From assembly GCA_016787445.1 (NCBI GenBank), contig JAEUTQ010000082.1, positions 62,001 through 126,000 on the forward strand: a stretch of 64,000 bases of DNA, given 5' to 3'. The position numbers and the translations under genes were made by a program. Source of the DNA: Bacteroidia bacterium. GTDB taxonomy: Bacteria; Bacteroidota; Bacteroidia; B-17B0; Aurantibacillaceae. The notes beneath the pieces are model-generated. The model was not told where the DNA came from and did not search any database. It worked only from the letters and a program-made list of their open reading frames with translations. Shown piece after piece: positions 1 to 64,000 of this stretch (positions are counted from its first letter, which is position 1; each line of letters opens with the position of its first letter).

Positions 1-1035
1 TAAATTAATTGAATTACCATTTTTCTTTAATTCGATGGACACCTGAATAGCCGCTTCATGTGACCCGGCATGTTTGTAAGCATTTGTGATAAGTTCGTTT
101 AAGATTAAGCCACAAGGAATGGCATTACTTAATTCTAAATTAATATTTTCAGCATCTATTGCAACGTTTAGCTTCTTTGTGCCTCCTAATGAGTGCTTAA
201 TATCCTTTACTAAATCATTGATGTAATCTTTAAAATTTAAGCTCTCAAGGTTATTGCTATTATACATTTTTTGATGCACGAGAGCCATCGAATAAACCCT
301 GTTACGGCAATCATCCAGCGCTTCTTGAACTTCCTTGGAAGAAGACATGTCCTTTTTAAGATTAAGAAGACTTGTCACAATATTCATATTATTCTTAACT
401 CTATGATAGACTTCGGCTAATAATACTTCTTTCTCATTGAGCATGTTTTTAATTAATCGTTCCTGGCTCATCGATTCAGTAACAACAACAATAATAAAAG
501 CAATCGCAGTAATGAAACTTAAAATAATCATAAATATACTTAAGTCTTGAATCGTTTCTTTCGACAAGGGAGATTCAAACCAATGATACCTGTAGCTAAA
601 TACTATCACAACTGCACAAACAACAACTAGTGAGCTTAAAATGATCAAATGCTTCAATAATTCTCGCCGACCAAGTAACTGAATCATACTGATAATAACA
701 GGAAAGAAAAACAACAGAATAAATGAATCCTTTCCCATGTGTAAATTGAAGGCCGTTAAATAGAGATACCCTAAAATATAAAACCAGTAAACACCCCAAA
801 TTACATTTTTATACTTATTAAACACAAACACCATTGGTCCAATGGCAAGAACAATAAAACACTCAAGATTAAATTGCGGCAAACCGATTAAACTAAAAAA
901 GACTATTCCAATAATATTATTGACAAGGGCAATTATTGTAATAGCATTTAACTTACGCATTAAGTAAACTTCCCACGTTTGCAAGCCCGGCTTTACACCA
1001 ATGTTTACTATTTTATTTAAGTAAGCCTTAATCAT
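1..1035 (-). CDS. Membrane sensor histidine kinase, HisKA_2/HWE type (3' end cut by window edge)
   Basis: The frame is open from the ATG at 1035 to the window edge (345 codons). The first ~186 residues contain about six hydrophobic helices. The phosphoacceptor region follows, with the EVYHRVKNN motif (His near residue 211), and then an ATPase N-box, LILNELITNAYKHA, near residues 310-323. The rest of the ATPase domain lies outside the window. HisKA_2 kinases often have no large extracellular sensor and phosphorylate a separate regulator. The start overlaps the stop of the upstream ABC-F gene by one base (TAATG), so it is probably translated with it at the end of the operon. The signal sensed is unknown. 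The kinase assignment is firm. Confidence 0.9.
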   Translation of the reverse strand, partial: MIKAYLNKIVNIGVKPGLQTWEVYLMRKLNAITIIALVNNIIGIVFFSLIGLPQFNLECFIVLAIGPMVFVFNKYKNVIWGVYWFYILGYLYLTAFNLHMGKDSFILLFFFPVIISMIQLLGRRELLKHLIILSSLVVVCAVVIVFSYRYHWFESPLSKETIQDLSIFMIILSFITAIAFIIVVVTESMSQERLIKNMLNEKEVLLAEVYHRVKNNMNIVTSLLNLKKDMSSSKEVQEALDDCRNRVYSMALVHQKMYNSNNLESLNFKDYINDLVKDIKHSLGGTKKLNVAIDAENINLELSNAIPCGLILNELITNAYKHAGSHEAAIQVSIELKKNGNSINL

Positions 1036-2918
1036 TATGCCATTTTCTCTTGCAATTCAAGCCAGCGCATGGTTTTTCCTTCGAGAATCTCGTTATTAAC
1101 TTTTAAGTCATTGCTCAATTTCTGTAAAGCCTCGTATTCAGTGGTTGTACCCATGCTATTCTCTAAATCTTTCTTCCTTTTTTCTAACTCACCAATCTCC
1201 TTTTCGATTAATTCCAATTCTCTCTGTTCTTTATAACTTAATCGTTTCGCATCGGAAATTGGCTTGGTTTCAATTTCTTTTACAGGAACAGGTTCTACTT
1301 TTGGCAACTTACTTTCTTCTTTTTGTTCCTGTTTCCATTCGCGATATTCAGTATAATTACCCGGATAGTCTTTGATAACGCCATTTCCTTCAAACACAAA
1401 AACATGATCTACTAACTTATCAATAAAGTAACGGTCGTGTGAAACAATAAGCACGCAACCGCCAAAATCGGCCAAAAATTCCTCTAGCACTTGTAAAGTC
1501 ACAATATCCAAATCGTTGGTTGGCTCATCCAGAATTAAAAAATTCGGATTCTTTTGAAGTACGGTTAATAAATACAAGCGTCTTTTCTCCCCACCACTCA
1601 ATTTACTTACGTAATTATATTGCATGTCGGGAGGAAAATTAAACCTGGTCAATAATTGCGAAGCGGATAGTTGTGTTCCGTTAGCTAATGGAATAAAATC
1701 AGCAATATCGCGCACCACTTCAATCACACGTTTATCCTCACTTACCTTGATACCCGCTTGAGAGTAATATCCGAACACAACGGTTTCACCGGTTTGTACT
1801 TTCCCTGAATCAACTTGCTCTATTCCTTGAAGTATATTTAAAAAAGTACTCTTGCCTACTCCGTTCTTTCCTATAATTCCGATTTTCTCTCCTTTTTTAA
1901 AGGTATAGGTAAAAGGTTCAAGTATTTTTTTTGCACCGAATGATTTGGAAATTTTCACTAATTCCAGAATTTTAGAACCCAATCGTTCCATTTTAACGCT
2001 GAGTTCAACTTGCTTATCAATGCGCTTTTGTCTCGCTTTTTGCGCTACATCATCGAAGGCATCAACACGGGCTTTAGCTTTGGTTCCGCGCGCTTTAGGC
2101 ATTTTACGCACCCATTCCAATTCGCGGCGATATAAATTACGGGCTTTATCAATTTCAGCATTCAGCATTTGTTCTCGCTCTGCTTTTTTTACAACGAAAT
2201 ATTCGTAATTGCCTTTGTATTCAAAAAGCTTTCCGCCATCCAATTCAATAACCGTATTACAAACTTCATCTAAAAAGTAACGATCGTGGGTAACCAATAA
2301 AATACTGATTTGCTCTTTGGCTATATAATGCTCTAACCATTCTATCATGTCGATGTCCAAATGATTGGTTGGTTCATCCATAATAAGTAAATCCGGCTTG
2401 TTAATTAAAACCTGAGCAAGTGCCAAACGCTTTTTTTGTCCGCCACTAAGGGTTTTAATTTTCTGTTCCACATCATGTAATTCGAGACGGGAAAGAATTT
2501 CCTTTATTGTTTTCTCATAATCCCAGGCGTTCTGCTCATTCATGTCACGCAAAGCACTTTCCAGTAAATTTGCAGCGCTCGCGTGCCCCTCTTCCGATAG
2601 TTTCAATGCCTTCTCGTAATTTTTAATACAAGCAGTTAATTTATTATCGGTTGAAAAAACATGATCGATAATGCTCAACTCCTCATTCAAGACAATGTCC
2701 TGATCTAAAAACGACACTGTAATATCTTTTCTGAAAACAACATCACCAGAGTCGGCAATTTCTTTTCCCTTAAGAATTTTAAACAATGTGGATTTACCGC
2801 TTCCGTTTTTTGCAACGAGGGCTACTTTATCACCTTCATTGATGCCAAACGATATTTTTGTAAAAAGCACACGATCGCCATATGATTTTGAAAGGTTGTT
2901 AACGGAGAGCAAGTTCAT
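1035..2918 (-). CDS. uup: ABC-F family ATPase, Uup-like
   Basis: This is a soluble protein of 627 residues with two ABC cassettes and no membrane segment, the ABC-F layout. Such proteins act on ribosomes or on branched DNA rather than in transport. Visible motifs are Walker A near residues 36-44 (KNGSGKST), signature LSGGQKKRLA, Walker B LLIMDEPTNHLD, then a second set with GKNGVGKST, LSGGEKRRL and FLILDEPTNDLD. The first Walker A has Ala where the leading Gly usually stands. The C-terminal ~90 residues are a charged coiled coil, as in Uup. It lies 9 nt after cdaA in a minus-strand operon. ABC-F is certain; Uup rather than another subfamily is inferred from the C-terminal coiled coil. Confidence 0.88.
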   Translation of the reverse strand: MNLLSVNNLSKSYGDRVLFTKISFGINEGDKVALVAKNGSGKSTLFKILKGKEIADSGDVVFRKDITVSFLDQDIVLNEELSIIDHVFSTDNKLTACIKNYEKALKLSEEGHASAANLLESALRDMNEQNAWDYEKTIKEILSRLELHDVEQKIKTLSGGQKKRLALAQVLINKPDLLIMDEPTNHLDIDMIEWLEHYIAKEQISILLVTHDRYFLDEVCNTVIELDGGKLFEYKGNYEYFVVKKAEREQMLNAEIDKARNLYRRELEWVRKMPKARGTKAKARVDAFDDVAQKARQKRIDKQVELSVKMERLGSKILELVKISKSFGAKKILEPFTYTFKKGEKIGIIGKNGVGKSTFLNILQGIEQVDSGKVQTGETVVFGYYSQAGIKVSEDKRVIEVVRDIADFIPLANGTQLSASQLLTRFNFPPDMQYNYVSKLSGGEKRRLYLLTVLQKNPNFLILDEPTNDLDIVTLQVLEEFLADFGGCVLIVSHDRYFIDKLVDHVFVFEGNGVIKDYPGNYTEYREWKQEQKEESKLPKVEPVPVKEIETKPISDAKRLSYKEQRELELIEKEIGELEKRKKDLENSMGTTTEYEALQKLSNDLKVNNEILEGKTMRWLELQEKMA

Positions 2919-2927
2919 AAGGCAGAG

Positions 2928-3728
2928 TTATCTAATATTTTTTTCGAGTAAGAATCTTAATTTTTCACGGGTTAAACCGGCATTAATTTCACCATGAGTA
3001 GTTAACGAAACAGCACCCGTTTGTTCGGAAACGCTGATAGCAATCGCATCCGTTGTTTCGGTAATACCAACAGCTGCACGATGGCGCATGCCATAATTAG
3101 CCGGGAAATTTTCTTTTTCTGTAACAGGCAATACACAACGGGCTGCTACAATTCTGTTGTTTATGATGATGACAGCGCCGTCGTGAAGCGGTGAGTTTTT
3201 AAAGAAAATATTCTCGAGCATACGTGAGGTTAAAGCGGAATCCACCTTTTCGCCGGAATTAATGTAAAACTTTAAATCAGATTTTCGGGAAATAATAATT
3301 AAAGCGCCGGTTTTGGTTTCACTCATATTAAAACAGGCTGTAATTAATTCATCCACGTCTAATTCAATTCCTTCTTCTGCCTTATTAATGTTAAACTTTA
3401 GAATATTCCTCCAATTCCTGCTTCTGATAAACTCATTGGAACCAATGTATAACAAAAATTTCCTTATCTCCTGTTGAAACACAACCATGATGGCAATAAC
3501 GCCTACATTGACAAATTTTCCCATTAAGGAACTAAGTAATTTCAATTCAAAAGCCTTTGTAACAATCCACACCACATAGATTAGGGCCAATCCTATAAAA
3601 ATATTTACGGCGGATGTGCCCTTCACCATATTATAAAGCAAATACAATATGATGGCTACTAAAAGTATATCGATGGCATCGGTGATGCCGAAATGAATAA
3701 ATAAAATATAAAGCTTAGTTAAATGCAT
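2928..3728 (-). CDS. cdaA: Diadenylate cyclase CdaA (c-di-AMP synthase)
   Basis: The enzyme condenses two ATP into the second messenger c-di-AMP. The 266-residue protein has about three N-terminal membrane helices (residues ~18-85) and then a DisA_N cyclase domain. Both catalytic signatures are present: DGA at 183-185 (PLHDGAVI) and RHR at 215-217 (GMRHRAAVG). Length and order match the CdaA class rather than DisA. It begins 3 nt after ppx and is followed 9 nt later by the ABC-F gene, so it is co-transcribed with polyphosphate genes. c-di-AMP commonly controls potassium and osmotic balance; a link with polyphosphate here is inferred only from the operon. Confidence 0.95.
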   Translation of the reverse strand: MHLTKLYILFIHFGITDAIDILLVAIILYLLYNMVKGTSAVNIFIGLALIYVVWIVTKAFELKLLSSLMGKFVNVGVIAIMVVFQQEIRKFLLYIGSNEFIRSRNWRNILKFNINKAEEGIELDVDELITACFNMSETKTGALIIISRKSDLKFYINSGEKVDSALTSRMLENIFFKNSPLHDGAVIIINNRIVAARCVLPVTEKENFPANYGMRHRAAVGITETTDAIAISVSEQTGAVSLTTHGEINAGLTREKLRFLLEKNIR

Positions 3729-3731
3729 ACC

Positions 3732-4619
3732 TTATTTACTCTTCTTTTTATAGTTATCATACATATCATGTACAATTCCATCCGATAAACCAATTTGAGG
3801 AACGAATACTTTTTCGATATCTGCTGTTTTCATCACCGTTAAGAAAATTTTAGCAGCGGGAATAATTACATCGGCGCGATCGGGCTTAAGGCCTAATCTT
3901 TCAACACGTTCTTCATACGTGTATGAATTAAGCATGTCATATAAGTCTTTGAGTTTATCGTAATTCAGATGCTTAGTTTCCTTTTTGTTGATCATTTTAA
4001 ACATCTTATTGATATTTCCGCCGGAGCCAATCGCATATAACGGATGAATACCAACTGTGCTTCGCTTCAACCAAGCCTTCATTTCCTCCCACTCCTCTTT
4101 ATTTACTTTATCCAACAACATCCTTACTGTACCAATGTTAAAAGATTTGGCAGCTATTACTTTTTGATTGAAATACAATGTGAGCTCTGTACTTCCACCA
4201 CCCACGTCAATGTATAAATAGGCAAACTTAGGATTTAATATTTGTTCGATATGATTGGAGAATACCAATGCCGCTTCCAGTTTACCATCAATAATCTCCA
4301 CATTAAGTCCTGATTCTTGTTTAGCTCGCGTTATAATTTCTTGTCCGTTTGCAGCATCACGCATGGCACTCGTCGCAACGGCTCTTACACCATCTACTTG
4401 ATATGCCTTTATTAATTCGTTAAAACCCTTTAATGAGGTGATTAAACGTTCTTCTTTTGCGGAGGAAATTTTTCCTTTTAAAAACACATCCTCCCCTAAA
4501 CGAATAGGCATGCGGATTAATTCTTCTTTGTGGAAATGAGGCTTACCTTCCAGCTCATACACCCTGCAAAACAAGAGTCGAATAGCGTTACTTCCAATAT
4601 CTACTGCTGCAAAAACCAT
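3732..4619 (-). CDS. ppx: Exopolyphosphatase, Ppx/GppA family
   Basis: This 295-residue protein of the ASKHA (actin-like ATPase) superfamily removes terminal phosphates from polyphosphate, or hydrolyses pppGpp in the GppA branch. The N-terminal phosphate loop is AAVDIGSNAIRLLF and the second is YIDVGGGSTEL. Only the two ASKHA subdomains are present; the C-terminal HD-like extension of E. coli Ppx is missing, which is usual for short family members. The ATG overlaps the ppk stop by one base (TAATG), indicating translational coupling. Polyphosphate as substrate is favoured by the adjacent ppk. Confidence 0.9.
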   Translation of the reverse strand: MVFAAVDIGSNAIRLLFCRVYELEGKPHFHKEELIRMPIRLGEDVFLKGKISSAKEERLITSLKGFNELIKAYQVDGVRAVATSAMRDAANGQEIITRAKQESGLNVEIIDGKLEAALVFSNHIEQILNPKFAYLYIDVGGGSTELTLYFNQKVIAAKSFNIGTVRMLLDKVNKEEWEEMKAWLKRSTVGIHPLYAIGSGGNINKMFKMINKKETKHLNYDKLKDLYDMLNSYTYEERVERLGLKPDRADVIIPAAKIFLTVMKTADIEKVFVPQIGLSDGIVHDMYDNYKKKSK

Positions 4620-6724
4620 TATTTAATTTTACTGAGTTCTAATTTCGATTTACTATATATTTTATTCGTTTCTTTTATATAATCATACACTTCATCCTGT
4701 ACTCTGATTTTACGCTCGCCTGGCTGCGGTTTCTTATAAACGTTCTCCTGAAACGGATCCAAAATTCTCACTTTGGTATTACCTGCTAACTGAATATTAA
4801 TAATATCCTTAATCTGCTTTCTTATTTCCTTATCATAAATAGGTACGGCCACTTCACTTCTGCTATCCAAATTACGACTCATCCAATCAGCTGATGTGAG
4901 ATACATTTTCTCTTCACCGCCATTGTGAAAAATAAAAACACGGGCGTGTTCTAGGTATTTATCCACGATACTATTAGCCACAATGTTTTTACTGTAACCT
5001 TCAATACCGGTAACAAGAGAGCAAGCGCCACGTACAATGAGTTGAACCGGAACACCGGCATTGGAGGCTTCATATAATTTCACAATCATTTCACGGTCAA
5101 CCAAGCTATTCATTTTTAAAATAATGCCTGATTTTTTTCCTGCTTTAGCATTGGCAATTTCCTTGTTTATCAAGGATACAAATGTTTTACGCATGTAAAA
5201 TGGCGCTACAGCTAAATGCTTAAATTGTCCAACTTTAAAATTATCAACGTAAAAATCAAAAACCTTATTTACTTCATCGGTAATTAATTTATTGGCTGTA
5301 AGTAGTGAGAAATCGGTATATATTCTTGCTGTTTTTTCATTGAAGTTACCTGTACCAATATGCGCCACTTTTACTTCTTTACCTTTAATTCGTGAGGTAA
5401 TTAAAAATAGCTTAGAATGTACTTTTAATCCGGTTACCCCGTAAATAACATGCGCTCCCTCCTCTTGGAGTTTATTAGCCCAATAGATATTATTCTCCTC
5501 ATCAAAACGTGCTTGTAATTCAACCAACACCACAACCTTCTTTCCGTTCTTTATGGCGTTAATGAGTGCGTTGGCAATTTTGGAAGAATCTGCTACACGA
5601 TATAAAGTAATTTTAATCGATTCAACGCGTGGGTCAATAGACGCTTCCCTCAATAAATTTATAATGTGGTTAAATGTATGGTATGGATAATGCAATAAAA
5701 GATCTTTATGAAATATGGTATCCAGAATTGTTTTATTGGTGTTCTGCAACAATCCATGCTCTAAAGGCGGTTGATGCTTGTAAATTAATTTCTTTTCGCC
5801 GAGGGTTGGGAAATTGATGAAGTCTTTAAAGTTATGGTATCGTCCGCCCGGAATAGCATTATCTTTTTTATCCATTCCAAGTTTCTTCATAATGAACGAA
5901 AGCATATCGTTAGGCATCGCCGCATCGTACACAAAGCGAACCGGCAATCCCTTTTTTCTATCCTTAATACCTTTGGATATTTTTTCGAGCATGCTTTTAC
6001 TTACATCATTATCAATATCGAGTTCGGCATCGCGCGTTAATTTTATATTGTATGATTCAACTGATCTGAAACCGAATACTTCAAAAATTTCATTTACGCA
6101 ATAACGAATAATATCATCTAAAAGAATAATGTATTTCTTGTCGTCTTCTGTTGGTAATACGACAAATCGATTAAGAATTTTAGAAGGAATCTCGATAAGG
6201 GCAAATTTGTTCTTTTTCTTTTCGGCAATGGAAATCAGCTTCACGAACAAGTAGCCCGACTTATCTTTCATATACGGAAAACTCTTGGTATCATCCACCA
6301 TGATGGGAAACAAAGCAGGCAATACATCCGAATGAAAATAATTTTTTATATAGGCAATTTGATTTTCATTTAACTGACGTTCGTTTATCATGAAAATATT
6401 ATTGTCGGCCAATTCTTTTAAAATCTCCGTATAAATTTCCTCAAAACGATTTTGTTGTTCAATTACTTTTCGTTGAAGTTTTGGCAATAGCTCCTTAGGA
6501 TCTTCTCCATACAAGGAAACTGCCTTGCGCCCTAACTTACTTAAACGTCTAACGGTGGCTACCCTTACCCTATAAAATTCATCACGATTATTGCTGAAAA
6601 TGCCAAGAAATTTAATTCTCTCAATCAGCGGTGTGGTTTTATCGGCGGCCTCTTGCAAAACTCTTTCATTAAATGAAAGCCAGCTGATTTCACGGTTTAT
6701 ATATGGGAAGCTCTTTTTTGCCAT
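4619..6724 (-). CDS. ppk: Polyphosphate kinase 1
   Basis: PPK1 reversibly transfers the ATP gamma-phosphate onto inorganic polyphosphate through a phosphohistidine. The 701-residue length fits the family. The N-terminal domain opens with INREISWLSFNERVL. The two C-terminal phospholipase-D-like domains hold the expected histidines, one in GLKVHSKLFLI and one in EHARVFIFHNGG. The gene starts 3 nt after the SixA-like gene and overlaps ppx by one base. Synthesis and breakdown of polyphosphate are thus encoded in one transcript. Identification is firm. Confidence 0.96.
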   Translation of the reverse strand: MAKKSFPYINREISWLSFNERVLQEAADKTTPLIERIKFLGIFSNNRDEFYRVRVATVRRLSKLGRKAVSLYGEDPKELLPKLQRKVIEQQNRFEEIYTEILKELADNNIFMINERQLNENQIAYIKNYFHSDVLPALFPIMVDDTKSFPYMKDKSGYLFVKLISIAEKKKNKFALIEIPSKILNRFVVLPTEDDKKYIILLDDIIRYCVNEIFEVFGFRSVESYNIKLTRDAELDIDNDVSKSMLEKISKGIKDRKKGLPVRFVYDAAMPNDMLSFIMKKLGMDKKDNAIPGGRYHNFKDFINFPTLGEKKLIYKHQPPLEHGLLQNTNKTILDTIFHKDLLLHYPYHTFNHIINLLREASIDPRVESIKITLYRVADSSKIANALINAIKNGKKVVVLVELQARFDEENNIYWANKLQEEGAHVIYGVTGLKVHSKLFLITSRIKGKEVKVAHIGTGNFNEKTARIYTDFSLLTANKLITDEVNKVFDFYVDNFKVGQFKHLAVAPFYMRKTFVSLINKEIANAKAGKKSGIILKMNSLVDREMIVKLYEASNAGVPVQLIVRGACSLVTGIEGYSKNIVANSIVDKYLEHARVFIFHNGGEEKMYLTSADWMSRNLDSRSEVAVPIYDKEIRKQIKDIINIQLAGNTKVRILDPFQENVYKKPQPGERKIRVQDEVYDYIKETNKIYSKSKLELSKIK

Positions 6725-6727
6725 AAA

Positions 6728-7228
6728 TTATTTAAAACTTTTCGGGAATTTATTTAACAACAGTTGCCCATGCTTTTTATCTGCCACTTCCTTCCAGTTT
6801 TCATATGGGAAACCAATTTTTATAATTCCGCAGGTTGGTACGTTTTCAAATAACAAATCTTTATTCAGTTCATTCGTCAGATTTGTAATTGCCGGATTAT
6901 GTCCGAATAACATAACGCGGTTGTATTTTTTATCGAGTTTAGAAATAACTTCCAAATAATCTTGCATGGTGCTTTCGTACAAATCGCCGCTCACCATGAC
7001 CTGAGCCTCCGGTATACCAAAAGTTCTGGCGAAAATAAAAGCCGTGTTAATGGCGCGCGTTGCGGGACTGCTTAGTAATAAATCAGGTAAAGTAAATTCA
7101 CTTTTATACCATTGACTTAACTGATAGGCATCTGCGTATCCTCTGTCGTTCAAATGACGGTCGATATCTTTAATCGCTTCATTCGCCCAATCCGACTTAG
7201 CATGGCGTATTAAAATCAGTTCCTTCAT
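6728..7228 (-). CDS. SixA-like histidine phosphatase
   Basis: This 166-residue protein of the histidine phosphatase (phosphoglycerate mutase-like) superfamily has the RH motif at the N-terminus (LILIRHAKSDW) and the second catalytic His in MLFGHNPAITNL. The small single-domain size and the LIRHAKS motif are typical of SixA, which dephosphorylates phosphohistidine on signalling proteins. It is the first gene of the minus-strand operon. Its substrate cannot be read from sequence. PPK1 itself works through a phosphohistidine, so the placement invites attention. Confidence 0.85.
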   Translation of the reverse strand: MKELILIRHAKSDWANEAIKDIDRHLNDRGYADAYQLSQWYKSEFTLPDLLLSSPATRAINTAFIFARTFGIPEAQVMVSGDLYESTMQDYLEVISKLDKKYNRVMLFGHNPAITNLTNELNKDLLFENVPTCGIIKIGFPYENWKEVADKKHGQLLLNKFPKSFK

Positions 7229-7332
7229 TTCCTCAATATTTTAATGTTATAATTAAGCCTGTTAATTGTTTATAAATATGCGAATTTGTATGTTCTAAAA
7301 GCTCTAAATTTACATAAAAGCTGCGGCAAATT

Positions 7333-8520
7333 ATGAGCAATAAATCAACAATAAAGTGTCCGAACTGTCAGCACGAATTTGAAGCGACCGATGCTTTCAG
7401 AGATGAAGTGCAAAGAGAGCTGAACACAAAAGCAAAGGAATGGCAGGCTAAGAAGGAAGAAGAATACAAAAAGAAGGAGGATTTGTTCCAGCAACAAATG
7501 ACGGAAGCTTTAAGTAAACAAAAACTTAACATTGAAGAATCCATAAAGAAATCGGTTGCCGACGAATATGAGAACAAGCTGAAATTATTAGCCGATTCTA
7601 ATCTGAAAAACGAAGAAAAACTGAAGGAAGCCCGTCAAAAAGAGCTGGAATTTCTCAAGAAAGAACAAGAATTAAAAAACAAGGAGGCCGAGCTCGATAT
7701 ACAGTTACAAAAGAAATTAAATGAGGAAAGAACAAATCTTCTTACTTTAATTCAGAAACAAGAACAAGAACGAAATTCCCTAAAGTTTAAAGAGTTTGAA
7801 AAACAAATAGAAGATCAGAAAAAACTGATTGACGAAATGAAACGAAAAGCCGAGCAAGGCAGCATGCAACGTCAAGGGGAAGTTCAAGAGTTAGCCTTGG
7901 AGGAAATGCTGAAATCAACGTTTCCATTTGACAGAATTGAAGAGGTTGGAAAAGGAATTAAAGGTGCCGATTGTATGCAATTTGTGCGAGATCATTCGGG
8001 TCGTGAATGCGGAAAAATCATTTATGAAAGTAAACGTACCAAAGCTTTCACAAACGAATGGATTGAAAAACTTAAAAATGATATGCGGGCACAAAACGCC
8101 GATATTGCGGTAATTGTGACTGAAACCATGCCTAAAGACATGGATAATTTCGGAATGAAAGACGGTGTTTGGATATGTAATTACAATGAAATTAAATCCT
8201 TGGCATTTGTGCTTCGTGACGGACTAATAAAAATTAATAATGCTTTGGTAAGTCAGGATAACAAAGGCGATAAAATGCAAATGCTCTATGATTTTTTAAC
8301 CGGCAATGAATTTAAGCAGCAGATTGAAGCCATTGTGGAAGGATTCAGTGCTTTAAAAGAAGGAATTGGGAAAGAAAGAATTCAGATGGAGAAATTGTGG
8401 AAAGAAAGAGAAAAACAATTGGAAAAAGTGCTTCTGAATACCTCACATTTTTACGGTTCGGTAAAAGGAATTGCCGGCAATGCCATTGGCGACATTAAAA
8501 CTTTAGAATTAGGAGAATAA
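7333..8520 (+). CDS. DUF2130 domain protein
   Basis: This 395-residue cytosolic protein starts with a zinc-ribbon-like half motif (KCPNCQHEF), followed by a long charged coiled coil (residues ~30-175) and a globular C-terminal domain with the DUF2130 look (ADCMQFVRDH, YESKRTKAF, NADIAVIVTE). The DUF2130 core resembles restriction-endonuclease-like folds in some analyses, but its biological role is not established. It is the first gene of a plus-strand run (8522, 8915, 9706) and is divergent from the polyphosphate operon across a 104-nt gap. The family call is good; the function is open. Confidence 0.85.
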   Translation: MSNKSTIKCPNCQHEFEATDAFRDEVQRELNTKAKEWQAKKEEEYKKKEDLFQQQMTEALSKQKLNIEESIKKSVADEYENKLKLLADSNLKNEEKLKEARQKELEFLKKEQELKNKEAELDIQLQKKLNEERTNLLTLIQKQEQERNSLKFKEFEKQIEDQKKLIDEMKRKAEQGSMQRQGEVQELALEEMLKSTFPFDRIEEVGKGIKGADCMQFVRDHSGRECGKIIYESKRTKAFTNEWIEKLKNDMRAQNADIAVIVTETMPKDMDNFGMKDGVWICNYNEIKSLAFVLRDGLIKINNALVSQDNKGDKMQMLYDFLTGNEFKQQIEAIVEGFSALKEGIGKERIQMEKLWKEREKQLEKVLLNTSHFYGSVKGIAGNAIGDIKTLELGE

Positions 8521-8521
8521 C

Positions 8522-8911
8522 ATGCGTGTGCCTGAATATGCAACAGAAGTAAAAAAGTATTTTACCTGGATGGGCGAAGATGGTATTTGCTGTACCAAGG
8601 TAAAGGAAGGCTCTGAAATAGTATTGGAAGACGCCCTGGAAAACACGTCAGTTGTTACCTCCTTTTATAAGGACAAAAAATTTCCCATTATGATTGATGC
8701 CAGAGGTATCAAATCCATGTCACGTGAAGCGAGAAATCACTTTTCGGCAAGAGGACGTGATTCTAAAACAAATTCATTCGGAATCATTGTAAAATCTCCT
8801 ATAAGTCGTGTAGTTGGCAACTTTTTCTTAGGAATTAGTAAGCCATCTGTTCCAACAAAACTTTTCGAAACTGAAGATGAGGCTAAAGCCTGGCTCAAAA
8901 ACTTCATTTAA
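8522..8911 (+). CDS. Small STAS-like protein (SpoIIAA-type fold)
   Basis: This 129-residue soluble protein has a KFPIMIDARGIKSMSREAR segment followed by an SFGIIVKSPISRVVGNFF segment. The pattern resembles STAS/SpoIIAA-like proteins that Bacteroidota encode beside histidine kinases. It starts one nt after the DUF2130 stop and is followed 3 nt later by a histidine kinase, so it is very likely part of the signalling operon, perhaps as an anti-anti-sigma-like partner or localisation factor. No catalytic motif was seen. The family assignment is moderate. Confidence 0.65.
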   Translation: MRVPEYATEVKKYFTWMGEDGICCTKVKEGSEIVLEDALENTSVVTSFYKDKKFPIMIDARGIKSMSREARNHFSARGRDSKTNSFGIIVKSPISRVVGNFFLGISKPSVPTKLFETEDEAKAWLKNFI

Positions 8912-8914
8912 CTA

Positions 8915-9706
8915 ATGCCGAATAAAATAGATACAAAATTTTCCAACAACAACAGAGTTAATGAAATCCTGGAGGTTATTTATGCTTTCGCGCGTCTGGA
9001 TTTTAATAAAAAGGTTGCTATTAGCGGGGATGATGATGCCTTAGATGGAATTGGAACCGGTGTAAATATGTTAGGGGAAGAATTGAATCATTCGTCGGTA
9101 ACCTTACGCGAAAAAGAACAACTTTTAAAAGAGATTCATCATCGCGTAAAAAACAATCTTCAAATAGTATCCAGCTTATTGAGTCTGCAATCAGAAAGTG
9201 TTGAGGATGCGCGGTATTTAAACATGATCCGTGAGAGTAAAAACAGAATTAACTCCATGGCCTTAGTACACGAAATGCTATATAAGTCGAAAGACTTAAA
9301 CAAAGTGGAATTGAAAGAATATATTCAAAGGCTTTCACAAAGTTTAGTTTCATCCTTTTCAACGGAAAGAGATAACGTGGCTATGCAACTAACAGTTGGC
9401 GAGAATATATTTTTGGAAATTGACAAAATGATTCCTGTTGGATTAATATTAAATGAATTAATTAGTAACAGTTTCAAATACGCATTTACTACGCCAGAAA
9501 AGAACGAAATTAAAATATTTCTTATCAGAGCAGGTGATTTGCTAAAATTAGAAGTAAGCGACAACGGTAAAGGGATTGATGAAGCTAAAGGAAAATCCAC
9601 AAGCTTGGGCTTGCAATTAATCCGAATGTTGAGTGAACAATTAAATGGAACTTGTATCTTTAGAAATGATAATGGTGCTAAATTTGAATTAATTTTCCCG
9701 CTATAA
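8915..9706 (+). CDS. Cytosolic histidine kinase, HisKA_2/HWE type
   Basis: This 263-residue kinase has no membrane helix. A short N-terminal region (~65 residues) precedes the phosphoacceptor motif [14 protein letters not shown] (His ~76). An ATPase domain follows with N-box [14 protein letters not shown] and G-box VSDNGKGID, and closes with [10 protein letters not shown]. The stop overlaps the ATG of the response regulator by one base, so the pair is translationally coupled and presumably cognate. The N-terminal part is too small for a standard sensor domain, so the input may come from the adjacent STAS-like protein; that is inference. Confidence 0.93.
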
Positions 9707-10398
9707 TGAAAAAAGGAAAGATATTAATAATTGAAGACGAGGAAGCTTTATTGAGCACTTTAAAGTTAAATCTTGAATTAGAGAATTACGCGGTTTTAAC
9801 GGCAGCAAACGGAAAGGAGGCGCGTAATCTGTTTATGGAGAATAACAAAACAATAAACCTTGTTTTATTAGATGTTATGCTTCCTGAAATTAGCGGGTTT
9901 GATTTATGCGCCGAATTCAAAAAAATAAATCAAAATGTCCCAATCATTTTTTTAACGGCCAAAAGTTTGAGTGCCGACAAAATTACCGGATTAAAATTGG
10001 GTGCCGAAGATTACATCACAAAACCATTTGAGTTGGAAGAATTGCTTCTTCGGATTAACAATGTCATGAAGCGTAATCCGAAGAAGCATGAAAACAAATA
10101 TGTGTTTGGCAACTGCGAAATTAATTTCGATAACTACGAAATAAAGGACATAAACGAAAAATCACACACCTTATCGAAACGTGAAATAGGTTTATTGAAA
10201 TTACTTACTGAAGCAGATGGAAAGGTTATTTCCCGCGATGAAATTATTGAGGCTTTATGGGAAGAAGATGAAAATGCTTCTTCCAGAACCATTGATAATT
10301 ACATTTTAAATTTCAGAAAGCATTTTGAAAATAACCCAAAAGAACCGCGGCATTTTCATTCCATCCGCGGTGTGGGCTATAAATTCACTTCCAATTAA
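9706..10398 (+). CDS. OmpR/PhoB-type response regulator
   Basis: This 230-residue regulator has a receiver domain with the acidic pocket (IIEDEE, ~9-13), phosphoacceptor Asp ~56 (VLLDVMLPE) and Lys in YITKPFE. A winged-helix DNA-binding domain of the Trans_reg_C type follows (LSKREIGLLKLL, NASSRTIDNYI, IRGVGYKF). It is coupled to the kinase upstream by a one-base overlap. Pairing of a HisKA_2 kinase with an OmpR-type output is common in Bacteroidota. It ends in a 4-nt convergent overlap with the DUF4476 gene. Targets are unknown. Confidence 0.95.
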   Translation: MKKGKILIIEDEEALLSTLKLNLELENYAVLTAANGKEARNLFMENNKTINLVLLDVMLPEISGFDLCAEFKKINQNVPIIFLTAKSLSADKITGLKLGAEDYITKPFELEELLLRINNVMKRNPKKHENKYVFGNCEINFDNYEIKDINEKSHTLSKREIGLLKLLTEADGKVISRDEIIEALWEEDENASSRTIDNYILNFRKHFENNPKEPRHFHSIRGVGYKFTSN

Positions 10399-11084
10399 GG
10401 GTTTTTCTTAATCCAGTTTTGAAGTTCTCTCTTATCAGGATCAAAAGTTAAAACATCCACCACTTTATAATAATTCTTCTTATCAACGGTACGTTTATAA
10501 GCCCATTTTGCGAATTCCACTTTACGGTTTTCGAAACTGAAAGCTTTACACACCGAAGCCACTTGAGCTGAACTCAAATACTCATCGTCAAAAACAAACT
10601 TAGCTTTATCCATTTTACTGTCATCAAAACTTTCATTTTTAACGGTGTTTAATTTATCATTAAAATCATTACCATTCATGGCTACAATTACGGGCGTGGT
10701 AGGTGTTGGTGTTGCTGTGGGAGTTACCGTTGGTGCAGTAGTGATAGGTTGATTAGCGCCAATTAAAACTTTACTTATTAAATTTAAAGTAAAGGCTCCG
10801 TACTGATCTTTACCCAATTGATAAGTACTCTCATATCCGGGTGTGCTCTGAATATTAAAATTAATCGGGTACTGATTACCCTGAACCCAAACTTTGGTGC
10901 GGTATTCATTTTCTTCGGCAAATTCAAATGTAGATTTAACCGCATACTGATTGCTTAAACGAATACCATTTAACGAAACCATGAAAGGCTGATTAGTACT
11001 GGTGTAAATAATAACCTTGCCGAAATTTTGAGCGTAAATAAATTGTATTGCGAATAAAAATAAAATGGTAATTGATTTTTTCAT
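10395..11084 (-). CDS. Secreted DUF4476 domain protein
   Basis: This 229-residue exported protein has a signal peptide ending near FIYAQ. An N-terminal beta-rich domain of ~100 residues is joined by a Thr/Pro-rich linker (residues ~115-135) to a C-terminal DUF4476 domain. The latter is recognisable by the helical FDDEYLSSAQVASVCKAF and KVEFAKWAYKRTVD stretches. DUF4476 proteins are widespread in Bacteroidota and their role is unknown. It is transcribed alone, convergent with the response regulator. Confidence 0.8.
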   Translation of the reverse strand: MKKSITILFLFAIQFIYAQNFGKVIIYTSTNQPFMVSLNGIRLSNQYAVKSTFEFAEENEYRTKVWVQGNQYPINFNIQSTPGYESTYQLGKDQYGAFTLNLISKVLIGANQPITTAPTVTPTATPTPTTPVIVAMNGNDFNDKLNTVKNESFDDSKMDKAKFVFDDEYLSSAQVASVCKAFSFENRKVEFAKWAYKRTVDKKNYYKVVDVLTFDPDKRELQNWIKKNP

Positions 11085-11142
11085 GTCTTGTTTTTAGTTT
11101 AGATTTTCAAAATATGTGCCGCGATTTGTTTAAATATGTTAA

Positions 11143-12525
11143 TTAGAATTTAATACCGATAACTAAAATATCATCTACTTGTTCATGTGTGCCTTTCCAG
11201 CTATCGATTGATTTCTCAATTCTTTGTTTCTGCTCGTTCATGTTTAATTTATAAGTTTCAGAGAAAAGCTCTCTTAATCTTTTTGAAGAGTATTTCTTTC
11301 CTTTTTCACCGCCAAACTGATCAGCATAACCATCTGTATAAAGATACAACACATCCCCTTCTGAATAATTCAATTCAATCTCTTCAAACACCTTTTCACC
11401 GGTGCGCATTCCTCCCATAGAGTATTTATTCCCCCTTATTTCTTTTAGTTCATTATTCTTAACAAATACAACGGGACGTTTTGCAGACGTAAGTATAAAC
11501 TGATTTTTAGCTTTATTGACTTTAATTAAACTTAAATCCATCCCGTCTTGAACTGAACCGTCTGTGTCTTTTTGTTGCTTAAGGGTAAAGTTTATCTGCT
11601 TGTCCAATTCATTCAATATTTCAGAAGGCTTCGTGATTTTATTATCGATTACAGTTTGATTTAACAAACTGCTTCCAATTACCGTCATAAAAGCGCCGGG
11701 AACGCCGTGTCCTGTACAATCGGCACAAACTAAAATATACTCATCACGATTCAATTCATGAAACCAGAAAAAGTCACCACTTACAATGTCTTTTGGCTTA
11801 TAAAAAATAAACGATAAAGGAATGCTGCGATAAATGGTTTCTTCATGGGGTAAAACCGCATACTGAATTCTTTTAGCGTAATTAATGCTATCCTGAATAT
11901 CCTTATTCTTAATCTCTAATTCCTTACTTTTTTCTTCAATTTGATTGTGCTGATTCTTGATTTCTTGTTCTGCCTCAGTTCTTGTTTTAATAAACACCCA
12001 AACAATAACGATGTTAAGCAAGAAAGGGACTATAATTTCTAATGGCGTACCTTGATACTTTTCAGATTCTGGTATTTCCAAAAACTGTGAAAAATAAGAA
12101 ACAATAACAGCGATAATTTGCATAACAACTGTAAGAATTATCCCCCAGGTTCGGCCAAATAGAAAAAACACAAAAAGTATATACACCATTACCCAAAAGC
12201 CCACAGTTACATCAGCCTTACCTTGTTGAATCGCCATTTCCGAGCTTGATGTGATTATTTGCTGAATAACATACCATATTGACGCCAACTTTACGCTTTC
12301 CTTGAACTTTAAAATGAAAGGAATGGCCAATAGAGCAGAAACACCGAATGTTAACACATAAGCATGATAATAGAAACCACGAAACCAAGCAGAAATATAA
12401 AACGCTGTGCCTATAAAGAGGAAAAAGATGGAATAATGATATAACAGCTCAATCTTCGATCGCTCAAAAACATCTTTAGTTTTTGATAAATAGTCGCCTA
12501 TGAACCACCTTTTTAATTGAGTCAT
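11143..12525 (-). CDS. Multi-TM SpoIIE/PP2C-family phosphatase
   Basis: This 460-residue protein has about seven hydrophobic helices in residues ~25-185, a coiled coil (~185-215) and a SpoIIE-type PP2C domain. Motifs are PKDIVSGDFFWF, CADCTGHGVPGAFM and YLYTDGYADQFGG, which supply the metal-binding aspartates. The C-terminus WKGTHEQVDDILVIGIKF matches the ends of the three other SpoIIE proteins in this window. Such phosphatases usually act on anti-sigma-factor antagonists (STAS proteins) in response to membrane or redox cues. It is monocistronic and divergent from paaZ. Confidence 0.9.
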   Translation of the reverse strand: MTQLKRWFIGDYLSKTKDVFERSKIELLYHYSIFFLFIGTAFYISAWFRGFYYHAYVLTFGVSALLAIPFILKFKESVKLASIWYVIQQIITSSSEMAIQQGKADVTVGFWVMVYILFVFFLFGRTWGIILTVVMQIIAVIVSYFSQFLEIPESEKYQGTPLEIIVPFLLNIVIVWVFIKTRTEAEQEIKNQHNQIEEKSKELEIKNKDIQDSINYAKRIQYAVLPHEETIYRSIPLSFIFYKPKDIVSGDFFWFHELNRDEYILVCADCTGHGVPGAFMTVIGSSLLNQTVIDNKITKPSEILNELDKQINFTLKQQKDTDGSVQDGMDLSLIKVNKAKNQFILTSAKRPVVFVKNNELKEIRGNKYSMGGMRTGEKVFEEIELNYSEGDVLYLYTDGYADQFGGEKGKKYSSKRLRELFSETYKLNMNEQKQRIEKSIDSWKGTHEQVDDILVIGIKF

Positions 12526-12661
12526 ACCTGATTTTCAATTATAAAAATACCAATAATAATTATTTTGCCAACTTTTTAATCAGTTTAGTCGATTAAATCT
12601 TTTAAAACATTTCTTATATTTAGCTCACTTAAATATTAATTCAGTATTTAGCCAATTTTTT

Positions 12662-14764
12662 ATGAATCAACTATTAAACTATGCCTGCGGACAATGGGTA
12701 GCAGGCGCCGATAAAGGACAAGAATTATATAACGCTATTAATGGTGATTTAATAGCCACAGCCAGCAGTAAAGGCCTCGACTTTGGAAAAATGCTGGACT
12801 ATGCCCGTACAGTAGGTGGACCAAAACTTAGAAAGATGACATTCCAGGAGCGTGGTTTGATGTTACGTGCCTTAGCCATGCATCTCTTAAGTAAAAAAGA
12901 TTTATTTTATAAAATAAGTTGGGCAACAGGTGCCACTAAAATCGACAGTTGGGTGGATATTGAAGGAGGAATTGGTAATTTATTTACCTATGCTTCTTTG
13001 CGTAAACAATTTCCGAATGAACCGTTTTGTTACGAAGGTGATGTAGCTCGTTTATCAAAAAACAATACTTTCATCGGACATCACATTTGCGTACCAAAAG
13101 AAGGTGTAGCTATTCATATCAATGCATTCAACTTCCCTGTATGGGGAATGCTGGAAAAAGTAGCAGTAAACTGGTTTGCAGGTGTTCCGGCTATTGTAAA
13201 GCCGGCTACTCTTACCTCCTACCTTACTGAATCAGTAGTAAAAGAAATCATTGCCAGTAAAATTTTACCTGAAGGTGCTCTTCAATTAATTTGTGGTAGT
13301 GCGAATGGTATATTAGACCATGTCATTAATCAGGACGTGGTAACATTTACAGGTTCCGCCTCTACAGGTAAAATGCTTAAATCACATCCACGCTTAATGG
13401 AAGAGTCGGTACACTTTAACATGGAAGCCGATTCTTTGAATTGCTGTGTGCTCGGACCGGATATTACGCCTGATAAACCTGAATTCGATATTTTCATCAA
13501 GGAAGTGGCAAGAGAAATCACTACCAAAGCAGGACAAAAATGTACGGCTGTTCGTCGTGTAATTGTTCCTGAAAATATGGTGGAAGATGTGCAAATTGCC
13601 TTAGGCAAACGTTTGGCTCAAACGGTAATCGGAGATCCAAATGTGGAAGGTGTAAAAATGGGTTCTTTAGCAGGAAAATCACAATTAACCGAGGTACGCG
13701 AGAAAGTTGAGCAATTAAGCAAATCACAAAAAATTGTCATTGGTAATTTCGAGAACTTCGAAGTAAAGGGTGCCGATAAAAACAAAGGTTGCTTCATGCC
13801 TCCGATTGTATTCCTCAATGAAAATCCGTTTAAAAATACCGATTGTCATAACATTGAAGCTTTTGGTCCGGTGAGCACCATCATGCCTTACAAAAACATG
13901 GATGAAGCCATAGCATTAAGTAAATTAGGTAAAGGTTCCTTAGTAAGTTCAATTGTAACAGCCAATGATAAAGCTGCAAAAGAATATGTTTTAGGTGCAG
14001 CGTGCATGCACGGTAGAATTTTAATACTTAATAACGATTGTGCTAAAGAAAGCACAGGTCATGGTTCTCCAATGCCAATGTTAGTGCATGGCGGACCGGG
14101 TCGTGCCGGTGGTGGTGAAGAAATGGGTGGTAAACGTGGTGTATTTCACTATTTACAGCGCACCGCTATTCAAGGTTCACCAACAACCATTACAAACGTG
14201 TTGAATAGTTACCAATACGGAGCAAAATATATTACAAAAAATGTACATCCATTCCGTCAGTATTTCGAGGATTTGGAAGTTGGAGAAACTTTAATTACTG
14301 ATACTCACACTGTGAGTGAAGATGATATTAAAAATTTCGCGAATTTGAGTGGAGATAAATTCTATGCGCACTTACAACCCGATGCATTAGAAGGAACCAT
14401 CTTCAAGCGTACTGTGGCTCACGGATACTTTATTTTATCTCGCGCGGCAGGATTATTTGTTGATCCGCCTAAAGGTCCGGTTTTATTAAATTACGGTATT
14501 GATGAGTGTCGCTTTACAAAACCAATTTATCCGGGCATGAGTATTGGAGTACGCTTTACCTGTAAAGAAAAAATTGAAAACGATAAACCATTAAAAGCGG
14601 CAAACGGTGAAGATGTAAAAGTAGGAATAGTAAAATGGGTGGTTGACATTTATGATGCAAGTGAGCAATCTGTGCGTGATCAATATGGATTGGATGGAGC
14701 AACCGGCGAAACTGTAGGTATAGCTACTATTCTTACCATGGTGAAAAAGAAAAAGCAAGATTGA
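12662..14764 (+). CDS. paaZ: Bifunctional PaaZ: aldehyde dehydrogenase plus MaoC hydratase
   Basis: This is a 700-residue fusion. Residues ~1-520 are an aldehyde dehydrogenase with catalytic Cys ~294 (AGQKCTAVRR) and general base Glu ~255 (NMEADSLN). Residues ~530-690 are a MaoC-like hot-dog hydratase (NLSGDKFYAH, VAHGYFILSRAAGLF). In phenylacetate degradation PaaZ opens the oxepin-CoA ring and oxidises the semialdehyde. Length and catalytic positions agree with PaaZ. No other paa gene is visible within 50 kb downstream or 12 kb upstream, so either the pathway is encoded elsewhere or the enzyme has another use. The next gene starts only 2 nt later. Confidence 0.92.
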   Translation: MNQLLNYACGQWVAGADKGQELYNAINGDLIATASSKGLDFGKMLDYARTVGGPKLRKMTFQERGLMLRALAMHLLSKKDLFYKISWATGATKIDSWVDIEGGIGNLFTYASLRKQFPNEPFCYEGDVARLSKNNTFIGHHICVPKEGVAIHINAFNFPVWGMLEKVAVNWFAGVPAIVKPATLTSYLTESVVKEIIASKILPEGALQLICGSANGILDHVINQDVVTFTGSASTGKMLKSHPRLMEESVHFNMEADSLNCCVLGPDITPDKPEFDIFIKEVAREITTKAGQKCTAVRRVIVPENMVEDVQIALGKRLAQTVIGDPNVEGVKMGSLAGKSQLTEVREKVEQLSKSQKIVIGNFENFEVKGADKNKGCFMPPIVFLNENPFKNTDCHNIEAFGPVSTIMPYKNMDEAIALSKLGKGSLVSSIVTANDKAAKEYVLGAACMHGRILILNNDCAKESTGHGSPMPMLVHGGPGRAGGGEEMGGKRGVFHYLQRTAIQGSPTTITNVLNSYQYGAKYITKNVHPFRQYFEDLEVGETLITDTHTVSEDDIKNFANLSGDKFYAHLQPDALEGTIFKRTVAHGYFILSRAAGLFVDPPKGPVLLNYGIDECRFTKPIYPGMSIGVRFTCKEKIENDKPLKAANGEDVKVGIVKWVVDIYDASEQSVRDQYGLDGATGETVGIATILTMVKKKKQD

Positions 14765-14765
14765 T

Positions 14766-16757
14766 TTGAAATACTTAAGAATTATAAAATTAATTGCACT
14801 ACTCATATTCATGAGGAATAGTGGGTATTCGCAATTAAATCCTAAAAAATTACATAAAGAACTTTTACTTCAGAAAACGGATACCGGACGTGTTAATATA
14901 CTCATTGATCTATCCACTTATTATTCTAATAGCATCGGAGACTCTGCCATTTATTATTCGAAACAAGCTTTAGAATTATTAAAAAATAAAAAAGATAAAA
15001 AGAGAGAATTATGGGCATACCGAGTTATGTCTAACGGATATTTTTTCAACCAGGATTATAATGAATCTTTAAAATATATATTCAAAAGCATAACGTTAGC
15101 TGAAGAAATAAAAGATACGTTTGAAATGGCCAAATCTTACCAGTTTGCAGGCTCTGTTTTGTTTGAGATCAGCTCCGAAGAAAAAAGCATGAGTTATTTA
15201 AGAAAAGCTCAGTCGTTGTTGTTAAGTAAACCATCAGATGAGATTTTGGCTAACATCTATAATGATTTTGCTTATATATTTTCCATGAAAGAGAATTATG
15301 ACAGCAGTTTGGTTTATCAGTTAAAAGTGTATGAAATTGACTTACGCTCCAAAACAGAACTGAATGAAGAAAACCTTGCCACCGATGAGCATAATATTGG
15401 TGCAGTTTACTTTCATCTTGAAAATTACGGGAAAGCTGAAGAATTCATCAATAAAAGTTATCAGAGACGGCTTAAATTAGGAAACACACAAATGCAGTTA
15501 AGTTCACTAAACGTACTAAATGCTATTGCAATCCGGAAAAATAATTATCAAAAGGCACTTGAATTAACGCTGCAAGCTTCTAAAATTGCGCACCAAATCC
15601 ATTCTGCAAAAGAATTAGCCACAATATATAACAGGTTCAAGCTTATTTATTATAATCTGAATAAATATGCTACATCCTACAATTATAGCGATAGCGAGGT
15701 AATTGCAGTTAGGCGAATGCAAAACGAAGAGGTTACCAGATTAGCCAATGAAACCGAGGCAAAATTTCAAAATGAGAAGCAAGGAATTGAAAACAGAGAA
15801 CTACTTAATAAAAACTTACTTTCGGAAAAGGTAATAAAACAACAGAAACTAATGTTTGTTTTTATAACAGGAGCACTGATAGTTACCATTACATTAACTT
15901 TTTTTGTTTACAGGGGGTTTAAAAAACAGAAAGCAAATAACTTTATAATAGAAAGTCAAAAGAAAGAAACAGAACAAAAAAGCATGATAATTGAAGAGAA
16001 ACAAAAAGAGATTCTTGATTCAATTCATTACGCCAACCGAATACAAAAGACACTGTTGGCTCACGATGATTTCTTAAAAAATAATTTACCTGAACATTTT
16101 ATTTTTTTTAGTCCGAAAGACATTGTGAGCGGAGATTTTTACTGGGCTACTTCCACCGGATCAGATACAAATAAGATTTTCTATTTGGCAGTTTGCGACA
16201 GCACAGGCCATGGTGTACCGGGGGCATTCATGAGTTTACTAAATATCAATTTTTTGAATGAAGCTATCAATGAAAAAGGAATTAAAGAACCCGGAAAGAT
16301 TTTTAATTACGTGCGTGAAAGGTTAATTACAAGCGTAAGCAAAGAAGGGCAACAAGATGGTTATGATGGTATTTTATTACGCATTGACAGCAATTCGGAA
16401 ACTATCAGCTACGCCGCCGCTCAAAATTCTCCGGTATTAATTTGCAATAATCAATTAAATATTCTTGATACCAACAGAATGCCGGTTGGCAAAGGCGAAA
16501 AAAATGAAGAATTCAAAACGTATACTTTAAATGCCAAAAAATCTGAGCTAATATATCTTTATACCGATGGGTTTGCCGATCAGTTTGGCGGTCAGAAAGG
16601 AAAAAAATTCAAATACAAGCAACTGAATGAATTATTGCTTTCCATCCATCAATTACCCATGTCAGTACAAAAAGAAAAAATAAGGGAAGCATTCTTAAAT
16701 TGGAAAGGCAATCTCGAGCAGGTAGATGATGTATTAATTATCGGAATAAAAATATAA
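14766..16757 (+). CDS. TPR-SpoIIE phosphatase 1
   Basis: This 663-residue protein is read from a TTG at 14766, which is needed to include the signal-like helix (residues 5-22); the next in-frame ATG would remove it. Residues ~30-340 are TPR-like helical repeats, probably periplasmic. A membrane helix (LMFVFITGALIVTITLTFFVY, ~363-383) and coiled coil follow, then a SpoIIE/PP2C domain (PKDIVSGDFYWA, CDSTGHGVPGAFMS, YLYTDGFADQFGG). The layout suits a transmembrane sensor phosphatase. It starts 2 nt after paaZ and one nt before a paralogue. The last ~60 nt are almost identical to the end of that paralogue. Confidence 0.9.
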   Translation: MKYLRIIKLIALLIFMRNSGYSQLNPKKLHKELLLQKTDTGRVNILIDLSTYYSNSIGDSAIYYSKQALELLKNKKDKKRELWAYRVMSNGYFFNQDYNESLKYIFKSITLAEEIKDTFEMAKSYQFAGSVLFEISSEEKSMSYLRKAQSLLLSKPSDEILANIYNDFAYIFSMKENYDSSLVYQLKVYEIDLRSKTELNEENLATDEHNIGAVYFHLENYGKAEEFINKSYQRRLKLGNTQMQLSSLNVLNAIAIRKNNYQKALELTLQASKIAHQIHSAKELATIYNRFKLIYYNLNKYATSYNYSDSEVIAVRRMQNEEVTRLANETEAKFQNEKQGIENRELLNKNLLSEKVIKQQKLMFVFITGALIVTITLTFFVYRGFKKQKANNFIIESQKKETEQKSMIIEEKQKEILDSIHYANRIQKTLLAHDDFLKNNLPEHFIFFSPKDIVSGDFYWATSTGSDTNKIFYLAVCDSTGHGVPGAFMSLLNINFLNEAINEKGIKEPGKIFNYVRERLITSVSKEGQQDGYDGILLRIDSNSETISYAAAQNSPVLICNNQLNILDTNRMPVGKGEKNEEFKTYTLNAKKSELIYLYTDGFADQFGGQKGKKFKYKQLNELLLSIHQLPMSVQKEKIREAFLNWKGNLEQVDDVLIIGIKI

Positions 16758-16758
16758 T

Positions 16759-18885
16759 ATGCGAAGTATAGTTAATTTAATAGCGTTAATAATATTTGGT
16801 TTAATTCCAAATCTCCATAGTCAGCAAACATACCTCGATTCCATTAATCGAATTGCCGGAAAAACAATTGATGACTCTTTAAAAGTTAAAGCTAATAATT
16901 CACTTGGAAAATATTATAAATCAAAAAATGTTGATTCTTCTATTATCTACTATAATTTAGCTTTAAAGATTGCTGCCAAAATCAATTATAAACGTGGTTA
17001 CTATAATGCTCTGAATGGATTATCATGGGATTATCATTTAAAACAGGATTTTTATATAAGTGACTCCATTACTAATTTGATATTAAATGACGTGAAAGTA
17101 CCACCAGGAAATCTATACGATTGCTATCACAATCTTTCCTATTACAGAACCGGACAAAACAGGTTTTCAGAGGCTTTAAAGTATCAAATTGCCTCTGAAC
17201 AATTAGTAATTAAACACAAAAACTATAATTTGTTAGTTAGTGTTTATAATCAATTTGGAAATCTTTATAACGCCTGGGCATTAAAAAGTAATGACTCTAA
17301 AATTAAATATCAAAAAAGTCTGAATTATTATTTAGCAGCAGATAGTATTGCCATAAAATTTAATCTGAATGAAATAAGACAAAATGTTATCTTGATGAAT
17401 CTTGCTTTAGGGTACGAAAACAACAATCAATTCGATAAAGCGGAGTATTTTTATCATGATGCATTTAATTTTCTTAAAAATTCTCCGAATCAAACAGGTT
17501 ATGCGTTAGCACTGACAAATTATTGTAGTTTTAAACTTTCAAAATATAAATACAACTTAAATAAGCAGGAATTAGCCGATTGTATTGCTTATTCTGTTAT
17601 CGCTGAAGAAAGGTCCAGAAAATCCGGATATTTATCCTTAATTTCATATATTAAATATAGTAAAGCTGAAGCATTTCGATTAACCGCTCAATATGATAAA
17701 GCCATTAATGAGGCAGAATTTTTAATTAATCCTAAAGAGAATTCAATTTTAACATTAACATGTGAAGCATATAACACTTTATACGAAATTTTTAGATCAA
17801 AAGGCGAAACCGAAAGAGCAATCAACAGTTTAAAACTACATTATACAATAAAAGATTCGCTAGATAAATTAAAAAATAATGAAGAACTCACTAATCTTGA
17901 GGCAAGATACAATAGTGATCAAAAAAGAAAAGAAAACGATTTATTAAAAGCAAACAATTTAATAGCTCAACAAACAATATCTGAGCAAAAGAAAGTGAAC
18001 CTGTTTATTAGCTGCGGTTTAATGCTAGCGCTTGCTTTTGGTATAAGTATATATCGAGGATATACATCCAAGCAAAAGTCTAACAAAGAGCTGGCCCTTA
18101 AAAACATTCAAATTGAAGAACAAAAAAAAGGAATTTTAGACAGTATTCATTATGCCAAAAGGATCCAGTCAACATTATTAGCAAGTACCAATTTGTTGAA
18201 TGAAAATTTAAATGATTATTTTGTTTGGTATAAACCTAAGGATATTGTGAGTGGTGATTTCTATTGGGCAACATTATTAAATGACGGAAGATTCATACTT
18301 ATAGGCGCAGATAGTACAGGGCACGGTGTTCCTGGGGCGTTTATGAGTCTACTTAATATTACTTTTTTAAATGAAGCAATAAATGAAAGGAAAATCTCCG
18401 ACCCTGGAGAAATTTTGTGCTACGTAAGAAGTAAATTAATAAAATCACTTTCAGAGGATGGTAGCGAAGATGGCGGTAAGGATGGAATGGATTGTACTTT
18501 ATGTTGTTTTGATTTTAAGACAAACTCACTCGACTATGCAACAGCAAATAATTCCTTTTACTTAATTAGAAATGAAAAATTAATTGTTTCCGGGGTAGAT
18601 AAAATGCCTGTTGGGAAATCACCAAAAGATACTGTTGATTTTAAGACAAAACATTTAACTATTGAAAAGGGTGATATTATATATATTTTTACAGATGGAT
18701 TTGCTGACCAATTCGGAGGTCCAAAAGGAAAAAAATATAAATACAAGCAATTCGAGGAGAAATTATTGAAAATTAACCAATACGATTTGAAAATTCAAAA
18801 GCAAATACTCGAAAGTGAATTTGAACAATGGAAAGGCAATCTCGAGCAGGTTGATGATGTATTAATTTTCGGAATAAAAATATAA
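16759..18885 (+). CDS. TPR-SpoIIE phosphatase 2
   Basis: This 708-residue paralogue of the preceding gene has the same order: signal peptide (ends near LHSQ), TPR-like helices (residues ~30-390), one membrane helix (~415-432), a coiled coil and a SpoIIE/PP2C domain. Key motifs are PKDIVSGDFYWA, GADSTGHGVPGAFMS and YIFTDGFADQFGG. The helical sensor parts have diverged strongly while the phosphatase domains are close, which fits duplication followed by change of input. The genes are one nt apart and the downstream ABM gene follows after one nt. Confidence 0.9.
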   Translation: MRSIVNLIALIIFGLIPNLHSQQTYLDSINRIAGKTIDDSLKVKANNSLGKYYKSKNVDSSIIYYNLALKIAAKINYKRGYYNALNGLSWDYHLKQDFYISDSITNLILNDVKVPPGNLYDCYHNLSYYRTGQNRFSEALKYQIASEQLVIKHKNYNLLVSVYNQFGNLYNAWALKSNDSKIKYQKSLNYYLAADSIAIKFNLNEIRQNVILMNLALGYENNNQFDKAEYFYHDAFNFLKNSPNQTGYALALTNYCSFKLSKYKYNLNKQELADCIAYSVIAEERSRKSGYLSLISYIKYSKAEAFRLTAQYDKAINEAEFLINPKENSILTLTCEAYNTLYEIFRSKGETERAINSLKLHYTIKDSLDKLKNNEELTNLEARYNSDQKRKENDLLKANNLIAQQTISEQKKVNLFISCGLMLALAFGISIYRGYTSKQKSNKELALKNIQIEEQKKGILDSIHYAKRIQSTLLASTNLLNENLNDYFVWYKPKDIVSGDFYWATLLNDGRFILIGADSTGHGVPGAFMSLLNITFLNEAINERKISDPGEILCYVRSKLIKSLSEDGSEDGGKDGMDCTLCCFDFKTNSLDYATANNSFYLIRNEKLIVSGVDKMPVGKSPKDTVDFKTKHLTIEKGDIIYIFTDGFADQFGGPKGKKYKYKQFEEKLLKINQYDLKIQKQILESEFEQWKGNLEQVDDVLIFGIKI

Positions 18886-18886
18886 T

Positions 18887-19213
18887 ATGCCCTGGAAAAA
18901 ATCACCACCTTTGAATGGATATTACGCGGTAATATTTTCTTCTACAAAATCTGATAATCTCAACGGTTATGCTGAAATGGATGAATTAACAATGACACTT
19001 GCAATGGAACAGACAGGTTTTTTAGGTTACGAAGCTGTAGTAAACGGGAATAAGTCGATCTTTATTTCTTATTGGGAAAGTTTATCCGCAATTGAAAAGT
19101 GGAAACACGATTCTGTTCATAAGCAAGCTAAATCACAGGCAAAAAAATGGTACAAAAGATATTTAAGCCAGATATGCAAAGTTGAACACACTCATTTAAA
19201 CGAATCAGAATAA
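18887..19213 (+). CDS. Antibiotic biosynthesis monooxygenase (ABM)-like protein
   Basis: This 108-residue small alpha/beta protein has the dimeric ABM ferredoxin-like pattern: YYAVIFSSTKSDN at the start, a central GFLGYEAV and the diagnostic ISYWESLSAIEKWKHD. Family members include monooxygenases and haem-degrading or uncharacterised stress proteins. No cofactor motif allows a finer call. It follows the TPR-SpoIIE gene after one nt and overlaps the convergent yjjG-like gene by 9 nt. Confidence 0.78.
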   Translation: MPWKKSPPLNGYYAVIFSSTKSDNLNGYAEMDELTMTLAMEQTGFLGYEAVVNGNKSIFISYWESLSAIEKWKHDSVHKQAKSQAKKWYKRYLSQICKVEHTHLNESE

Positions 19214-19891
19214 TTCCTGCAACTCGTTCAGATGAGCAATTTCCTGTAAGTTCTTGTGTGCGAACAAAGCTTTTTCGTTCATTTTGTAAAACACTGCCTT
19301 CCATCCTGCTCCAATAGCACCTTCAATATCACTAATCCAATTATCTCCAATCATAACACATTCGCTTTTATCGGCATCCGCTCTGTTTTCTGCCAGTCTG
19401 AATATTTCGATATGTGGTTTAGTATATCCATGTTCTTCTGAAATTATTATTTCTTGGAAATAGTTCCTTAAACCACAGTTATCAATCTTTATATTCTGAA
19501 CTTCTTTAAACCCATTGGTGATAATATGAAGGCTGTGATGTTTTGAAAGCGTTTCCAGGGTTTCAATAGCTCCGGGTTTTAAGGCTTTTGAATATGGGGA
19601 TATACGAACATATTCTTCAGAAAGGAGTTTACTTAATTCTAAATCATTCGATCCAAAATGAAGTAACGAATCATAAAATCGCTTATATCTGAGCTCGGAT
19701 TTTTGAATTTGCTTCTTATAATACAAATACCATAATTCATCATTCTTTTTTTTATAAAAGGAAAAGAAGGCATCAAATTTAACATGCAATTTATGTTCCA
19801 AATTCAAATCCGAAAACAATGTGTTTAGTACATTGTACGAATTCAGGTCAAAATCCCAAAGGGTATTATCCAAATCAAAAAACAGATGCAT
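19205..19891 (-). CDS. yjjG: HAD phosphatase, YjjG-type pyrimidine nucleotidase
   Basis: This 228-residue haloacid dehalogenase protein has motif I FFDLDNTLWDFD, motif II IITNGF, a Lys in HGYTKPH and motif IV MIGDNWISDIEGA. The helical cap lies between residues ~20 and 95. The LWDFD motif and length match YjjG, which dephosphorylates non-canonical pyrimidine nucleotides. It shares one base with the membrane-protein gene upstream and may be cotranscribed with it. Confidence 0.85.
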   Translation of the reverse strand: MHLFFDLDNTLWDFDLNSYNVLNTLFSDLNLEHKLHVKFDAFFSFYKKKNDELWYLYYKKQIQKSELRYKRFYDSLLHFGSNDLELSKLLSEEYVRISPYSKALKPGAIETLETLSKHHSLHIITNGFKEVQNIKIDNCGLRNYFQEIIISEEHGYTKPHIEIFRLAENRADADKSECVMIGDNWISDIEGAIGAGWKAVFYKMNEKALFAHKNLQEIAHLNELQELF

Positions 19892-20361
19892 TACAAAAAT
19901 TTACTGAAAGATTCTTTAAAGAAAAACAACAGAAAATAAATTAGAGTGTACCAAAACAATATACCCGCCCCAATTACAAAAATCACTTTTTTCTTATCCT
20001 TATAAAATCTTTCGGCAATAAAAGTACCTACAGGGGTAGATAATCCTATTGGCGTTAAAAAGGCTATTCCCCATATGCCGAATTTTTTTCTGATCCGAAT
20101 GATCCTTCTGTTTGATTTGGTGAATCTTTTTGGTTTTTGAGGCTTTTTTGAGTATTTATTTTTGATTTTTTCAATCCATTTTAAAAACACATCGCTTATG
20201 AAAGTAAACAATACTACACCGGTTAATCCCCCTGCCCAGGTTACTGAAAGTACAAGAATATGATTAAAGCCGAATAAACCTATGGCCGACGGAACTGAAA
20301 TTTTACCAAAACCCAGCATGGCAGCGAAAAATACAGGCAAAATCTTTAAAAACAGTTCCAT
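19891..20361 (-). CDS. Small integral membrane protein (small multidrug export-like)
   Basis: This 156-residue protein has hydrophobic segments near residues 5-25, 32-58 and 125-150, plus a basic loop (~65-95). The GIAFLTPIGLSTPVGTF stretch and the membrane layout resemble the Sm_multidrug_ex/DedA-like small membrane proteins. Transport function is not shown. It is directly upstream of, and overlaps, the yjjG-like gene. Confidence 0.6.
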   Translation of the reverse strand: MELFLKILPVFFAAMLGFGKISVPSAIGLFGFNHILVLSVTWAGGLTGVVLFTFISDVFLKWIEKIKNKYSKKPQKPKRFTKSNRRIIRIRKKFGIWGIAFLTPIGLSTPVGTFIAERFYKDKKKVIFVIGAGILFWYTLIYFLLFFFKESFSKFL

Positions 20362-20532
20362 TATTGGAATGTAAATTAAGAGGTAAAGCTATCAAATAGC
20401 AAATAAATGTTTGTTAATATGTTTATCGTTAAAAATGAGGATTTTATCTAAAACTGATTTCTGTTCTTATCTGCCGCAGGTATGTAAAAATTTTCTTAAT
20501 TTTACCCCCCAGCTAACTAAAACTATTTAATT

Positions 20533-21810
20533 ATGTCAACACAAACTGCTAATGCAGCTGCTTCAAAACACGAAAGTATGTTTGATGCGGTACTTGCCCG
20601 CTTAGATGTGGCTGCAAATTTGATGAACTTATCAGAAGATGTAAAAACCGTTCTAAAAAACCCTATAAAACAAGTTAAGGTAAGTCTGCCTGTTATGATG
20701 GATAATGGTAAAATTCAGGTTTATGAAGGTTACCGTGTTGTTCACTCCATGGCTATTGGTCCTTCTAAAGGAGGAATCCGTTATGCTATGGATGTTAATC
20801 AGGATGAAGTAATGGCACTCGCTGCTTGGATGAGTTTTAAATGTGCTGTAGCTAATTTGCCATACGGCGGTGCAAAAGGTGGAATTAAATGTGATCCCCG
20901 TGCCATGAGTGTAGGCGAGCTTGAAAGATTATCGAGAGCATATGCCAAATCAATGAAAGACGTTTTTGGTGTGAACCGCGATATTCCGGCTCCTGATATG
21001 GGAACCAGTGGAAGAGAAATGGCCTGGATTTTGGATGAATTTAATAAAGTAACCGGAGAAGATTCTCCGGGCGTAATTACCGGAAAGCCTATTGCTATTG
21101 GTGGTTCTTTGGGCCGTGATGCTGCTACCGGACGCGGAGTTATGGTAAATACACTGGCTGCATTGAAAAAAATGGGACTAGATCCTAAAAAAGTATCGGC
21201 CGTTGTGCAAGGATTTGGTAATGTAGGTTCTCATGCCGCCCGCTTATTATCTGAGCAAGGAATTAAAATTGTTGGCATTGGTGACCATACCGCTTCATTC
21301 TATAACGAAAACGGTATTGATATTAAAGCTGCACTTGAATTTGCTGCAAAAAATAAAAACACATTAAAAGGCTTTACAGGTGCAACCGAAATTCCTTCTA
21401 ATCAATTATTGATTTCGAAGTGTGATGTATTAGTGCCTGCTGCTTTACAAAATGTAATTAATGTAGACAATGCTTCAAAAATCCAGGCGAAATTAATCGT
21501 GGAAGGTGCAAACGGACCAACCATGCCTGATGCTGATGCGATCCTTAATGAAAAGAAAATCATCTGCGTTCCTGATATCTTAGCGAACAGTGGCGGTGTT
21601 ACCGTATCTTACTTTGAGTGGGTACAAAACAAAGCCGGTTACTACTGGACAGAAGATGAAGTAAATACAAAGCATGACCACAAAATGGAAATCGCTTTTG
21701 AAAGTGTTTGGAATAACGCTGAGCGTTTCAAAACAAGCATGCGTATTGCTGCTTATATTACTGCCCTTCAAAAAATTGAGCAGGCAGTTAAATTAAAAGG
21801 TGCTTACTAA
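20533..21810 (+). CDS. gdhA: Glutamate dehydrogenase (Glu/Leu/Phe/Val family)
   Basis: This 425-residue enzyme interconverts glutamate and 2-oxoglutarate plus ammonia. The substrate domain shows GPSKGGIRYA and the catalytic lysine region LPYGGAKGGI. The Rossmann domain has the glycine motif VQGFGNVGSHAA. Length fits the hexameric bacterial/archaeal GDH class. It is monocistronic, with a clear hairpin terminator ~40 nt downstream. Choice of NAD or NADP is not determined. Confidence 0.94.
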   Translation: MSTQTANAAASKHESMFDAVLARLDVAANLMNLSEDVKTVLKNPIKQVKVSLPVMMDNGKIQVYEGYRVVHSMAIGPSKGGIRYAMDVNQDEVMALAAWMSFKCAVANLPYGGAKGGIKCDPRAMSVGELERLSRAYAKSMKDVFGVNRDIPAPDMGTSGREMAWILDEFNKVTGEDSPGVITGKPIAIGGSLGRDAATGRGVMVNTLAALKKMGLDPKKVSAVVQGFGNVGSHAARLLSEQGIKIVGIGDHTASFYNENGIDIKAALEFAAKNKNTLKGFTGATEIPSNQLLISKCDVLVPAALQNVINVDNASKIQAKLIVEGANGPTMPDADAILNEKKIICVPDILANSGGVTVSYFEWVQNKAGYYWTEDEVNTKHDHKMEIAFESVWNNAERFKTSMRIAAYITALQKIEQAVKLKGAY

Positions 21811-21844
21811 GCCTTTAAATGCTTAATAAACAATAAATTAACAA

Positions 21845-21884
21845 AAAACTGTTTGTATATTAACCTATATAAACAGTTTTTTTA
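21845..21884 (+). terminator. Intrinsic terminator after gdhA
   Basis: Inverted repeat AAAACTGTTT ... AAACAGTTTT with a 16-nt loop, followed by a T run. It lies between gdhA and plsY, both on the plus strand, so plsY probably has its own promoter. Confidence 0.8.
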
Positions 21885-21935
21885 TGCCCTTAGCTTAATA
21901 TTTAGTTTATTTTTGCTTAACCAAAATTTAAACCC

Positions 21936-22571
21936 TTGGAAATTCTTTATATAGGTATATTTTTATTTACGGCTTATTTATTAGGCTCTATCCCTACTTC
22001 GGTGTGGATTGGCAAGCTGTTCTTTAATATAGATGTACGTGAGTTTGGAAGCGGTAATGCCGGAGCTACCAACACTTTCAGGGTATTGGGTAAAAAGGCC
22101 GGAATTCCTGTTTTAATCATCGATATCTTAAAAGGAAGCGCAGCCGTTGCTTTATCTTATTCAAGCGGCTTCGATCCGGGTTCTGATTTCTTTATCAATT
22201 TTCAAATTGCTTTAGGTGTGGCGTCTTTAATCGGACATATCTTCCCGATTTTTGCCGGCTTCCGCGGCGGTAAAGGTGTTGCTACTTTATTAGGAGTAGT
22301 TATCTGTATTCATCCTGTAGCTTGTTCCATAGCTTTATTGGTGTTTTTGGCGGTATTATTTACAACCCGTTATGTTTCATTAAGCTCAATGAGCGCGGGT
22401 TTAAGTTTCCCGATTATTTTGAATGTGATCTTTAAAAACGATAACGCGAATCTGATGATTTTTTCAATCCTGGTTGCTGTGGTATTGGTAATTACACACC
22501 GTAAGAACATTACCCGTTTATTAAATAAACAGGAAACTCGTGTAAAGCTTTACAATAAAGCGTCTCATTAA
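21936..22571 (+). CDS. plsY: Acyl-phosphate:glycerol-3-phosphate acyltransferase PlsY
   Basis: This 211-residue integral membrane enzyme makes lysophosphatidic acid from acyl-phosphate. The three family motifs are visible: GSIPTSVWIGKLF, REFGSGNAGATNTFRVLG and GHIFPIFAGFRGGKGVAT. Five or more hydrophobic helices fit the fold. Translation starts at TTG (21936); no in-frame ATG lies early enough to keep the first helix. Confidence 0.95.
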   Translation: MEILYIGIFLFTAYLLGSIPTSVWIGKLFFNIDVREFGSGNAGATNTFRVLGKKAGIPVLIIDILKGSAAVALSYSSGFDPGSDFFINFQIALGVASLIGHIFPIFAGFRGGKGVATLLGVVICIHPVACSIALLVFLAVLFTTRYVSLSSMSAGLSFPIILNVIFKNDNANLMIFSILVAVVLVITHRKNITRLLNKQETRVKLYNKASH

Positions 22572-22647
22572 TCGTTAATAAATCTTATTTATCCATTTAA
22601 TAGTCTTCAAATTGTATTTTTGGCAATACATTTGATTCATCACGTTT

Positions 22648-23952
22648 ATGCGTTTACATAAAATATATCTTTTTCTGTTCGTTCTGCTTGGCCTTAGCGC
22701 TACTTATTTGGCGCAAGAAGATGATTATGTAAACGATAATCAATTACGCTACGAAGATTATATCTACAAACCCAACATTAAAACCGCGCAACTTCACGAA
22801 TCTACCTGGGAGTTTTCGGCGCCGCTCATTAAATTTAATTCCGGTGAGCAATTGCGTTTGAGTTTTGATGATTTGGATGGCGATCAAAAACAATACTCCC
22901 TCAGTGTGATTCATTGCGATGCGAAATGGAATCCCAGCGATCTCATGCAGCAGGAATATTTACAAGGTTTTTACGATTTAAACATCATCAACTTTAGTTT
23001 CTCCATCAATACACTTCAAAAATACACGCACTATTCTATTCTCTTACCAACGCAAAACATGATTCTCACCAAATCCGGAAACTACATTGTTTATGTTTAT
23101 AAAGACGGAGATAAGAAGGATTTAGTATTAAGTCGTCGCTTTATGGTGTATGACGAAAAGGTAACGGTTGTTTCTACCATTCAGCAAGCGATTGGCGATG
23201 ACGCGCAATACGAAAAGCAGCACATCGATTTTTCCATTATTAATTCGTCGTATGATATCACGAATAATCATGTGGATTTAAAAGTGGTACTTACTCAAAA
23301 TAACCGTTGGGATAATGCGGTATATGATATCAAACCAACGTTTAATACGCCACAAAAACTAACTTACTCGCTCGATAACACCAGCACCTTTAATGGAGGC
23401 AATGAGTTCCGTTATTTTGATACACGCTCACTCCGTACGTATACCGAGCGCATTCAAAACAGTTACAAAGACGAAAACAATAAGAATCATATTGAATTAA
23501 CACCGGAAGAAAATCGCCGTATTAAAAATTATATTTTTTATCCAGATTTCAACGGCTCTTTCTTAATTAAGAATAAAGACATGAATGGTAATCAGGATAC
23601 AGAAGCGGACTATGCCTACGTGCATTTCTTTTTGCCATATCCGGCTCCTGAAGCAAGCGGCAATTTTTATTTACTGGGGAAAATGAGTAATTGGAAATTG
23701 GATAAAGCCAATAAAATGGAGTACGATTATTCCAAGAAAGGTTACAAATGCACGCTCTACTTAAAACAAGGATATTACAATTACATGTATGCTTTCTTAA
23801 ACGACAATACGAAAGCCGGTGATGAAACCATGGTAGAAGGAAATCATTGGGAAACTGAAAACGATTACAGTATTTACGTGTATCACCGTCAGCGAGGCAC
23901 CTATTACGATCAGCTGATTGGCATCAGACGATTAAATTCTAGAAAACCATAA
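22648..23952 (+). CDS. DUF5103 protein, type IX secretion plug domain
   Basis: This 434-residue exported protein has a signal peptide ending near SATYLAQ. The beta-rich body matches DUF5103, which includes the plug protein of the type IX secretion translocon (SVIHCDAKWNPSDL, YILYNFNF-like strands, FYLLGKMSNWKLD). In the T9SS the plug closes the periplasmic side of the SprA channel. The T9SS cargo proteins elsewhere in the window agree with this. It is convergent with the FtsX-like gene, with a large palindromic repeat between them. Confidence 0.85.
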   Translation: MRLHKIYLFLFVLLGLSATYLAQEDDYVNDNQLRYEDYIYKPNIKTAQLHESTWEFSAPLIKFNSGEQLRLSFDDLDGDQKQYSLSVIHCDAKWNPSDLMQQEYLQGFYDLNIINFSFSINTLQKYTHYSILLPTQNMILTKSGNYIVYVYKDGDKKDLVLSRRFMVYDEKVTVVSTIQQAIGDDAQYEKQHIDFSIINSSYDITNNHVDLKVVLTQNNRWDNAVYDIKPTFNTPQKLTYSLDNTSTFNGGNEFRYFDTRSLRTYTERIQNSYKDENNKNHIELTPEENRRIKNYIFYPDFNGSFLIKNKDMNGNQDTEADYAYVHFFLPYPAPEASGNFYLLGKMSNWKLDKANKMEYDYSKKGYKCTLYLKQGYYNYMYAFLNDNTKAGDETMVEGNHWETENDYSIYVYHRQRGTYYDQLIGIRRLNSRKP

Positions 23953-23964
23953 CCCCTCTGTCAC

Positions 23965-24097
23965 GTGACCCCTCTGTCCTTCGGACATCTCCCCTTAGCA
24001 GGGGAGAAAGCATTATTACTCTTAAATTTCTTTTTTGAAAACGAATTCTTTCTCCCCCTTTTTTTAAGGGGGAGTCCGCGAAGCGGGAGGGGGTCAC
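23965..24097. repeat. Large inverted repeat at a convergent gene junction
   Basis: Two copies of a ~46-50 bp unit stand head to head (23965-24010 and 24048-24097) around a 37-nt AT-rich loop. Each unit begins GTGACCCC, contains a small CTTCG hairpin and a C-rich/G-rich hairpin, and ends GGAGAAAG. It fills most of the gap between the T9SS plug gene and the convergent permease gene, so it may end transcription from both sides. The unit looks like a dispersed repeat of the genome; copy number cannot be judged here. Confidence 0.8.
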
Positions 24098-24108
24098 GGG
24101 CGAGGGGG

Positions 24109-25389
24109 TTAATCAAACCTCAATGTCCGAATCGGTGTAAGGCGAGTGAGAATTAAAGTGGGGAAAAACATCATCAGCATACAGCTCACAATAATTCCTA
24201 AGTTTAAGAGCACAATGTATCCCACGTTAAAAATCACGGGAACAAAATCAACGTAATACGTATCGCTGTTCAATTTGATGAGATGGGTGAAGTACTGAAT
24301 CAATACCGCTCCTATTCCAATGACGTTTCCTATGATTAATCCTCTGGCAAGTAATTTCACCGACACATAAAAAAATATTTTTCTTACCGAAGCATTGCTC
24401 ATTCCCATGGATTTTACCAGTCCCACCATATTGGCGCGCTCTAAAATTAAAATCAGTAAAGCCGTAATCATATTTACACCCGCCACCAATAACATTAAGG
24501 TAATTATGATAACACCATTTACATCCACCATCTCCAGCCAGGAAAACAAACTGCTGAAAATTTCGTTGACAGGCAAAACCTGATAATCGTAGCCCGTTAA
24601 ATCCTGAACAGCTTCCGTGTTCGCTTCCAATTGCGAAAAATCCTTGATGAATATTTCGTAACTCCCCGTTTGACCTTCATCCCAGTAATTTAATTTCTGA
24701 ATGTGTTTCAAATCCACCAAAGCCAAATTATTATCGAAATCAGAAAAGCCGGTATTCACTATGCCGCACACCGTAAACGCTCGCGAGCGTTGTTCAAATT
24801 CCACGTAATTAGAACCATTGAAAGTTGTATCGTTTAATTTCTTCTTGGTGATAAAATAAGCAATGAGTTTCTGACCAACACTTGCGCTTAATTTATCGGC
24901 CAGCTTTTTCGACAATAAAATATCCTTGCTCACCGCTGTATCGCTTAATTGCGGCAATCGGCCTTCACTCAAATACTGCTTTAAAAACTCAACATCATAA
25001 TTAGCATCAATGCCTTTTAATAAAACGCCTTCATTTTCGGCTTTAGTTTTAATGATACAGTTTTTGGTGGCTACCGACTGCACATGCTTCACAAAAGGCA
25101 GGGCTTTAATCATTTTTAACGTGTCGGGCGACAACCTTACCGGGTCGCGCTCGTTAGAGCTGTTAATACCCATGCTGTTAATGGTGATATGCGAAGTAAT
25201 GCCGGTAATTTTTGTGATGATTTCCTGTTTAAAGCCCAATACAATGGAGATAGTCAGAATCATTACACTAATGCCCAAAGCAATGCCGGTAATACCAATT
25301 TTCACAATGGGTTTAGAAATGTTATTTTTACCTTTGTTAGAAAGGGTGATTCGGTCGGCTATGTATTTTTCGGCGCTCACTCTACACAA
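24109..25389 (-). CDS. FtsX-like permease of an ABC transporter (LolC/E or MacB-type)
   Basis: This 426-residue membrane protein has an N-terminal helix (~30-55, with GITGIALGISVMIL), a large periplasmic domain (~60-270) and three C-terminal helices (~285-310, 330-360, 385-410). This is the FtsX/MacB topology, closest to LolC/LolE-type lipoprotein-release permeases. No ATPase gene is adjacent, so its partner is encoded elsewhere. It is divergent from namZ with a 12-nt gap between the two starts. Confidence 0.82.
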   Translation of the reverse strand: MCRVSAEKYIADRITLSNKGKNNISKPIVKIGITGIALGISVMILTISIVLGFKQEIITKITGITSHITINSMGINSSNERDPVRLSPDTLKMIKALPFVKHVQSVATKNCIIKTKAENEGVLLKGIDANYDVEFLKQYLSEGRLPQLSDTAVSKDILLSKKLADKLSASVGQKLIAYFITKKKLNDTTFNGSNYVEFEQRSRAFTVCGIVNTGFSDFDNNLALVDLKHIQKLNYWDEGQTGSYEIFIKDFSQLEANTEAVQDLTGYDYQVLPVNEIFSSLFSWLEMVDVNGVIIITLMLLVAGVNMITALLILILERANMVGLVKSMGMSNASVRKIFFYVSVKLLARGLIIGNVIGIGAVLIQYFTHLIKLNSDTYYVDFVPVIFNVGYIVLLNLGIIVSCMLMMFFPTLILTRLTPIRTLRFD

Positions 25390-25401
25390 AAATACTATTT
25401 A

Positions 25402-26622
25402 ATGCATAAAGTCCTTGTTATACTTCTTGTTTTTATCAGCTATTCGCTAAAACCTCAGGCATTAAAAGTACTCAGTGAAAAAGAGGTAGTGTTAGGTGCG
25501 CAGCAATTTAACGCCTATTTGCCCCTGCTTGCGAAAAAAAAGGTAGCCATAGTTACCAACGTTACCGGCGTAATTGGAAACACCAGCATTGTTGACACTT
25601 TGATTAAATTAAAAGTGAACATTAAAAAAATATTCGGACCGGAACATGGCTTTAGAGGAAATGTGGATGCAGGGGAAAAAGTAAAAAGCAATATCGATAA
25701 AAAAACAGGCTTACCCGTTGTTTCCTTATACGGCTCGCACAAAAAACCAACGGCCGAAGATTTAAAAGGCATTGATGTGGTGGTGTATGATATTCAGGAT
25801 GTAGGTGTGCGTTTCTATACATTCATTTCAACCTTGTGTTATGTGATGGAAGCTTGCGCCGAGCAAGGCAAAGAGGTAATTGTATTAGATCGTCCGAACC
25901 CCAACGGTTTTTATGTGGACGGACCGGTGATGAAAGACAAATACAAAAGTTTTTTAGGCTTGCATAATGTACCGATAGTTTATGGCATGACCACCGGCGA
26001 ATACGCGCGCATGGCAAATGAAGAAGGCTGGTTAAAAACAAAAGCGCGTACCGTAAAAAAAGACAGCTTTGAATTAAAGACCGTACGTTGTAAGCTCACC
26101 GTTATACCTGTAAAAAATTACGAGCATGGCATGACCTACAATTTACCGGTGAAGCCCTCGCCTAACCTACCCAATTTAAACGCCGTATTAATGTACCCCG
26201 GCATGGGATTATTTGAAGGCACGGTGATGAGTGTGGGCAGAGGAACAGAGATGCCCTTTGAAGTATTAGGCCATCCTCAATACAGTAAACAAACCTTTAG
26301 CTTTACTCCAAAAGCAACGGTATTGAGTAAAGAACCCAAGTATAAAGACCAGATTTGTTACGGTGTAGATTTAAGACAAGAAAACTTTGTAGAGAAACAT
26401 CCGCGGAAAGTAGAATTAAAATGGCTGCTTTTATTTTATGCCGACATAAAAGTGCCGGAGTTTATGGATAAGAACTTTAACTGGCACAGCGGCAATGATG
26501 AATTAAAAGAACAAATAAAAGCCGGTAAAAGCGAAAATGAAATACGCGCCTCTTGGCAAAACGACATCGCCGCCTTTAAAAGCATACGCAAAAAGTATTT
26601 ATTGTATAAGGATTTTGAGTAA
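25402..26622 (+). CDS. namZ: DUF1343 protein, exo-beta-N-acetylmuramidase NamZ-type
   Basis: The ATG at 25402 gives a 406-residue protein with a signal peptide (LVILLVFISYSLKPQ). Family motifs are FGPEHGFRGNVDAGE, VVYDIQDVGVRFYTF, VLDRPNPNG and NLPVKPSPNLPN. NamZ releases N-acetylmuramic acid from muropeptide glycans in cell-wall recycling, as known from Bacteroidota members. Further upstream in-frame starts would overlap the divergent permease gene and remove the signal peptide, so they were not used. Confidence 0.88.
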   Translation: MHKVLVILLVFISYSLKPQALKVLSEKEVVLGAQQFNAYLPLLAKKKVAIVTNVTGVIGNTSIVDTLIKLKVNIKKIFGPEHGFRGNVDAGEKVKSNIDKKTGLPVVSLYGSHKKPTAEDLKGIDVVVYDIQDVGVRFYTFISTLCYVMEACAEQGKEVIVLDRPNPNGFYVDGPVMKDKYKSFLGLHNVPIVYGMTTGEYARMANEEGWLKTKARTVKKDSFELKTVRCKLTVIPVKNYEHGMTYNLPVKPSPNLPNLNAVLMYPGMGLFEGTVMSVGRGTEMPFEVLGHPQYSKQTFSFTPKATVLSKEPKYKDQICYGVDLRQENFVEKHPRKVELKWLLLFYADIKVPEFMDKNFNWHSGNDELKEQIKAGKSENEIRASWQNDIAAFKSIRKKYLLYKDFE

Positions 26623-26689
26623 ATTAGAGCTAGATAAAACAAATACTAAATATTAATTTCACAACAGGCCCCTCTTTTAACATCCTTTG

Positions 26690-27466
26690 ATGAATTTTAT
26701 AAAATATAGTTTTATTCTTTTTGTTATTTCACCTTATTTATATTCACAAGAAAATAAAGTAATTCTAAGTAAAATTGATAGCTCTAATATTGCTAATCAA
26801 AAGGAACTTAATGAAAAATCAAAAAAAGCCACATTAGAAGAACTGAGCAGTTCCTGTGATGGAAAATTAAATAAAATCGCTAATGACTTTACTTTAAAGA
26901 AAAATAGCGGGACAAGTGAAGGTTGGTATCATTATAATTCAAATTTAATAAGAGCTCCTTTCTACATTACAGCGCCCGTTTCAACAAAAGGGCATATTTA
27001 CATAAAGGCAAAATATACAGGAGCGAAATTCATTAATTGTACAAGAATACGGGTAAAAATCAAAAATCACTCATGGGAGACAAAACCACTCTTAAAGGAA
27101 AGTAAATATATCACAAGAAAAAATTCGGGTTCAGTTTATTATGAAACTTTGAATCTTTTCTCTTATAAAAATGGGTCTGACTTTGAAGTTAGAAGCATGA
27201 TGGTAATCTCAGCTATAGCGAATTCAAATATTGAAGACGAGATAACAATTGTCTTTATTGGAGAAGAAGAAAATGTAGAAGTTAAGTTATCAAATGATAA
27301 TATTAAAGCTATCAAGAAATGCTGGGAGCTATCTCAATGTATTACATTTGGGAAAAACAATTATTCCAGTTATACATTTGTACGTGGAAAACATGGAGGA
27401 ATTACTACAATATTAATACCCAATGACGGATATACACAGTCTGATATGGCAGGGACTGTTGATTAG
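26690..27466 (+). CDS. Secreted protein of unknown function at the left edge of the cassette array
   Basis: This 258-residue protein has a signal peptide (FIKYSFILFVISPYLYSQ). The body is rich in beta-type segments, with no motif I recognise. The ATG at 26690 is preferred over the TTG one codon earlier. It ends ~12 nt before a half site of the cassette-array repeat (27478-27560), so it may be the first cassette with a damaged site, or a host gene into which the array abuts. It is much more AT-rich than the neighbouring namZ, like the cassette genes. Confidence 0.6.
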   Translation: MNFIKYSFILFVISPYLYSQENKVILSKIDSSNIANQKELNEKSKKATLEELSSSCDGKLNKIANDFTLKKNSGTSEGWYHYNSNLIRAPFYITAPVSTKGHIYIKAKYTGAKFINCTRIRVKIKNHSWETKPLLKESKYITRKNSGSVYYETLNLFSYKNGSDFEVRSMMVISAIANSNIEDEITIVFIGEEENVEVKLSNDNIKAIKKCWELSQCITFGKNNYSSYTFVRGKHGGITTILIPNDGYTQSDMAGTVD

Positions 27467-27477
27467 TAATTATCATA

Positions 27478-27560
27478 ATTTTTGTATCTTCATATAACCT
27501 TTTGTGGTTGGAGATAGTGGACGTTCGAAAATCCCACCGAACCCCAACCCCTTAACTGAT
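27478..27560 (+). repeat. attC-like half site a (3' half only)
   Basis: It contains the TTTGTATCTTCATATAAC element and a 3' arm (GGTTGGAG...CCCCAACC) closely resembling sites h and j, ending in a divergent R' (CTTAACTG). There are only ~12 nt between the upstream stop codon and this element, so R'' and the 5' arm are missing. It marks the left end of the recognisable array. Confidence 0.6.
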
Positions 27561-27623
27561 AGCACTCACTTATAATAATCGAAAAATACTATTATAATTT
27601 ACTTTACAATGCAAGGATAAAAA

Positions 27624-28187
27624 ATGGATACACGTATAAGAATTTCGTTAGACGAATTTAAAACATTTACAACTACCGAACATAAATATCCACTCTCAGA
27701 TTATTTCGACAAATTTGTCGATCATCTTGCTAATGATATTCTAAACATAAATACCGGTGCTGAGTTCTACAAAAAACTGACACGTGGTCAAAGGATTCTT
27801 TGGAGTTATAGCAACCTAACTGGTCAAATAGAAAATGGCGGTATAAATCAATTTTATTGGAATTATGGTTCCGACTATTTTGAAGACGTGAAAGATGTAA
27901 TGTCTATAATCAAAGACACAAAGTTTACCTCACTCATCTTTAAATACCAAGAAAAGTTTTTAAAGTCAAAAGAGCTTTTAATTAATTACAAATACCTAGA
28001 CAAAAAAGAACCTGAACTAAAACTAGGCCAATACGATCCTAATGCGGAATACGTGAATTATTACGGCCTCTGGAGTAATACATTTGGCGGTAACGACCTA
28101 GACAGTTATTATTATTCTAACAGCAAGACGTTGGACCAATTTATTATTGATTATATAAATAATAATCCTGAAGAATTTATAAAATAA
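27624..28187 (+). CDS. Cassette 1: DUF4375 (DMP19-type) protein
   Basis: This 187-residue cytosolic, mostly helical protein carries the DUF4375 signature IENGGINQFYWNYGSDYFED in the middle (residues ~70-90). DUF4375 covers DMP19-like proteins; DMP19 of Neisseria mimics DNA charge and binds a repressor, but most members have no known role and often occur in accessory or polymorphic-toxin contexts. It lies between half site a and site b, with a start 6 nt after GGATAA. Confidence 0.75.
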   Translation: MDTRIRISLDEFKTFTTTEHKYPLSDYFDKFVDHLANDILNINTGAEFYKKLTRGQRILWSYSNLTGQIENGGINQFYWNYGSDYFEDVKDVMSIIKDTKFTSLIFKYQEKFLKSKELLINYKYLDKKEPELKLGQYDPNAEYVNYYGLWSNTFGGNDLDSYYYSNSKTLDQFIIDYINNNPEEFIK

Positions 28188-28189
28188 CT

Positions 28190-28377
28190 AGTACTAAAAC
28201 CACATTTACAATATACGGGCAATCACGGGTTATCGCTTCAGCCGCAATGCATTCTACGCAGACAGAATATTTGTTGCGGCTTTCGCTAAAAAACATTTAT
28301 CTTTAAATATAGTTTTTCGGGCATAGACTGTTGAGGGCAAAAAAGCCGCACAGCGTAAATCCGGGGAACGTTAGTGG
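28190..28377 (+). repeat. attC-like site b
   Basis: The 5' part is GTACTAAAAC, then CACATTTACAATATACGG; the 3' part is CCGCACAGCGTAAATCCGGGG, then R' GTTAGTGG (28370). The arms ATTTAC-N2-T-N-T-N-CGG are complementary. Inside are GGTTATCGC, an AGCCGCAA/TTGCGGCT hairpin and TTTATCTTTAAA. It is close to site i. Confidence 0.8.
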
Positions 28378-28408
28378 TAAAACATTGTTGAATGGTAATG
28401 ATTCTAAC

Positions 28409-28900
28409 ATGACAAGTAAACTCCGTTATAAAACCTCTTGGCCATTATTCAAATTAAATAAATTTATTCTTCCTATTGTCTTTTTAATAATTTGTCTCCG
28501 GTTTCAAGCAGACGAATGGACTTTTGTTGCAGTTGGAATTTGGCTTTTATTTGAAATTGCTGACTTAGGATACAAAGAGTATAAATTATATACAGACAAA
28601 ATTGTAATAAGTAAAAAGCACCTTCTTTTTCCAATTAATAAGATTGAATTCGAATTACCTTTAAAGCGTTTAATAGATATTGAGTTTGAGCCTGGCTTCT
28701 TCGATAAAGCAACATTTATTGCTTCAACAATCGCTACATTATTAAATTTTCGTGGACGAGGTAAAGCAGATAACGACCATGTTGTAAATATCACTTATTA
28801 CAACGAGTTCACTAAAGAAACCCATACTGAAACTTTTCAATTCGACCACAGATTTACTGAATTACCAGACATAATTAAAAAAACACTACCTGTTAAATAA
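28409..28900 (+). CDS. Cassette 2: membrane-anchored protein of unknown function
   Basis: The ATG at 28409 is chosen (163 residues); an in-frame TTG at 28331 lies inside site b and would add site-derived residues. Two hydrophobic stretches (residues ~17-32 and ~38-52) precede a soluble C-terminal part (~60-163) with an alternating beta pattern reminiscent of PH-like domains in small bacterial membrane proteins. No catalytic motif is visible. It begins 32 nt after the R' of site b. Confidence 0.7.
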   Translation: MTSKLRYKTSWPLFKLNKFILPIVFLIICLRFQADEWTFVAVGIWLLFEIADLGYKEYKLYTDKIVISKKHLLFPINKIEFELPLKRLIDIEFEPGFFDKATFIASTIATLLNFRGRGKADNDHVVNITYYNEFTKETHTETFQFDHRFTELPDIIKKTLPVK

Positions 28901-28942
28901 AATCAGAGGCCAGATATGCAAGACATAGCTGATTGACAGAAA

Positions 28943-29118
28943 TACTATATATACCACATTTACACTATGTGGACGGACACTGGTCATCGCTTGAGCCACA
29001 AAGCCTGCTAAGAAGAAATTATATTTATTATGGCTTTCGCTAAAAAACATTTGTATCTTTAAGTATACGTTTCGGTAGCCGCAATCATTAACGTCGGCTG
29101 CACGCGGAACGTTGGCTT
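28943..29118 (+). repeat. attC-like site c
   Basis: It has TATATACCACATTTACAC at the 5' side, a GGTCATCGC box, CGCTAAAAAACATTTGTATC, and a 3' arm ending in ACGCGGAAC and R' GTTGGCTT (29111). The R'' box is degenerate. The last ~65 nt are almost identical to sites e and g. Confidence 0.72.
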
Positions 29119-29166
29119 CAAGTGCCGCGACCAGACAGACAGACGACTCTAAATATTATAACTTAT

Positions 29167-29631
29167 ATGAAAAGATTGACAGTAATTTTTGTTTTACTAT
29201 TTCTTAAGACTATTCATATCAATGCGTGTCAATGTGGACAAATACTTTCAGCTAATAAAGCCTTTAAAGCGGCCGAAGTTATTGTTTCGGTTAAAGTGCT
29301 TAAAGTTTTATCTTCCATTGACCCTAAAGAAAAAGTAATTTCAAAAAGCGGCGATACCTTAATTAGAGAACCTGTTTATGGATACTCTAAACTATTGCTC
29401 GTGACAAAGACTTATAAAGGTGCGCTGACAAGTGACACAATAATTATTGACGGTGATAACTCGAACTGTGAATTTGCTCTTGAGGTTGGTAAATCCTACA
29501 TTATATATGCAGACTTTAAAAATGGTCACATCCAGACAAACCGGTGTACAAGAAGTGGACAACTTGCAAATCATCCCGACATCACATTTTTAGAACGCAA
29601 ACTTAAGGGACAAAAGAAAAACAAGACTTAA
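29167..29631 (+). CDS. Cassette 3: secreted TIMP/NTR-like cysteine protein
   Basis: The ATG at 29167 gives 154 residues with a signal peptide ending near IHINA and mature N-terminus CQCGQ. The pattern (N-terminal CxC, a strand region VIVSVKVLKV, then TYKG, CEFALEVGKSYIIYAD and NRCTRSG) resembles NTR/TIMP-like domains found in bacterial secreted proteins, with four cysteines suited to two disulfides. The role is unknown. A longer GTG frame from 29122 starts too close to the site and lacks a leader. Confidence 0.72.
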   Translation: MKRLTVIFVLLFLKTIHINACQCGQILSANKAFKAAEVIVSVKVLKVLSSIDPKEKVISKSGDTLIREPVYGYSKLLLVTKTYKGALTSDTIIIDGDNSNCEFALEVGKSYIIYADFKNGHIQTNRCTRSGQLANHPDITFLERKLKGQKKNKT

Positions 29632-29650
29632 ACTTTGTGGCGTCACCAGA

Positions 29651-29835
29651 CAGCTAACAGCACATTTACCTTATGCGCGGGAACGTCGGTCATCGCGGCG
29701 CGCAAGTGCTAAGGCCCCTTCGGGACTTTTTATTTGCGGCCGCTAAGAAACATTTGTATCTTCATATTAACGTTAGTGGGTTTAGACAGGTGATGCTACG
29801 AAAGCGCACAAGGTAAATCTGCAAAACGTTATAGC
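29651..29835 (+). repeat. attC-like site d (best arm pairing)
   Basis: R'' CAGCTAAC (29651) is followed by AGCAC and the arm ATTTACCTTATGCGC. The 3' arm GCGCACAAGGTAAAT (14 of 15 positions complementary) is followed by CTGCAAAAC and R' GTTATAGC (29828). It has a GGTCATCGC box, a terminator-like AAGGCCCCTTCGGGACTTTT hairpin and TTTGTATCTTCA between the arms. Confidence 0.88.
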
Positions 29836-29959
29836 GTATAGGGGCGGATAAATCTTCGTAAACAAATTTTTATCTCAATAATAGCTGATGTGATATACTA
29901 AGCAATTCATTTGCAAACAGACAATGTTTTGATTAAATTTATGCTAGACTCAAAACAAC
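29836..29959 (+). other. Long untranslated leader of cassette 4
   Basis: Between site d and the ATG at 29960 lie 124 nt with no ORF and no close match to the other cassettes, whose leaders are mostly 5-70 nt. It is AT-rich with a short G-rich start. It may hold a cassette-specific promoter or leader; nothing conclusive was seen. Confidence 0.4.
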
Positions 29960-30169
29960 ATGAATACAAAAATTCTTTTCGCCTTAATAATTAGCTTTAT
30001 TGTGACAGCTTGTAAGAAAACGTATACATGTAGTTGCTCAAATCCAGGTGGTGTTTTTAAGACATATGAAATAAAAGACACTAAGAAAAAAGCCGAGCAA
30101 AAATGCAGCGAGTACTCCAAGGAATATCAATCAGTTCCTTTTTCAGAATCAGGCTGCTATTTAAATTAA
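29960..30169 (+). CDS. Cassette 4: small lipoprotein
   Basis: This 69-residue protein has a lipoprotein leader (LFALIISFIVTACKK) and a short mature part with YTCSCSNPGG and two more cysteines. The pattern TCxCxxPGG followed by a Lys-rich helix and a C-terminal Cys recurs in small Bacteroidota lipoproteins of unknown function. It lies between sites d and e. Confidence 0.72.
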   Translation: MNTKILFALIISFIVTACKKTYTCSCSNPGGVFKTYEIKDTKKKAEQKCSEYSKEYQSVPFSESGCYLN

Positions 30170-30194
30170 TCTTACATTCTTACTGTAGACATTC

Positions 30195-30401
30195 ATACGG
30201 TTCATAAGCGTTATGCGCTCTACGAAGTTGTAAAAGTGGCGCGCGGCTTCGGGCTGATCATGCTTCGACAAGCTCAGCACAGGTTTTGTTGCCGGCGCGT
30301 AGCAAAAAGTTGGGACTGAGGTAAAATTTTTATTTGTATCTTTAAGTAAACGTTTCGGTAGCCGCAATCATTAAAGTCGGCTGCACGCGGAACGTTATAG
30401 G
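30195..30401 (+). repeat. attC-like site e, apparently interrupted
   Basis: The 3' half is intact (TTTGTATCTTTAAGTAAACG, arm, R' GTTATAGG at 30394) and almost identical to c and g. The 5' half is poorly matched and contains CTTCGACAAGCTCAGCA near 30265, a sequence that looks like a dispersed genomic repeat. R'' is not recognisable with confidence. Confidence 0.65.
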
Positions 30402-30468
30402 TAATTGGCGGGGACATTTCCGTTGACTAATTGCTAGCAGACAAATAACAAATAAAGCCATCGAAAAC

Positions 30469-30699
30469 ATGACCGACAAGGTGACAATCGAATTAACAAA
30501 AGACGAAGCATTGGTTCTCTTCGACTTCCTTGGACGCTTTAATCAAGTCGACCACAAAAATATATTTGAAGACCAAGCAGAGCAAAAAGCACTTTGGGTA
30601 GTTGAAGGCCAACTTGAAAAGACTTTAGTTGAGCCTTTTATGCCAAATTACATTGAGCTAATAAAAGAATCCCGTGACAAAATTCGTGACGAAGAATAA
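30469..30699 (+). CDS. Cassette 5, first gene: small acidic protein
   Basis: This 76-residue, soluble, acidic, helical protein opens with VTIELTKDEALVLFDFLGRF and continues with FEDQAEQKALWVVEGQLEK and a VEPFMPNYIEL segment. Similar short proteins with this pattern exist in diverse bacteria without known function. It starts 68 nt after site e and is followed 19 nt later by a second gene in the same cassette. Confidence 0.7.
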   Translation: MTDKVTIELTKDEALVLFDFLGRFNQVDHKNIFEDQAEQKALWVVEGQLEKTLVEPFMPNYIELIKESRDKIRDEE

Positions 30700-30718
30700 T
30701 TAAAGCGAACTCTTTAAA

Positions 30719-31045
30719 ATGACAATTTTAGACAAGGCAAAAAATTACTACCGGACAAATTCACCTGATTTAGACTCGTTTCTTGAAACAACTTCTTTTA
30801 TGGACACAAGCACAAAATATCCAAATAGTGTTGTAATAAAGTTCGGAGTAAATAAGCTTATCGGAGAAGTTTCCGTATGGCAAAATGATTACGAAAGTTA
30901 TATAGAAAGCGAATCTCTTGACCTTACTAATCCAGACAAAGAAATGGTTTGCTCATACAAGGCTGTTAATAGTGATACAGTTGTTGACGAATTAACCAAA
31001 CAGTTTGACGCATTGCGTAAGCTGTGTGGCGCCAACAACCTATAA
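30719..31045 (+). CDS. Cassette 5, second gene: unknown protein ending inside attC
   Basis: This 108-residue soluble acidic protein has no recognised motif. Its last codons and TAA stop (31043-31045) lie within the R'' box of site f, so part of the C-terminus (GANNL) is encoded by the recombination site. It shares a cassette with the small gene upstream, so the two proteins may act together; no toxin or antitoxin signature is visible in either. Confidence 0.68.
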   Translation: MTILDKAKNYYRTNSPDLDSFLETTSFMDTSTKYPNSVVIKFGVNKLIGEVSVWQNDYESYIESESLDLTNPDKEMVCSYKAVNSDTVVDELTKQFDALRKLCGANNL

Positions 31046-31230
31046 CAGCGGTCGTGGCGACAATTTTTCTTTTGCGCTCCCACAGGCATCGCGCGGAAAA
31101 TTTGTCGGCCGAAGGCCGGACTTTAAACGCTAGCCCTAAAAAAGAAGTTCAAAATAAAATCATTATCTTTATTACAAGGTTTCTGGAAAGCGCAAAAGCA
31201 AAACTGCTCCAGTCCGCAAACCGTTAGCAC
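31038..31230 (+). repeat. attC-like site f
   Basis: R'' ACCTATAAC (31038) is a perfect complement of the start of its own cassette, GTTATAGGT (30394), and a poor match to the R' in the same site, GTTAGCAC (31223). The arms GCGGTCGTGG / CCAGTCCGC pair imperfectly. It contains GGCATCGC, a strong GTCGGCCGAAGGCCGGAC hairpin and TTATCTTTATTAC. Confidence 0.85.
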
Positions 31231-31283
31231 TAATAGGACAGACGACGACTCGGCCGATAAAAAAATAATCTTTCGACAATAAT

Positions 31284-31679
31284 ATGTTAGAATACTTAAA
31301 GACGAACTGGCTCAAATTAATACCTTTATTGCTAATTGTTTTAGTAGTCTTTTTTTGTTCGCGGACAAACAAACGAGTCGACAAACTTCGACATGATGGC
31401 AAATTGACTTTCGGACGGATTACAAAAATTGAAAAAGGGAATAAAGCAAAAATATTCTTTAATTATGAATTTCAAACTGCCAGCGGGACTGTTGTTTCCA
31501 ATAATGAAAGTGAGTTATTAAATAATTATAATTACTTCCTCAATAGGTACTTCCCAGTAATCTACGACATCGAAGATCCAAACAATAGCGAATTATTAAT
31601 AATTCCTCATCAATTTGAAGTTGTAGGTCAAGTTTTTCCTGACAGCCTCGCTTGGGTTAAAGCGTATATTGTAAAATAA
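31284..31679 (+). CDS. Cassette 6: membrane-anchored DUF3592-like protein
   Basis: This 131-residue protein has one N-terminal membrane helix (KLIPLLLIVLVVFFCS, residues ~11-26) and a small beta-rich domain (LTFGRITKIEKG, AKIFFNYEFQTASG, YFPVIYDIEDPNNSELLI) of the kind seen in DUF3592 proteins. Role unknown. Cassette 9 has a similar domain layout. The stop lies directly at the beginning of site g. Confidence 0.68.
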   Translation: MLEYLKTNWLKLIPLLLIVLVVFFCSRTNKRVDKLRHDGKLTFGRITKIEKGNKAKIFFNYEFQTASGTVVSNNESELLNNYNYFLNRYFPVIYDIEDPNNSELLIIPHQFEVVGQVFPDSLAWVKAYIVK

Positions 31680-31834
31680 ATACTTTATGCGGACACGGGT
31701 TATCGCTTAAGCCACAAAGCCTGCTAAGCAGAAAATATATTTGTTGCGGATTTAGTTAAAAAACATTTGTATCTTTAAGTATACGTTTCGGTAGCCGCAA
31801 TCATTAACGTCGGCCGCACACGGAACGTTAGCGG
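31680..31834 (+). repeat. attC-like site g (R'' missing)
   Basis: The site starts directly after the cassette 6 stop, with CTTTATGCGGACACGGG aligning to the inner arm of other sites; no R'' box precedes it. GGTTATCGC, TTTGTATCTTTAAGTATACG and R' GTTAGCGG (31827) are intact. The 3' half is almost identical to sites c and e. Confidence 0.72.
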
Positions 31835-31867
31835 TAATGCGCCAATACATCGAAATAAATTTGACCA

Positions 31868-32593
31868 ATGATACGAGCCATTAATTTTCTGTTCATCCTG
31901 ACCATAATATTTACGGTTTCGTGCTCGTCTCCAACAGACAAAAAAACAAACTCAGAAATTAAAATTGACACTAAAAAAACTACTAATTCATCATTAATAG
32001 TTGACAGTTCCTCAGTTCCAGAAAAGGTTGACAGTCCTTCTTCTCTATTCCTTGAAATGACAAACTATCTTGACAGCTCAGGTTATTCGTTTGATACAAC
32101 TCGCTTGAAAAAAGTTCACTATCGTTTACAAAACAAAAATGGATTAGTTTTCGCGGATAAGTATTTTTATAAAATAGTCCTACCTGACCATTCTGCATTT
32201 GACACGGTAGAAGTCCTCAAAGGTTATAGTGGCATAGACATTAAAACTATAAAAAAGGACTTACTCAAAAAAGCAAAGGGCATTTTTGCCTACTTCTATT
32301 GCGAGAAAATCAAAACAGACGAAGTCGTAAGAGACGGAGTAATTGAAGAATGGCAATTTCATAACGAGGAAGACGCTGAAAAAGCAGGCCTTGAATTAAA
32401 CAGAATTCGAAATTTTACATTCTTTTACACAGCTTCTTATGTTACAAGGACAAAGAATAATATTTATGTTTTTCACAATCGCGCTGCCTTTAACCGAGTT
32501 CATCAAAACACCATAAAACACTTTTATAAACTTTTTGATGTTGTTTATCCGCAAAATGATTACCCGAAAGGTGACCAAGTGACAAATCATTAA
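31868..32593 (+). CDS. Cassette 7: lipoprotein of unknown function
   Basis: This 241-residue lipoprotein has leader FLFILTIIFTVSCSS and a Ser/Thr/Lys-rich linker (~22-55). A folded domain of ~180 residues follows with no motif I recognise; it alternates helices and strands and has aromatic residues near the C-terminus (FYTASYVTRTKNNIYVFHN). Asp is mostly GAC. It lies between sites g and h. Confidence 0.72.
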   Translation: MIRAINFLFILTIIFTVSCSSPTDKKTNSEIKIDTKKTTNSSLIVDSSSVPEKVDSPSSLFLEMTNYLDSSGYSFDTTRLKKVHYRLQNKNGLVFADKYFYKIVLPDHSAFDTVEVLKGYSGIDIKTIKKDLLKKAKGIFAYFYCEKIKTDEVVRDGVIEEWQFHNEEDAEKAGLELNRIRNFTFFYTASYVTRTKNNIYVFHNRAAFNRVHQNTIKHFYKLFDVVYPQNDYPKGDQVTNH

Positions 32594-32640
32594 AGTAACT
32601 CGGTAGACGTTTGACGTATCAAACTGTGTGTGGCGCACAA

Positions 32641-32828
32641 CTGCTAACACACGGTGTGGCGACCAGCGCGCGGACTGAGGGTCATCGCGGCGCGCAGAAG
32701 AAATGGCCCGCAAGCGGAATTTAATTTGCGGGCGCTAATTTTGTTTGGTATCTTTAATAAACGTTTTAGGGTGTAGACGGTTGAGTGTTTCAAAGCCCGC
32801 CGATCGCCAACCGTGAAACCTTTAGCGG
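32641..32828 (+). repeat. attC-like site h (cut-site G replaced by T)
   Basis: R'' CTGCTAAC (32641), then the arm CACGGTGTGGCGACC, pairs with GATCGCCAACCGTG before R'. R' reads TTTAGCGG (32821), with T in place of the usual G. It contains GGTCATCGC, a GCCCGC/GCGGGC hairpin and TATCTTTAATAAACG. Confidence 0.85.
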
Positions 32829-32849
32829 TAATTAATCGAACAGACCAAA

Positions 32850-33377
32850 ATGCTAAAAACAATTAAAGACATTTTCACAAAAACCAAGCAATCCGACAAA
32901 TCGTGGGAAAAAAACCGACTTCGTTTTGACAGCATAATTAGCGACAAGCGATTTAACTTTCTTGAAAGCATTTATAAAAGACTTTTCGATAATGATAATA
33001 GGTTGACAAACGATGAAATTCTTGACGCTTATTTCAAATTTTCCGACAAAATTCAAACAAACTCGTTTGCAGCAGCCGAACTTGAATGGGTGACTATTTC
33101 TGTTCTATGCCATTTCCGTCCAAACCTGACAGAGAAATTAATAAGGAGAGGTTTGTTGAATATAGTTTATTCTCTAGGTGACGACATAGATTGGTTCACA
33201 GTAGAACAATTTATAGACAGGAGAATTTTGGATGACAAAGCGGAACCTTATGGAGGACTACCACCAAATATTGGACAAGAATGGCTTAAAAACTTATTGC
33301 CGGTTCAAAAGGAAATGGTGCAGAAAGTTTTAGTAGACGTTATTGAAGAAAACAGAAAAGAACGTGAAAATATTTAA
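32850..33377 (+). CDS. Cassette 8: cytosolic helical protein of unknown function
   Basis: This 175-residue soluble, helix-rich protein has no signal peptide or membrane helix. It contains FLESIYKRLFDNDN, SFAAAELEWVTISVLCHF and YGGLPPNIGQEWL; no known family recognised. It starts 21 nt after site h and ends 3 nt before R'' of site i. Codon choice (GAC for Asp, ACA for Thr) differs clearly from core genes in the window. Confidence 0.68.
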   Translation: MLKTIKDIFTKTKQSDKSWEKNRLRFDSIISDKRFNFLESIYKRLFDNDNRLTNDEILDAYFKFSDKIQTNSFAAAELEWVTISVLCHFRPNLTEKLIRRGLLNIVYSLGDDIDWFTVEQFIDRRILDDKAEPYGGLPPNIGQEWLKNLLPVQKEMVQKVLVDVIEENRKERENI

Positions 33378-33570
33378 CTACCGCTAACACCACATTTACA
33401 ATATGCGTGCAGTCACGGGTTATCGCTTCAGCCGCAAAGCCTGATACGCAGACAGAAAATTTGTTGCGGCTTTCGTTCAAAAAACATTTATCTTTAAATA
33501 AAGTTTTCGGGTATAGATTGTTGACGGCAATTAGCCTTAAAACGTAAATCAGGGAAATGAACGTTAGTAC
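33378..33570 (+). repeat. attC-like site i
   Basis: R'' TACCGCTAAC (33379) is a 9-of-10 complement of its own cassette start TTTAGCGGTA (32821), whereas the R' of the same site is GTTAGTAC (33563). It contains CACATTTACAATATGCG, GGTTATCGC, AGCCGCAA/TTGCGGCT and TTTATCTTTAAA. It is closely similar to site b. Confidence 0.87.
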
Positions 33571-33610
33571 TAATTACCGCGGACATTTCGTTAGACGAAT
33601 TGACATACAT

Positions 33611-33934
33611 ATGAAATCTTTATCGAAACGTTATATTATTATTTCATATGTTATTGGAATCATCCTTATTATTATTCTTTCGTGGAGTAATTTTATCACG
33701 AAAGAAACAAAGGAAGAATTAATTACGCACGGAAAAGTTTGTAAAGCGACAATTATAAAAACTGCTAATAGGAAAAGAGGTCTTGACATCCAATATGAAT
33801 ATTTTGTAGCGGGTAAAACATATACCAGCTGGGACAAAGTTTATAATGATAGTTCGCAAACTGGGGACGAAATTGAAATAGTTTATCTTCCTAACGAGCC
33901 TTCTATAAGCAGACTAAAATCTGAAATAGAATAA
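33611..33934 (+). CDS. Cassette 9: membrane-anchored DUF3592-like protein
   Basis: The ATG at 33611 is used (107 residues); an in-frame ATG at 33557 lies inside site i and would displace the helix. One membrane helix (IIISYVIGIILIIILSW, ~9-25) precedes a compact beta-rich domain (KVCKATIIKTANRKRG, IQYEYFVAGKTYTSW, GDEIEIVYLPNEPSIS) typical of DUF3592-like proteins. Function unknown. Confidence 0.72.
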   Translation: MKSLSKRYIIISYVIGIILIIILSWSNFITKETKEELITHGKVCKATIIKTANRKRGLDIQYEYFVAGKTYTSWDKVYNDSSQTGDEIEIVYLPNEPSISRLKSEIE

Positions 33935-33981
33935 AATTTATGCGGACACGTGGCTAAACGTGTCTTTGTGGCGGTAACTAA

Positions 33982-34170
33982 CTACTAACACACGGTGTCG
34001 CGAGCAGCGGGGCGGATTGATGGTCATCGCGGCTAGCGGAATTATGGTCGCTGACGCGAAATATTTTTGCTGACGCTAATTTTGTTGAGTATCTTTAATA
34101 AAACATTTTGGGTTATACTTCGGTACGAGCAATAAAGTCCGCCGAACGCCAGCCCCGAAACCGTTTGCAG
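33982..34170 (+). repeat. attC-like site j
   Basis: R'' CTACTAAC (33982) with the preceding GGTAACTAA mirrors its own cassette start GTTAGTACTAATTACC (33563); the R' in the same site is GTTTGCAG (34163). It contains GGTCATCGC and GAGTATCTTTAATAAAAC. Its 3' arm resembles site h. Confidence 0.83.
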
Positions 34171-34191
34171 CAATAGCCGCGAAAAATTATT

Positions 34192-34674
34192 ATGACAGTT
34201 TCTTATATATTATTCGCATTGTTTGTACTATTTGTTTTCTTTCGGGTTTTTATTCAATGGAATAATGTCGAAAAAAAACCTGAGGACATTGTTGAAGAAA
34301 TTCAAAATTCATTCAATGCCCGATTGACAGAAACTACTTTAAAACAGTTTGACCACTTTAAAACTTTGAATTCCCCTGAAATATTAAAATCATTAGAGCT
34401 TTACAAAGATGGCTTAACAGTAAATGTTGTTTTTGTAAGGTATAAATATGTAGTTCCAAATAAAATCCGTTGGTCACCGCCTGACGATATTTCTATTTAT
34501 GCTTTCTTTATTATATCAGCAGACAGCTTTAATGTAGGCGACTATCCTATTATTGATACAACAGAAGTTAAAAACAATTCTGTTCTAATCCGTTTTGACA
34601 GAGTACCTATTTCATTAAAAAAGACGACATCAGAAATAAAACAAGTTCTTTCGACTGTAAAAAGTTTTGCATAA
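34192..34674 (+). CDS. Cassette 10: membrane-anchored protein of unknown function
   Basis: This 160-residue protein has an N-terminal membrane helix (VSYILFALFVLFVFFRVF, residues ~3-20), then a soluble domain of ~135 residues with no family I recognise. The C-terminal part contains strands around TVNVVFVRYKYVV and SVLIRFDRVPISL. It starts 21 nt after site j. Confidence 0.68.
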   Translation: MTVSYILFALFVLFVFFRVFIQWNNVEKKPEDIVEEIQNSFNARLTETTLKQFDHFKTLNSPEILKSLELYKDGLTVNVVFVRYKYVVPNKIRWSPPDDISIYAFFIISADSFNVGDYPIIDTTEVKNNSVLIRFDRVPISLKKTTSEIKQVLSTVKSFA

Positions 34675-34706
34675 CTGTGGACACCTAAGTAATAATTAGT
34701 GAAGTA

Positions 34707-34971
34707 CAGCAAATAACAAAGTGTTAGCCTCATTTTGTTCTTCGTAGATAATTTCTCGGCTGATAACAAACTGTGCGAATTTAAAAATCTTACCGCGCCT
34801 TCCGTTTTTTGTCCATGCCTTGTTCTGCATCGAGGTGGATAAAACATCACAAGCAGACGCTTATTCGCTAGCCTTATTTCGGGTCTGACACTATTAAATA
34901 ATTTGTATCTTTATTCTAACAAATTTTCTGGAAATCGCAGGTAATACCGTCAACACCCGGAAAGTTAGTGG
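34707..34971 (+). repeat. attC-like site k (degenerate 5' half)
   Basis: CAGCAAATAAC (34707) partly complements its own cassette start GTTTGCAG. The 5' half is long and diverged: GCATCGAGG is the only trace of the conserved box. TTTGTATCTTTATTCTAAC and R' GTTAGTGG (34964) are clear. Confidence 0.65.
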
Positions 34972-34978
34972 TAATATT

Positions 34979-35584
34979 ATGAAAACAACAACCACAATAT
35001 TTATTTTGACATCAATATCATTTCTCTCTTGTAATAATGGCGACAAAATAAAGGGAGACGATTCAATTAGACAAATAACCATAAGCACTGAATCATCAGT
35101 AAAAGGGGAAAATAAAGTGAACGACATGCAGGAACTGTTTACTGACTCAATAAATAATCTAACAATCGGAGACTGTTTTATTTTAAAATCTGAAAAACTA
35201 AATAAAGGTTTCGTATTGACCCGTATTCGAAAAGACCTATATGATTTTACCCCGGTAACATTAGATTCAACCAAAAAGGATTTAAGTAATTTCACCAATG
35301 GCAATATGAGAATGGTTCCTGTCGCCTCAATGAAAGGGGTTGTTGAAAACTGGGGAACAGAATGTTTAAGTTTAATGGGACAAGAAGATTTAAACGAATT
35401 TTTAAAATCATTTAAAAAGGTTGGACAATTGGAATTTAAAGATAAAGCTCCAAGAGTGAGTTCATCTTGCTACTTAACCGAATATAGTGCCTTGAAATTA
35501 AAAGAGTTCTTTAAGGAACAAGAAATGATGTGGATAAACCAAAACAAAACAGTAGGCCTCGATTCACTCGTTATGCAAAAGTAA
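34979..35584 (+). CDS. Cassette 11: lipoprotein of unknown function
   Basis: This 201-residue lipoprotein has leader TIFILTSISFLSCNN and a mature domain with no recognised motif, containing TIGDCFILKSEKLNKGFVLT and a Cys in a WGTECLSLMGQ segment. The ATG is only 8 nt after R' of site k, so any promoter must lie inside the site. It is the last gene of the array; no full site follows, though CATTAACAC at 35592 may be a remnant R''. Confidence 0.7.
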   Translation: MKTTTTIFILTSISFLSCNNGDKIKGDDSIRQITISTESSVKGENKVNDMQELFTDSINNLTIGDCFILKSEKLNKGFVLTRIRKDLYDFTPVTLDSTKKDLSNFTNGNMRMVPVASMKGVVENWGTECLSLMGQEDLNEFLKSFKKVGQLEFKDKAPRVSSSCYLTEYSALKLKEFFKEQEMMWINQNKTVGLDSLVMQK

Positions 35585-35726
35585 CACCACCCATTAACAC
35601 AGTCCTTTCATCAGAAGGCATAATCATTCATTACTCAACTCAATCTATTAATAACACCAACTCACCTTAAGTTTAATCTCAATTTTCTCCATTATTTTTT
35701 ATCTTTATTCCATTAATTAATATACC

Positions 35727-36134
35727 ATGAAAGTAACCGTAACAGTCACTGTAAATACCAATGCCAAAAAGGCTTGGGAAGCTTATACCCTGCCCCAACA
35801 TATTACCAAATGGAATTTCGCCAGTGATGATTGGCAATGTCCGAGCGCGGAAAATGATTTGCGTGTGGGCGGAAAATACAAAGCCCGCATGGAAGCCAAA
35901 GATGGCAGCTTCGGTTTTGATTTTGAAGCCATCTACGATGAAATAATTCCCCAACAAAAAATCACCTATACCATGGGCGATGGTCGTAAAGCCACCACCA
36001 CCTTTGTTGAGCAAAACAACAACACTACCGTAACAACCGTGTTCGATGCTGAAACTGAAAATCCGGTAGACATGCAACAACAAGGCTGGCAGATGATTTT
36101 AAATAATTATGCAAAACACGCTCAAACACTTTAA
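35727..36134 (+). CDS. SRPBCC (AHSA1-type) domain protein 1
   Basis: This 135-residue protein of the START-like/AHSA1 superfamily has an N-terminal strand VTVTVNTNAKKAWEAYT, HITKWNFASDDW and a GWQMILNNYAKH C-terminal helix. These domains bind hydrophobic ligands or act as small co-chaperone-like proteins; ligand unknown. It is followed after 4 nt by a second SRPBCC gene, forming a two-gene unit. Codon use returns to the core-genome style (GAT for Asp). Confidence 0.85.
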   Translation: MKVTVTVTVNTNAKKAWEAYTLPQHITKWNFASDDWQCPSAENDLRVGGKYKARMEAKDGSFGFDFEAIYDEIIPQQKITYTMGDGRKATTTFVEQNNNTTVTTVFDAETENPVDMQQQGWQMILNNYAKHAQTL

Positions 36135-36138
36135 ACCC

Positions 36139-36597
36139 ATGATTAAAAAAACCTATTCCGTTCAAATTAAAGCACCGGCTGCTAAAGTTTATTCAACCAT
36201 GCTTGGTATCGATAACAAAAAAACCTACGAGCAATGGACCGCCGAATTCAATCCAACTTCTACTTTCGAAGGCAACTGGAACAAAGATTCGAAGATGTAT
36301 TTTGTAGGTACGGGTGAAGACGGCAAACGCGGCGGAATGATCTCCATGATTGTGGAACACATTCCCGCTAATTTTGTTTCCATTAAACATATTGGTATGC
36401 TGATGGGTGATGATGAAATTACCGGCGGTCCGGATGTAGAAAAATGGGCCGGCGGCTGCGAGAACTATACCTATAAGGAAAACAACGGCCACACCCATTT
36501 GAGCGTTGACATTGATGTAATCGAAGAATACGAAGACTATTTTGATGGCACGTATCCTAAGGCTCTCGCAAAATTAAAGGAGATAATTGAGCAATAA
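36139..36597 (+). CDS. SRPBCC domain protein 2
   Basis: The ATG at 36139 (152 residues) is preferred to one at 36109 that overlaps the upstream gene. It has a START-like pattern: TYSVQIKAPAAKVYSTM, FEGNWNKDSKMYFVG and a C-terminal helix ending LAKLKEIIEQ. Its last 74 nt recur in modified form at 37256-37329, downstream of the toxin-antitoxin pair. Confidence 0.85.
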   Translation: MIKKTYSVQIKAPAAKVYSTMLGIDNKKTYEQWTAEFNPTSTFEGNWNKDSKMYFVGTGEDGKRGGMISMIVEHIPANFVSIKHIGMLMGDDEITGGPDVEKWAGGCENYTYKENNGHTHLSVDIDVIEEYEDYFDGTYPKALAKLKEIIEQ

Positions 36598-36646
36598 ATA
36601 AGCAGCACGGATTAAAAATCCGCGCCAACATGGTTAGAATAAACCC

Positions 36647-36677
36647 TTGTAGTTTTCCGCTTTTTATTGTAAATTTG
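36647..36677 (+). promoter_or_regulatory. Bacteroidota-type promoter for the toxin-antitoxin pair
   Basis: TTG (36647-36649), a 20-nt spacer and TAAATTTG (36670-36677) fit the -33 TTTG / -7 TAnnTTTG consensus of Bacteroidota sigma-ABfr promoters. The antitoxin ATG lies 18 nt downstream. Confidence 0.65.
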
Positions 36678-36695
36678 AAAATCAAAATTAAAGTC

Positions 36696-36926
36696 ATGAC
36701 AACAACTGCCATTAAAAAACAAGTTGACAATTACCTTCCCTTACTTTCGGAAAAACAACAGACTTTAATTCTTGAAATGATTAAGAGTTGGTTAAATGTT
36801 GATAAGGACACCAAACGAATAACACGTAAGCAATACAATAAAGAAATTAATGAAGCCGTGTCACGAATTGAAAAAGGTAATTCAGTTTCTCACAAAGACG
36901 CGCTTAAGGAATTATCTAAGTGGTAA
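36696..36926 (+). CDS. Type II antitoxin candidate
   Basis: The ATG at 36696 gives 76 residues, small and charged. It is helical in the first half (VDNYLPLLSEKQQTLILEMIKSWL) and has a C-terminal part typical of toxin-wrapping antitoxin tails (EINEAVSRIEKGNSVSHKDALKEL). It overlaps the toxin start by 7 nt, the usual antitoxin-first order. It is identified mainly by partner and layout. A longer frame back to 36630 was not used because the promoter lies in it. Confidence 0.75.
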   Translation: MTTTAIKKQVDNYLPLLSEKQQTLILEMIKSWLNVDKDTKRITRKQYNKEINEAVSRIEKGNSVSHKDALKELSKW

Positions 36927-37231
36927 AACCATCCTACAAAATAATCTGGGACAGAAAAGCTCTTGACCATTTCAAAGACATTCTGACTTATCTCGAAAAA
37001 CAAAGCAAGCAAGCTCCGAAAATTGTTAAGGACGCAATTATTTCTCGACTTGATGTTATTAAAACAAATCCTCTTATTAGCGAACAAGACAAATTAAAAG
37101 ACTCGCCAAATAAGGACTTTAGAGCTTTTGTCGTTTTCAGTTACCGCGTTACTTATCAAATTAAAACAGATGTAAAAGAAATTCGGGTTTTAAGAGTTCG
37201 ACACACAAGCAGAGAACCTCTTGGCTATTAA
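36920..37231 (+). CDS. ParE/RelE-family toxin candidate
   Basis: This 103-residue protein is read from GTG at 36920. The ParE/RelE superfamily pattern is visible: YKIIWDRKALDHFKDILTYL at the N-terminus, SPNKDFRAFVVFSYRVTYQI and the C-terminal IRVLRVRHTSREPLGY. ParE members poison gyrase and RelE members cut mRNA on ribosomes; the sequence alone does not decide. It is translationally coupled to the antitoxin. Confidence 0.82.
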   Translation: MVKPSYKIIWDRKALDHFKDILTYLEKQSKQAPKIVKDAIISRLDVIKTNPLISEQDKLKDSPNKDFRAFVVFSYRVTYQIKTDVKEIRVLRVRHTSREPLGY

Positions 37232-37255
37232 TTAACGGATACCGGCAAAAACACT

Positions 37256-37329
37256 AAGAATACGAAGAATATTTTGATGGCACGTATCCTAAGGCTTTTA
37301 ATAAACTAAAAGAAATAATTGAGAAATAG
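37256..37329 (+). pseudogene. Duplicate 3' tail of an SRPBCC gene
   Basis: These 74 nt match the last 74 nt of the SRPBCC gene at 36524-36597 at 63 positions by my count, in the same frame and ending in a stop. The encoded tail is EEYFDGTYPKAFNKLKEIIEK. No SRPBCC N-terminal part precedes it, since the toxin-antitoxin pair lies there instead. It is either the remnant of a third SRPBCC gene or a duplicate made on insertion. Confidence 0.8.
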
Positions 37330-37334
37330 AAGCA

Positions 37335-40300
37335 CTAAGCCTTCAACCCTATTACCAATAAATCATCTACCTGTTCGTAGTTTCCTTTCCAGGAATTGAT
37401 TTTATCTTTTACCAATTGCTTTTGCTCTTCAACAGACAGATGTTTAATGCCGCGTAAAAAATCTTTCATGTTCTTTGCCATGAATTTTTTACCGTACTCA
37501 CCGCCAAACTGATCAGGATAACCGTCGCTGGTTAAATACACCATGTCGCTATTCTCTAACACCACCTCACTTAATTCATATTTAAAATTAAATGGCGTGA
37601 AGCTGGCAATACTGGCTTTGGTTGGTTTGACTTCTACAAACTCGCCGTTATTTTTAAATATCCACAACGCACGATTCGCGCCTGCATATTGTAATTGCTT
37701 TGTTTTGTGATTGTACTTAACAAGCGCAATCTCCATACCGTCTTTGTTGGTACCATCGGCCGTGGCATCTTGTTTCAATACTTTTTTAATGGCGTTGTTG
37801 GCTTCAAATAAAATCTGTGAAGGTTCACTGCTGCGCAAAGCAGCCTCCGTTAGTTTCTCAGAGCAAATCGTACTCATGAAAGCACCCGGAACACCATGTC
37901 CCGTACAATCGGCACAAGCTATTAAAAATTCATTCTCATTGACTTTACTGAACCAATAAAAGTCACCACTTACAATATCCTTTGGCTGGAAGAACACAAA
38001 AGTATCTTGATAAGCCGCGGTAATCTCAGCGTAAGACGGTAAAATGGATTGCTGAATGCGCTGAGCATAATTGATACTGTCGGTAATTTCTTTCTTTTGT
38101 GTTTGAAGTTCGTGCTTTTGTTCTTCCAACATATTCACTTGCTCTTCAATGGTGGCAGTACGTTGCTTAATAACAGCTTCGAGTTTTAAATTTTGTTCCA
38201 CCAATCGCTTTGAATATAATTTAACGATTAAGGCCACGAATAAAACAAATAAAATCGCGTAAGCTATGTAGGCCCACACCGTACGGTACCATGGCGGCAA
38301 GATTTTAAACGGAAAATGTATTTCCAATTCTTCGGTGTTCATGTCGCAGCGGGCTTTGGCATGAAAAATATATTTTCCTTCGGGTAAATTGGTGGTTTTA
38401 ATGTTATTTTGTGTACTCCACACGCTGTAATTTTCTTCGTCGCTGCCTTCAATCCAGTAACTGAACTCAACCGCGTTTTTATTTTCAAAGCAATTGTACC
38501 CCAAAATAAAACTCAATTGATTATGAGAGTAAGTAATATTAAAATCAAAACCGGAAGCATCATCTCCCGACGCTACGTTATTGATGATGGTATCTTTTTT
38601 AGAAATAACAGAAGTTAAAAAGAAATTGTAAGAGCGTTTTAATTTTTCTTTTTGCTTGTTCACCAAAAACAAACCTTCGTCGGTACAAATAAACGTTGTT
38701 TTATTTAAGCTGTCGTACGTAATTAAGTTGACTTTAGTATCCTTTAATTTGTTGGTGATTTCGTTGTTGATGTAGCTTTTTCCGTTTTCGGAAGTAATAT
38801 AAATCACTTTGTTTTCAATGCGGTTGAGCTTTTTGTTTTCGTACGACTGCGAACAAATTAAATCGCCTTCCAACTCCGCCGCTCTGAATATTTCGGAACT
38901 TTTCGTCGCGGCATAAAACTCCGGTGATTTAATACACTCTACTCTGTTGTCGGCTCTTTTTCTTACGGCAAACACGCCGCTGTCGGTACCAATTAATAAT
39001 TTGTTCTTGTAAGTAAATACGTAATTCTCGCCTAACATCTGAGGCAATCCTTCTTTCTTTTGAATGGAATCCAACAAGAAAGAACGGTAGTAGTTCAAAT
39101 AATAAATACCGTTACTGGCGCAACCAAAATAAATATTCTTGTGAAAATCGGAGGCTAAACTTAATACCGGAATGTTTAACTGATAGGTCTTGATATAGGT
39201 GAATTTTTTCTCGATGTAACTGTACACATCCACGCCTTCATCGGTACCGGTATAAATTAATTCCTTTTTATAAGGGTCGGATAAAATGCAAAAGCTGCGC
39301 GTGTCATTACCTTGTCGGATAGTTTTTCCGTCGTAAATAAAAACACCCTTCTCAGTGGAGATAAATAAATCGTTATCAATTTTGGTGAGATTCCAGGTTT
39401 GCTTATTGAAGCCTTGTAAAAATTCAAATACATTGTTAACCGGATTAAAAAACTGTACGCCTTTATCGGTTGACACAAATAATTTACCATCATAATACGC
39501 GGCACTTGTTACGAGTCCTGATATGCCGGTCTGACGATCGTATTTAAATAATTTAGAGTTAAGCTCTACAAAGGAAACCCCATAGTAAGTGGCTAACCAT
39601 AAATTATTGTTTCGGTCCTGAAATCCTGACTTTACATTATCCTCATAAATTCCGGTTTTAGAATTCAAGCGTTTAATGATTTCTAAATTTTTATTGATGA
39701 GGAAAGCGCCCTTCTTATTGGACGTAATCACAAAGTTTCCATCCTTTAATTCGCAACCATTGTTAAACTCCGACTCCAATAATTCCGCGTCGCTGCTGTT
39801 ATTCCATTTTTCAAACTTGGTTTTGGTTGGCGTAACGGAATCGTATGTGACTTTGTAAATCCCGAGATTACGATAACCCATCGCGAAGGTGTTGGCGTTG
39901 ATGCGGTAATTAAAAAATGCTTTTTCAGAAATTAAACTTTCGGTGTTGGCTACATAATTCATCACCGCATTGTCGAGCACCAGCACATTATTGTCAAGGT
40001 CTGTTACAAACAAATGCTTCCCCATGGCAAAAGCACGGATGTGAAAAGCATTTTGTGGTGAATAGGCGCGGTAAGAATTTCCTTTTTTCTCGATGAGTTT
40101 ATCGGCAGATAAAAAATAGAGATTCCCGTTTAAAGAAAGAATTTGTTTGATGGGTTCTTGCGGCTGCTCGTTGGTGTTAAGATTTCCTTTCAAAGAAACG
40201 CTTACATAGCGACCGTTCTTATTTTTTTCAATGGTAAAAAATTCGCCATTATCACCCCCAACATAAATATTTCCTTCCGAATCATTAATGATACTATAGG

Positions 40301-40538
40301 CCGGAATCAAATCCGGTAAGGCTATGATTTGCCAGTTGAGTCCGTCGTAAACCAAAACCCCGCTTTGGTTGGCCATAAACACACGACCTTCTTTATCTTG
40401 CGCTACCCCGTTGTTATTGGCACCCTGGTTGTATTCTTTGGGTAAATAATTATGAATGAAATACTCCCCTTTTTGAGCCCGGATGGTTAAAGCCGCAAAA
40501 AGCAACAGAAATAAAGCGTATTTAAGTTTTGTAAACAA
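37335..40538 (-). CDS. Propeller sensor with SpoIIE/PP2C phosphatase output
   Basis: This 1067-residue protein has a signal peptide (LFLLLFAALTIRAQ), a large periplasmic region (~20-650) of two-component-regulator-type beta-propeller blades, a Y_Y_Y-like domain (~660-750, ending in LPEGKYIFHAKARC), one membrane helix (WAYIAYAILFVLFVALIVKL), a coiled coil and a SpoIIE domain (PKDIVSGDFYWF, CADCTGHGVPGAFMS, YLTSDGYPDQFGG). It resembles a hybrid two-component sensor whose kinase has been replaced by a PP2C phosphatase. The ligand is unknown. Confidence 0.9.
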   Translation of the reverse strand: MFTKLKYALFLLLFAALTIRAQKGEYFIHNYLPKEYNQGANNNGVAQDKEGRVFMANQSGVLVYDGLNWQIIALPDLIPAYSIINDSEGNIYVGGDNGEFFTIEKNKNGRYVSVSLKGNLNTNEQPQEPIKQILSLNGNLYFLSADKLIEKKGNSYRAYSPQNAFHIRAFAMGKHLFVTDLDNNVLVLDNAVMNYVANTESLISEKAFFNYRINANTFAMGYRNLGIYKVTYDSVTPTKTKFEKWNNSSDAELLESEFNNGCELKDGNFVITSNKKGAFLINKNLEIIKRLNSKTGIYEDNVKSGFQDRNNNLWLATYYGVSFVELNSKLFKYDRQTGISGLVTSAAYYDGKLFVSTDKGVQFFNPVNNVFEFLQGFNKQTWNLTKIDNDLFISTEKGVFIYDGKTIRQGNDTRSFCILSDPYKKELIYTGTDEGVDVYSYIEKKFTYIKTYQLNIPVLSLASDFHKNIYFGCASNGIYYLNYYRSFLLDSIQKKEGLPQMLGENYVFTYKNKLLIGTDSGVFAVRKRADNRVECIKSPEFYAATKSSEIFRAAELEGDLICSQSYENKKLNRIENKVIYITSENGKSYINNEITNKLKDTKVNLITYDSLNKTTFICTDEGLFLVNKQKEKLKRSYNFFLTSVISKKDTIINNVASGDDASGFDFNITYSHNQLSFILGYNCFENKNAVEFSYWIEGSDEENYSVWSTQNNIKTTNLPEGKYIFHAKARCDMNTEELEIHFPFKILPPWYRTVWAYIAYAILFVLFVALIVKLYSKRLVEQNLKLEAVIKQRTATIEEQVNMLEEQKHELQTQKKEITDSINYAQRIQQSILPSYAEITAAYQDTFVFFQPKDIVSGDFYWFSKVNENEFLIACADCTGHGVPGAFMSTICSEKLTEAALRSSEPSQILFEANNAIKKVLKQDATADGTNKDGMEIALVKYNHKTKQLQYAGANRALWIFKNNGEFVEVKPTKASIASFTPFNFKYELSEVVLENSDMVYLTSDGYPDQFGGEYGKKFMAKNMKDFLRGIKHLSVEEQKQLVKDKINSWKGNYEQVDDLLVIGLKA

Positions 40539-40551
40539 GCTTCTAATTTAC

Positions 40552-40588
40552 AAAAAAAGCCCTGAAGTACGAAGACTTCAGGGCTTTA
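40552..40588 (-). terminator. Intrinsic terminator of the 40612-43641 gene
   Basis: AAGCCCTGAAGT / ACTTCAGGGCTT stem with a short loop, and a T run on the minus strand. It separates the T9SS propeller gene from the following minus-strand sensor gene. Confidence 0.88.
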
Positions 40589-40611
40589 TGAATTTTTGAA
40601 AAAAGGTGCTT

Positions 40612-43600
40612 TTATCTTTCAATTACCGCTTTTTTAACGGCAATGATTTTGTCGTTTTGTTTAATCTGCACCATGTAAACACCGGCCGCAAAACTTTCGG
40701 TATTGATGACTAAATGCTGATTTAATGATTTAACTGAATAAACAGTTTGTCCGAGTGTATTTACTAAATCCACCGTCGTTTCAGATTTTGGCAAACTATT
40801 TAAATCGATGTTCATGACTGAATTAGCAGGATTTGGATAAATACTTATGCGAGATGCTAAAGCATTTAAATCCGCAATAGCAGTTGCACCAATTTTATCG
40901 TTCGATTGATTACTGCGTGTTTTGGTTTTTAATACCATTGGTGAATTGACACCGTATTTTGCGGTAGCATTACAGTTAAAGCCGCTGGCATCTACAAACC
41001 ATTTTACACCCAATGGCCAGAAAGATGAATAAAACGGATCGTTCGCTAAATTTCCTACGGTGCTGGCAATTAATGTTTCAGTACCGGTGGCAATCGTTCT
41101 GCGTTTTACATTATAAATAGTTACCGGTGGCACGCTTGATTCAATCGCATAACTATTCCAATTGAAGTTACCATTCATTTGATCCTGAATAAAAATAGTT
41201 TCGTGCCATTTACTCATGGCGCTGTAATTACCGCAAGAATCGCGTAATTGTAATTTATATTTATAATAAGTTAGATTAGGATCGCCGTTAGCCGGACCAA
41301 CACTTCTGTTCGTATCTACGTACATGCTAAATGCAGACTTATGTACCGATGCAATACGTTTGTAAGTATTTAAGCTTACTTCACGGTAAACGATGAAGCT
41401 ATCGGCAGATGGATATAAAGTTTTCTCCCAATAGATTTCATTATTAACACTTAAACTGTCAACCGTAACCTGACAAATATCCGGAGTTGGCGGATTAACT
41501 AAATTAACTGTAAATGTAGCGGAGTTGCGACAACCGTTAGATCCGGTAGCGCTTACTGTATAAACGGTATTTACTGTTGGTGTAACTGAAATGGTTTGGT
41601 TAACAACTGTACCCGGCGACCAAGTATAAGTGGATGCGCCATTACCCGTTAAAACTTGTGTTTTGTTTAAACACACTAAATTTTTTCCACTGATTGTAAC
41701 AGTTGGATTATTAATTAGCGCTACGTTAATCGTTCCACTGTTTACGCAGTTATTAGAATTCGTTCCGGTTACAGTGTAAACTTGTGTTGCTGTTGGTGTA
41801 AAGGCTACTCCGTTGCTTACTCCGCTACTCCAAGTATACGTTGAGGCACCGGCTCCGTTTAAGGTTAACAAACTTCCTGTACACACAGCCGTTGGTGAAG
41901 CCACACCGGTAACGGTTGGCAATGGATTAACCGTTATACGATTTACACTGGTAGTGGTAGTTCCACAAGCGTTAGTGGCAGTTACGATTACACTAAAAGT
42001 ATTAGAAGCTGTAAAACTCATTGAGGTATTAGTACCTGTAGTTGGAGAAAAACTAACACCGCTTGCTCCTACTACAGTCCATCCATAATTAGTAAGAGGT
42101 TCAGTTGAGGATAAAGTTAAAGGTGATGTTGTAATAGTTCCGGCACATAAAGTGTAATTAGATGCCGTTGTAGTTACAGTTGATGGTAAGGTACAACTTA
42201 GCTTTTGAATATATCCGTCGGTTTGTCCTACAGCTGTTAAATTCGCAACGCCTGCATCCGGGTTAAAATCAACGGTAGTCCAAAATGTTCCAATTGTATA
42301 CACATTTCCCTGTGTGTCTAAATCAATGTCGGAAGGATAATCACCAAGGTTATTGCTACCAAATGATTTTGCCCATACAAAATTCCCATTGTTATCCCAT
42401 TTCAAAACATAACAATCCTGATTAGTACCTTGAGCTTGCAAAGTATAAGTTCCTGCATTCGGATCAAAGTCAACTACTCCATCAAAGGCACCGGTTACAT
42501 AAACATTTCCTCCCGGATCCAATACACATTCGGGAGCACTTTGTGTATTCATACCTCCAATTTGTTTAGCCCATTGATAAGCGAGTGTTGAATTTAACTT
42601 CAATACAAAAGCATCCGCACTTCCTAAAGAACCTAAAGATTGGTTGAGTGGTCCGGGATCCATGTCACAAGCCGCACTGAATTGTCCGCATACAAATACG
42701 TTGCTATTAGCATCCAGCGTAATACCAACACCATAATCAGTTCCGGTTCCGCCCATCACAGCAGCAGAGTTAAATCCACCGGTGCCGCAAGTTAATTTCA
42801 CAACGTAAAAATCACTTCCGCCTTGTGAGGTATAAGTAGGACAAGTACATCCCGGTGAAAGAGTAACGGTTGTACCTGCAAAAATTCCTGTACAATAAAC
42901 GTAGTTATTTAAATTATCAACTTTAAGATCATAACCGTAATCAGCTACAGTTCCTCCCATGGATTGTGCCCAAACATAATTTCCATTGATATCGTATTTA
43001 CCAACGAATATATCATTTGAACCACGAATTATTAAAGTGTTTGTTGTTGCACTTGGATTAAAATCCGCTGTCCCAATAAAAGTCCCGGTGATATAAACGT
43101 TAGCGTTAAGGTTATCAATATCAATGGCGCTTGCCCAGTCGGAACCTGTACCACCCATATTACGTGCCCAAAGAAAATTTCCTAGAGAGTTTAATTTAAA
43201 CATACACACATCGCTACTACCTGCAGATGTAAGATTAGTAACACCGGCTCCCGGATCAAAATCGACTGTACCGTTAAAACTACCTACAACATAAATATTG
43301 GAAGAAGCATCGCAAATAACATCTGCTGCAACTTCATCAGTTGTAGTACCAAGGCGACGAGCCCATACGAAATTTCCTGCAGAAGTTAATTTCATAATAA
43401 AGATATCATCGCCACCTGCAGTAGCTGTTAAATTGTAAACACCTGCGCCCGGGTCGAAATCGACCGTACCTGAAAATGAACCAACGGCAATAACATTTCC
43501 TGCCGCATCAATGGCAGTAGCACGCCAATCGTCGTAAGTAGGACTACCGAACGAACGGGCCCACACATAATTTTGAGATTTTAAAAGATTAGTTGAACCA

Positions 43601-43641
43601 ACTAAAAATGTGATAAAAAAGAACGAAATAATTTTCTTCAT
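40612..43641 (-). CDS. T9SS-exported beta-propeller (SBBP repeat) protein 1
   Basis: This 1009-residue protein has a signal peptide and about eight SBBP-type repeats (pattern WARxxGGTxxDxGxxIxxDxxGNVYVxGxFxGTVDFDPG, residues ~25-490). Ig/PKD-like segments (~490-710), an FN3-like region (DSFIVYREVSLNTYKR) and a C-terminal T9SS type A sorting domain (ISIYPNPANSVMNIDL ... GVYMVQIKQNDKIIAVKKAVIE) follow. It is probably surface-attached or secreted. It is related to the next upstream gene, which shares the FN3-like and C-terminal parts almost word for word. Confidence 0.9.
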   Translation of the reverse strand: MKKIISFFFITFLVGSTNLLKSQNYVWARSFGSPTYDDWRATAIDAAGNVIAVGSFSGTVDFDPGAGVYNLTATAGGDDIFIMKLTSAGNFVWARRLGTTTDEVAADVICDASSNIYVVGSFNGTVDFDPGAGVTNLTSAGSSDVCMFKLNSLGNFLWARNMGGTGSDWASAIDIDNLNANVYITGTFIGTADFNPSATTNTLIIRGSNDIFVGKYDINGNYVWAQSMGGTVADYGYDLKVDNLNNYVYCTGIFAGTTVTLSPGCTCPTYTSQGGSDFYVVKLTCGTGGFNSAAVMGGTGTDYGVGITLDANSNVFVCGQFSAACDMDPGPLNQSLGSLGSADAFVLKLNSTLAYQWAKQIGGMNTQSAPECVLDPGGNVYVTGAFDGVVDFDPNAGTYTLQAQGTNQDCYVLKWDNNGNFVWAKSFGSNNLGDYPSDIDLDTQGNVYTIGTFWTTVDFNPDAGVANLTAVGQTDGYIQKLSCTLPSTVTTTASNYTLCAGTITTSPLTLSSTEPLTNYGWTVVGASGVSFSPTTGTNTSMSFTASNTFSVIVTATNACGTTTTSVNRITVNPLPTVTGVASPTAVCTGSLLTLNGAGASTYTWSSGVSNGVAFTPTATQVYTVTGTNSNNCVNSGTINVALINNPTVTISGKNLVCLNKTQVLTGNGASTYTWSPGTVVNQTISVTPTVNTVYTVSATGSNGCRNSATFTVNLVNPPTPDICQVTVDSLSVNNEIYWEKTLYPSADSFIVYREVSLNTYKRIASVHKSAFSMYVDTNRSVGPANGDPNLTYYKYKLQLRDSCGNYSAMSKWHETIFIQDQMNGNFNWNSYAIESSVPPVTIYNVKRRTIATGTETLIASTVGNLANDPFYSSFWPLGVKWFVDASGFNCNATAKYGVNSPMVLKTKTRSNQSNDKIGATAIADLNALASRISIYPNPANSVMNIDLNSLPKSETTVDLVNTLGQTVYSVKSLNQHLVINTESFAAGVYMVQIKQNDKIIAVKKAVIER

Positions 43642-43726
43642 GATATTTAAAATAATAGATTAAAAGTAACAAAATTCCTGATATAACAAGGTAGAATTAT
43701 CAACTAATTGCAGCCATTAATAATGC

Positions 43727-43762
43727 AAAAGAGCCTGAATTTTAACAATTCAGGCTCCTTTC
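43727..43762 (-). terminator. Intrinsic terminator of the 43777-46530 gene
   Basis: GAGCCTGAATT / AATTCAGGCTC stem, with TTTT following on the minus strand. Confidence 0.85.
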
Positions 43763-43776
43763 GTTCAATTTACTAT

Positions 43777-46530
43777 CTATTGAATAACTACTTTATTTAT
43801 GCTCTCCTGATTACCTTGCTTAACGATTAACATGTATACACCCGATTGAAGTGTAGAAACATTAATCACTAAATGTTGATTTAATGAACGCGTTTCATAA
43901 ACTAGTTGTCCAAGTACATTTCTAATTTCAACGGTTATCGATTCTTTATTTAATAAAGTCAAATCAACATTAATTAAATCTTTAGCCGGGTTTGGATACA
44001 CCTGAATGCTTTCATTAAATATAGCTGAAGAATTAATTCCTGTCGGGAATAATTTATCGTTAGATTGATTACTGCGTGTTTTGGTTTTTTGTACTAACAC
44101 TTTTGCTGTTGGATTACAGTTAAAACCAACCGCGTCAACAAACCATTTTACACCTAAAGGCCAGAATGTATTATAAGCAGGGTCGGTTGCTAAATTTCCT
44201 GTAGTACTTGTTACTAATGTTTCGGTACCTGTTGCAGGCGTACGACGCTTTAAATTATAAATAGAAATTGGTGTTGCCGTTGTTGATTCAATCGCGTAAC
44301 TATTCCAATTGAAGTTACCGTTCAATTGATCCTGAATAAAAATAGTTTCATGCCATAAACTCAAAGCGCTTAAGTTTCCGCAGCTATCTTTGATTTGTAA
44401 TTTATATCTGTAGTAACTGGTGTTTGGGTTTCCATTAGCAGGACCAATACTTCTATTGGTATCTACATACATACTAAACGCTGTACGGCTCACTGCGCCA
44501 ATACGCGTGTAATTATTTAAACTTGTTTCGCGATACACGATAAAACTATCGGCACGCGGATACAAGGTTTTCTCCCAATAGATTTCATTGTCGTTTCCTA
44601 AACTATCAACAGTTACCATACAAATATTCGGGGCTTGCGCGCCGGATTGAACGGCAACTGTACTCGATTTAGAACAACCGTTATTTAAATTCACATTTAC
44701 GGTATAAATGGTTGTTCCAAAATTTCCGGTAACAGATGGTGTTAAAATCGTTGAACTACTTAAGTTGGTAGTTGGCGTCCAAACCACAGAAGTCGCTGCC
44801 GGACTACAAGTAGCATTGATAACAGCTTTTTGTTTACATAATAAGTTTAAGTTTGGCCCGGCACTCACACTAGCAGGAAGAAGTGTAATACTTACACTGG
44901 CAGGCGTTCCAACACAAGAGCCGGTTGTTCCTGTTGCTGTGTAAACTCCACTAACTGTTGGCGTAATAATAATATTCGTTCCGGTTGCTCCGGTACTCCA
45001 TGAGTAAGTTGTAGCACCTGTTGCAGTTAATGTTGCAGAATTACCTGTACATACCGACATTGGAGCAATTATTCCGGTAGTTAAACAACCAATTTTTGAA
45101 AGAAATCCGTCGTAATTACCGGTTGTTGTGATACTGTTGGTTGAAAGGATGCTTAATCCATCAAAATAACCCGCAACATAAATGTTACCTACATTATCTA
45201 TATCCATAGAAACCGGAATTTCATTGGCGGTACCTGTAGATTTTGCTGTCCATTGAAATGATCCTGAGGTGTTATATTTTGCGACCAATAAATCTGTTGT
45301 TCCTAAAAAAACATTATTTAATGTTGTAGTACCAACAGCGCATGATGCACTCTCAAAATAACATGAGAAATAAGGATTTCCGGAAGCGTCAATAGCAACG
45401 TTTGATCCGTAATCATGCCCGGTACCTCCTGCTCGTACAGCCCATTGTTGTGTTCCGCCAGAGTTATATTTTGCTAAAAATCCATCATAACCACCTAAAT
45501 TATTTAATGAGAATGAACCAAAATTTATTGGCGCACCTTGAAATTGACCTGCTACAAAAACGTTATCACTTGCATCTAAATCCAAATCGGTAACGTAATC
45601 ATTAGATGTACCTCCCATATTTCTTGACCATACAGAAGTTCCCATTGCACTGTATTTTGCTAAAAAAATATCTGTACTTCCATAACTAGTTAAAACAGTA
45701 GAACCAATAGTAGTAGTAGCCGTCATGATAGTACCGGTAAATGAACCAGTAAAATGTGGATTTCCTGCCGCATCAACTGCTACATCTGTCATATATTCAT
45801 CTACATTCACTGAACCGGTAGAACGTAACCAAGTGAAACCTCCTGCATTTGTTAAACGTGCTAAAAACACATCATGCTTACCTGCATTGCTGGTGTTAGC
45901 AACTGTATTGGTTCCGATTGCCATTACTGTCCCGTTAAAAGCTCCTCCAACATACACGGCAGACATAGCACTTGAATAGGCTAATCCGTTATTTGTCTCT
46001 TGAGATGGTGTACCAAAAGAAGTAAACCATTGTGGTACACCAGCACCATTAATACAGGTCACATAAACATCATTACTGCCGGATGCTCCACCTGCGTTTC
46101 CATAGCTAAATGGAGGAAGTGAAATGGTTTGACTGGTATAATATCCACTCACGTATACTCGTCCTGATGGATCAGTTGTAATACCGCCAACGTATTCATT
46201 GTTTGCACCGGCGATTCGCTGTGCCCATTGAACAACGCCATTCGGATCGTATTTCGCAACATAAACATCGCTCCCGGTTACGCCGGAGTTAGCAATATTA
46301 ATCGTACCAACCATGATTGATGAACTCTGAAATGAACCGGCAACATAAACGTTTCCGGAAGCATCCACACACGTTTTAGCGTTAAAATCATTTCCGGTAC
46401 CTCCGGCCTTAACAGCCCATGCCCAGGCATTTGTTTGCGATTGAGCTCCAAAAGAAAGTAATAATGTAAATAATGCGAAAAGTTGAATTCTTACATCAAC
46501 ATAAGAAACAATTTTTGTACTGAATTTCAT
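43777..46530 (-). CDS. T9SS-exported beta-propeller (SBBP repeat) protein 2
   Basis: This 917-residue paralogue of the neighbouring protein has a signal region, about eight SBBP-like repeats (WAxxxGGTGNDxxxDxxGNVYVAGxFQ, ~35-480), two short Ig-like segments, the same FN3-like block (DSFIVYRETSLNNYTR, HETIFIQDQLNGNFNWNSYA) and a T9SS sorting domain (QVYPNPAKDLINVDLTLL ... SGVYMLIVKQGNQESINKVV). The propeller repeats diverged more than the C-terminal half. The terminator between the genes suggests separate transcripts. Confidence 0.9.
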   Translation of the reverse strand: MKFSTKIVSYVDVRIQLFALFTLLLSFGAQSQTNAWAWAVKAGGTGNDFNAKTCVDASGNVYVAGSFQSSSIMVGTINIANSGVTGSDVYVAKYDPNGVVQWAQRIAGANNEYVGGITTDPSGRVYVSGYYTSQTISLPPFSYGNAGGASGSNDVYVTCINGAGVPQWFTSFGTPSQETNNGLAYSSAMSAVYVGGAFNGTVMAIGTNTVANTSNAGKHDVFLARLTNAGGFTWLRSTGSVNVDEYMTDVAVDAAGNPHFTGSFTGTIMTATTTIGSTVLTSYGSTDIFLAKYSAMGTSVWSRNMGGTSNDYVTDLDLDASDNVFVAGQFQGAPINFGSFSLNNLGGYDGFLAKYNSGGTQQWAVRAGGTGHDYGSNVAIDASGNPYFSCYFESASCAVGTTTLNNVFLGTTDLLVAKYNTSGSFQWTAKSTGTANEIPVSMDIDNVGNIYVAGYFDGLSILSTNSITTTGNYDGFLSKIGCLTTGIIAPMSVCTGNSATLTATGATTYSWSTGATGTNIIITPTVSGVYTATGTTGSCVGTPASVSITLLPASVSAGPNLNLLCKQKAVINATCSPAATSVVWTPTTNLSSSTILTPSVTGNFGTTIYTVNVNLNNGCSKSSTVAVQSGAQAPNICMVTVDSLGNDNEIYWEKTLYPRADSFIVYRETSLNNYTRIGAVSRTAFSMYVDTNRSIGPANGNPNTSYYRYKLQIKDSCGNLSALSLWHETIFIQDQLNGNFNWNSYAIESTTATPISIYNLKRRTPATGTETLVTSTTGNLATDPAYNTFWPLGVKWFVDAVGFNCNPTAKVLVQKTKTRSNQSNDKLFPTGINSSAIFNESIQVYPNPAKDLINVDLTLLNKESITVEIRNVLGQLVYETRSLNQHLVINVSTLQSGVYMLIVKQGNQESINKVVIQ

Positions 46531-46746
46531 AGGGTATAGATTTTATTTAATCCTTTAAAGATATATAAATTATTCCGATACAAACACCTGATTTATAGTT
46601 AAATTATGTGGTTTTTATTAAGTAAAATGTTAAGTAATTAACATCTAAATTCGATTGTGCTTTTTAGCCTCTGACTGTTAATTACTTTGCTTATTAGAAA
46701 TATTACCAACGCAGTGACTCCTTATTTTAGCAACATACAATAACAT

Positions 46747-47925
46747 ATGTCGGATATAGCGCATTTTTTCACCCCGGTAAGTTTCAACATGGTAGTTGAG
46801 AATAAAGAATTTGTGGAAGGACAATTTGGCCACGATTTCAAAATCTATAAGGAAGGGGATGAGTTTCCTGAATTAGAAAACATCGACATGGCCATCATTG
46901 GTGTATGCGAAGACAGAAACGCCGTGAATAACGAAGGATGTGCCTTAGCTCCCGATACCGTTAGAAATTATTTATATAGTTTGTATAGCGGTAATTTCAG
47001 AGCTAATGTGGTAGACTTAGGAAATATCATGGCAGGACATAGTGTGGATGACACCTATTACGCAGTAAAAGCAAGTATTGATTTTTTAATTCGTAAAAAC
47101 ATTGTTCCGGTTATCATTGGTGGAAGTCAGGATTTAACCTACGCACAATTTTTAGGTTACAAAGATTTGGAACAAACCATTAACATCGCTTCCATCGATT
47201 CCATTTTTGATTTAGGAAATCCGGAAGATGATATCACTAATACTTCTTATTTAGGTAAAATCATTTTACATCAACCGAATTATTTATTTAACTACAGTAA
47301 CATCGGTTATCAAACGTATTTGGTGAGTCCGTCTTCAACAACGATGATGACTAAATTATATTTTGATGCTTATCGATTAGGACAAATACGTGATAAAATT
47401 GAAGAAGCAGAGCCAATCATTCGTCAGGCCGACATGATTAGCTTTGATATTACTTCCATTAAACATGCCGATGCTCCTGCGAATCCCAATGCCTCTCCTA
47501 ACGGTTTGTATGCCGAGGAAGCTTGTCAGATTATGCGTTATGCCGGTATGAGTGATAAATTAACTTCGGTAGGTATATATGAAATTAACCCTGCTTTTGA
47601 TGCGTACGGAAAAACGTCGCACTTAGCCGCACAAATGATTTGGTGTTTCATGGACGGGTTTTACAATCGTAAGAGTGATTATCCATCGCGTACCAATCCG
47701 GATTACATCCGTTTTAATGTGGTGTTACAGGACGAGAAGTATGAAATTAATTTCTATAAGAGTAAAAAAAGTGATCGCTGGTGGATGGAAATCCCCTACC
47801 CTCCGCATAAAGGATTAAAATTTGAAAGGCATACTTTAATTCCTTGCTCATATAAGGATTACTCTATGGCAGTAAACAATGAAATCCCTGATCGTTGGTG
47901 GCAAACCTATCAGAAACTGGCATAA
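46747..47925 (+). CDS. Arginase-fold protein (formimidoylglutamase-like) with altered metal site
   Basis: This 392-residue member of the ureohydrolase superfamily has recognisable positions, but the manganese ligands are not canonical. GGSQD stands where GG(D/S)H is usual, SIDSIFDLG where DAHxD is usual, and SFDITSIKHADAP for the DxD motif. The Bacteroidota branch annotated as formimidoylglutamase has this form. Catalysis by the usual two-metal mechanism is doubtful, so it may be a binding or structural protein. It is apparently monocistronic. Confidence 0.82.
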   Translation: MSDIAHFFTPVSFNMVVENKEFVEGQFGHDFKIYKEGDEFPELENIDMAIIGVCEDRNAVNNEGCALAPDTVRNYLYSLYSGNFRANVVDLGNIMAGHSVDDTYYAVKASIDFLIRKNIVPVIIGGSQDLTYAQFLGYKDLEQTINIASIDSIFDLGNPEDDITNTSYLGKIILHQPNYLFNYSNIGYQTYLVSPSSTTMMTKLYFDAYRLGQIRDKIEEAEPIIRQADMISFDITSIKHADAPANPNASPNGLYAEEACQIMRYAGMSDKLTSVGIYEINPAFDAYGKTSHLAAQMIWCFMDGFYNRKSDYPSRTNPDYIRFNVVLQDEKYEINFYKSKKSDRWWMEIPYPPHKGLKFERHTLIPCSYKDYSMAVNNEIPDRWWQTYQKLA

Positions 47926-47981
47926 ATAAATCCCCTTATTTACGTGAGTAAGTTGTGTGAATGGAAGTGTAATTTCATTAC

Positions 47982-48710
47982 ATGAAAAAGCCATTATTTT
48001 TAGTCGCACTTTTTTTATCGCTTCATTTATTTAGTCAGACCGTAAACAACGGTAAAGATGTTATTTCCGCCATGTATAAAATGTATAACGGAAAGTGGTA
48101 CACACATTTTACATTTACGCAGGATGCCTTTTTTTACAAAGACGGAAAAGAAGAACGAAAAGAAGTGTGGCACGAAGCGGCTTCCTTTCCCGGAAAATTG
48201 GTGATAAAATACGACAGCATGAATAGCGGAAACGGCGTTGTGTTTGCCAACAATACGGTAACCGGAATAAAAGATGGTGTAGCTAAACAACCAAGACCAT
48301 TTATTCATGATTTATTATTGGTTGGCTTTGATGTTTATTATTTACTACCCGAACAATCTTGCAAAATACTGGATTCATTAGGTTATAATTTGAATACAGT
48401 TCGTGAAGATGTTTTTGATGGCAGAGCTGTTTATGTGGTGGGTGCAGAAAAAGGAAATGACACCATTCCGCAATTTTGGATAGATAAAGAAAGATTATAC
48501 ATGCATCGAATTATTTATAAAAAAGGGAAACAGATGGATGTAGTGTTTTCTGATTACGAAAAAATGGAGGGCTATTGGGTGGCAAAAAAAGTAATTTTTA
48601 AAAGTAAGGGTGAATTACAAATGATAGAGATATATTATAATATCCGCTTTCCTAAAAATCTAAATAATGAGTTGTTCGACCCTAAACTATTCTCACAAGC
48701 GAAGTGGTAG
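47982..48710 (+). CDS. Exported LolA-like/outer-membrane-associated protein
   Basis: This 242-residue protein has a signal peptide ending near SLHLFSQ. The beta-rich body (WYTHFTFTQDAFFYKDGKE, GRAVYVVGAEKGNDTIPQFWID, RLYMHRIIYKKGKQMDVVFSDY) resembles the half-barrel fold of LolA-like or outer-membrane lipoprotein-sorting proteins common in Bacteroidota. Function not assigned. Confidence 0.7.
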   Translation: MKKPLFLVALFLSLHLFSQTVNNGKDVISAMYKMYNGKWYTHFTFTQDAFFYKDGKEERKEVWHEAASFPGKLVIKYDSMNSGNGVVFANNTVTGIKDGVAKQPRPFIHDLLLVGFDVYYLLPEQSCKILDSLGYNLNTVREDVFDGRAVYVVGAEKGNDTIPQFWIDKERLYMHRIIYKKGKQMDVVFSDYEKMEGYWVAKKVIFKSKGELQMIEIYYNIRFPKNLNNELFDPKLFSQAKW

Positions 48711-48803
48711 TTTTTAAGAGCTAAATTGTTAATTGAATGATTTAATATTGTTTTGAGATTAGACAATTATTATTATATTAGGTGAAATTTTTCAGAGAAT
48801 TAT

Positions 48804-49826
48804 ATGAACCTATTAAATTTCAGAAAGTTCTTCATAGCTCTGTTACTATCTTTAAGCTATTTTTCTATTCAATCAGCTACCTGTGTTTCTACAGGAAGCG
48901 GAAATTGGCATAACTCTGCTACTTGGTCTTGCGGGGCTGTTCCGGGTTGTGGCGATTCAATCGTAATTCAAGCCGGTCATTCGGTTACAGTAACTTCTCA
49001 AGCTGATTATTCAGGTTGTGCAGTTACACCAAAAGTGGCCATTTATGGTAAGCTTTATTTTGATAATGGTAATAAATTACGTTTGCCTTGTAATGGTGTT
49101 ATATACATTTTCGCAGGCGCGTCTATAAATCCCGGCACCGGAGGTGGAAACTCAAATTTTATTGAAATTTGTGGAGATATTTATTGGAATGCGGCAAGCG
49201 GCGTTTACTTTGGTGCAGGCTGTATGCCACCCACCGCGCCGGGGTGTGCTGCTGTTTTACCGGTTGAACTTGTTGAATTCAATGCACATTTAAACAATCA
49301 AAAAGTGGATGTTATTTGGATGACAGCTTCTGAAAAAAACAACAGTCATTTTGAAATTCAAAAGAGTGCCGATGCGCATTCATTCGCAAGTATTGGTAAT
49401 GTTAAAAGCGCAGGCATTAATGGCAACAGCTATTCAACCTTACAATATTTATTCGAAGATGTATCGCCATTATCCGGAGTAAGTTATTATCGTTTAAAGC
49501 AAGTTGATCTCGATCACTCCTTTAATTACAGTAAAATTGTAAGTGTAAATTACATTAAAGAGAAAAACATCCGTTTTGTGATTTATCCTAATCCTAATAA
49601 TGGTGAGTTTACGGCTGATGTTTCAGGAATTGAAAACAATCATGAAATTAAGATTAGTTTAAAAGGTGAAAAAGGTGAACATGTTTACGAATCATCTTTT
49701 TACATTAATGATTCAGCGAGTTCAAAATTCAAAATTATTCCACAATACAAATTAAGTTCCGGTGTTTATATCTGTACCTTAACACTTGAAGGTATAGAAT
49801 ACAATGTTAAAGTAATTGTATCTTAA
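48804..49826 (+). CDS. T9SS type A sorting domain protein with G8-like N-terminus
   Basis: This 340-residue secreted protein has a signal peptide (ends near SIQSA), an N-terminal region with GNWHNSATWSCGAVPGCGDS and IQAGHSVTVTSQADYSGC typical of G8-like beta-helical domains, and a middle FN3-like block (LVEFNAHLNNQKVDVIWMTA). It ends in a T9SS sorting domain (FVIYPNPNNGEFTADVSG ... SSGVYICTLTLEG). It is followed after 11 nt by a small secreted protein gene, probably in the same transcript. Confidence 0.85.
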   Translation: MNLLNFRKFFIALLLSLSYFSIQSATCVSTGSGNWHNSATWSCGAVPGCGDSIVIQAGHSVTVTSQADYSGCAVTPKVAIYGKLYFDNGNKLRLPCNGVIYIFAGASINPGTGGGNSNFIEICGDIYWNAASGVYFGAGCMPPTAPGCAAVLPVELVEFNAHLNNQKVDVIWMTASEKNNSHFEIQKSADAHSFASIGNVKSAGINGNSYSTLQYLFEDVSPLSGVSYYRLKQVDLDHSFNYSKIVSVNYIKEKNIRFVIYPNPNNGEFTADVSGIENNHEIKISLKGEKGEHVYESSFYINDSASSKFKIIPQYKLSSGVYICTLTLEGIEYNVKVIVS

Positions 49827-49837
49827 AAATTAATCGT

Positions 49838-50317
49838 ATGAAAAAATTCATTTTTCTATTCTTATTAATTAGTGCCACAGCTAGCGCTCAGTTAAAAGTA
49901 ACCACCGGTGATGCGGATTTAGATAATTCGTTAATTGCTTTAAATAAGGATGCTAAAAACGCTTTAGAAGCTTTTAAAAACGATGCCATTGAAAAATTCA
50001 ACACCACTAAAGCTGTGGTAGAAAATTTATTAAACATTCACAAAATGGAACCTTCAGATGTATTAATGACATTGGAGGTTGCTCAAATTACAACTAAACC
50101 TGTTGAAACAGTAGCTACCAGCTTTGATAAAAACAAATCCAAAGGATGGGGAGAAATTGCGAAGGAAATGGGAATTAAACCCGGCTCCAAAGAATTTCAT
50201 GCACTCAAAAACAATGCAAAAGGAAAAAGCAATGGCATGAAGGGAAAAGGTAAAGGCAATAGCTCCGATGATAAAGGTAATGGTAACGGCAAAGGAAAAG
50301 GGAAAGGCAAGAAATAA
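49838..50317 (+). CDS. Secreted protein with Gly/Lys-rich tail
   Basis: This 159-residue protein has a signal peptide (FIFLFLLISATASAQ), a helical middle (LDNSLIALNKDAKNALEAF, VVENLLNIHKMEPSDVLM) and a C-terminal ~40 residues of repeated GKGKG/GNGKG units. The tail is strongly basic and probably disordered, suited to binding polyanions or cell-surface polymers; that is inference. It ends at a shared terminator opposite pnp. Confidence 0.75.
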   Translation: MKKFIFLFLLISATASAQLKVTTGDADLDNSLIALNKDAKNALEAFKNDAIEKFNTTKAVVENLLNIHKMEPSDVLMTLEVAQITTKPVETVATSFDKNKSKGWGEIAKEMGIKPGSKEFHALKNNAKGKSNGMKGKGKGNSSDDKGNGNGKGKGKGKK

Positions 50318-50337
50318 AATTGAAATAAATACATAAT

Positions 50338-50368
50338 AAAAAAGCCCCCGATTAACGGGGGCTTTTTG
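50338..50368. terminator. Bidirectional terminator between the Gly/Lys protein and pnp
   Basis: AAAAGCCCCCG / CGGGGGCTTTTT hairpin with an A run on one side and a T run on the other, at a convergent junction. Confidence 0.9.
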
Positions 50369-52513
50369 TTAGGCTTTATTTTCAGCGTTTTCTGTCTTTT
50401 CAGGTTTTGGTAATAAAACCTTACGCGATAATTTATACTTCTTAGTTTTAGGATCATTACCCATAAACTTCACTTGTATCTTATCCCCTTCTTTTAAAAC
50501 ACCTTCTAATGTATCTAAACGTTTCCAGTCTACTTCACTAATGTGTAATAAACCTTCTTTACCAGGTAAAAATTCAACGAATGCACCATAAGGCATAATT
50601 GTTTTTACGGTTGCGTCGTATACTTCTCCTTCTTCCGGCATTGCCACAATTCCTTTAATGCGTGTTAGAGCCGCAGTAATAGATTCAAGGTTCTCACCAA
50701 AAATTTCAACTACACCCATTTTCTCTACTTCAGTAATGCTGATAGATGTACCGGTTGCTTTTTGCATCTCCTGAATCACTTTTCCACCAGGACCGATAAT
50801 CGCACCAATGAATTCACCCGGCACTTCAATCTTAGTAAAGCGAGGTGCATGTGCTTTATAATCCGCACGTGGTTCAGTCATGGTTTTCATCATCTCACCC
50901 ATAATGTGTAAGCGACCTTCTTTTGCCTGGATTAAAGCTTCGCGCATTACTTCATATGGTAATCCGTTTACTTTTAAATCCATTTGCACCGCTGTAATAC
51001 CATCTTTGGTACCACACACTTTGAAATCCATATCACCTAAGTGATCTTCATCACCTAAGATATCCGATAATACAACATAATTGTTTTTATCGTCAGTGAT
51101 TAATCCCATGGCAATACCAGATACCGGTTTCTTGATTTTCACACCAGCATCCATTAAAGCTAAAGTACCGGCACAAACTGTAGCCATACTACTTGAACCG
51201 TTACTTTCTAAAATATCAGAAACTACACGAATGGTATATCCTGAATCAGTAGGAATCACTTTGCTTAATGCACGTTGTGCTAAGTTACCGTGACCAACTT
51301 CACGACGGCCCGGACCACGATTTGGTTTTGCTTCACCGGTTGAAAAACCAGGGAAGTTATAATGCAACATAAAACGTAATTCATCTTGCATAAAAGCAGC
51401 ATCAATCATTAATGCATCTTTAGGTGTACCTAATGTTACAGTGGTTAACGATTGAGTTTCTCCGCGTGTAAATACAGCGCTACCGTGTGCTGCAGGTAAA
51501 TAACCTACTTCACTCCAGATCGGACGAATCTGATTTGTTTTACGGCCATCCAAACGAATCTTTGTATCCAATGCGGCTTTACGTACAGCATGGTATTCAA
51601 CTTCGTGATAATATTTTTCAATTAACGCTTTTTTCTCTGCTAATTCTTCTTCAGTAAATGTTGCTTTGAATTCTTCTAACACAGCTTTAAACGCTTCCTT
51701 ACGTTTGTTCTTATCAGGATTAGCCATTTTAGCAACGTTATATACTTTGTCGTAAGTTGCAGCCTTTACTTTTTCTTTTAATTCAAGGTCGTTTACTTCA
51801 TGACAATATTCACGTTTTGGTTTTAATCCCGCTTTCGCCGCGAATTCATTGATAGCTTTAATTTGAACTTTAATGGCAGCATGCGCAAACTGAATCGCTT
51901 CCAACATTTCATCTTCGCTAATCTCGCTCATTTCACCTTCCACCATTACAATATCCTTATCAGATGCTGCAATAATCATATCGATGGTAGACTTTTCTAA
52001 ATCATCCACGTTTGGATTAAGAACTAATTTACCGTCAATTTTTCCTACGCGAACTTCTGAGATAGGTCCGTTAAACGGAATATCGGATACAGCCACAGCA
52101 GCAGAAGCCGCTAAGCCTACTAATGCATCCGGCATTGTTTTACGATCGGAAGAAATTAAGGATAACATGATTTGTGTATCCGCGTGATAATCTTCGGGGA
52201 ATAAAGGACGCATAGCGCGGTCAACGATACGGCTAATCAATACTTCATAATCTGAAAGTTTAGCTTCGCGACGGAAGAAGCCACCCGGAAATCTTCCGGC
52301 AGCTGCAAATTTTTCTTGATAATCTACGGTTAATGGTAAAAAGTCAACGCCTTCCTTCGCTTCTTTAGAGCTTACTACGGTAGCTAAAATCATGGTATCA
52401 CCCAATTTTACGACTACAGCGCCATCGGCTTGTTTTGCTAATTTACCTGTTTCTAATGTTACGATTCGGCCATCGCCTAAGTCGAAACTGTGTTGTGTTC
52501 CTATTTGTGACAT
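50369..52513 (-). CDS. pnp: Polyribonucleotide nucleotidyltransferase (PNPase)
   Basis: This 714-residue 3'-to-5' phosphorolytic exoribonuclease has two RNase PH-like domains (residues ~10-150 and ~310-530), a linking helical domain, then KH ([20 protein letters not shown]) and S1 ([20 protein letters not shown]) RNA-binding domains. Catalytic motif [20 protein letters not shown] is present. It lies ~130 nt after rpsO on the same strand, the common pnp-rpsO pairing. Confidence 0.97.
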
Positions 52514-52587
52514 GTTTCTGTTTTTGTGTCCCGGCGTTTCCGGAACGGATTTATATTTATTTTATTCTTTTGCCTATTAATAAGAAA

Positions 52588-52616
52588 GGCATTCCGAATA
52601 TCTTCGAAATGCCCCC
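52588..52616 (-). terminator. Hairpin between rpsO and pnp
   Basis: GGCATTTCGAA / TTCGGAATGCC stem on the minus strand, followed by TTTCTT. It could end or attenuate transcription after rpsO, or serve as an RNA processing site before pnp. Confidence 0.6.
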
Positions 52617-52640
52617 CTCCAATAAATCATATTCGTAAGA

Positions 52641-52910
52641 TTACTTACGGATATCTAATGTTTTAATAATCGCACGGTAGCGATTGATATCAGTTTTCTT
52701 TAAATAGTCTAATAAAGCACGACGCTTACCTACTAAGTTTAAAAGAGAACGTTGAGTTCCGAAATCTTTCTTATTGTTTTTTAAATGACCTGTTAAGTGA
52801 TCAATACGTTGAGTAAACAACGCAATTTGAGATTCTGCGCTTCCTGTGTTTTTTTCGCTTCCACCGTGTTTTTTAAACACTTGCTTTTTTGCTTCTGATG
52901 TAAGATACAT
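52641..52910 (-). CDS. rpsO: 30S ribosomal protein S15
   Basis: This 89-residue S15 matches the standard length and signature (LFTQRIDHLTGHLKNNKKDF, RRALLDYLKKTD). S15 binds 16S rRNA and helps assemble the 30S platform. It is the first gene of the rpsO-pnp pair and divergent from a lipoprotein gene across a 226-nt AT-rich gap. Confidence 0.97.
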   Translation of the reverse strand: MYLTSEAKKQVFKKHGGSEKNTGSAESQIALFTQRIDHLTGHLKNNKKDFGTQRSLLNLVGKRRALLDYLKKTDINRYRAIIKTLDIRK

Positions 52911-53136
52911 ATTACTATCCTTTTGTTTTAATTAGAGGGGCAAATATAACACATATATTTAAAGAAATAAAATGTTTTTTAGAGGGATTTTGAATTAAAT
53001 TAGTACTTCAAAATTAATTCATCATTTTAATTGATTATTTTAACTAATTGATTTATATATATTTACATGATTTATTTCAAAAGTCATTAAACCTTTAATC
53101 CAAATCTCTATCCAATAAAAAACAAAAACCTAAAAA

Positions 53137-54102
53137 ATGAAAACCAACAAAATTATCTACGCCCTTTCCCTGATTGTATTATCAGGTTCATTAGTATTTA
53201 CTTCTTGTAAGAAGAAAAAAGCTTTTAAAAATGAAGACGGACAGGCTTCTGCCGATAACCGTTCGGTTCAAGGTGAAAATGATGCCGCTATTAGTGATGT
53301 AAATAATGTTATCGCCGATAACTCTTTATTACATGGTAAATTGGCAGGCGGACAAAGCGTGAGCAGTGTGTTAGGAACACCATGCGGCTTAACTGTTGAT
53401 ACCAATGGTTTGTACATGGGACGTGTTACTTTAAATTATAACGGAACTACCTGCAGCAACCGTACACGTACCGGTTCTATTCGTTTAACCATTTTAAATT
53501 ACAGCAGTGGTGTTAGATGGAAAACAGTTGGTGCAGTTTTACAAGTGGAATATCTAGGGTATAAAGTTACCCGTGCTTCCGATGGAAAAAGCATTGAGTT
53601 AAACGGTACTCAAAATGTAACTAATAACTCAGGTGGAACTTGGTTTGATTTGATTTTCTTAGGACAAGCTAACCTTTCTCACCAAGTAACAGGTACTAAC
53701 TTAAAAGTTACTTTCGATGGATCAAGCACTGCAACTTATAATATTCACCGTAAGTTCACTTACACGTATTCAAACTTAATTATTACTTGCGTTGGTGAAG
53801 GTATCGGTTCTCACAACAGCTTAAGCCAGTTAGAAAACTATGGTACAACTCGCGATGGTGATGATTTTACCAGCCAGGTAGTAACACCTGTTGTTTGGAA
53901 TACGACTTGTGGCGCTTGGGCTCCAATTCAAGGTGAAGTAAACATTAAAGTGGAAGATAAAGCTTTCGATTTAAAATGCTTATTCGGTGTGGATCAAAAC
54001 GGAAACTCAGTTACTGTTGGCGCAAATCAATGTCCTTACGGTATGAAAGTTGAATGGACTTACAAAAAGAAAACAAATAAAAAGATTTTCGGTTACCTAT
54101 AA
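53137..54102 (+). CDS. Lipoprotein of unknown function
   Basis: This 321-residue protein has lipoprotein leader ALSLIVLSGSLVFTSCKKKK, a linker rich in Asp/Asn, then a beta-rich domain with three cysteines near LGTPCGLTVDTNG and TTCSNRTRTGSIRLT. Similar lipoproteins of ~300 residues occur in Bacteroidota without assigned role. It ends at a clear terminator. Confidence 0.75.
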   Translation: MKTNKIIYALSLIVLSGSLVFTSCKKKKAFKNEDGQASADNRSVQGENDAAISDVNNVIADNSLLHGKLAGGQSVSSVLGTPCGLTVDTNGLYMGRVTLNYNGTTCSNRTRTGSIRLTILNYSSGVRWKTVGAVLQVEYLGYKVTRASDGKSIELNGTQNVTNNSGGTWFDLIFLGQANLSHQVTGTNLKVTFDGSSTATYNIHRKFTYTYSNLIITCVGEGIGSHNSLSQLENYGTTRDGDDFTSQVVTPVVWNTTCGAWAPIQGEVNIKVEDKAFDLKCLFGVDQNGNSVTVGANQCPYGMKVEWTYKKKTNKKIFGYL

Positions 54103-54121
54103 TAATTCAACAACTACTAAG

Positions 54122-54151
54122 GGAGCCCTCGCAAATGCGGGGGCTTTTTTA
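54122..54151 (+). terminator. Intrinsic terminator after the lipoprotein gene
   Basis: GAGCCCTCGC / GCGGGGGCTTTTTT hairpin. It lies 37 nt upstream of the argS start, which argues against longer argS frames reaching into it. Confidence 0.85.
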
Positions 54152-54187
54152 TTGTATAAACCCTGGGCTTTATTACCTTTGCACTCT

Positions 54188-55972
54188 ATGTTAGCGCACA
54201 GCTTATTAAATAAAGCCATTCAGGAAGCTTTAAGTAAAGTTTACTCCATTTCAGTGAATGAATCTGAAATCACACTTCAAAAAACCCGCAAGGAATTTGA
54301 AGGCGATTTTACCTTGGTTACTTTTCCTTACATAAAAGCAACTAAGCAAAGTCCGGAACAAGTTGGTGATGCTCTCGGAAAATTCTTAACCGAAAACAAT
54401 AAAAACATTACCAAATACAATGTTGTAAAAGGTTTCTTAAACTTAAGTTTGAGTAATGATTTTTGGTTGGGCTTTTTTAATTCCGAAAGTTCAGTATCCA
54501 ATTATGGCTTTAAAAAAGAAGGCACCAGCGGAAAAACCATTATGCTGGAGTATTCTTCTCCCAATACCAATAAACCTTTACATCTCGGACACATCCGTAA
54601 TAATCTCTTAGGTTATTCGGTGGCAGAAATTTTAAAAACACAAGGACATAAAGTAATAAAAGCCAATTTGGTGAACGACCGCGGTGTGCATATTTGCAAG
54701 AGTATGCTGGCCTGGAAAAAATTTGGTAACGGCGAAACACCACAATCAAGCGGCATGAAGGGCGATCATTTGGTGGGAAAATATTATGTTGCGTTTGACA
54801 AAGCCTATAAAAAAGAAATTGAAGAATTAGTTTCAGGTGGTAAAACAAAAGAAGAGGCCGAAAAGCAAGCGCCTTTGATGTTGGAAGTTCAGGAAATGCT
54901 CCGCAAATGGGAAGCCGGCGATAAAGAAACAATTGATTTGTGGAAGATGATGAATGGCTGGGTGTACGATGGATTTGCGAAGACCTACTCTACTCTTGGT
55001 GTGAATTTCGACAAGATGTATTACGAAAGTAATACCTACGTATTAGGAAAGGAAATCATTCAGGAAGGCTTAGCTAAAAAAGTATTTTACAAAAAAGATA
55101 ATGGCAGCGTAGCTATTGATTTAAGCGCGGAAGGTTTAGACGAAAAAATTGTTTTGCGCAGCGACGGTACTTCAGTATACATTACTCAAGATATTGGAAC
55201 TGCTATTGAGCGTTTTAAAGAATTCCCGCAATTAAATCAATTGATTTACACAGTAGGGAATGAACAAGATTATCACTTCAAAGTATTATTTAAAATATTA
55301 GAAAAGTTAGGTTATAACTGGGCAAAAGAATGTTATCATTTATCCTATGGTATGGTTGAATTACCGGAAGGTAAAATGAAGAGCCGTGAAGGTACAGTTG
55401 TGGATGCCGACGATTTACTGGATGAAATGTTTAGCACTGCCGAGCAAACTACCAAGGAGCTCGGAAAGGTAGAAGGTTTTTCAGATGAAGAATTAAAAAC
55501 TTTATACCACACCATTGGTTCCGGCGCATTAAAATATTTTATGCTGAAAGTAGATCCGAAAAAGAAAATGCTTTTCGATCCGAAGGAGAGTATCGACTTT
55601 AACGGACATACCGGTCCATTTATTCAGTACACCTATGCACGTATTCAATCCGTATTATCCAAAGCGGGACATATTCCTGCAGCAGCGGATGCAAGTGTTA
55701 CATTAAACGAATTGGAAAGAGAATTGATAAAATTGATTTATGAATACCCTTCTGTATTGGAAGAAAGTGCTAAAGCTTATAATCCGTCATTAATTGCCAA
55801 TTACGTTTACGAATTAACCAAAAGCTTCAATCGCTTTTATCATGATTACAGCATTTTGAAAGAAGAAAATGAAAAGGTAAAGCAAATGCGTGTGATGTTA
55901 GCAAAACAATGTTCAGACATTATCAAAAACGGAATGAAATTATTGGGAATTGAAGTACCAAACAGAATGTAA
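54188..55972 (+). CDS. argS: Arginyl-tRNA synthetase
   Basis: The ATG at 54188 gives 594 residues, the usual length. The N-terminal Add-1 domain leads to the class I HIGH-type motif PLHLGHIRNN; the KMSKS equivalent is GKMKSREGTVV. A C-terminal anticodon-binding helical domain (GPFIQYTYARIQSVL ... LMLAK-type end) follows. A longer frame from 54050 would read through the upstream terminator and was rejected. Confidence 0.95.
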   Translation: MLAHSLLNKAIQEALSKVYSISVNESEITLQKTRKEFEGDFTLVTFPYIKATKQSPEQVGDALGKFLTENNKNITKYNVVKGFLNLSLSNDFWLGFFNSESSVSNYGFKKEGTSGKTIMLEYSSPNTNKPLHLGHIRNNLLGYSVAEILKTQGHKVIKANLVNDRGVHICKSMLAWKKFGNGETPQSSGMKGDHLVGKYYVAFDKAYKKEIEELVSGGKTKEEAEKQAPLMLEVQEMLRKWEAGDKETIDLWKMMNGWVYDGFAKTYSTLGVNFDKMYYESNTYVLGKEIIQEGLAKKVFYKKDNGSVAIDLSAEGLDEKIVLRSDGTSVYITQDIGTAIERFKEFPQLNQLIYTVGNEQDYHFKVLFKILEKLGYNWAKECYHLSYGMVELPEGKMKSREGTVVDADDLLDEMFSTAEQTTKELGKVEGFSDEELKTLYHTIGSGALKYFMLKVDPKKKMLFDPKESIDFNGHTGPFIQYTYARIQSVLSKAGHIPAAADASVTLNELERELIKLIYEYPSVLEESAKAYNPSLIANYVYELTKSFNRFYHDYSILKEENEKVKQMRVMLAKQCSDIIKNGMKLLGIEVPNRM

Positions 55973-55976
55973 AAAC

Positions 55977-56008
55977 ACGATGTCACGTCGAGCGGAGTCG
56001 AGACGCGA
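55977..56008. repeat. Short GTCGAG-type dispersed repeat, copy 1
   Basis: CACGTCGAGCGGAGTCGAGA between argS and hisS. A related copy with the same GTCGAG...AGTCGAGAC core lies at 57544, so this is a small repeated intergenic element. Confidence 0.55.
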
Positions 56009-56056
56009 TATTAAACTATAAACTAATCACTATCAACCATAAACTATAAACTTCCC

Positions 56057-57541
56057 GTGAAACCAAGCACACCAAGAGGCACCAGAGATTTCGGACCTGC
56101 AGAAATGCAGAAGAGAAATTATATTTTTTCGGTAATAAAAAAGAATTTTGAATTGTTCGGCTATCAACCTTTGGAAACACCGGCCATGGAGAATTCAGAA
56201 ACTCTTTTAGGAAAATACGGTGAGGAAGGGGATAAATTAATTTATAGAGTTATTGATAGTGGAAATCCGCTTGAAGACAAAGTTTCTCCATTAACAAGAG
56301 AAATGTTAGAAAAAATTTATGGAGGAATAAATTTAGTTGAACCAAAAAAGCCTGATGGAAAATCAAATCAAGAAGAATATATCTCATGGAATTATATTTC
56401 AGGTGCAACTGGGTTTACTACTGCTCAATTAAGTAGTAAAACAATATCTAATATAGTTGAAAAAGCACTTCGTTACGATTTAACGGTTCCTTTTGCGCGT
56501 TATGTGGTAATGAATCAGCACAACATTACCTTTCCATTTAAGCGTTATCAAATTCAACCGGTATGGCGCGCTGATAAACCTCAAAAAGGCCGTTACCGCG
56601 AATTTTATCAATGCGATGCGGATATAATTGGCAGCGATTCTTTAGTGAATGAATTGGATTTAATTTCTTTGATTGATATTTCCTTTTCTCAGTTAAATAT
56701 TCCGGTTCTTTTAAAATTCAATAACCGTAAAATTTTAACGGCGATTGCGGAAGTGGTGAATGAAAAAGAAAAAATTGTCGACATTACAGTAGCCATTGAT
56801 AAGTTAGATAAAATTGGCACGGATGGTGTAGTGAAAGAATTACAAGGAAAAGGAATAAATCAATCTGCGATTGAGAAACTGAGTCCCCTCTTCGATTTTA
56901 AAGGCGATAACAACGATAAAGTAAATACGCTGAAGAAATTTGTCGGAGAAAACGAAACCGGAAAAAAAGGAATTGAGGAGATTGAATACTTATTAAAAAA
57001 CGCAAAGGCTTCTCACGTTAAGATTGAATTAGACATTACCCTGGCGCGCGGATTAAATTATTATACAGGAACTATTTTCGAAGTAAAAGCGAATGCAGGA
57101 ACCTTCACACCAAGTATTTTGGGTGGTGGTCGCTATGATGATTTAACCGGTATTTTTGGTTTGCCGAATATGAGTGGCGTTGGTATTTCATTTGGTATCG
57201 ATCGCATTTACGATGTGATGGAAGAATTAAACTTGTATCCTGAATCTGTCAGCAAAGTTTCTTCCACTAAATTATTATTCGCGCATTTTGATGAAAGTAA
57301 CCGCGACCATTGCATGCAACTCGCCTCTGAATTAAGAAAAAATTTAGTGAGCTGCGAGGTGTATCCGGATGTAACCAAAAAAGTAGCCAAGCAATTTGAT
57401 TATGCTAATAAAAAAAGCATTCCGTTTGTGTGTGTGGTTGGAAGCAATGAAATGGAAAAGAAACGCTACAATTTAAAAAACATGGTGAGCGGCACGCAGG
57501 AAGAATTAAGTTTAGACGAGATTATTAATAAATTGAAATAG
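56057..57541 (+). CDS. hisS: Histidyl-tRNA synthetase with an internal insertion
   Basis: This 494-residue class II synthetase is read from GTG. Motifs are TPRGTRDFGPAEM, motif 2 (RADKPQKGRYREFYQCDADI), the histidine-binding ARGLNYYTG and motif 3 (FGLPNMSGVGISFGIDR); an anticodon-binding domain ends the protein. Between IYRVIDSGNP (~62-71) and EKALRYDLTVPF (~135) there are ~60 residues, more than usual for this family, which typically totals ~450-460. The insertion is AT-richer than the rest. Confidence 0.95.
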   Translation: MKPSTPRGTRDFGPAEMQKRNYIFSVIKKNFELFGYQPLETPAMENSETLLGKYGEEGDKLIYRVIDSGNPLEDKVSPLTREMLEKIYGGINLVEPKKPDGKSNQEEYISWNYISGATGFTTAQLSSKTISNIVEKALRYDLTVPFARYVVMNQHNITFPFKRYQIQPVWRADKPQKGRYREFYQCDADIIGSDSLVNELDLISLIDISFSQLNIPVLLKFNNRKILTAIAEVVNEKEKIVDITVAIDKLDKIGTDGVVKELQGKGINQSAIEKLSPLFDFKGDNNDKVNTLKKFVGENETGKKGIEEIEYLLKNAKASHVKIELDITLARGLNYYTGTIFEVKANAGTFTPSILGGGRYDDLTGIFGLPNMSGVGISFGIDRIYDVMEELNLYPESVSKVSSTKLLFAHFDESNRDHCMQLASELRKNLVSCEVYPDVTKKVAKQFDYANKKSIPFVCVVGSNEMEKKRYNLKNMVSGTQEELSLDEIINKLK

Positions 57542-57543
57542 TT

Positions 57544-57617
57544 GTCAGGTCGAGTGAAGTCGAGACCACTAAATGCGGTTTTCACTTCTCGACTCCTCCC
57601 GATAACTATCGGGATTA
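57544..57617. repeat. Short GTCGAG-type dispersed repeat, copy 2, with palindrome
   Basis: AGGTCGAGTGAAGTCGAGAC and, 20 nt later, its inverted partner TTCTCGACTCCTCCCGATAA, which runs into CCCGATAACTATCGGG. It fills the hisS-lhgO gap and could fold into a stem. Copy 1 is at 55977. Confidence 0.55.
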
Positions 57618-57641
57618 AGTGACATGTTAGTTTTTAAAACT

Positions 57642-58862
57642 ATGAGCACAAATAAATACGATATTATCATTGTTGGCGGAGGCATCGTTGGATTGGCGAC
57701 TGCTTATAAACTTTCCTTAAAAGTTCCGAATAAAACCATTTTGGTTTTAGAAAAAGAAAAGGAAGTCGCTGCCCATCAAACCGGACATAACTCAGGGGTT
57801 ATTCACTCTGGTATTTATTACAAACCCGGTTCTTATAAAGCACGTAATTGTGTGGCCGGTCGCCGCGAATTAGTTCAGTTTGTGAAAGAGCACAACATTC
57901 CACATGATATTTGCGGGAAAATTATTGTGGCTACGCACGAAAGTGAATTGGCACACATGAATAAAGTATTTAATAATGGTGTAGCCAATGATGTGGAAGG
58001 GATTGAAATGATAGACACCAAACGCATTAAAGAAATAGAACCGTATTGCGAAGGTATTGCAGGCATTTGGGTTCCTTGTACCGGCATTATTGATTACACA
58101 GATGTGGCCAGAAAATATGTTGAGTTAATTCACGCAAAAAATAACGGCAGTAAAGTTTTAACCGGACAAGAAGTCATCGGCTTTGAGAAGAAAGGAAATG
58201 TGACGCAAGTAAAAACAAAATCGGCTACCTACGAAGGCAATTACATCATTACAACTGCAGGTTTGCAAGCCGACAGGATGGCGAAGAAAGAAGGTCAGAA
58301 AAGTGACGCGGCCATTGTTGGTTTCAGAGGAGATTATTATGATTTAACGGATAAAGGAAGAAATAAAGTAAAGAATTTAATTTATCCGGTACCAAATCCG
58401 AAATTCCCATTCTTAGGTGTGCACTTTACACGTATGATTAAAGGTGGCGTTGAATGCGGACCGAACGCCGTGTTTGTTTTTGATCGCGAAGGTTACAGTA
58501 AAACAGCATTTAGCTTAAAAGATACAGCAGAAGCATTTGGCTTTAAAGGCACCTGGAAGTTTTTTGGTAAACATTGGAAATTTGGATTGGATGAATACAG
58601 AGGTGCATTCAGCAAAACATTTTTCTTGAAGCGTTTGAGAAAATTAATTCCGAGTTTAGAAATGGATGATATTGTTTCGGCGCGGTGCGGAATAAGAGCG
58701 ATGGCATTGGGTCCGGAAGGAGAAATGCTCGATGATTTTAAAATTGAGAAGCACGGCAATGCCATGCACGTGATAAACTCTCCATCACCGGCGGCTACTG
58801 CATCATTAGCCTACGGAAATGAAATTGCTACCATGGCGGTAGATTATTTCAATTTGAAATAA
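57642..58862 (+). CDS. lhgO: L-2-hydroxyglutarate oxidase
   Basis: This FAD-dependent DAO-family oxidase has dinucleotide motif YDIIIVGGGIVGLATAY at the N-terminus, then AAHQTGHNSGVIHSGIYY and GIRAMALGPEGEMLDDF, typical of LhgO/L2HGDH. It oxidises L-2-hydroxyglutarate to 2-oxoglutarate and passes electrons to the membrane quinone pool. The ATG at 57642 (406 residues) fits the motif start better than 57624, which is the alternative. Confidence 0.92.
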   Translation: MSTNKYDIIIVGGGIVGLATAYKLSLKVPNKTILVLEKEKEVAAHQTGHNSGVIHSGIYYKPGSYKARNCVAGRRELVQFVKEHNIPHDICGKIIVATHESELAHMNKVFNNGVANDVEGIEMIDTKRIKEIEPYCEGIAGIWVPCTGIIDYTDVARKYVELIHAKNNGSKVLTGQEVIGFEKKGNVTQVKTKSATYEGNYIITTAGLQADRMAKKEGQKSDAAIVGFRGDYYDLTDKGRNKVKNLIYPVPNPKFPFLGVHFTRMIKGGVECGPNAVFVFDREGYSKTAFSLKDTAEAFGFKGTWKFFGKHWKFGLDEYRGAFSKTFFLKRLRKLIPSLEMDDIVSARCGIRAMALGPEGEMLDDFKIEKHGNAMHVINSPSPAATASLAYGNEIATMAVDYFNLK

Positions 58863-58865
58863 TAA

Positions 58866-59012
58866 TTACAGAACAATTTCTGCATTTGGGTATTTCGCTT
58901 TCCAGTTTTTTAATGACTGTTCATTGCGAACCATAATGATTGTTCTTTTGTCGATACGAAGTTTCACAAGGTACTCTTGTTTTACTTCTTCTTTTTTACG
59001 TGTTGTTCTCAT
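58866..59012 (-). CDS. Small basic protein, 48 residues
   Basis: A short frame from ATG 59012 to TAA 58866 encodes MRTTRKKEEVKQEYLVKLRI and onward to NWKAKYPNAEIVL. It is basic, helical at the start, and lies in an otherwise empty 400-nt interval on the strand of the next genes. Regular charge pattern and absence of overlap make it plausible. No family recognised. Confidence 0.45.
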   Translation of the reverse strand: MRTTRKKEEVKQEYLVKLRIDKRTIIMVRNEQSLKNWKAKYPNAEIVL

Positions 59013-59211
59013 AGTCTTAAAGCGTTAAAGGTGCTTCTTATGTATAGAACGCAAAAAGCCCGCAAATGTTTCTTATTGGCAGTGTTATCATATGTTAAAT
59101 ATTCAAAGCATTGATATTTAATAGTTTACTAGATAGGATTTACGCCAAAATATTTGTTACAACAGACATTTTGCCGAAAGCTGACAAAGCCGCAGGTTAA
59201 TTGCCGGTTAA

Positions 59212-59243
59212 TAAAAAAGCCCTGCCGTATCTGACAGGGCTTA
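59212..59243 (-). terminator. Intrinsic terminator of the 59264-60265 gene
   Basis: AAGCCCTG / CAGGGCTT stem with a 10-nt loop and a T run on the minus strand. The rest of 59013-59211 shows no gene or repeat. Confidence 0.85.
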
Positions 59244-59263
59244 AAATGTGACAATACCTTGTC

Positions 59264-60265
59264 TTAATCTACTAAAACAATTGGCTTCTGCATCACAAAT
59301 TCCTTATTAGAAATCCGAATGTAGTATACGCCTTTTTGCAAATTCGAAACATCAATTGTGTTTGTAAGATTAGCAGACAATACGATTCGTCCGTTTACGT
59401 CCACAACTTCCAAATTCTCTGCAATTGCATTATTCGCTAAAATAACATTAACTAATCCTGTTGTAGGATTTGGGAAAGCATTAAACTGATTTGAATAATT
59501 AGCTAACTCATTCACACCAACAGAAAGCGCATTCATATCTACCATTGCTGTAAAATCATTTGTGCTTCCTGATCCTGAAGTCATTTTGAAATATTCTAAT
59601 TTTATAATTGGCATTTTTCTTGAGCTGCTAAAAAACTCATATTGCACCATTGACATTGTAGCAGTATAACTACCGGAAATATTGATGTTAATATACCTTC
59701 TGTATAAAAGGCAATTTGTGTGAGTATTTCCACCAGGCATGATTACTGTTCCTGTACCACAAGCACTATACGAAACTGCTCCTACCCAATTCGCATTGGT
59801 AGATACGCCTGTTTCAACAGCAGTAAAAGTACCATTACTTACAGACCCAAATGAAATAGGCCATGGATACCAAATAGCAGGATTTCCAAATACAACTTTG
59901 TTTCCACTGCCACCATCTACAAAACCTAACATCTCCAAATTATTTGTAGAGGTTTTATAATAATCAACACCAGTTCCTCCTCTGGTTGAAGCAATATTAG
60001 ATGCCGGAAAAGAAGATGCACTTGGTGTACTTGCCGGATTCAAATAGGTAGTTGTTTCCGTGAATGTGTTTGCGGTCATAACAGCATTAAAATTCCAAAC
60101 CTGAGCTGTACCTGTATTCTTTGGAACAACGCCAGTTGAATCATAGTCACGAATATTCCATGTATTACCAATAATAGGTTCGTTAGCTGCTTGCGTTAAA
60201 GTAAGCTGAGCATTTAATTGCGTGCCCAACGCAAGAATTGAAAACAAAGTGTAGATTTTTTTCAT
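59264..60265 (-). CDS. T9SS type A sorting domain protein
   Basis: This 333-residue secreted protein has a signal peptide (ending LNAQL), a beta-rich body (~20-235) with no recognised enzyme motif, and a C-terminal T9SS sorting domain (FNAFPNPTTGLVNVIL ... KGVYYIRISNKEFVMQKPIV). It is probably released or anchored at the cell surface. Monocistronic, with its own terminator. Confidence 0.85.
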   Translation of the reverse strand: MKKIYTLFSILALGTQLNAQLTLTQAANEPIIGNTWNIRDYDSTGVVPKNTGTAQVWNFNAVMTANTFTETTTYLNPASTPSASSFPASNIASTRGGTGVDYYKTSTNNLEMLGFVDGGSGNKVVFGNPAIWYPWPISFGSVSNGTFTAVETGVSTNANWVGAVSYSACGTGTVIMPGGNTHTNCLLYRRYININISGSYTATMSMVQYEFFSSSRKMPIIKLEYFKMTSGSGSTNDFTAMVDMNALSVGVNELANYSNQFNAFPNPTTGLVNVILANNAIAENLEVVDVNGRIVLSANLTNTIDVSNLQKGVYYIRISNKEFVMQKPIVLVD

Positions 60266-60351
60266 GATTAAGATTTTTAAGTTTAAGCAAATGTAACTAG
60301 GTGGATATGCTAATGAACTGACATTCGTCAGAATATAAAATGACTAAAAAC

Positions 60352-60377
60352 AAAAAGCCCCGCATACGCGGGGCTTT
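60352..60377 (-). terminator. Intrinsic terminator after efp
   Basis: AAAAGCCCCGC / GCGGGGCTTT hairpin with a four-base loop (ATAC) and a T run on the minus strand. Confidence 0.88.
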
Positions 60378-60394
60378 CAAACATAAATAGAATT

Positions 60395-60961
60395 TTATTT
60401 TTTAATACGCTCTACGTAAGCACCGGTGCGTGTATCCACTTTCACCCAGTCGCCTTCATTTAAAAATAAAGGAACCATAATTTCTGTACCTGAATCAATC
60501 TTTGCAGGCTTTAATGTGTTAGTTGCTGTATCACCTTTAACCCCCGGTTCAGCATAGGTGATTTGTGCCTCAACAAAAGTTGGAGCTTCCGCAAGAATAA
60601 CATTCTCGCCTTCTTCAAACACAACTTTCACTTCCATACCTTCTTTCAAAAATTTAGCGCCATCACCGAATAACATCATTGGCACGTGAATTTGTTCGTA
60701 GGTTTCTGTATCCATAACAACAGCAAATTCTCCTTCAGGATAAATGAACTGCATCATTTTATATTCTACACGAACTATATCAACCAACTCTCCGCTACGG
60801 AAACGGTTTTCCATTTGCTTACCTGTTTTTAAGTTACGCATTTTAGCTTGATAGAATGCGCGTAAGTTTCCGGGAGTGCGGTGCTGATATTCCATAATCT
60901 GCATTAATTCACCATTGAATCTGATTACTGAGCCTACTCCAATATCACCGGTATCTGCCAT
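60395..60961 (-). CDS. efp: Elongation factor P
   Basis: This 188-residue factor relieves ribosome stalling at polyproline. The three beta-barrel domains are of normal length: KOW-like N-terminal domain with QHRTPGNLRAFYQAKMRN, middle domain, and C-terminal GDTATNTLKPAKIDSGTEI signature. The tip residue lies in the EYQHRTPG loop (Arg in place of Lys). It lies 57 nt downstream of accA. Confidence 0.95.
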   Translation of the reverse strand: MADTGDIGVGSVIRFNGELMQIMEYQHRTPGNLRAFYQAKMRNLKTGKQMENRFRSGELVDIVRVEYKMMQFIYPEGEFAVVMDTETYEQIHVPMMLFGDGAKFLKEGMEVKVVFEEGENVILAEAPTFVEAQITYAEPGVKGDTATNTLKPAKIDSGTEIMVPLFLNEGDWVKVDTRTGAYVERIKK

Positions 60962-61018
60962 TTTAATTTAGTTTTTTATGATTAATAATTTTAGGATTGC
61001 AAATATATAAATTTAAGT

Positions 61019-61978
61019 TTAGTCGAGTTCGTGAACAACCCCCATGGCACCGAATTTTTCGATACGTTGATTGATGCGTTCTTCTGCGCTTATTTTACTT
61101 AAATCGTTTAAATGTTTTTTTATTTCCTGCTTAACTGTTTCAAAGGTTGCTTGCGGATCACGATGTGCACCACCAACAGGTTCTTTAATAATACCGTCGA
61201 TGAGTCCATGCTTACTCATGTCTTCAGCCGTTAATTTTAGAGCTTCTGCCGCACGTTCTTTAAAGTTCCAGCTGCGCCATAAAATAGAAGAACATGATTC
61301 AGGAGAAATAACCGAATACCAAGTGTTTTCAAGCATCAATACTTTATCTCCAATACCAATTCCTAACGCTCCACCGCTTGCTCCTTCTCCAATGATAATA
61401 CAAATTACAGGAACCTTTAATTGCACCATCTCCAAAAGGTTTTTAGCAATGGCTTCGCCTTGTCCGCGTTCCTCTGCTTCCAATCCGGGATAAGCACCCG
61501 GTGTATCAATAAACGTAACGATAGGCTTATTAAATTTTTCCGCCATTTTCATGAGGCGTAAAGCTTTACGGTAACCTTCAGGATTCGCCATACCAAAGCG
61601 ACGGATCTGACGCATTTTGGTGTTGATACCTTTTTGTTGCCCAATAAACATTACGGTTTGTCCGTCAATTTCGCCCCAACCGCCAACCATGGCTTTATCA
61701 TCGGCTACTGTGCGGTCGCCATGTAATTCAATAAATGATTTATTAGATACATGATCGATATAGGCCAATGTGTAAGGTCTCTCGGGATGACGGCTCACTT
61801 GTACACGTTGCCAGGGAGTTAAGTTCGAATAAAGTTCAACAATTTTATCTTGAATCTTTTCTTCGAGTTCAGTAACAGATTTTGACAAATCTACTTTGCT
61901 TTTTGAAGCCACTTCTTTCAGCTTTTCCAACTCTTTGTTTAGCTCTTCAACGGGCTTTTCAAAATCAAGAAATACCAT
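61019..61978 (-). CDS. accA: Acetyl-CoA carboxylase carboxyltransferase subunit alpha
   Basis: This 319-residue subunit transfers the carboxyl group from biotin to acetyl-CoA with AccD. The crotonase-like carboxyltransferase core is visible ([56 protein letters not shown]). Coiled N-terminus (~1-50) is usual for AccA. accD is not in the window, which is common. Confidence 0.96.
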
Positions 61979-62014
61979 TTTTAAGAATATAATTAGGATG
62001 CAAATATAACAAAA

Positions 62015-62037
62015 AACACAGGTTTGAAGCCTGTGTT
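62015..62037 (-). terminator. Intrinsic terminator after the LuxR-type regulator
   Basis: AACACAGG / CCTGTGTT stem with a 7-nt loop, followed by a T run on the minus strand. Confidence 0.8.
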
Positions 62038-62064
62038 AATGTTATTTAGTTATTTGATTTTTAA

Positions 62065-62742
62065 TTAATTAGAAAACAAAAAGTGATTAGTTTCCAACAG
62101 TTGATTTTTAACGGCGTACATCACAATTCCGGCTGTATTATTTACCTCCAGTTTATTCATGATGTTTTTACGGTGTGTGTTAACTGTATGTGTACTTAAA
62201 TTTAATTTATCGGCAATTTGTTTATTAGACAAACCTTCGGCAATGTATTTAATGATTTCTATCTCGCGCTCTGTTACACTCAATCCTTCGCAAGAGAAAG
62301 TTTTAATTAGAGCTTTATTAGAAACAATTTCTTCGGCTGAAGTTAATAAAGAAGCAATTTTACCGCAAAGGAAACGCTCATTGTTTAATGTTGCTTCAAT
62401 TGCTTCAATAATTTCTTCGCGATCACATTCCTTTAATAAATGACTATTTACACCCGATTTAAGTGCGTTATTCATTTCAGCTTTACCAAGAGGCTCCGTG
62501 ATAGCAAGCACTTTCAAATTTTTAAATTTAGAAGTAAGTGCTTTCAACTGAATGAAAGAAATATTTAATGAATAGTAATCAAGAATTAATAAATCGGGTT
62601 TTAAAAACTGTATGGTTTTATTTAAATCCTCCGATTCAGAAACAACCGAAGGCAATAAATCATACCCCTTCAGGCTGCTGATTAAAAGCTCAGCTCCTAC
62701 TCTTGAAAGGTAATTTTGATCTGCTATCAGTACTTTCGCCAT
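62065..62742 (-). CDS. NarL/LuxR-type response regulator
   Basis: This 225-residue protein has a receiver domain with phosphoacceptor Asp in LLILDYYSL (~54) and an N-terminal LIADQNYLSR, plus a C-terminal LuxR helix-turn-helix (LSVTEREIEIIKYIAEGLSN, KQIADKLNLSTHTVNTHRKN). No kinase is adjacent; HisKA_2 kinases elsewhere in the window could be partners, but that is not supported by position. Confidence 0.93.
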   Translation of the reverse strand: MAKVLIADQNYLSRVGAELLISSLKGYDLLPSVVSESEDLNKTIQFLKPDLLILDYYSLNISFIQLKALTSKFKNLKVLAITEPLGKAEMNNALKSGVNSHLLKECDREEIIEAIEATLNNERFLCGKIASLLTSAEEIVSNKALIKTFSCEGLSVTEREIEIIKYIAEGLSNKQIADKLNLSTHTVNTHRKNIMNKLEVNNTAGIVMYAVKNQLLETNHFLFSN

Positions 62743-62798
62743 ATTCCTTATTTAGAATAATTTTAAACAAAGTTAGGTATCAAAACGATATTTGCAAA

Positions 62799-63719
62799 CT
62801 ATATTTTGATTTTTTTGCCTTCACTTGCTAACAAGATGTTTTTGAAAAAGGGCTCGGCTTCCGCAATAAAAGCATCCGTATCGCCATAACGCGCCGAATA
62901 ATGTCCTAACATTAATTGTTTCACCTTGGCAGCTGCTGCAATTTTAGCTGCTTGCTCCGCAGTGGAGTGAAAGGTTTCTTTGGCCCGTTCTGCTTTATCA
63001 TTTAAAAAAGTACTCTCGTGATAAAGCAAATCAACTCCTTTGATATGTTTTACTAAATCCTCGTCATAAATTGTGTCGCTGCAATACGCATAACTTCTTG
63101 ATTCAGCCGGATCGATGGTGAGAAGTTTGTTTTTTATTTTCTTCCCTTCTTCATTCACCACATCTTCACCGTTTCTCAATCGCTGTATATCCGCCACGGA
63201 TACTTTGTATTTTTCGAGAGCAGCTTTATCAATTTTTCTTGGCAAAGGTTTTTCTTCAAACAAGAATCCTGTACAAAAAATCCGATGTTTCATGGGGAAT
63301 GAAAACACCTTTACTTTATCATCTTCAAACAATAAATTCTTTTTATCATCCTTAGTAAAATGCCAGTTTATCGGATAATTCATTCTGGTTTCAGATACGG
63401 TGTTCAGCAAATCCATTATGCCTTTTAGTTCCTGAGGCGCATAAATCGTGATAGCTTGCTTACGTCCTAACAAATGCATGCTGGATAACAATCCGGGTAA
63501 TCCAAAAAAATGATCGCCATGCAAATGTGAAATGAAAATATGATCTATTTTTTGAAATTTAGCTTTGAATTTTCTTAATTGAATTTGCGTAGATTCTCCG
63601 CAATCAATTAAAAAAAACCGCTCAGCTATATTTAATAACTGAGCGGAAGGATTTCTATGAGTTGTTGGAGCAGCAGAACTACTCCCTAAAACTAAAAGTT
63701 CAAAGGCTTGACGTTGCAT
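62799..63719 (-). CDS. rnz: Ribonuclease Z
   Basis: This 306-residue metallo-beta-lactamase-fold tRNA 3'-processing endonuclease has the HxHxDH motif HLHGDHFFGLPGLL, GSSSAAPTTHRNPSAQ at the N-terminus, DLLYHESTF and the C-terminal LMLGHYSARYGD. Length fits the short bacterial form. The start overlaps the stop of the upstream T9SS gene by one base. Confidence 0.94.
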   Translation of the reverse strand: MQRQAFELLVLGSSSAAPTTHRNPSAQLLNIAERFFLIDCGESTQIQLRKFKAKFQKIDHIFISHLHGDHFFGLPGLLSSMHLLGRKQAITIYAPQELKGIMDLLNTVSETRMNYPINWHFTKDDKKNLLFEDDKVKVFSFPMKHRIFCTGFLFEEKPLPRKIDKAALEKYKVSVADIQRLRNGEDVVNEEGKKIKNKLLTIDPAESRSYAYCSDTIYDEDLVKHIKGVDLLYHESTFLNDKAERAKETFHSTAEQAAKIAAAAKVKQLMLGHYSARYGDTDAFIAEAEPFFKNILLASEGKKIKI

Positions 63720-64000
63720 TAATTTCCGGTAACAATCATGCGTTTGGTTTCAGTAAAGTTTTTGTACTTAATTGTATATAAATACATACCGTTACTTAAT
63801 TTACTTCCGTCAAATTCAACTTCATTGTTGCCCGCAACTGTATTTACGTTGGTTTTATACACCTGAGAACCTAACATATTATAAACACTTAACTCTGCTT
63901 CATTCGCTTCTGTTACAAAAAAGCGAATGGTAGTTTTTCCGTTAAACGGATTTGGTACGTTCTCTAAATTAAACTTGTTTTTACCAATCTCCGTTAAGCC
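63719..64000 (-). CDS. T9SS-exported protein, C-terminal end only (cut by window edge)
   Basis: The frame is open from the window edge to TAA at 63719 (93 residues visible). It is a T9SS type A sorting domain: FNLENVPNPFNGKTTIRFFV, LSVYNMLGSQVYKTNVN, FDGSKLSNGMYLYTI, ending KRMIVTGN. The functional part lies beyond the window. Confidence 0.85.
   Translation of the reverse strand, partial: GLTEIGKNKFNLENVPNPFNGKTTIRFFVTEANEAELSVYNMLGSQVYKTNVNTVAGNNEVEFDGSKLSNGMYLYTIKYKNFTETKRMIVTGN

Follow-up and report, generated by a model that had tools for sequence, protein, structure and literature searches.

A partly decayed integron-like cassette array in a Bacteroidia genome and a remote tyrosine recombinase without the I2 insertion

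What builds an array of small, single-direction genes alternating with hairpin repeats when no integrase lies beside it? The question is raised by a locus within a window of 64,000 nucleotides, the whole stretch of DNA analysed here, from the genome of a Bacteroidia bacterium (G000). The array begins near 26.63 kb and ends near 35.61 kb (variable segment 26627..35612, forward strand), its limits being the points at which identity to a congeneric genome, G007, stops and resumes. The G007 flanks are 94 to 96% identical on both sides, and where the array would be they enclose roughly 0.8 kb that holds a single, different ORF. That a relative carries a different cassette at this locus, and that the hairpins fold (below), were the two checks set for the cassette-array reading, and both favour it.

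Cassettes and repeats of the window array all point in one direction, that of the forward strand, and the expectation of unrelated single-direction cassettes was borne out. The first ORF (26687..27466; 259 aa), which has no Pfam match, lies upstream of a truncated repeat. It is followed by cassette ORFs for a DMP19-like protein (PF14300; 27624..28187), a putative membrane protein (28412..28900), a putative secreted protein (29149..29631) and a small putative lipoprotein (29960..30169), a gene resembling the last being present in two copies in the G007 array. Further downstream lie a two-gene cassette (30469..30699 and 30719..31045), an ORF at 31284..31679, another putative lipoprotein (31868..32593), ORFs at 32850..33377, 33611..33934 and 34192..34674, and the last cassette ORF at 34979..35584. 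An Rfam scan of the array gave no credible family and one sub-threshold chance match.

To describe the repeats, a covariance model was built from nine of them, six from the window and three from beside the integrase discussed below. The model holds 17 pairs, 13 of which show compensatory changes. The first-pass annotation had proposed eleven related repeats with the logic of attC sites, citing complementary arms at 29664 and near 29804; these arms, the repeats and their direction are indeed present in the sequence. The count needs qualification, as ten repeats are full-length and the eleventh, A (27475..27541), is a truncated attC that retains only the loop and 3′ part (model positions 100 to 164). 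The hairpins fold, and when 5′ and 3′ arms were paired in all combinations, the own partner ranked first for sites D (29649..29839), F (31037..31234), H (32639..32832) and J (33980..34174), and likewise for the three sites beside the integrase. Mean own-arm pairing was −21.6 vs −15.9 kcal/mol, a value reached by none of 20,000 permutations. D, F and J are intact, D having its R″ TAACA at 29655 and an R′ CGTTA that ends at 29831; H has intact arms and an R′ core of CTTTA, not CGTTA. By the same covariance model and arm pairing, B (28189..28381) and I (33379..33574) pair weakly with their own arms, C (28946..29110) and G (31666..31838) are chimeric, with the arms of C drawn from two site types and its model match ending at 29085, and E (30225..30405) has a degenerate 5′ arm. 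Repeat K (34717..34975) is degenerate too, a weak model match confined to the loop motif (34896–34962). Not all of the window repeats look functional.

Ten full-length sites with the integrase on another contig make the locus a CALIN, that is, a cluster of at least two attC sites with no integrase nearby, as had been suggested. The label "integrase-less" holds locally and fails for the genome: on contig C74, a tyrosine recombinase gene is followed directly, on the same strand, by the same repeats, in keeping with the earlier guess of a remote integrase. This pairing of integrase and directly adjoining attC sites recurs in other genomes. The nearest fold to that of the recombinase is V. cholerae (Vibrio cholerae) IntI, and the catalytic R, K, H/R, H and Y positions are conserved in the alignment. 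What is missing is the insertion of about 40 residues that holds the IntI-specific I2 helix, the additional domain by which classical integron integrases are recognized: between GKGxKDR and HxLRHS there are some 72 to 73 residues vs 113 to 114 in IntI, and the alignment with V. cholerae IntI leaves out about residues 181 to 245. With TIGR02249, the protein scores 210 bits, below the cut-off of 265. Since a search with this model matches every tyrosine recombinase of the genome, and likewise in 14 control genomes, the integrase was identified instead from its fold, its gene context and the way it aligns across the insertion region. Most copies carry an N-terminal domain that resembles HARP/XPB damage-recognition folds, a weak assignment, and the domain is missing from some array-associated integrases.

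If this enzyme serves the sites, the two should travel together. Within the class Bacteroidia, the integrase is found in 160 of 296 genomes, each a species and many of them Flavobacterium, and sites are present in 150 of these 160 vs 66 of the 136 genomes without it (p=3e-19); the 66 genomes that have sites but no integrase count against such a role. A first site detector proved too loose, with up to 8 opposite-strand calls per locus, and was replaced by a strict, structure-only one. Across 80 homologous loci, the strict detector found 108 sites on the integrase strand and one on the opposite strand downstream of the gene (347 kb), and two sites upstream (661 kb).

These sites have a TAAC/GTTA helix, an unpaired spacer and a covarying helix of 13 + 6 bp; the strict detector selects for pairing, and pairing statistics on its sites are not independent. 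Amid the covarying helices, an A·C mismatch at a fixed position occurs in 31 of 40 sites. Inverted repeats, R and L boxes, an unpaired central spacer and an extrahelical base are thus all in place, as in attC, and most sites are hairpins of 124 to 200 nt, none being near 28 bp (detector range 70 to 260 nt). The R-box consensus RYYYAAC/GTTRRRY, on the other hand, fits only 6% of strict sites. The reading of the window by known integron biology hence stands for the attC logic and gives way for the R boxes and for the integrase, which lacks the defining insertion. Many attCs within one genome are more than 90% alike. In the window's own family, the attC loops of 38 of 72 sites contain a match to a Bacteroidota-type promoter, vs 0.7 in shuffles. 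A promoter in every attC loop was rejected, as Flavobacterium-type loops, inspected by eye, do not have it.

Cassette movement can be read from the sequences to the base. The cassette bodies surveyed, 151 in all (median 755 bp), are tandem, co-directional and mostly single-gene, and their longest ORF lies on the cassette strand in 141 and on the opposite strand in 3. A block of 1,297 bp, 100% identical in two species, begins at R′ and is preceded by different attCs. Similarly, a mercury-transport (mer) cassette is common to Flavobacterium, Pelobium and a MAG, with every junction at G|TTA and with one putative attI and two unrelated attCs as junction partners; the cassette pool also includes lincosamide-transferase-like genes. 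More generally, 56% of the ends of shared blocks lie within 6 nt of TAACA/CGTTA vs 6% at random. Cassette ends are mutually complementary in 136 of 151, with own-end complementarity of 5.02 of 6 positions vs 2.19 after shuffling, as a circular intermediate predicts. Behind most integrases there is a conserved hairpin followed by TATA(A/T)ACAAGTTA, not seen in G002 and G007, which we take as a putative attI on the strength of its conservation and one clear insertion.

We propose that the C74-encoded recombinase, related to IntI and devoid of I2, serves the window array. It would capture circular single-gene cassettes at an attI that contains a hairpin and lies immediately behind the integrase gene. 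It would also exchange cassettes among the attC sites, which are long hairpins with TAACA as R″, CGTTA as R′ and one conserved A·C mismatch, and G|TTA would be the point of crossover. The HARP/XPB-like domain would help to recognize the folded site. At the level of sequence, co-location, one-strand orientation, unit boundaries, an attI-joined cassette, own-end complementarity and turnover at the locus are all evident; the I2-less integrase is the probable catalyst, one folded strand its likely substrate, and the N-terminal domain a candidate aid to recognition. An integron-type system of this kind, with a remote I2-less integrase acting at attI and attC hairpins, would make the array in the window a set of attC sites and cassettes, by now in partial decay, that is part of its own genome's system, and we give this explanation as a whole a probability of roughly 0.88.

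Could the array instead be the relic of a classical integron, with cassettes and attCs that an I2-bearing IntI of the usual kind made in other bacteria? Other classes of the phylum often do have classical IntI (105 of 395 genomes exceed the cut-off), and the plan of R, L and unpaired spacer is shared with classical attC. Against this, only one of the IntI-positive genomes listed belongs to Bacteroidia and G000 has no match over the cut-off; moreover, the classical boxes are rare among the sites, which in many genomes sit directly behind the I2-less integrase. The other classes are telling, too: in 29 genomes that all have classical IntI, sites track the I2-less integrase, present in 8 of 13 site-positive vs 2 of 16 site-negative genomes. 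We consider such a relic very unlikely.

No more credible is movement of cassettes by XerC/XerD or by homologous recombination between repeats, the I2-less recombinase having another job. XerC and XerD are both present in G000, and homologous recombination could use the near-identical attCs within a genome. Yet it does not explain why junctions coincide with a 5-nt core beyond which the sequences are unrelated, and neither process accounts for sites so tightly linked to, and co-occurring with, the integrase. Modules moved by XerCD (pdif) are likewise small units flanked by recombination sites and exchanged as modules, but their sites are dif-like, 28 bp long and plasmid-borne, and they have neither long hairpins nor an integrase of their own, whereas the sites here are mostly hairpins of 124 to 200 nt. 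Least probable of all is that common intergenic repeats, or hairpins of the MITE kind, have spread among genes that stay in place. Palindromic intergenic repeats of 120 to 200 nt do look similar at first sight; such elements do not, however, fit sites on one strand only (108 vs 1), co-directional ORFs (141 vs 3), the exchange of gene bodies that are bounded exactly by the cores and complementary at their own ends, or a congener with different genes at the same locus.

Returning to the I2-less integrase, we read the system as a distinct integron lineage. That this lineage is a sister to classical IntI, occurs in about half of the species of Bacteroidia, and recombines folded attC hairpins without I2 and with another kind of fold recognition, either as a preserved pre-I2 state or because cassette recombination on single strands arose a second time, we regard as an even bet. 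The ability of IntI to act on single-strand hairpins is commonly put down to the I2 helix, but this helix is reported to be essential in IntI1, and because its deletion kills that enzyme the idea could not be put to the test (PMC7790495); an I2-less enzyme acting on folded attC must accordingly work another way, and the fused HARP/XPB-DRD-like domain is possibly that alternative means. Integrons are the best-known gene-capture platforms, and a parallel one in over half of the sampled Bacteroidia species implies a large cassette pool that is largely unread. A natural I2-less integrase with hairpin sites of its own makes the role of I2 testable and may show how integrons arose.

How does this system compare with known ones? 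Searches of published open-access papers turned up no account of Bacteroidia integrons that lack I2. The NF040815 family (XerA, "site-specific tyrosine recombinase/integron integrase") includes the integrase, which scores 224 bits vs a cut-off of 220, and a homologue on a plasmid bears this annotation. Such a name expresses likeness in sequence and does not separate the integrase from XerD, which passes as well (227 bits in the same genome); the integrase gene, in contrast, is tied to cassette arrays. An "integron-like" subgroup of tyrosine recombinases (Smyshlyaev et al. 2021, PMC8138268) includes I2-less members; there the insertion is stated to be essential for integron function, and the passages on these members do not connect them with attC arrays. 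For Bacteroidetes, the IntegronFinder 2.0 paper cites an earlier survey with In0 only and itself contributes a single complete integron, that of Salinibacter ruber (PMC9024848). Sedentary chromosomal integrons (IntI/attI/attC) are the closest parallel. In both systems the integrase adjoins an array of cassettes, each with a single gene and all in one direction; the recombination sites are hairpins that combine R and L helices with an unpaired spacer and a conserved base left unpaired; crossover falls at G|TT; and satellite CALINs occur. The use of an attI next to the integrase for insertion is a probable further likeness. Unlike theirs, the integrase here lacks the I2-containing insertion and often carries the HARP/XPB-DRD-like domain, its gene in the main group faces towards the array and not away from it, RYYYAAC/GTTRRRY gives way to a TAACA/CGTTA core whose flanks are free yet complementary to each other, and the attI candidate is itself a long hairpin.

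Between about 26.6 and 35.6 kb, the window carries thirteen small ORFs, all on the plus strand, with long related repeats in between. A covariance model derived from nine repeats, six of them from the window and three adjoining a tyrosine recombinase gene on contig C74 of the same genome, comprises 17 pairs, 13 with compensatory changes, laid out as an outer helix (CTAAC/GTTAG), then an unpaired spacer, then the inner L helix. Searching the window with this model recovered ten copies at full length and a single 3′ fragment; the last repeat, K, was matched through its loop only. When every 5′ arm in the window was paired against all 3′ arms, repeats D, F, H and J showed intact hairpins, B and I weak ones, and C, E, G and K proved chimeric or degenerate. 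The array is thus a partly decayed attC-like cluster. Outside it, a 600-bp stretch occurs in two copies of 75% identity (40894-41492 and 44053-44639).

An IntI profile search of the source genome (G000) found no gene above the cut-off. Its top match was the 377-aa recombinase on C74 (10118-11251 of locus L008), whose C-terminal end, ...YTHVSSVGIQKVISPFDSL, is as in IntI. Window-type repeats follow this gene immediately, at 11786, 12453 and 13397, before the contig ends. Since the integrase is directly trailed by the same repeats, we regard the C74 locus as integron-like and integrase-bearing, and the window array as its satellite. Genome-wide, the repeat model gave 43 matches up to E=1, mainly on C13, C14, C17, C50, C68 and C74.

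The cores of the sites, TAACA and CGTTA, are tightly placed: among 235 unique strict sites, 220 have an L helix that begins immediately after TAACA and 205 one that stops three nucleotides short of CGTTA, the commonest form being 126 nt long. In 40 aligned sites, standard pairs fill 91% of pair cells and double changes number 210 versus 65 in shuffles, figures that are descriptive rather than independent as the sites were chosen by pairing. A near-invariant A.C mismatch (31/40) keeps a constant distance to the core; this mismatch, like the strand and position bias and the mobility described below, is independent of that choice. Sites of the window's own family have longer loops, and in 38 of the 72 these include a match to the Bacteroidota promoter, TTTG-N19-22-TAnnTTTR (0.7 in shuffles); the sites are related and so do not count as independent evidence. 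With so many loops carrying it, a cassette's attC could drive expression of the gene behind it. In most genomes, the integrase stop codon is directly followed by a conserved hairpin and then TATA(A/T)ACAAGTTA, a putative attI; this region looks different in G002 and in the congeneric genome G007.

Homologous loci were collected by scanning named genomes (Flavobacterium species including type strains, Pedobacter, Pelobium, Kaistella, Algoriphagus, Cyclobacterium and others), and sites there were called with a strict, structure-only detector. In 347 kb of downstream sequence it called 108 sites on the integrase strand and 1 on the other strand; 661 kb of upstream sequence yielded 2. Many integrase contigs break off less than 1 kb past the gene, the pattern expected where repeats interrupt assemblies. 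Within the class, the integrase profile was present in 160 and sites in 216 of 296 genomes, with sites in 150/160 integrase-positive versus 66/136 integrase-negative genomes (Fisher p=3e-19). Among 29 genomes of other classes, all picked for a classical IntI, the integrase, which lacks the I2 helix insertion, occurred in 8/13 site-positive versus 2/16 site-negative genomes. Integrase and sites are a system, not an oddity.

Several single loci deserve mention. Chryseobacterium plasmids NZ_CP041688 (L141) and NZ_CP094530 (L142) encode I2-less integrases of about 50% identity, the former with at least one cassette site alongside, and mobile versions of the system may exist. In Frigoriflavimonas, a block of tandem repeats of roughly 239 bp each lies upstream of the integrase (L217 8034-9972). 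An integrase-bearing contig binned as Azoarcus sp. TD116_bin18 (L233) is probably a misbinned Bacteroidota contig. The integrases of G000 (C74, L008) and G007 (C2, L108) share only 57% identity; as orthologous genes flanking the window locus are 97-98% identical, the integrase seems to have been replaced or to evolve very fast in these congeners.

At the window locus itself, the place of G000's entire array is taken in G007 by a single different ORF and half of an attC. The two genomes, whose flanking genes there are 94-96% identical, share a 1,297-bp cassette at 100% identity; the identity sets in at the R′ core, and the attCs in front of it are unrelated in the two. Flavobacterium denitrificans, Pelobium manganitolerans and a Bacteroidia MAG have integrases of 57-62% identity and share, at 93-94% identity, a cassette that encodes a MerTP fusion (NF033556, 311 bits versus a cut-off of 180) and an ArsR-type regulator. 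All three carry G|TTAGTGGC at the left junction of this cassette. Unrelated attCs precede the junction in two of them; in F. denitrificans the hairpin region following the integrase does, the cassette sitting exactly at the putative attI. At L129 (G007, contig C1), one gene body occurs twice (6024-6351 and 11877-12204, reverse-complement coordinates), 99% identical from R′ to R″ and with two different attCs. Overall, 56% of shared-block ends fall within 6 nt of TAACA/CGTTA, versus 6% of random positions. Moreover, the cassette start after GTTA is complementary to the cassette's own end before TAAC (5.02/6; shuffled partners 2.19), with a run of three or more in 136/151 cassettes. By contrast, within an attC in its array position the two sides are not complementary (2.34). 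Such a trace is expected if cassettes pass through a circular form and cross over at R′. Five window cassettes retain it.

The interval between GKGxKDR and HxLRHS spans 113-114 residues in fourteen IntI proteins (IntI1, phage-borne ones and ones from the phylum Bacteroidota), 72-79 in 41 new-type homologues (72-73 in nearly all) and 76-79 in Xer proteins. What the new type lacks is the insertion specific to IntI. A tree of 281 core columns places IntI in a single clade (bootstrap 100) and the new type in a group of its own (support 93 for its main set, and 72 when all members, one IS91-neighbouring recombinase among them, are counted), the two grouping together relative to XerC/D (85). With the few outgroups used, the difference may be a gain in IntI or a loss in the new type. 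The predicted integrase structure is closest to V. cholerae IntI (2a3v) and XerA. An extra N-terminal domain (F.yn..li..iK..pGarWS.t.k.Wh.p) weakly matches HARP in Pfam (best E 0.0016, 3/32 members) and PDB (4o66, E 0.05), and its weak fold matches, to the XPB damage-recognition domain (5tnu, 2fz4 and 6p4f, an XPB-Bax1-forked DNA complex), MutS-beta and HARP, are concordant with this. These folds read forks, junctions or mismatches. Hypothetically, the domain would replace I2; it is missing from some array-associated integrases.

A Pfam scan of 99 cassette proteins listed matches to 25 families, among which only type IX secretion tails (9) and MORN repeats (3) matched more than one protein; single matches include MerT, a lincosamide nucleotidyltransferase-like protein, an Mrr endonuclease and an efflux protein. 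The lincosamide nucleotidyltransferase-like protein (PF21418, set A8) has a possible role in resistance. At L113 (G031, contig C43), several cassettes encode large proteins with an apparent type IX secretion tail, so cassettes may supply surface or secreted proteins.

As far as sequence can tell, the system works like an integron. According to published surveys, integron function is bound up with the I2 insertion (PMC7790495). Two classical features, the I2 domain and RYYYAAC/GTTRRRY, failed when tested, which is why we place the system, with its predicted integrase, outside the classical integrons, as a lineage of integrons that lacks I2. Crossover at R″ besides R′, suggested by the L129 duplicate, would be unusual in classical integrons. 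The mixed cassette content is usual for integrons generally, and a second integrase subgroup has its array upstream and divergent, as classical integrons do.

Follow-up and report, generated by a model that had tools for sequence, protein, structure and literature searches.

An array of attC-like sites and cassettes in a Bacteroidia genome, and a candidate integrase without the IntI additional domain

The cassette array of the window

The window analysed here, a stretch of 64,000 nucleotides, is part of contig C17 of a Bacteroidia genome of 3.77 Mb in 83 contigs. An array of attC-like sites and cassettes was delimited on its plus strand at 27467-35640 (ends approximate) through repeat families and intergenic sites. 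No PF00589 match is present on contig C17, and the array is thus without an integrase on its own contig. In this, and in the partial decay of its sites, it resembles the CALINs, i.e. attC clusters devoid of an integron integrase (PMC9024848). It should be noted that the canonical attC model is used to call CALINs, and that the sites of the window are attC-like, delimited by their repeats; Rfam, searched at the gathering threshold, gave no match.

All the features of the window array described here lie on the plus strand. Cassette f begins with GTTATAGGT (30394-30402), which is complementary in 9 of 9 positions to the R'' box of its own site, ACCTATAAC (31038-31046). The R' of that same site, GTTAGCAC at 31223 (GTTAGCACT in our feature list), matches this R'' in at most 6 of 9. 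Site f extends from R'' to R' over 31038-31231 and, in the circular form, is predicted to fold with an R box and an L stem. Sites h, i and j likewise combine an own-start match with a predicted fold. Cassette h starts with GTTAGCGGT (31827-31835), which fits in 8 of 9 positions the R'' ACTGCTAAC (32640-32648) of a site that runs to the R' CTTTAGCGG at 32820 (32640-32828); here the same-site R' is similar as well. Cassette i starts with TTTAGCGGTA (32821-32830), where a T replaces the G of GTT, and matches 9 of 10 positions of the R'' TACCGCTAAC (33379-33388). Its site (33379-33571) ends in the R' GTTAGTACT at 33563, and the sequence found there, GTTAGTAC, is the start of cassette j. Finally, site j (33982-34171) has the R'' CTACTAAC (33982-33989), which agrees with that own start at 33563 in 7 of 8 positions, and the R' GTTTGCAGC at 34163, which reads GTTTGCAG. 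A previous examination of the window, from here on the sequence-only reading, had pointed to sites f, i and j as cases in which R'' complements its own cassette start and the R' of the same site is different; the three are present in the sequence as it quoted them.

Other sites of the array are decayed. Site g (31680-31835) conserves its 3' half and has lost R'', with an own match of only 6 of 9, and site k (34675-34972), with the 3' end GTTAGTGGT at 34964, matches its own start in 7 of 9 positions, no higher than other starts. Altogether, the own-start match is clear in four of the ten cassettes, and R'' is decayed or missing in the other six. As to the content of the cassettes, proteins with DMP19-like (PF14300) and DUF3592 (PF12158) domains are encoded at 27624-28187 and 33611-33934; the remaining cassette proteins tested had no Pfam match, and PADLOC gave no match for ten cassette proteins of the window.

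Complementarity of R'' with its own cassette start

The sequence-only reading proposed to test, over further cassettes of the genome, whether complementarity to the own start exceeds that to the same-site R'. For each of 31 cassettes on six contigs, we scored the best 9-nt match in the 5' region of the site against its own start, the same-site R' and the other starts. The mean match was 7.90 of 9 for the own start, 6.39 for the same-site R' and 6.47 for other starts. The own-start sum, 245, was reached by none of 100,000 permutations, the highest of which gave 222, and the own start exceeded the same-site R' in 25 of the 31 cassettes, with five ties and one loss. When neighbouring starts were used (-2, -1, +1 and +2), the means were 6.37, 6.80, 6.39 and 6.76, the own start being the best of the five. 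The excess is present, and the outcome that would have refuted the sequence-only reading did not occur. Taken alone, the window gave an own-start sum of 70, which 1,834 of 100,000 permutations equalled or exceeded (p about 0.018); this signal is weaker because several of its sites have lost R''.

Because the cassette starts on the six contigs were chosen by eye, some bias is possible. Free of it is a test in relatives with a detector blind to R'', in which sites were located only by their inner L boxes and by the AACA and GTT anchors. In this assay 27 of 33 successive pairs matched their own start in 9 of 9 positions, a same-site match of at least 8 appeared in two of the 33, and the own-start sum of 277 compares with 217 for the highest of 10,000 permutations. 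For five non-fitting pairs, we suspect a missed site between the two.

According to the accepted definition, a cassette starts at the first T of R' (PMC2674596), and the observed pairing follows from it. R'' would pair with the TT end at the start of its own cassette because cassettes are circular and join or leave the array between the G and the TT; the R' seen in the array is not matched by R'' because it is already part of the following cassette. Pairing of R'' with its own start is a normal trait of integrons, so that the pattern which the sequence-only reading found remarkable is real and at the same time textbook; the unusual features are the integrase and the site shape.

The junction itself is sharp. 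In 26 near-identical site pairs, not all of them independent, identity is high as far as GTT and 1.0 at each of its three bases, then drops to 0.42 at +4 and remains at about 0.35 beyond. Such an abrupt divergence is the footprint expected for a recombination point at GTT. Cutting between G and TT is known integron chemistry. The earlier proposal of circular cassettes inserted by such a cut is supported by the own-start pattern, which it predicts and which holds both across the genome and in relatives; the exact bond, because GTT is invariant, cannot be read from the sequence.

Predicted site folds and the integrase of contig C74

To describe the anatomy of the sites, we folded the bottom strand of 62 chained sites as it would read in the circular form. 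Since the own-start match had served to select them, the R box was imposed; the L stem, too, was partly required to match. With this reservation, the outer R box was formed in 61 of the 62 predicted folds and comprises 9-10 pairs. A spacer is present in one-sided form: a 4-nt bulge (4,0) on the R'-L' arm was observed in 54 of the 61 folded sites. Furthermore, 50 of the 61 carry 1x1 mismatches, and one-sided single-base bulges are rare (seven on the R'-L' arm and three on the R''-L'' arm). The central spacer of known attC sites is two-sided, and their R''-L'' arm bears two or three extrahelical bases (PMC2727003). In the predicted folds such bases are rare on that arm, and the long R box, the one-sided bulge and the mismatches that replace extrahelical bases set these sites apart from those of integrons. 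As in integrons, the sites are inverted repeats of the form R''-L''-L'-R', R'' pairs with the own start and the bottom strand is the more stable one (55 of 62 sites, the fold energies being single-strand predictions). From R'' to R', most sites span 116-119 nt, and many of those from the own genus span 158-218 nt. In addition, a -7-like motif (TAnnTTTG or TATCTTT) occurs in 24 of the 62 sites against 3.2 in shuffles. The full promoter pattern TTTG-N-TATCTTT was not enriched over chance in the window, and related sites share sequence; because of both, a promoter role for the motif is only a suggestion.

A DNA search located the site family of the window also on contigs C13, C14, C26, C40, C50 and C74. 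On C74, a gene for a 377-aa tyrosine recombinase (L031 10118-11251) is followed by three co-directional cassettes. The protein has an SPxD C-terminus, as integron integrases do. It scores 210 bits with the IntI model TIGR02249, below the cut-off of 265, and 224 bits with the XerA-like NCBIfam model NF040815, above the cut-off of 220. Its alignment to the V. cholerae integrase 2a3v is split in two, most of chain residues 180 to 246 having no counterpart, and the IntI additional domain (around patch III) is missing in comparison both with 2a3v and with IntI proteins of the same phylum. In a tree of 44 rows the C74-type integrases form one group (97/92) and IntI another (100/100), and the relation of the C74-type clade to IntI and Xer is unsure because the tree program warns of long branches. 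The AlphaFold model (mean pLDDT 80.5, pTM 0.48) predicts an N-terminal alpha/beta domain, which integron integrases do not have, a core-binding domain and a catalytic domain, whose packing is unsure given the pTM. The nearest folds are XerA and IntI, the best match among solved structures being XerA (5hxy). In sequence and core fold the protein is thus closest to XerA-like recombinases (NF040815, 5hxy), and differs from them in the extra N-terminal domain, the SPxD C-terminus and the cassette array behind its gene. Ahead of the integrase, this genome has a KilA-N/ORF6N-like gene (L031:9329-9970), the resemblance being judged by eye.

Relatives of this integrase were found in most of the members of the genus and family that were searched, mostly in single copy; at the level of the class, 53 of 295 genomes have one (E below 1e-90). 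To examine their surroundings, 80 public loci were taken from Flavobacterium, Algoriphagus, Pelobium, Saprospiraceae and others. A strict detector requiring the AACA and GTT[AG] anchors was applied, which at a score of at least 17 gives one background match per 104 kb; it replaced an earlier chain detector without the full anchors that produced too many chance chains. On the integrase strand, 87 sites were detected in 223 kb downstream, compared with one on the opposite strand and one in 400 kb upstream. A downstream site match is present in 27 of the 33 loci with at least 2.5 kb of downstream sequence. In 42 of the 45 cassettes examined, the longest ORF runs in the direction of the array, the co-oriented one-ORF arrangement of integron cassettes. 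The first cassette mostly starts 94-111 nt past the matched gene, and in this gap of about 100 nt a pattern is conserved, with TATA at -9 to -6, A at -1 and then GTTA. Containing the core GTT, it would represent an attI-like junction. Integrase transcription toward attI, in the cassette direction, is also known from the reversed integrons of Treponema, where the integrase is treated as IntI (PMC3607928), unlike the C74 integrase, which has no IntI domain.

In 22 of 40 relatives with at least 50% identity, no more than 1.4 kb of contig follows downstream of the integrase gene; breakage of assemblies at repeated sites would have this effect. Nine upstream counts also fell under 1.4 kb, with values of 1260-1338 where 1,500 nt were stored; these look like artefacts, the alignment seemingly starting before the stored match. 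In our genome, the 84-base site stretch at the end of C13 is also found at the end of C14 (L032:1-84 and the end of C14); repeated sites probably broke the assembly, which would leave the cassettes undercounted.

Some further observations concern individual loci. In G002 and G007 another gene separates the integrase from the first cassette; a gene similar to the KilA-N/ORF6N-like one separates the integrase of G007 from its array, and G002 has such a gene at the corresponding position behind the integrase (coordinates in the relatives, L068:1920-2456 and L072:1710-2239). The array of C50 (L034:9500-9577) begins with CCTATATGGAAGTTATAGG, which resembles CCTATATGGGAGTTA behind the G002 integrase and is possibly an attI left after loss of the integrase. 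Integrase relatives also appear on contigs labelled Ignavibacteria (L182) and Azoarcus (L198), which points to transfer or to mis-binned contigs. A cassette gene of C14 (L033:9379-10275, minus strand) encodes a CAP12/Pycsar TIR domain (PF10137, 118 bits), a possible anti-phage effector.

Origin of the array and its meaning for the Bacteroidia

We consider that the window carries partly decayed, integrase-less cassettes of integron type, whose likely driver is the 377-aa integrase of C74, acting in an IntI-like manner at GTT without the additional domain. To this reading we assign a probability of about 0.8. It is backed by the own-start rule in this genome and in relatives, the sharp junction at GTT, the site family behind the integrase on C74, the one-sided linkage of integrase and array in the public loci with its attI-like sequence, the cassette ORFs on the array strand, the downstream contig breaks, the uniform predicted hairpins with their more stable bottom strand, and the site-free loci of the other recombinases of the genome. 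Each cassette would begin with TT and end in an attC-like site, whose R'' would pair with this start in the circular cassette. The C74 integrase, or an earlier copy of it, would have driven the array of the window; on C74 it is followed, past an attI-like junction, by cassettes whose sites are of the same family. As IntI does, the enzyme would capture and release cassettes by recombining attI, at GTT, with the attC-like site in the form of its folded bottom strand. In IntI, the additional domain contacts the extrahelical bases (2a3v structure). The C74 enzyme would work without this domain, and on hairpins from which one-sided extrahelical bases are mostly absent, and an enzyme without the contacting domain would thereby be using sites without the bases to be contacted. 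Against this enzyme as the driver stands that the domain missing from it has been described as characteristic of IntI and necessary (PMC9668308). A different enzyme of the cell could act on the cassettes, the adjacency of the C74 integrase to its own array is no proof that it built the array on C17, and in G002 and G007 the gene that intervenes before the first cassette also speaks against the reading.

Among the other explanations, the plainest is that the sites are dispersed repeats whose R'' resembles the start through shared composition or through the TAAC/GTTA ends. The sites are clearly repeated and all of them have these ends in common; yet shared ends lift all comparisons equally and only the own start stands out. 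With only the five variable bases, the relatives gave 4.39 for the own start against 1.97 for the same site and 1.85 for other starts. The permutation tests refute this explanation, to which we give practically no weight, and uphold the opinion of the sequence-only reading that plain repeats hardly account for the pattern. A second alternative supposes that the integrase is a chromosome-dimer or housekeeping Xer recombinase beside which arrays merely collect. It can invoke the XerA-like model that the protein passes and XerA as the best solved structure, but the genome has two other Xer-like recombinases (C23 and C38), the loci of its other recombinases are free of sites, and the linkage to arrays is one-sided and strand-specific, all of which makes such a role very improbable.

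Somewhat less improbable, and still unlikely, is that these are canonical cassettes moved by a standard IntI since lost from the genome, the C74 recombinase being an unrelated neighbour. Elsewhere in the phylum sample many genomes have a canonical IntI, 105 of 395 being over the cut-off (G077 among them). At some of these canonical loci own-start chains were also found by a looser search, which imposed the own match and is a rough positive control only; the strict L-box search detected no linked arrays there. This explanation is opposed by the genome itself, which has no IntI over the TIGR02249 cut-off; by the phylum sample, in which only one genome listed as of the same class has one; by the nearly fixed distance at which C74-type integrases precede the first cassette in many genera; and by sites that, as predicted, fold without the usual extrahelical bases.

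With integrons (IntI/attI/attC; class 1 and the chromosomal integron of Vibrio cholerae) the system has in common the tyrosine recombinase, the attI-like junction, the co-oriented cassettes and the own-start pairing. It works like an integron but fails a defining feature of IntI, and is not filed here as a canonical one. We lean, with some reserve, towards the existence of an integron lineage proper to the Bacteroidia. It would comprise an integrase clade separate from IntI and without the additional domain, many members having the N-terminal alpha/beta domain; an attI about 100 nt past the 3' end of the gene; hairpins known by the one-sided bulge and mismatches instead of extrahelical bases; and some promoter-like attC sites. 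No description of this system was found in searches of open-licence full texts. Likewise, in passages on an integron-like tyrosine recombinase subgroup (PMC8138268), no mention was found of cassette arrays for its insertion-less members.

In a survey, complete integrons were almost absent from Bacteroidetes (PMC9024848): only In0 had been known before, to which one complete integron in Salinibacter was added, apart from relatives in Chlorobi and Ignavibacteriae. What is unexpected here is the machinery, an integrase without the IntI domain together with the shape of its sites, and not the own-start pairing. If the arrays are active, many Bacteroidia, Flavobacterium species included, would possess a cassette-capture system that escapes searches based on the IntI domain. 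Defence genes may move in this way, a CAP12/Pycsar-type protein with a TIR domain being the product of at least one cassette. It would also become testable whether the additional domain and the extrahelical bases are essential for folded-strand recombination or are one solution among several.
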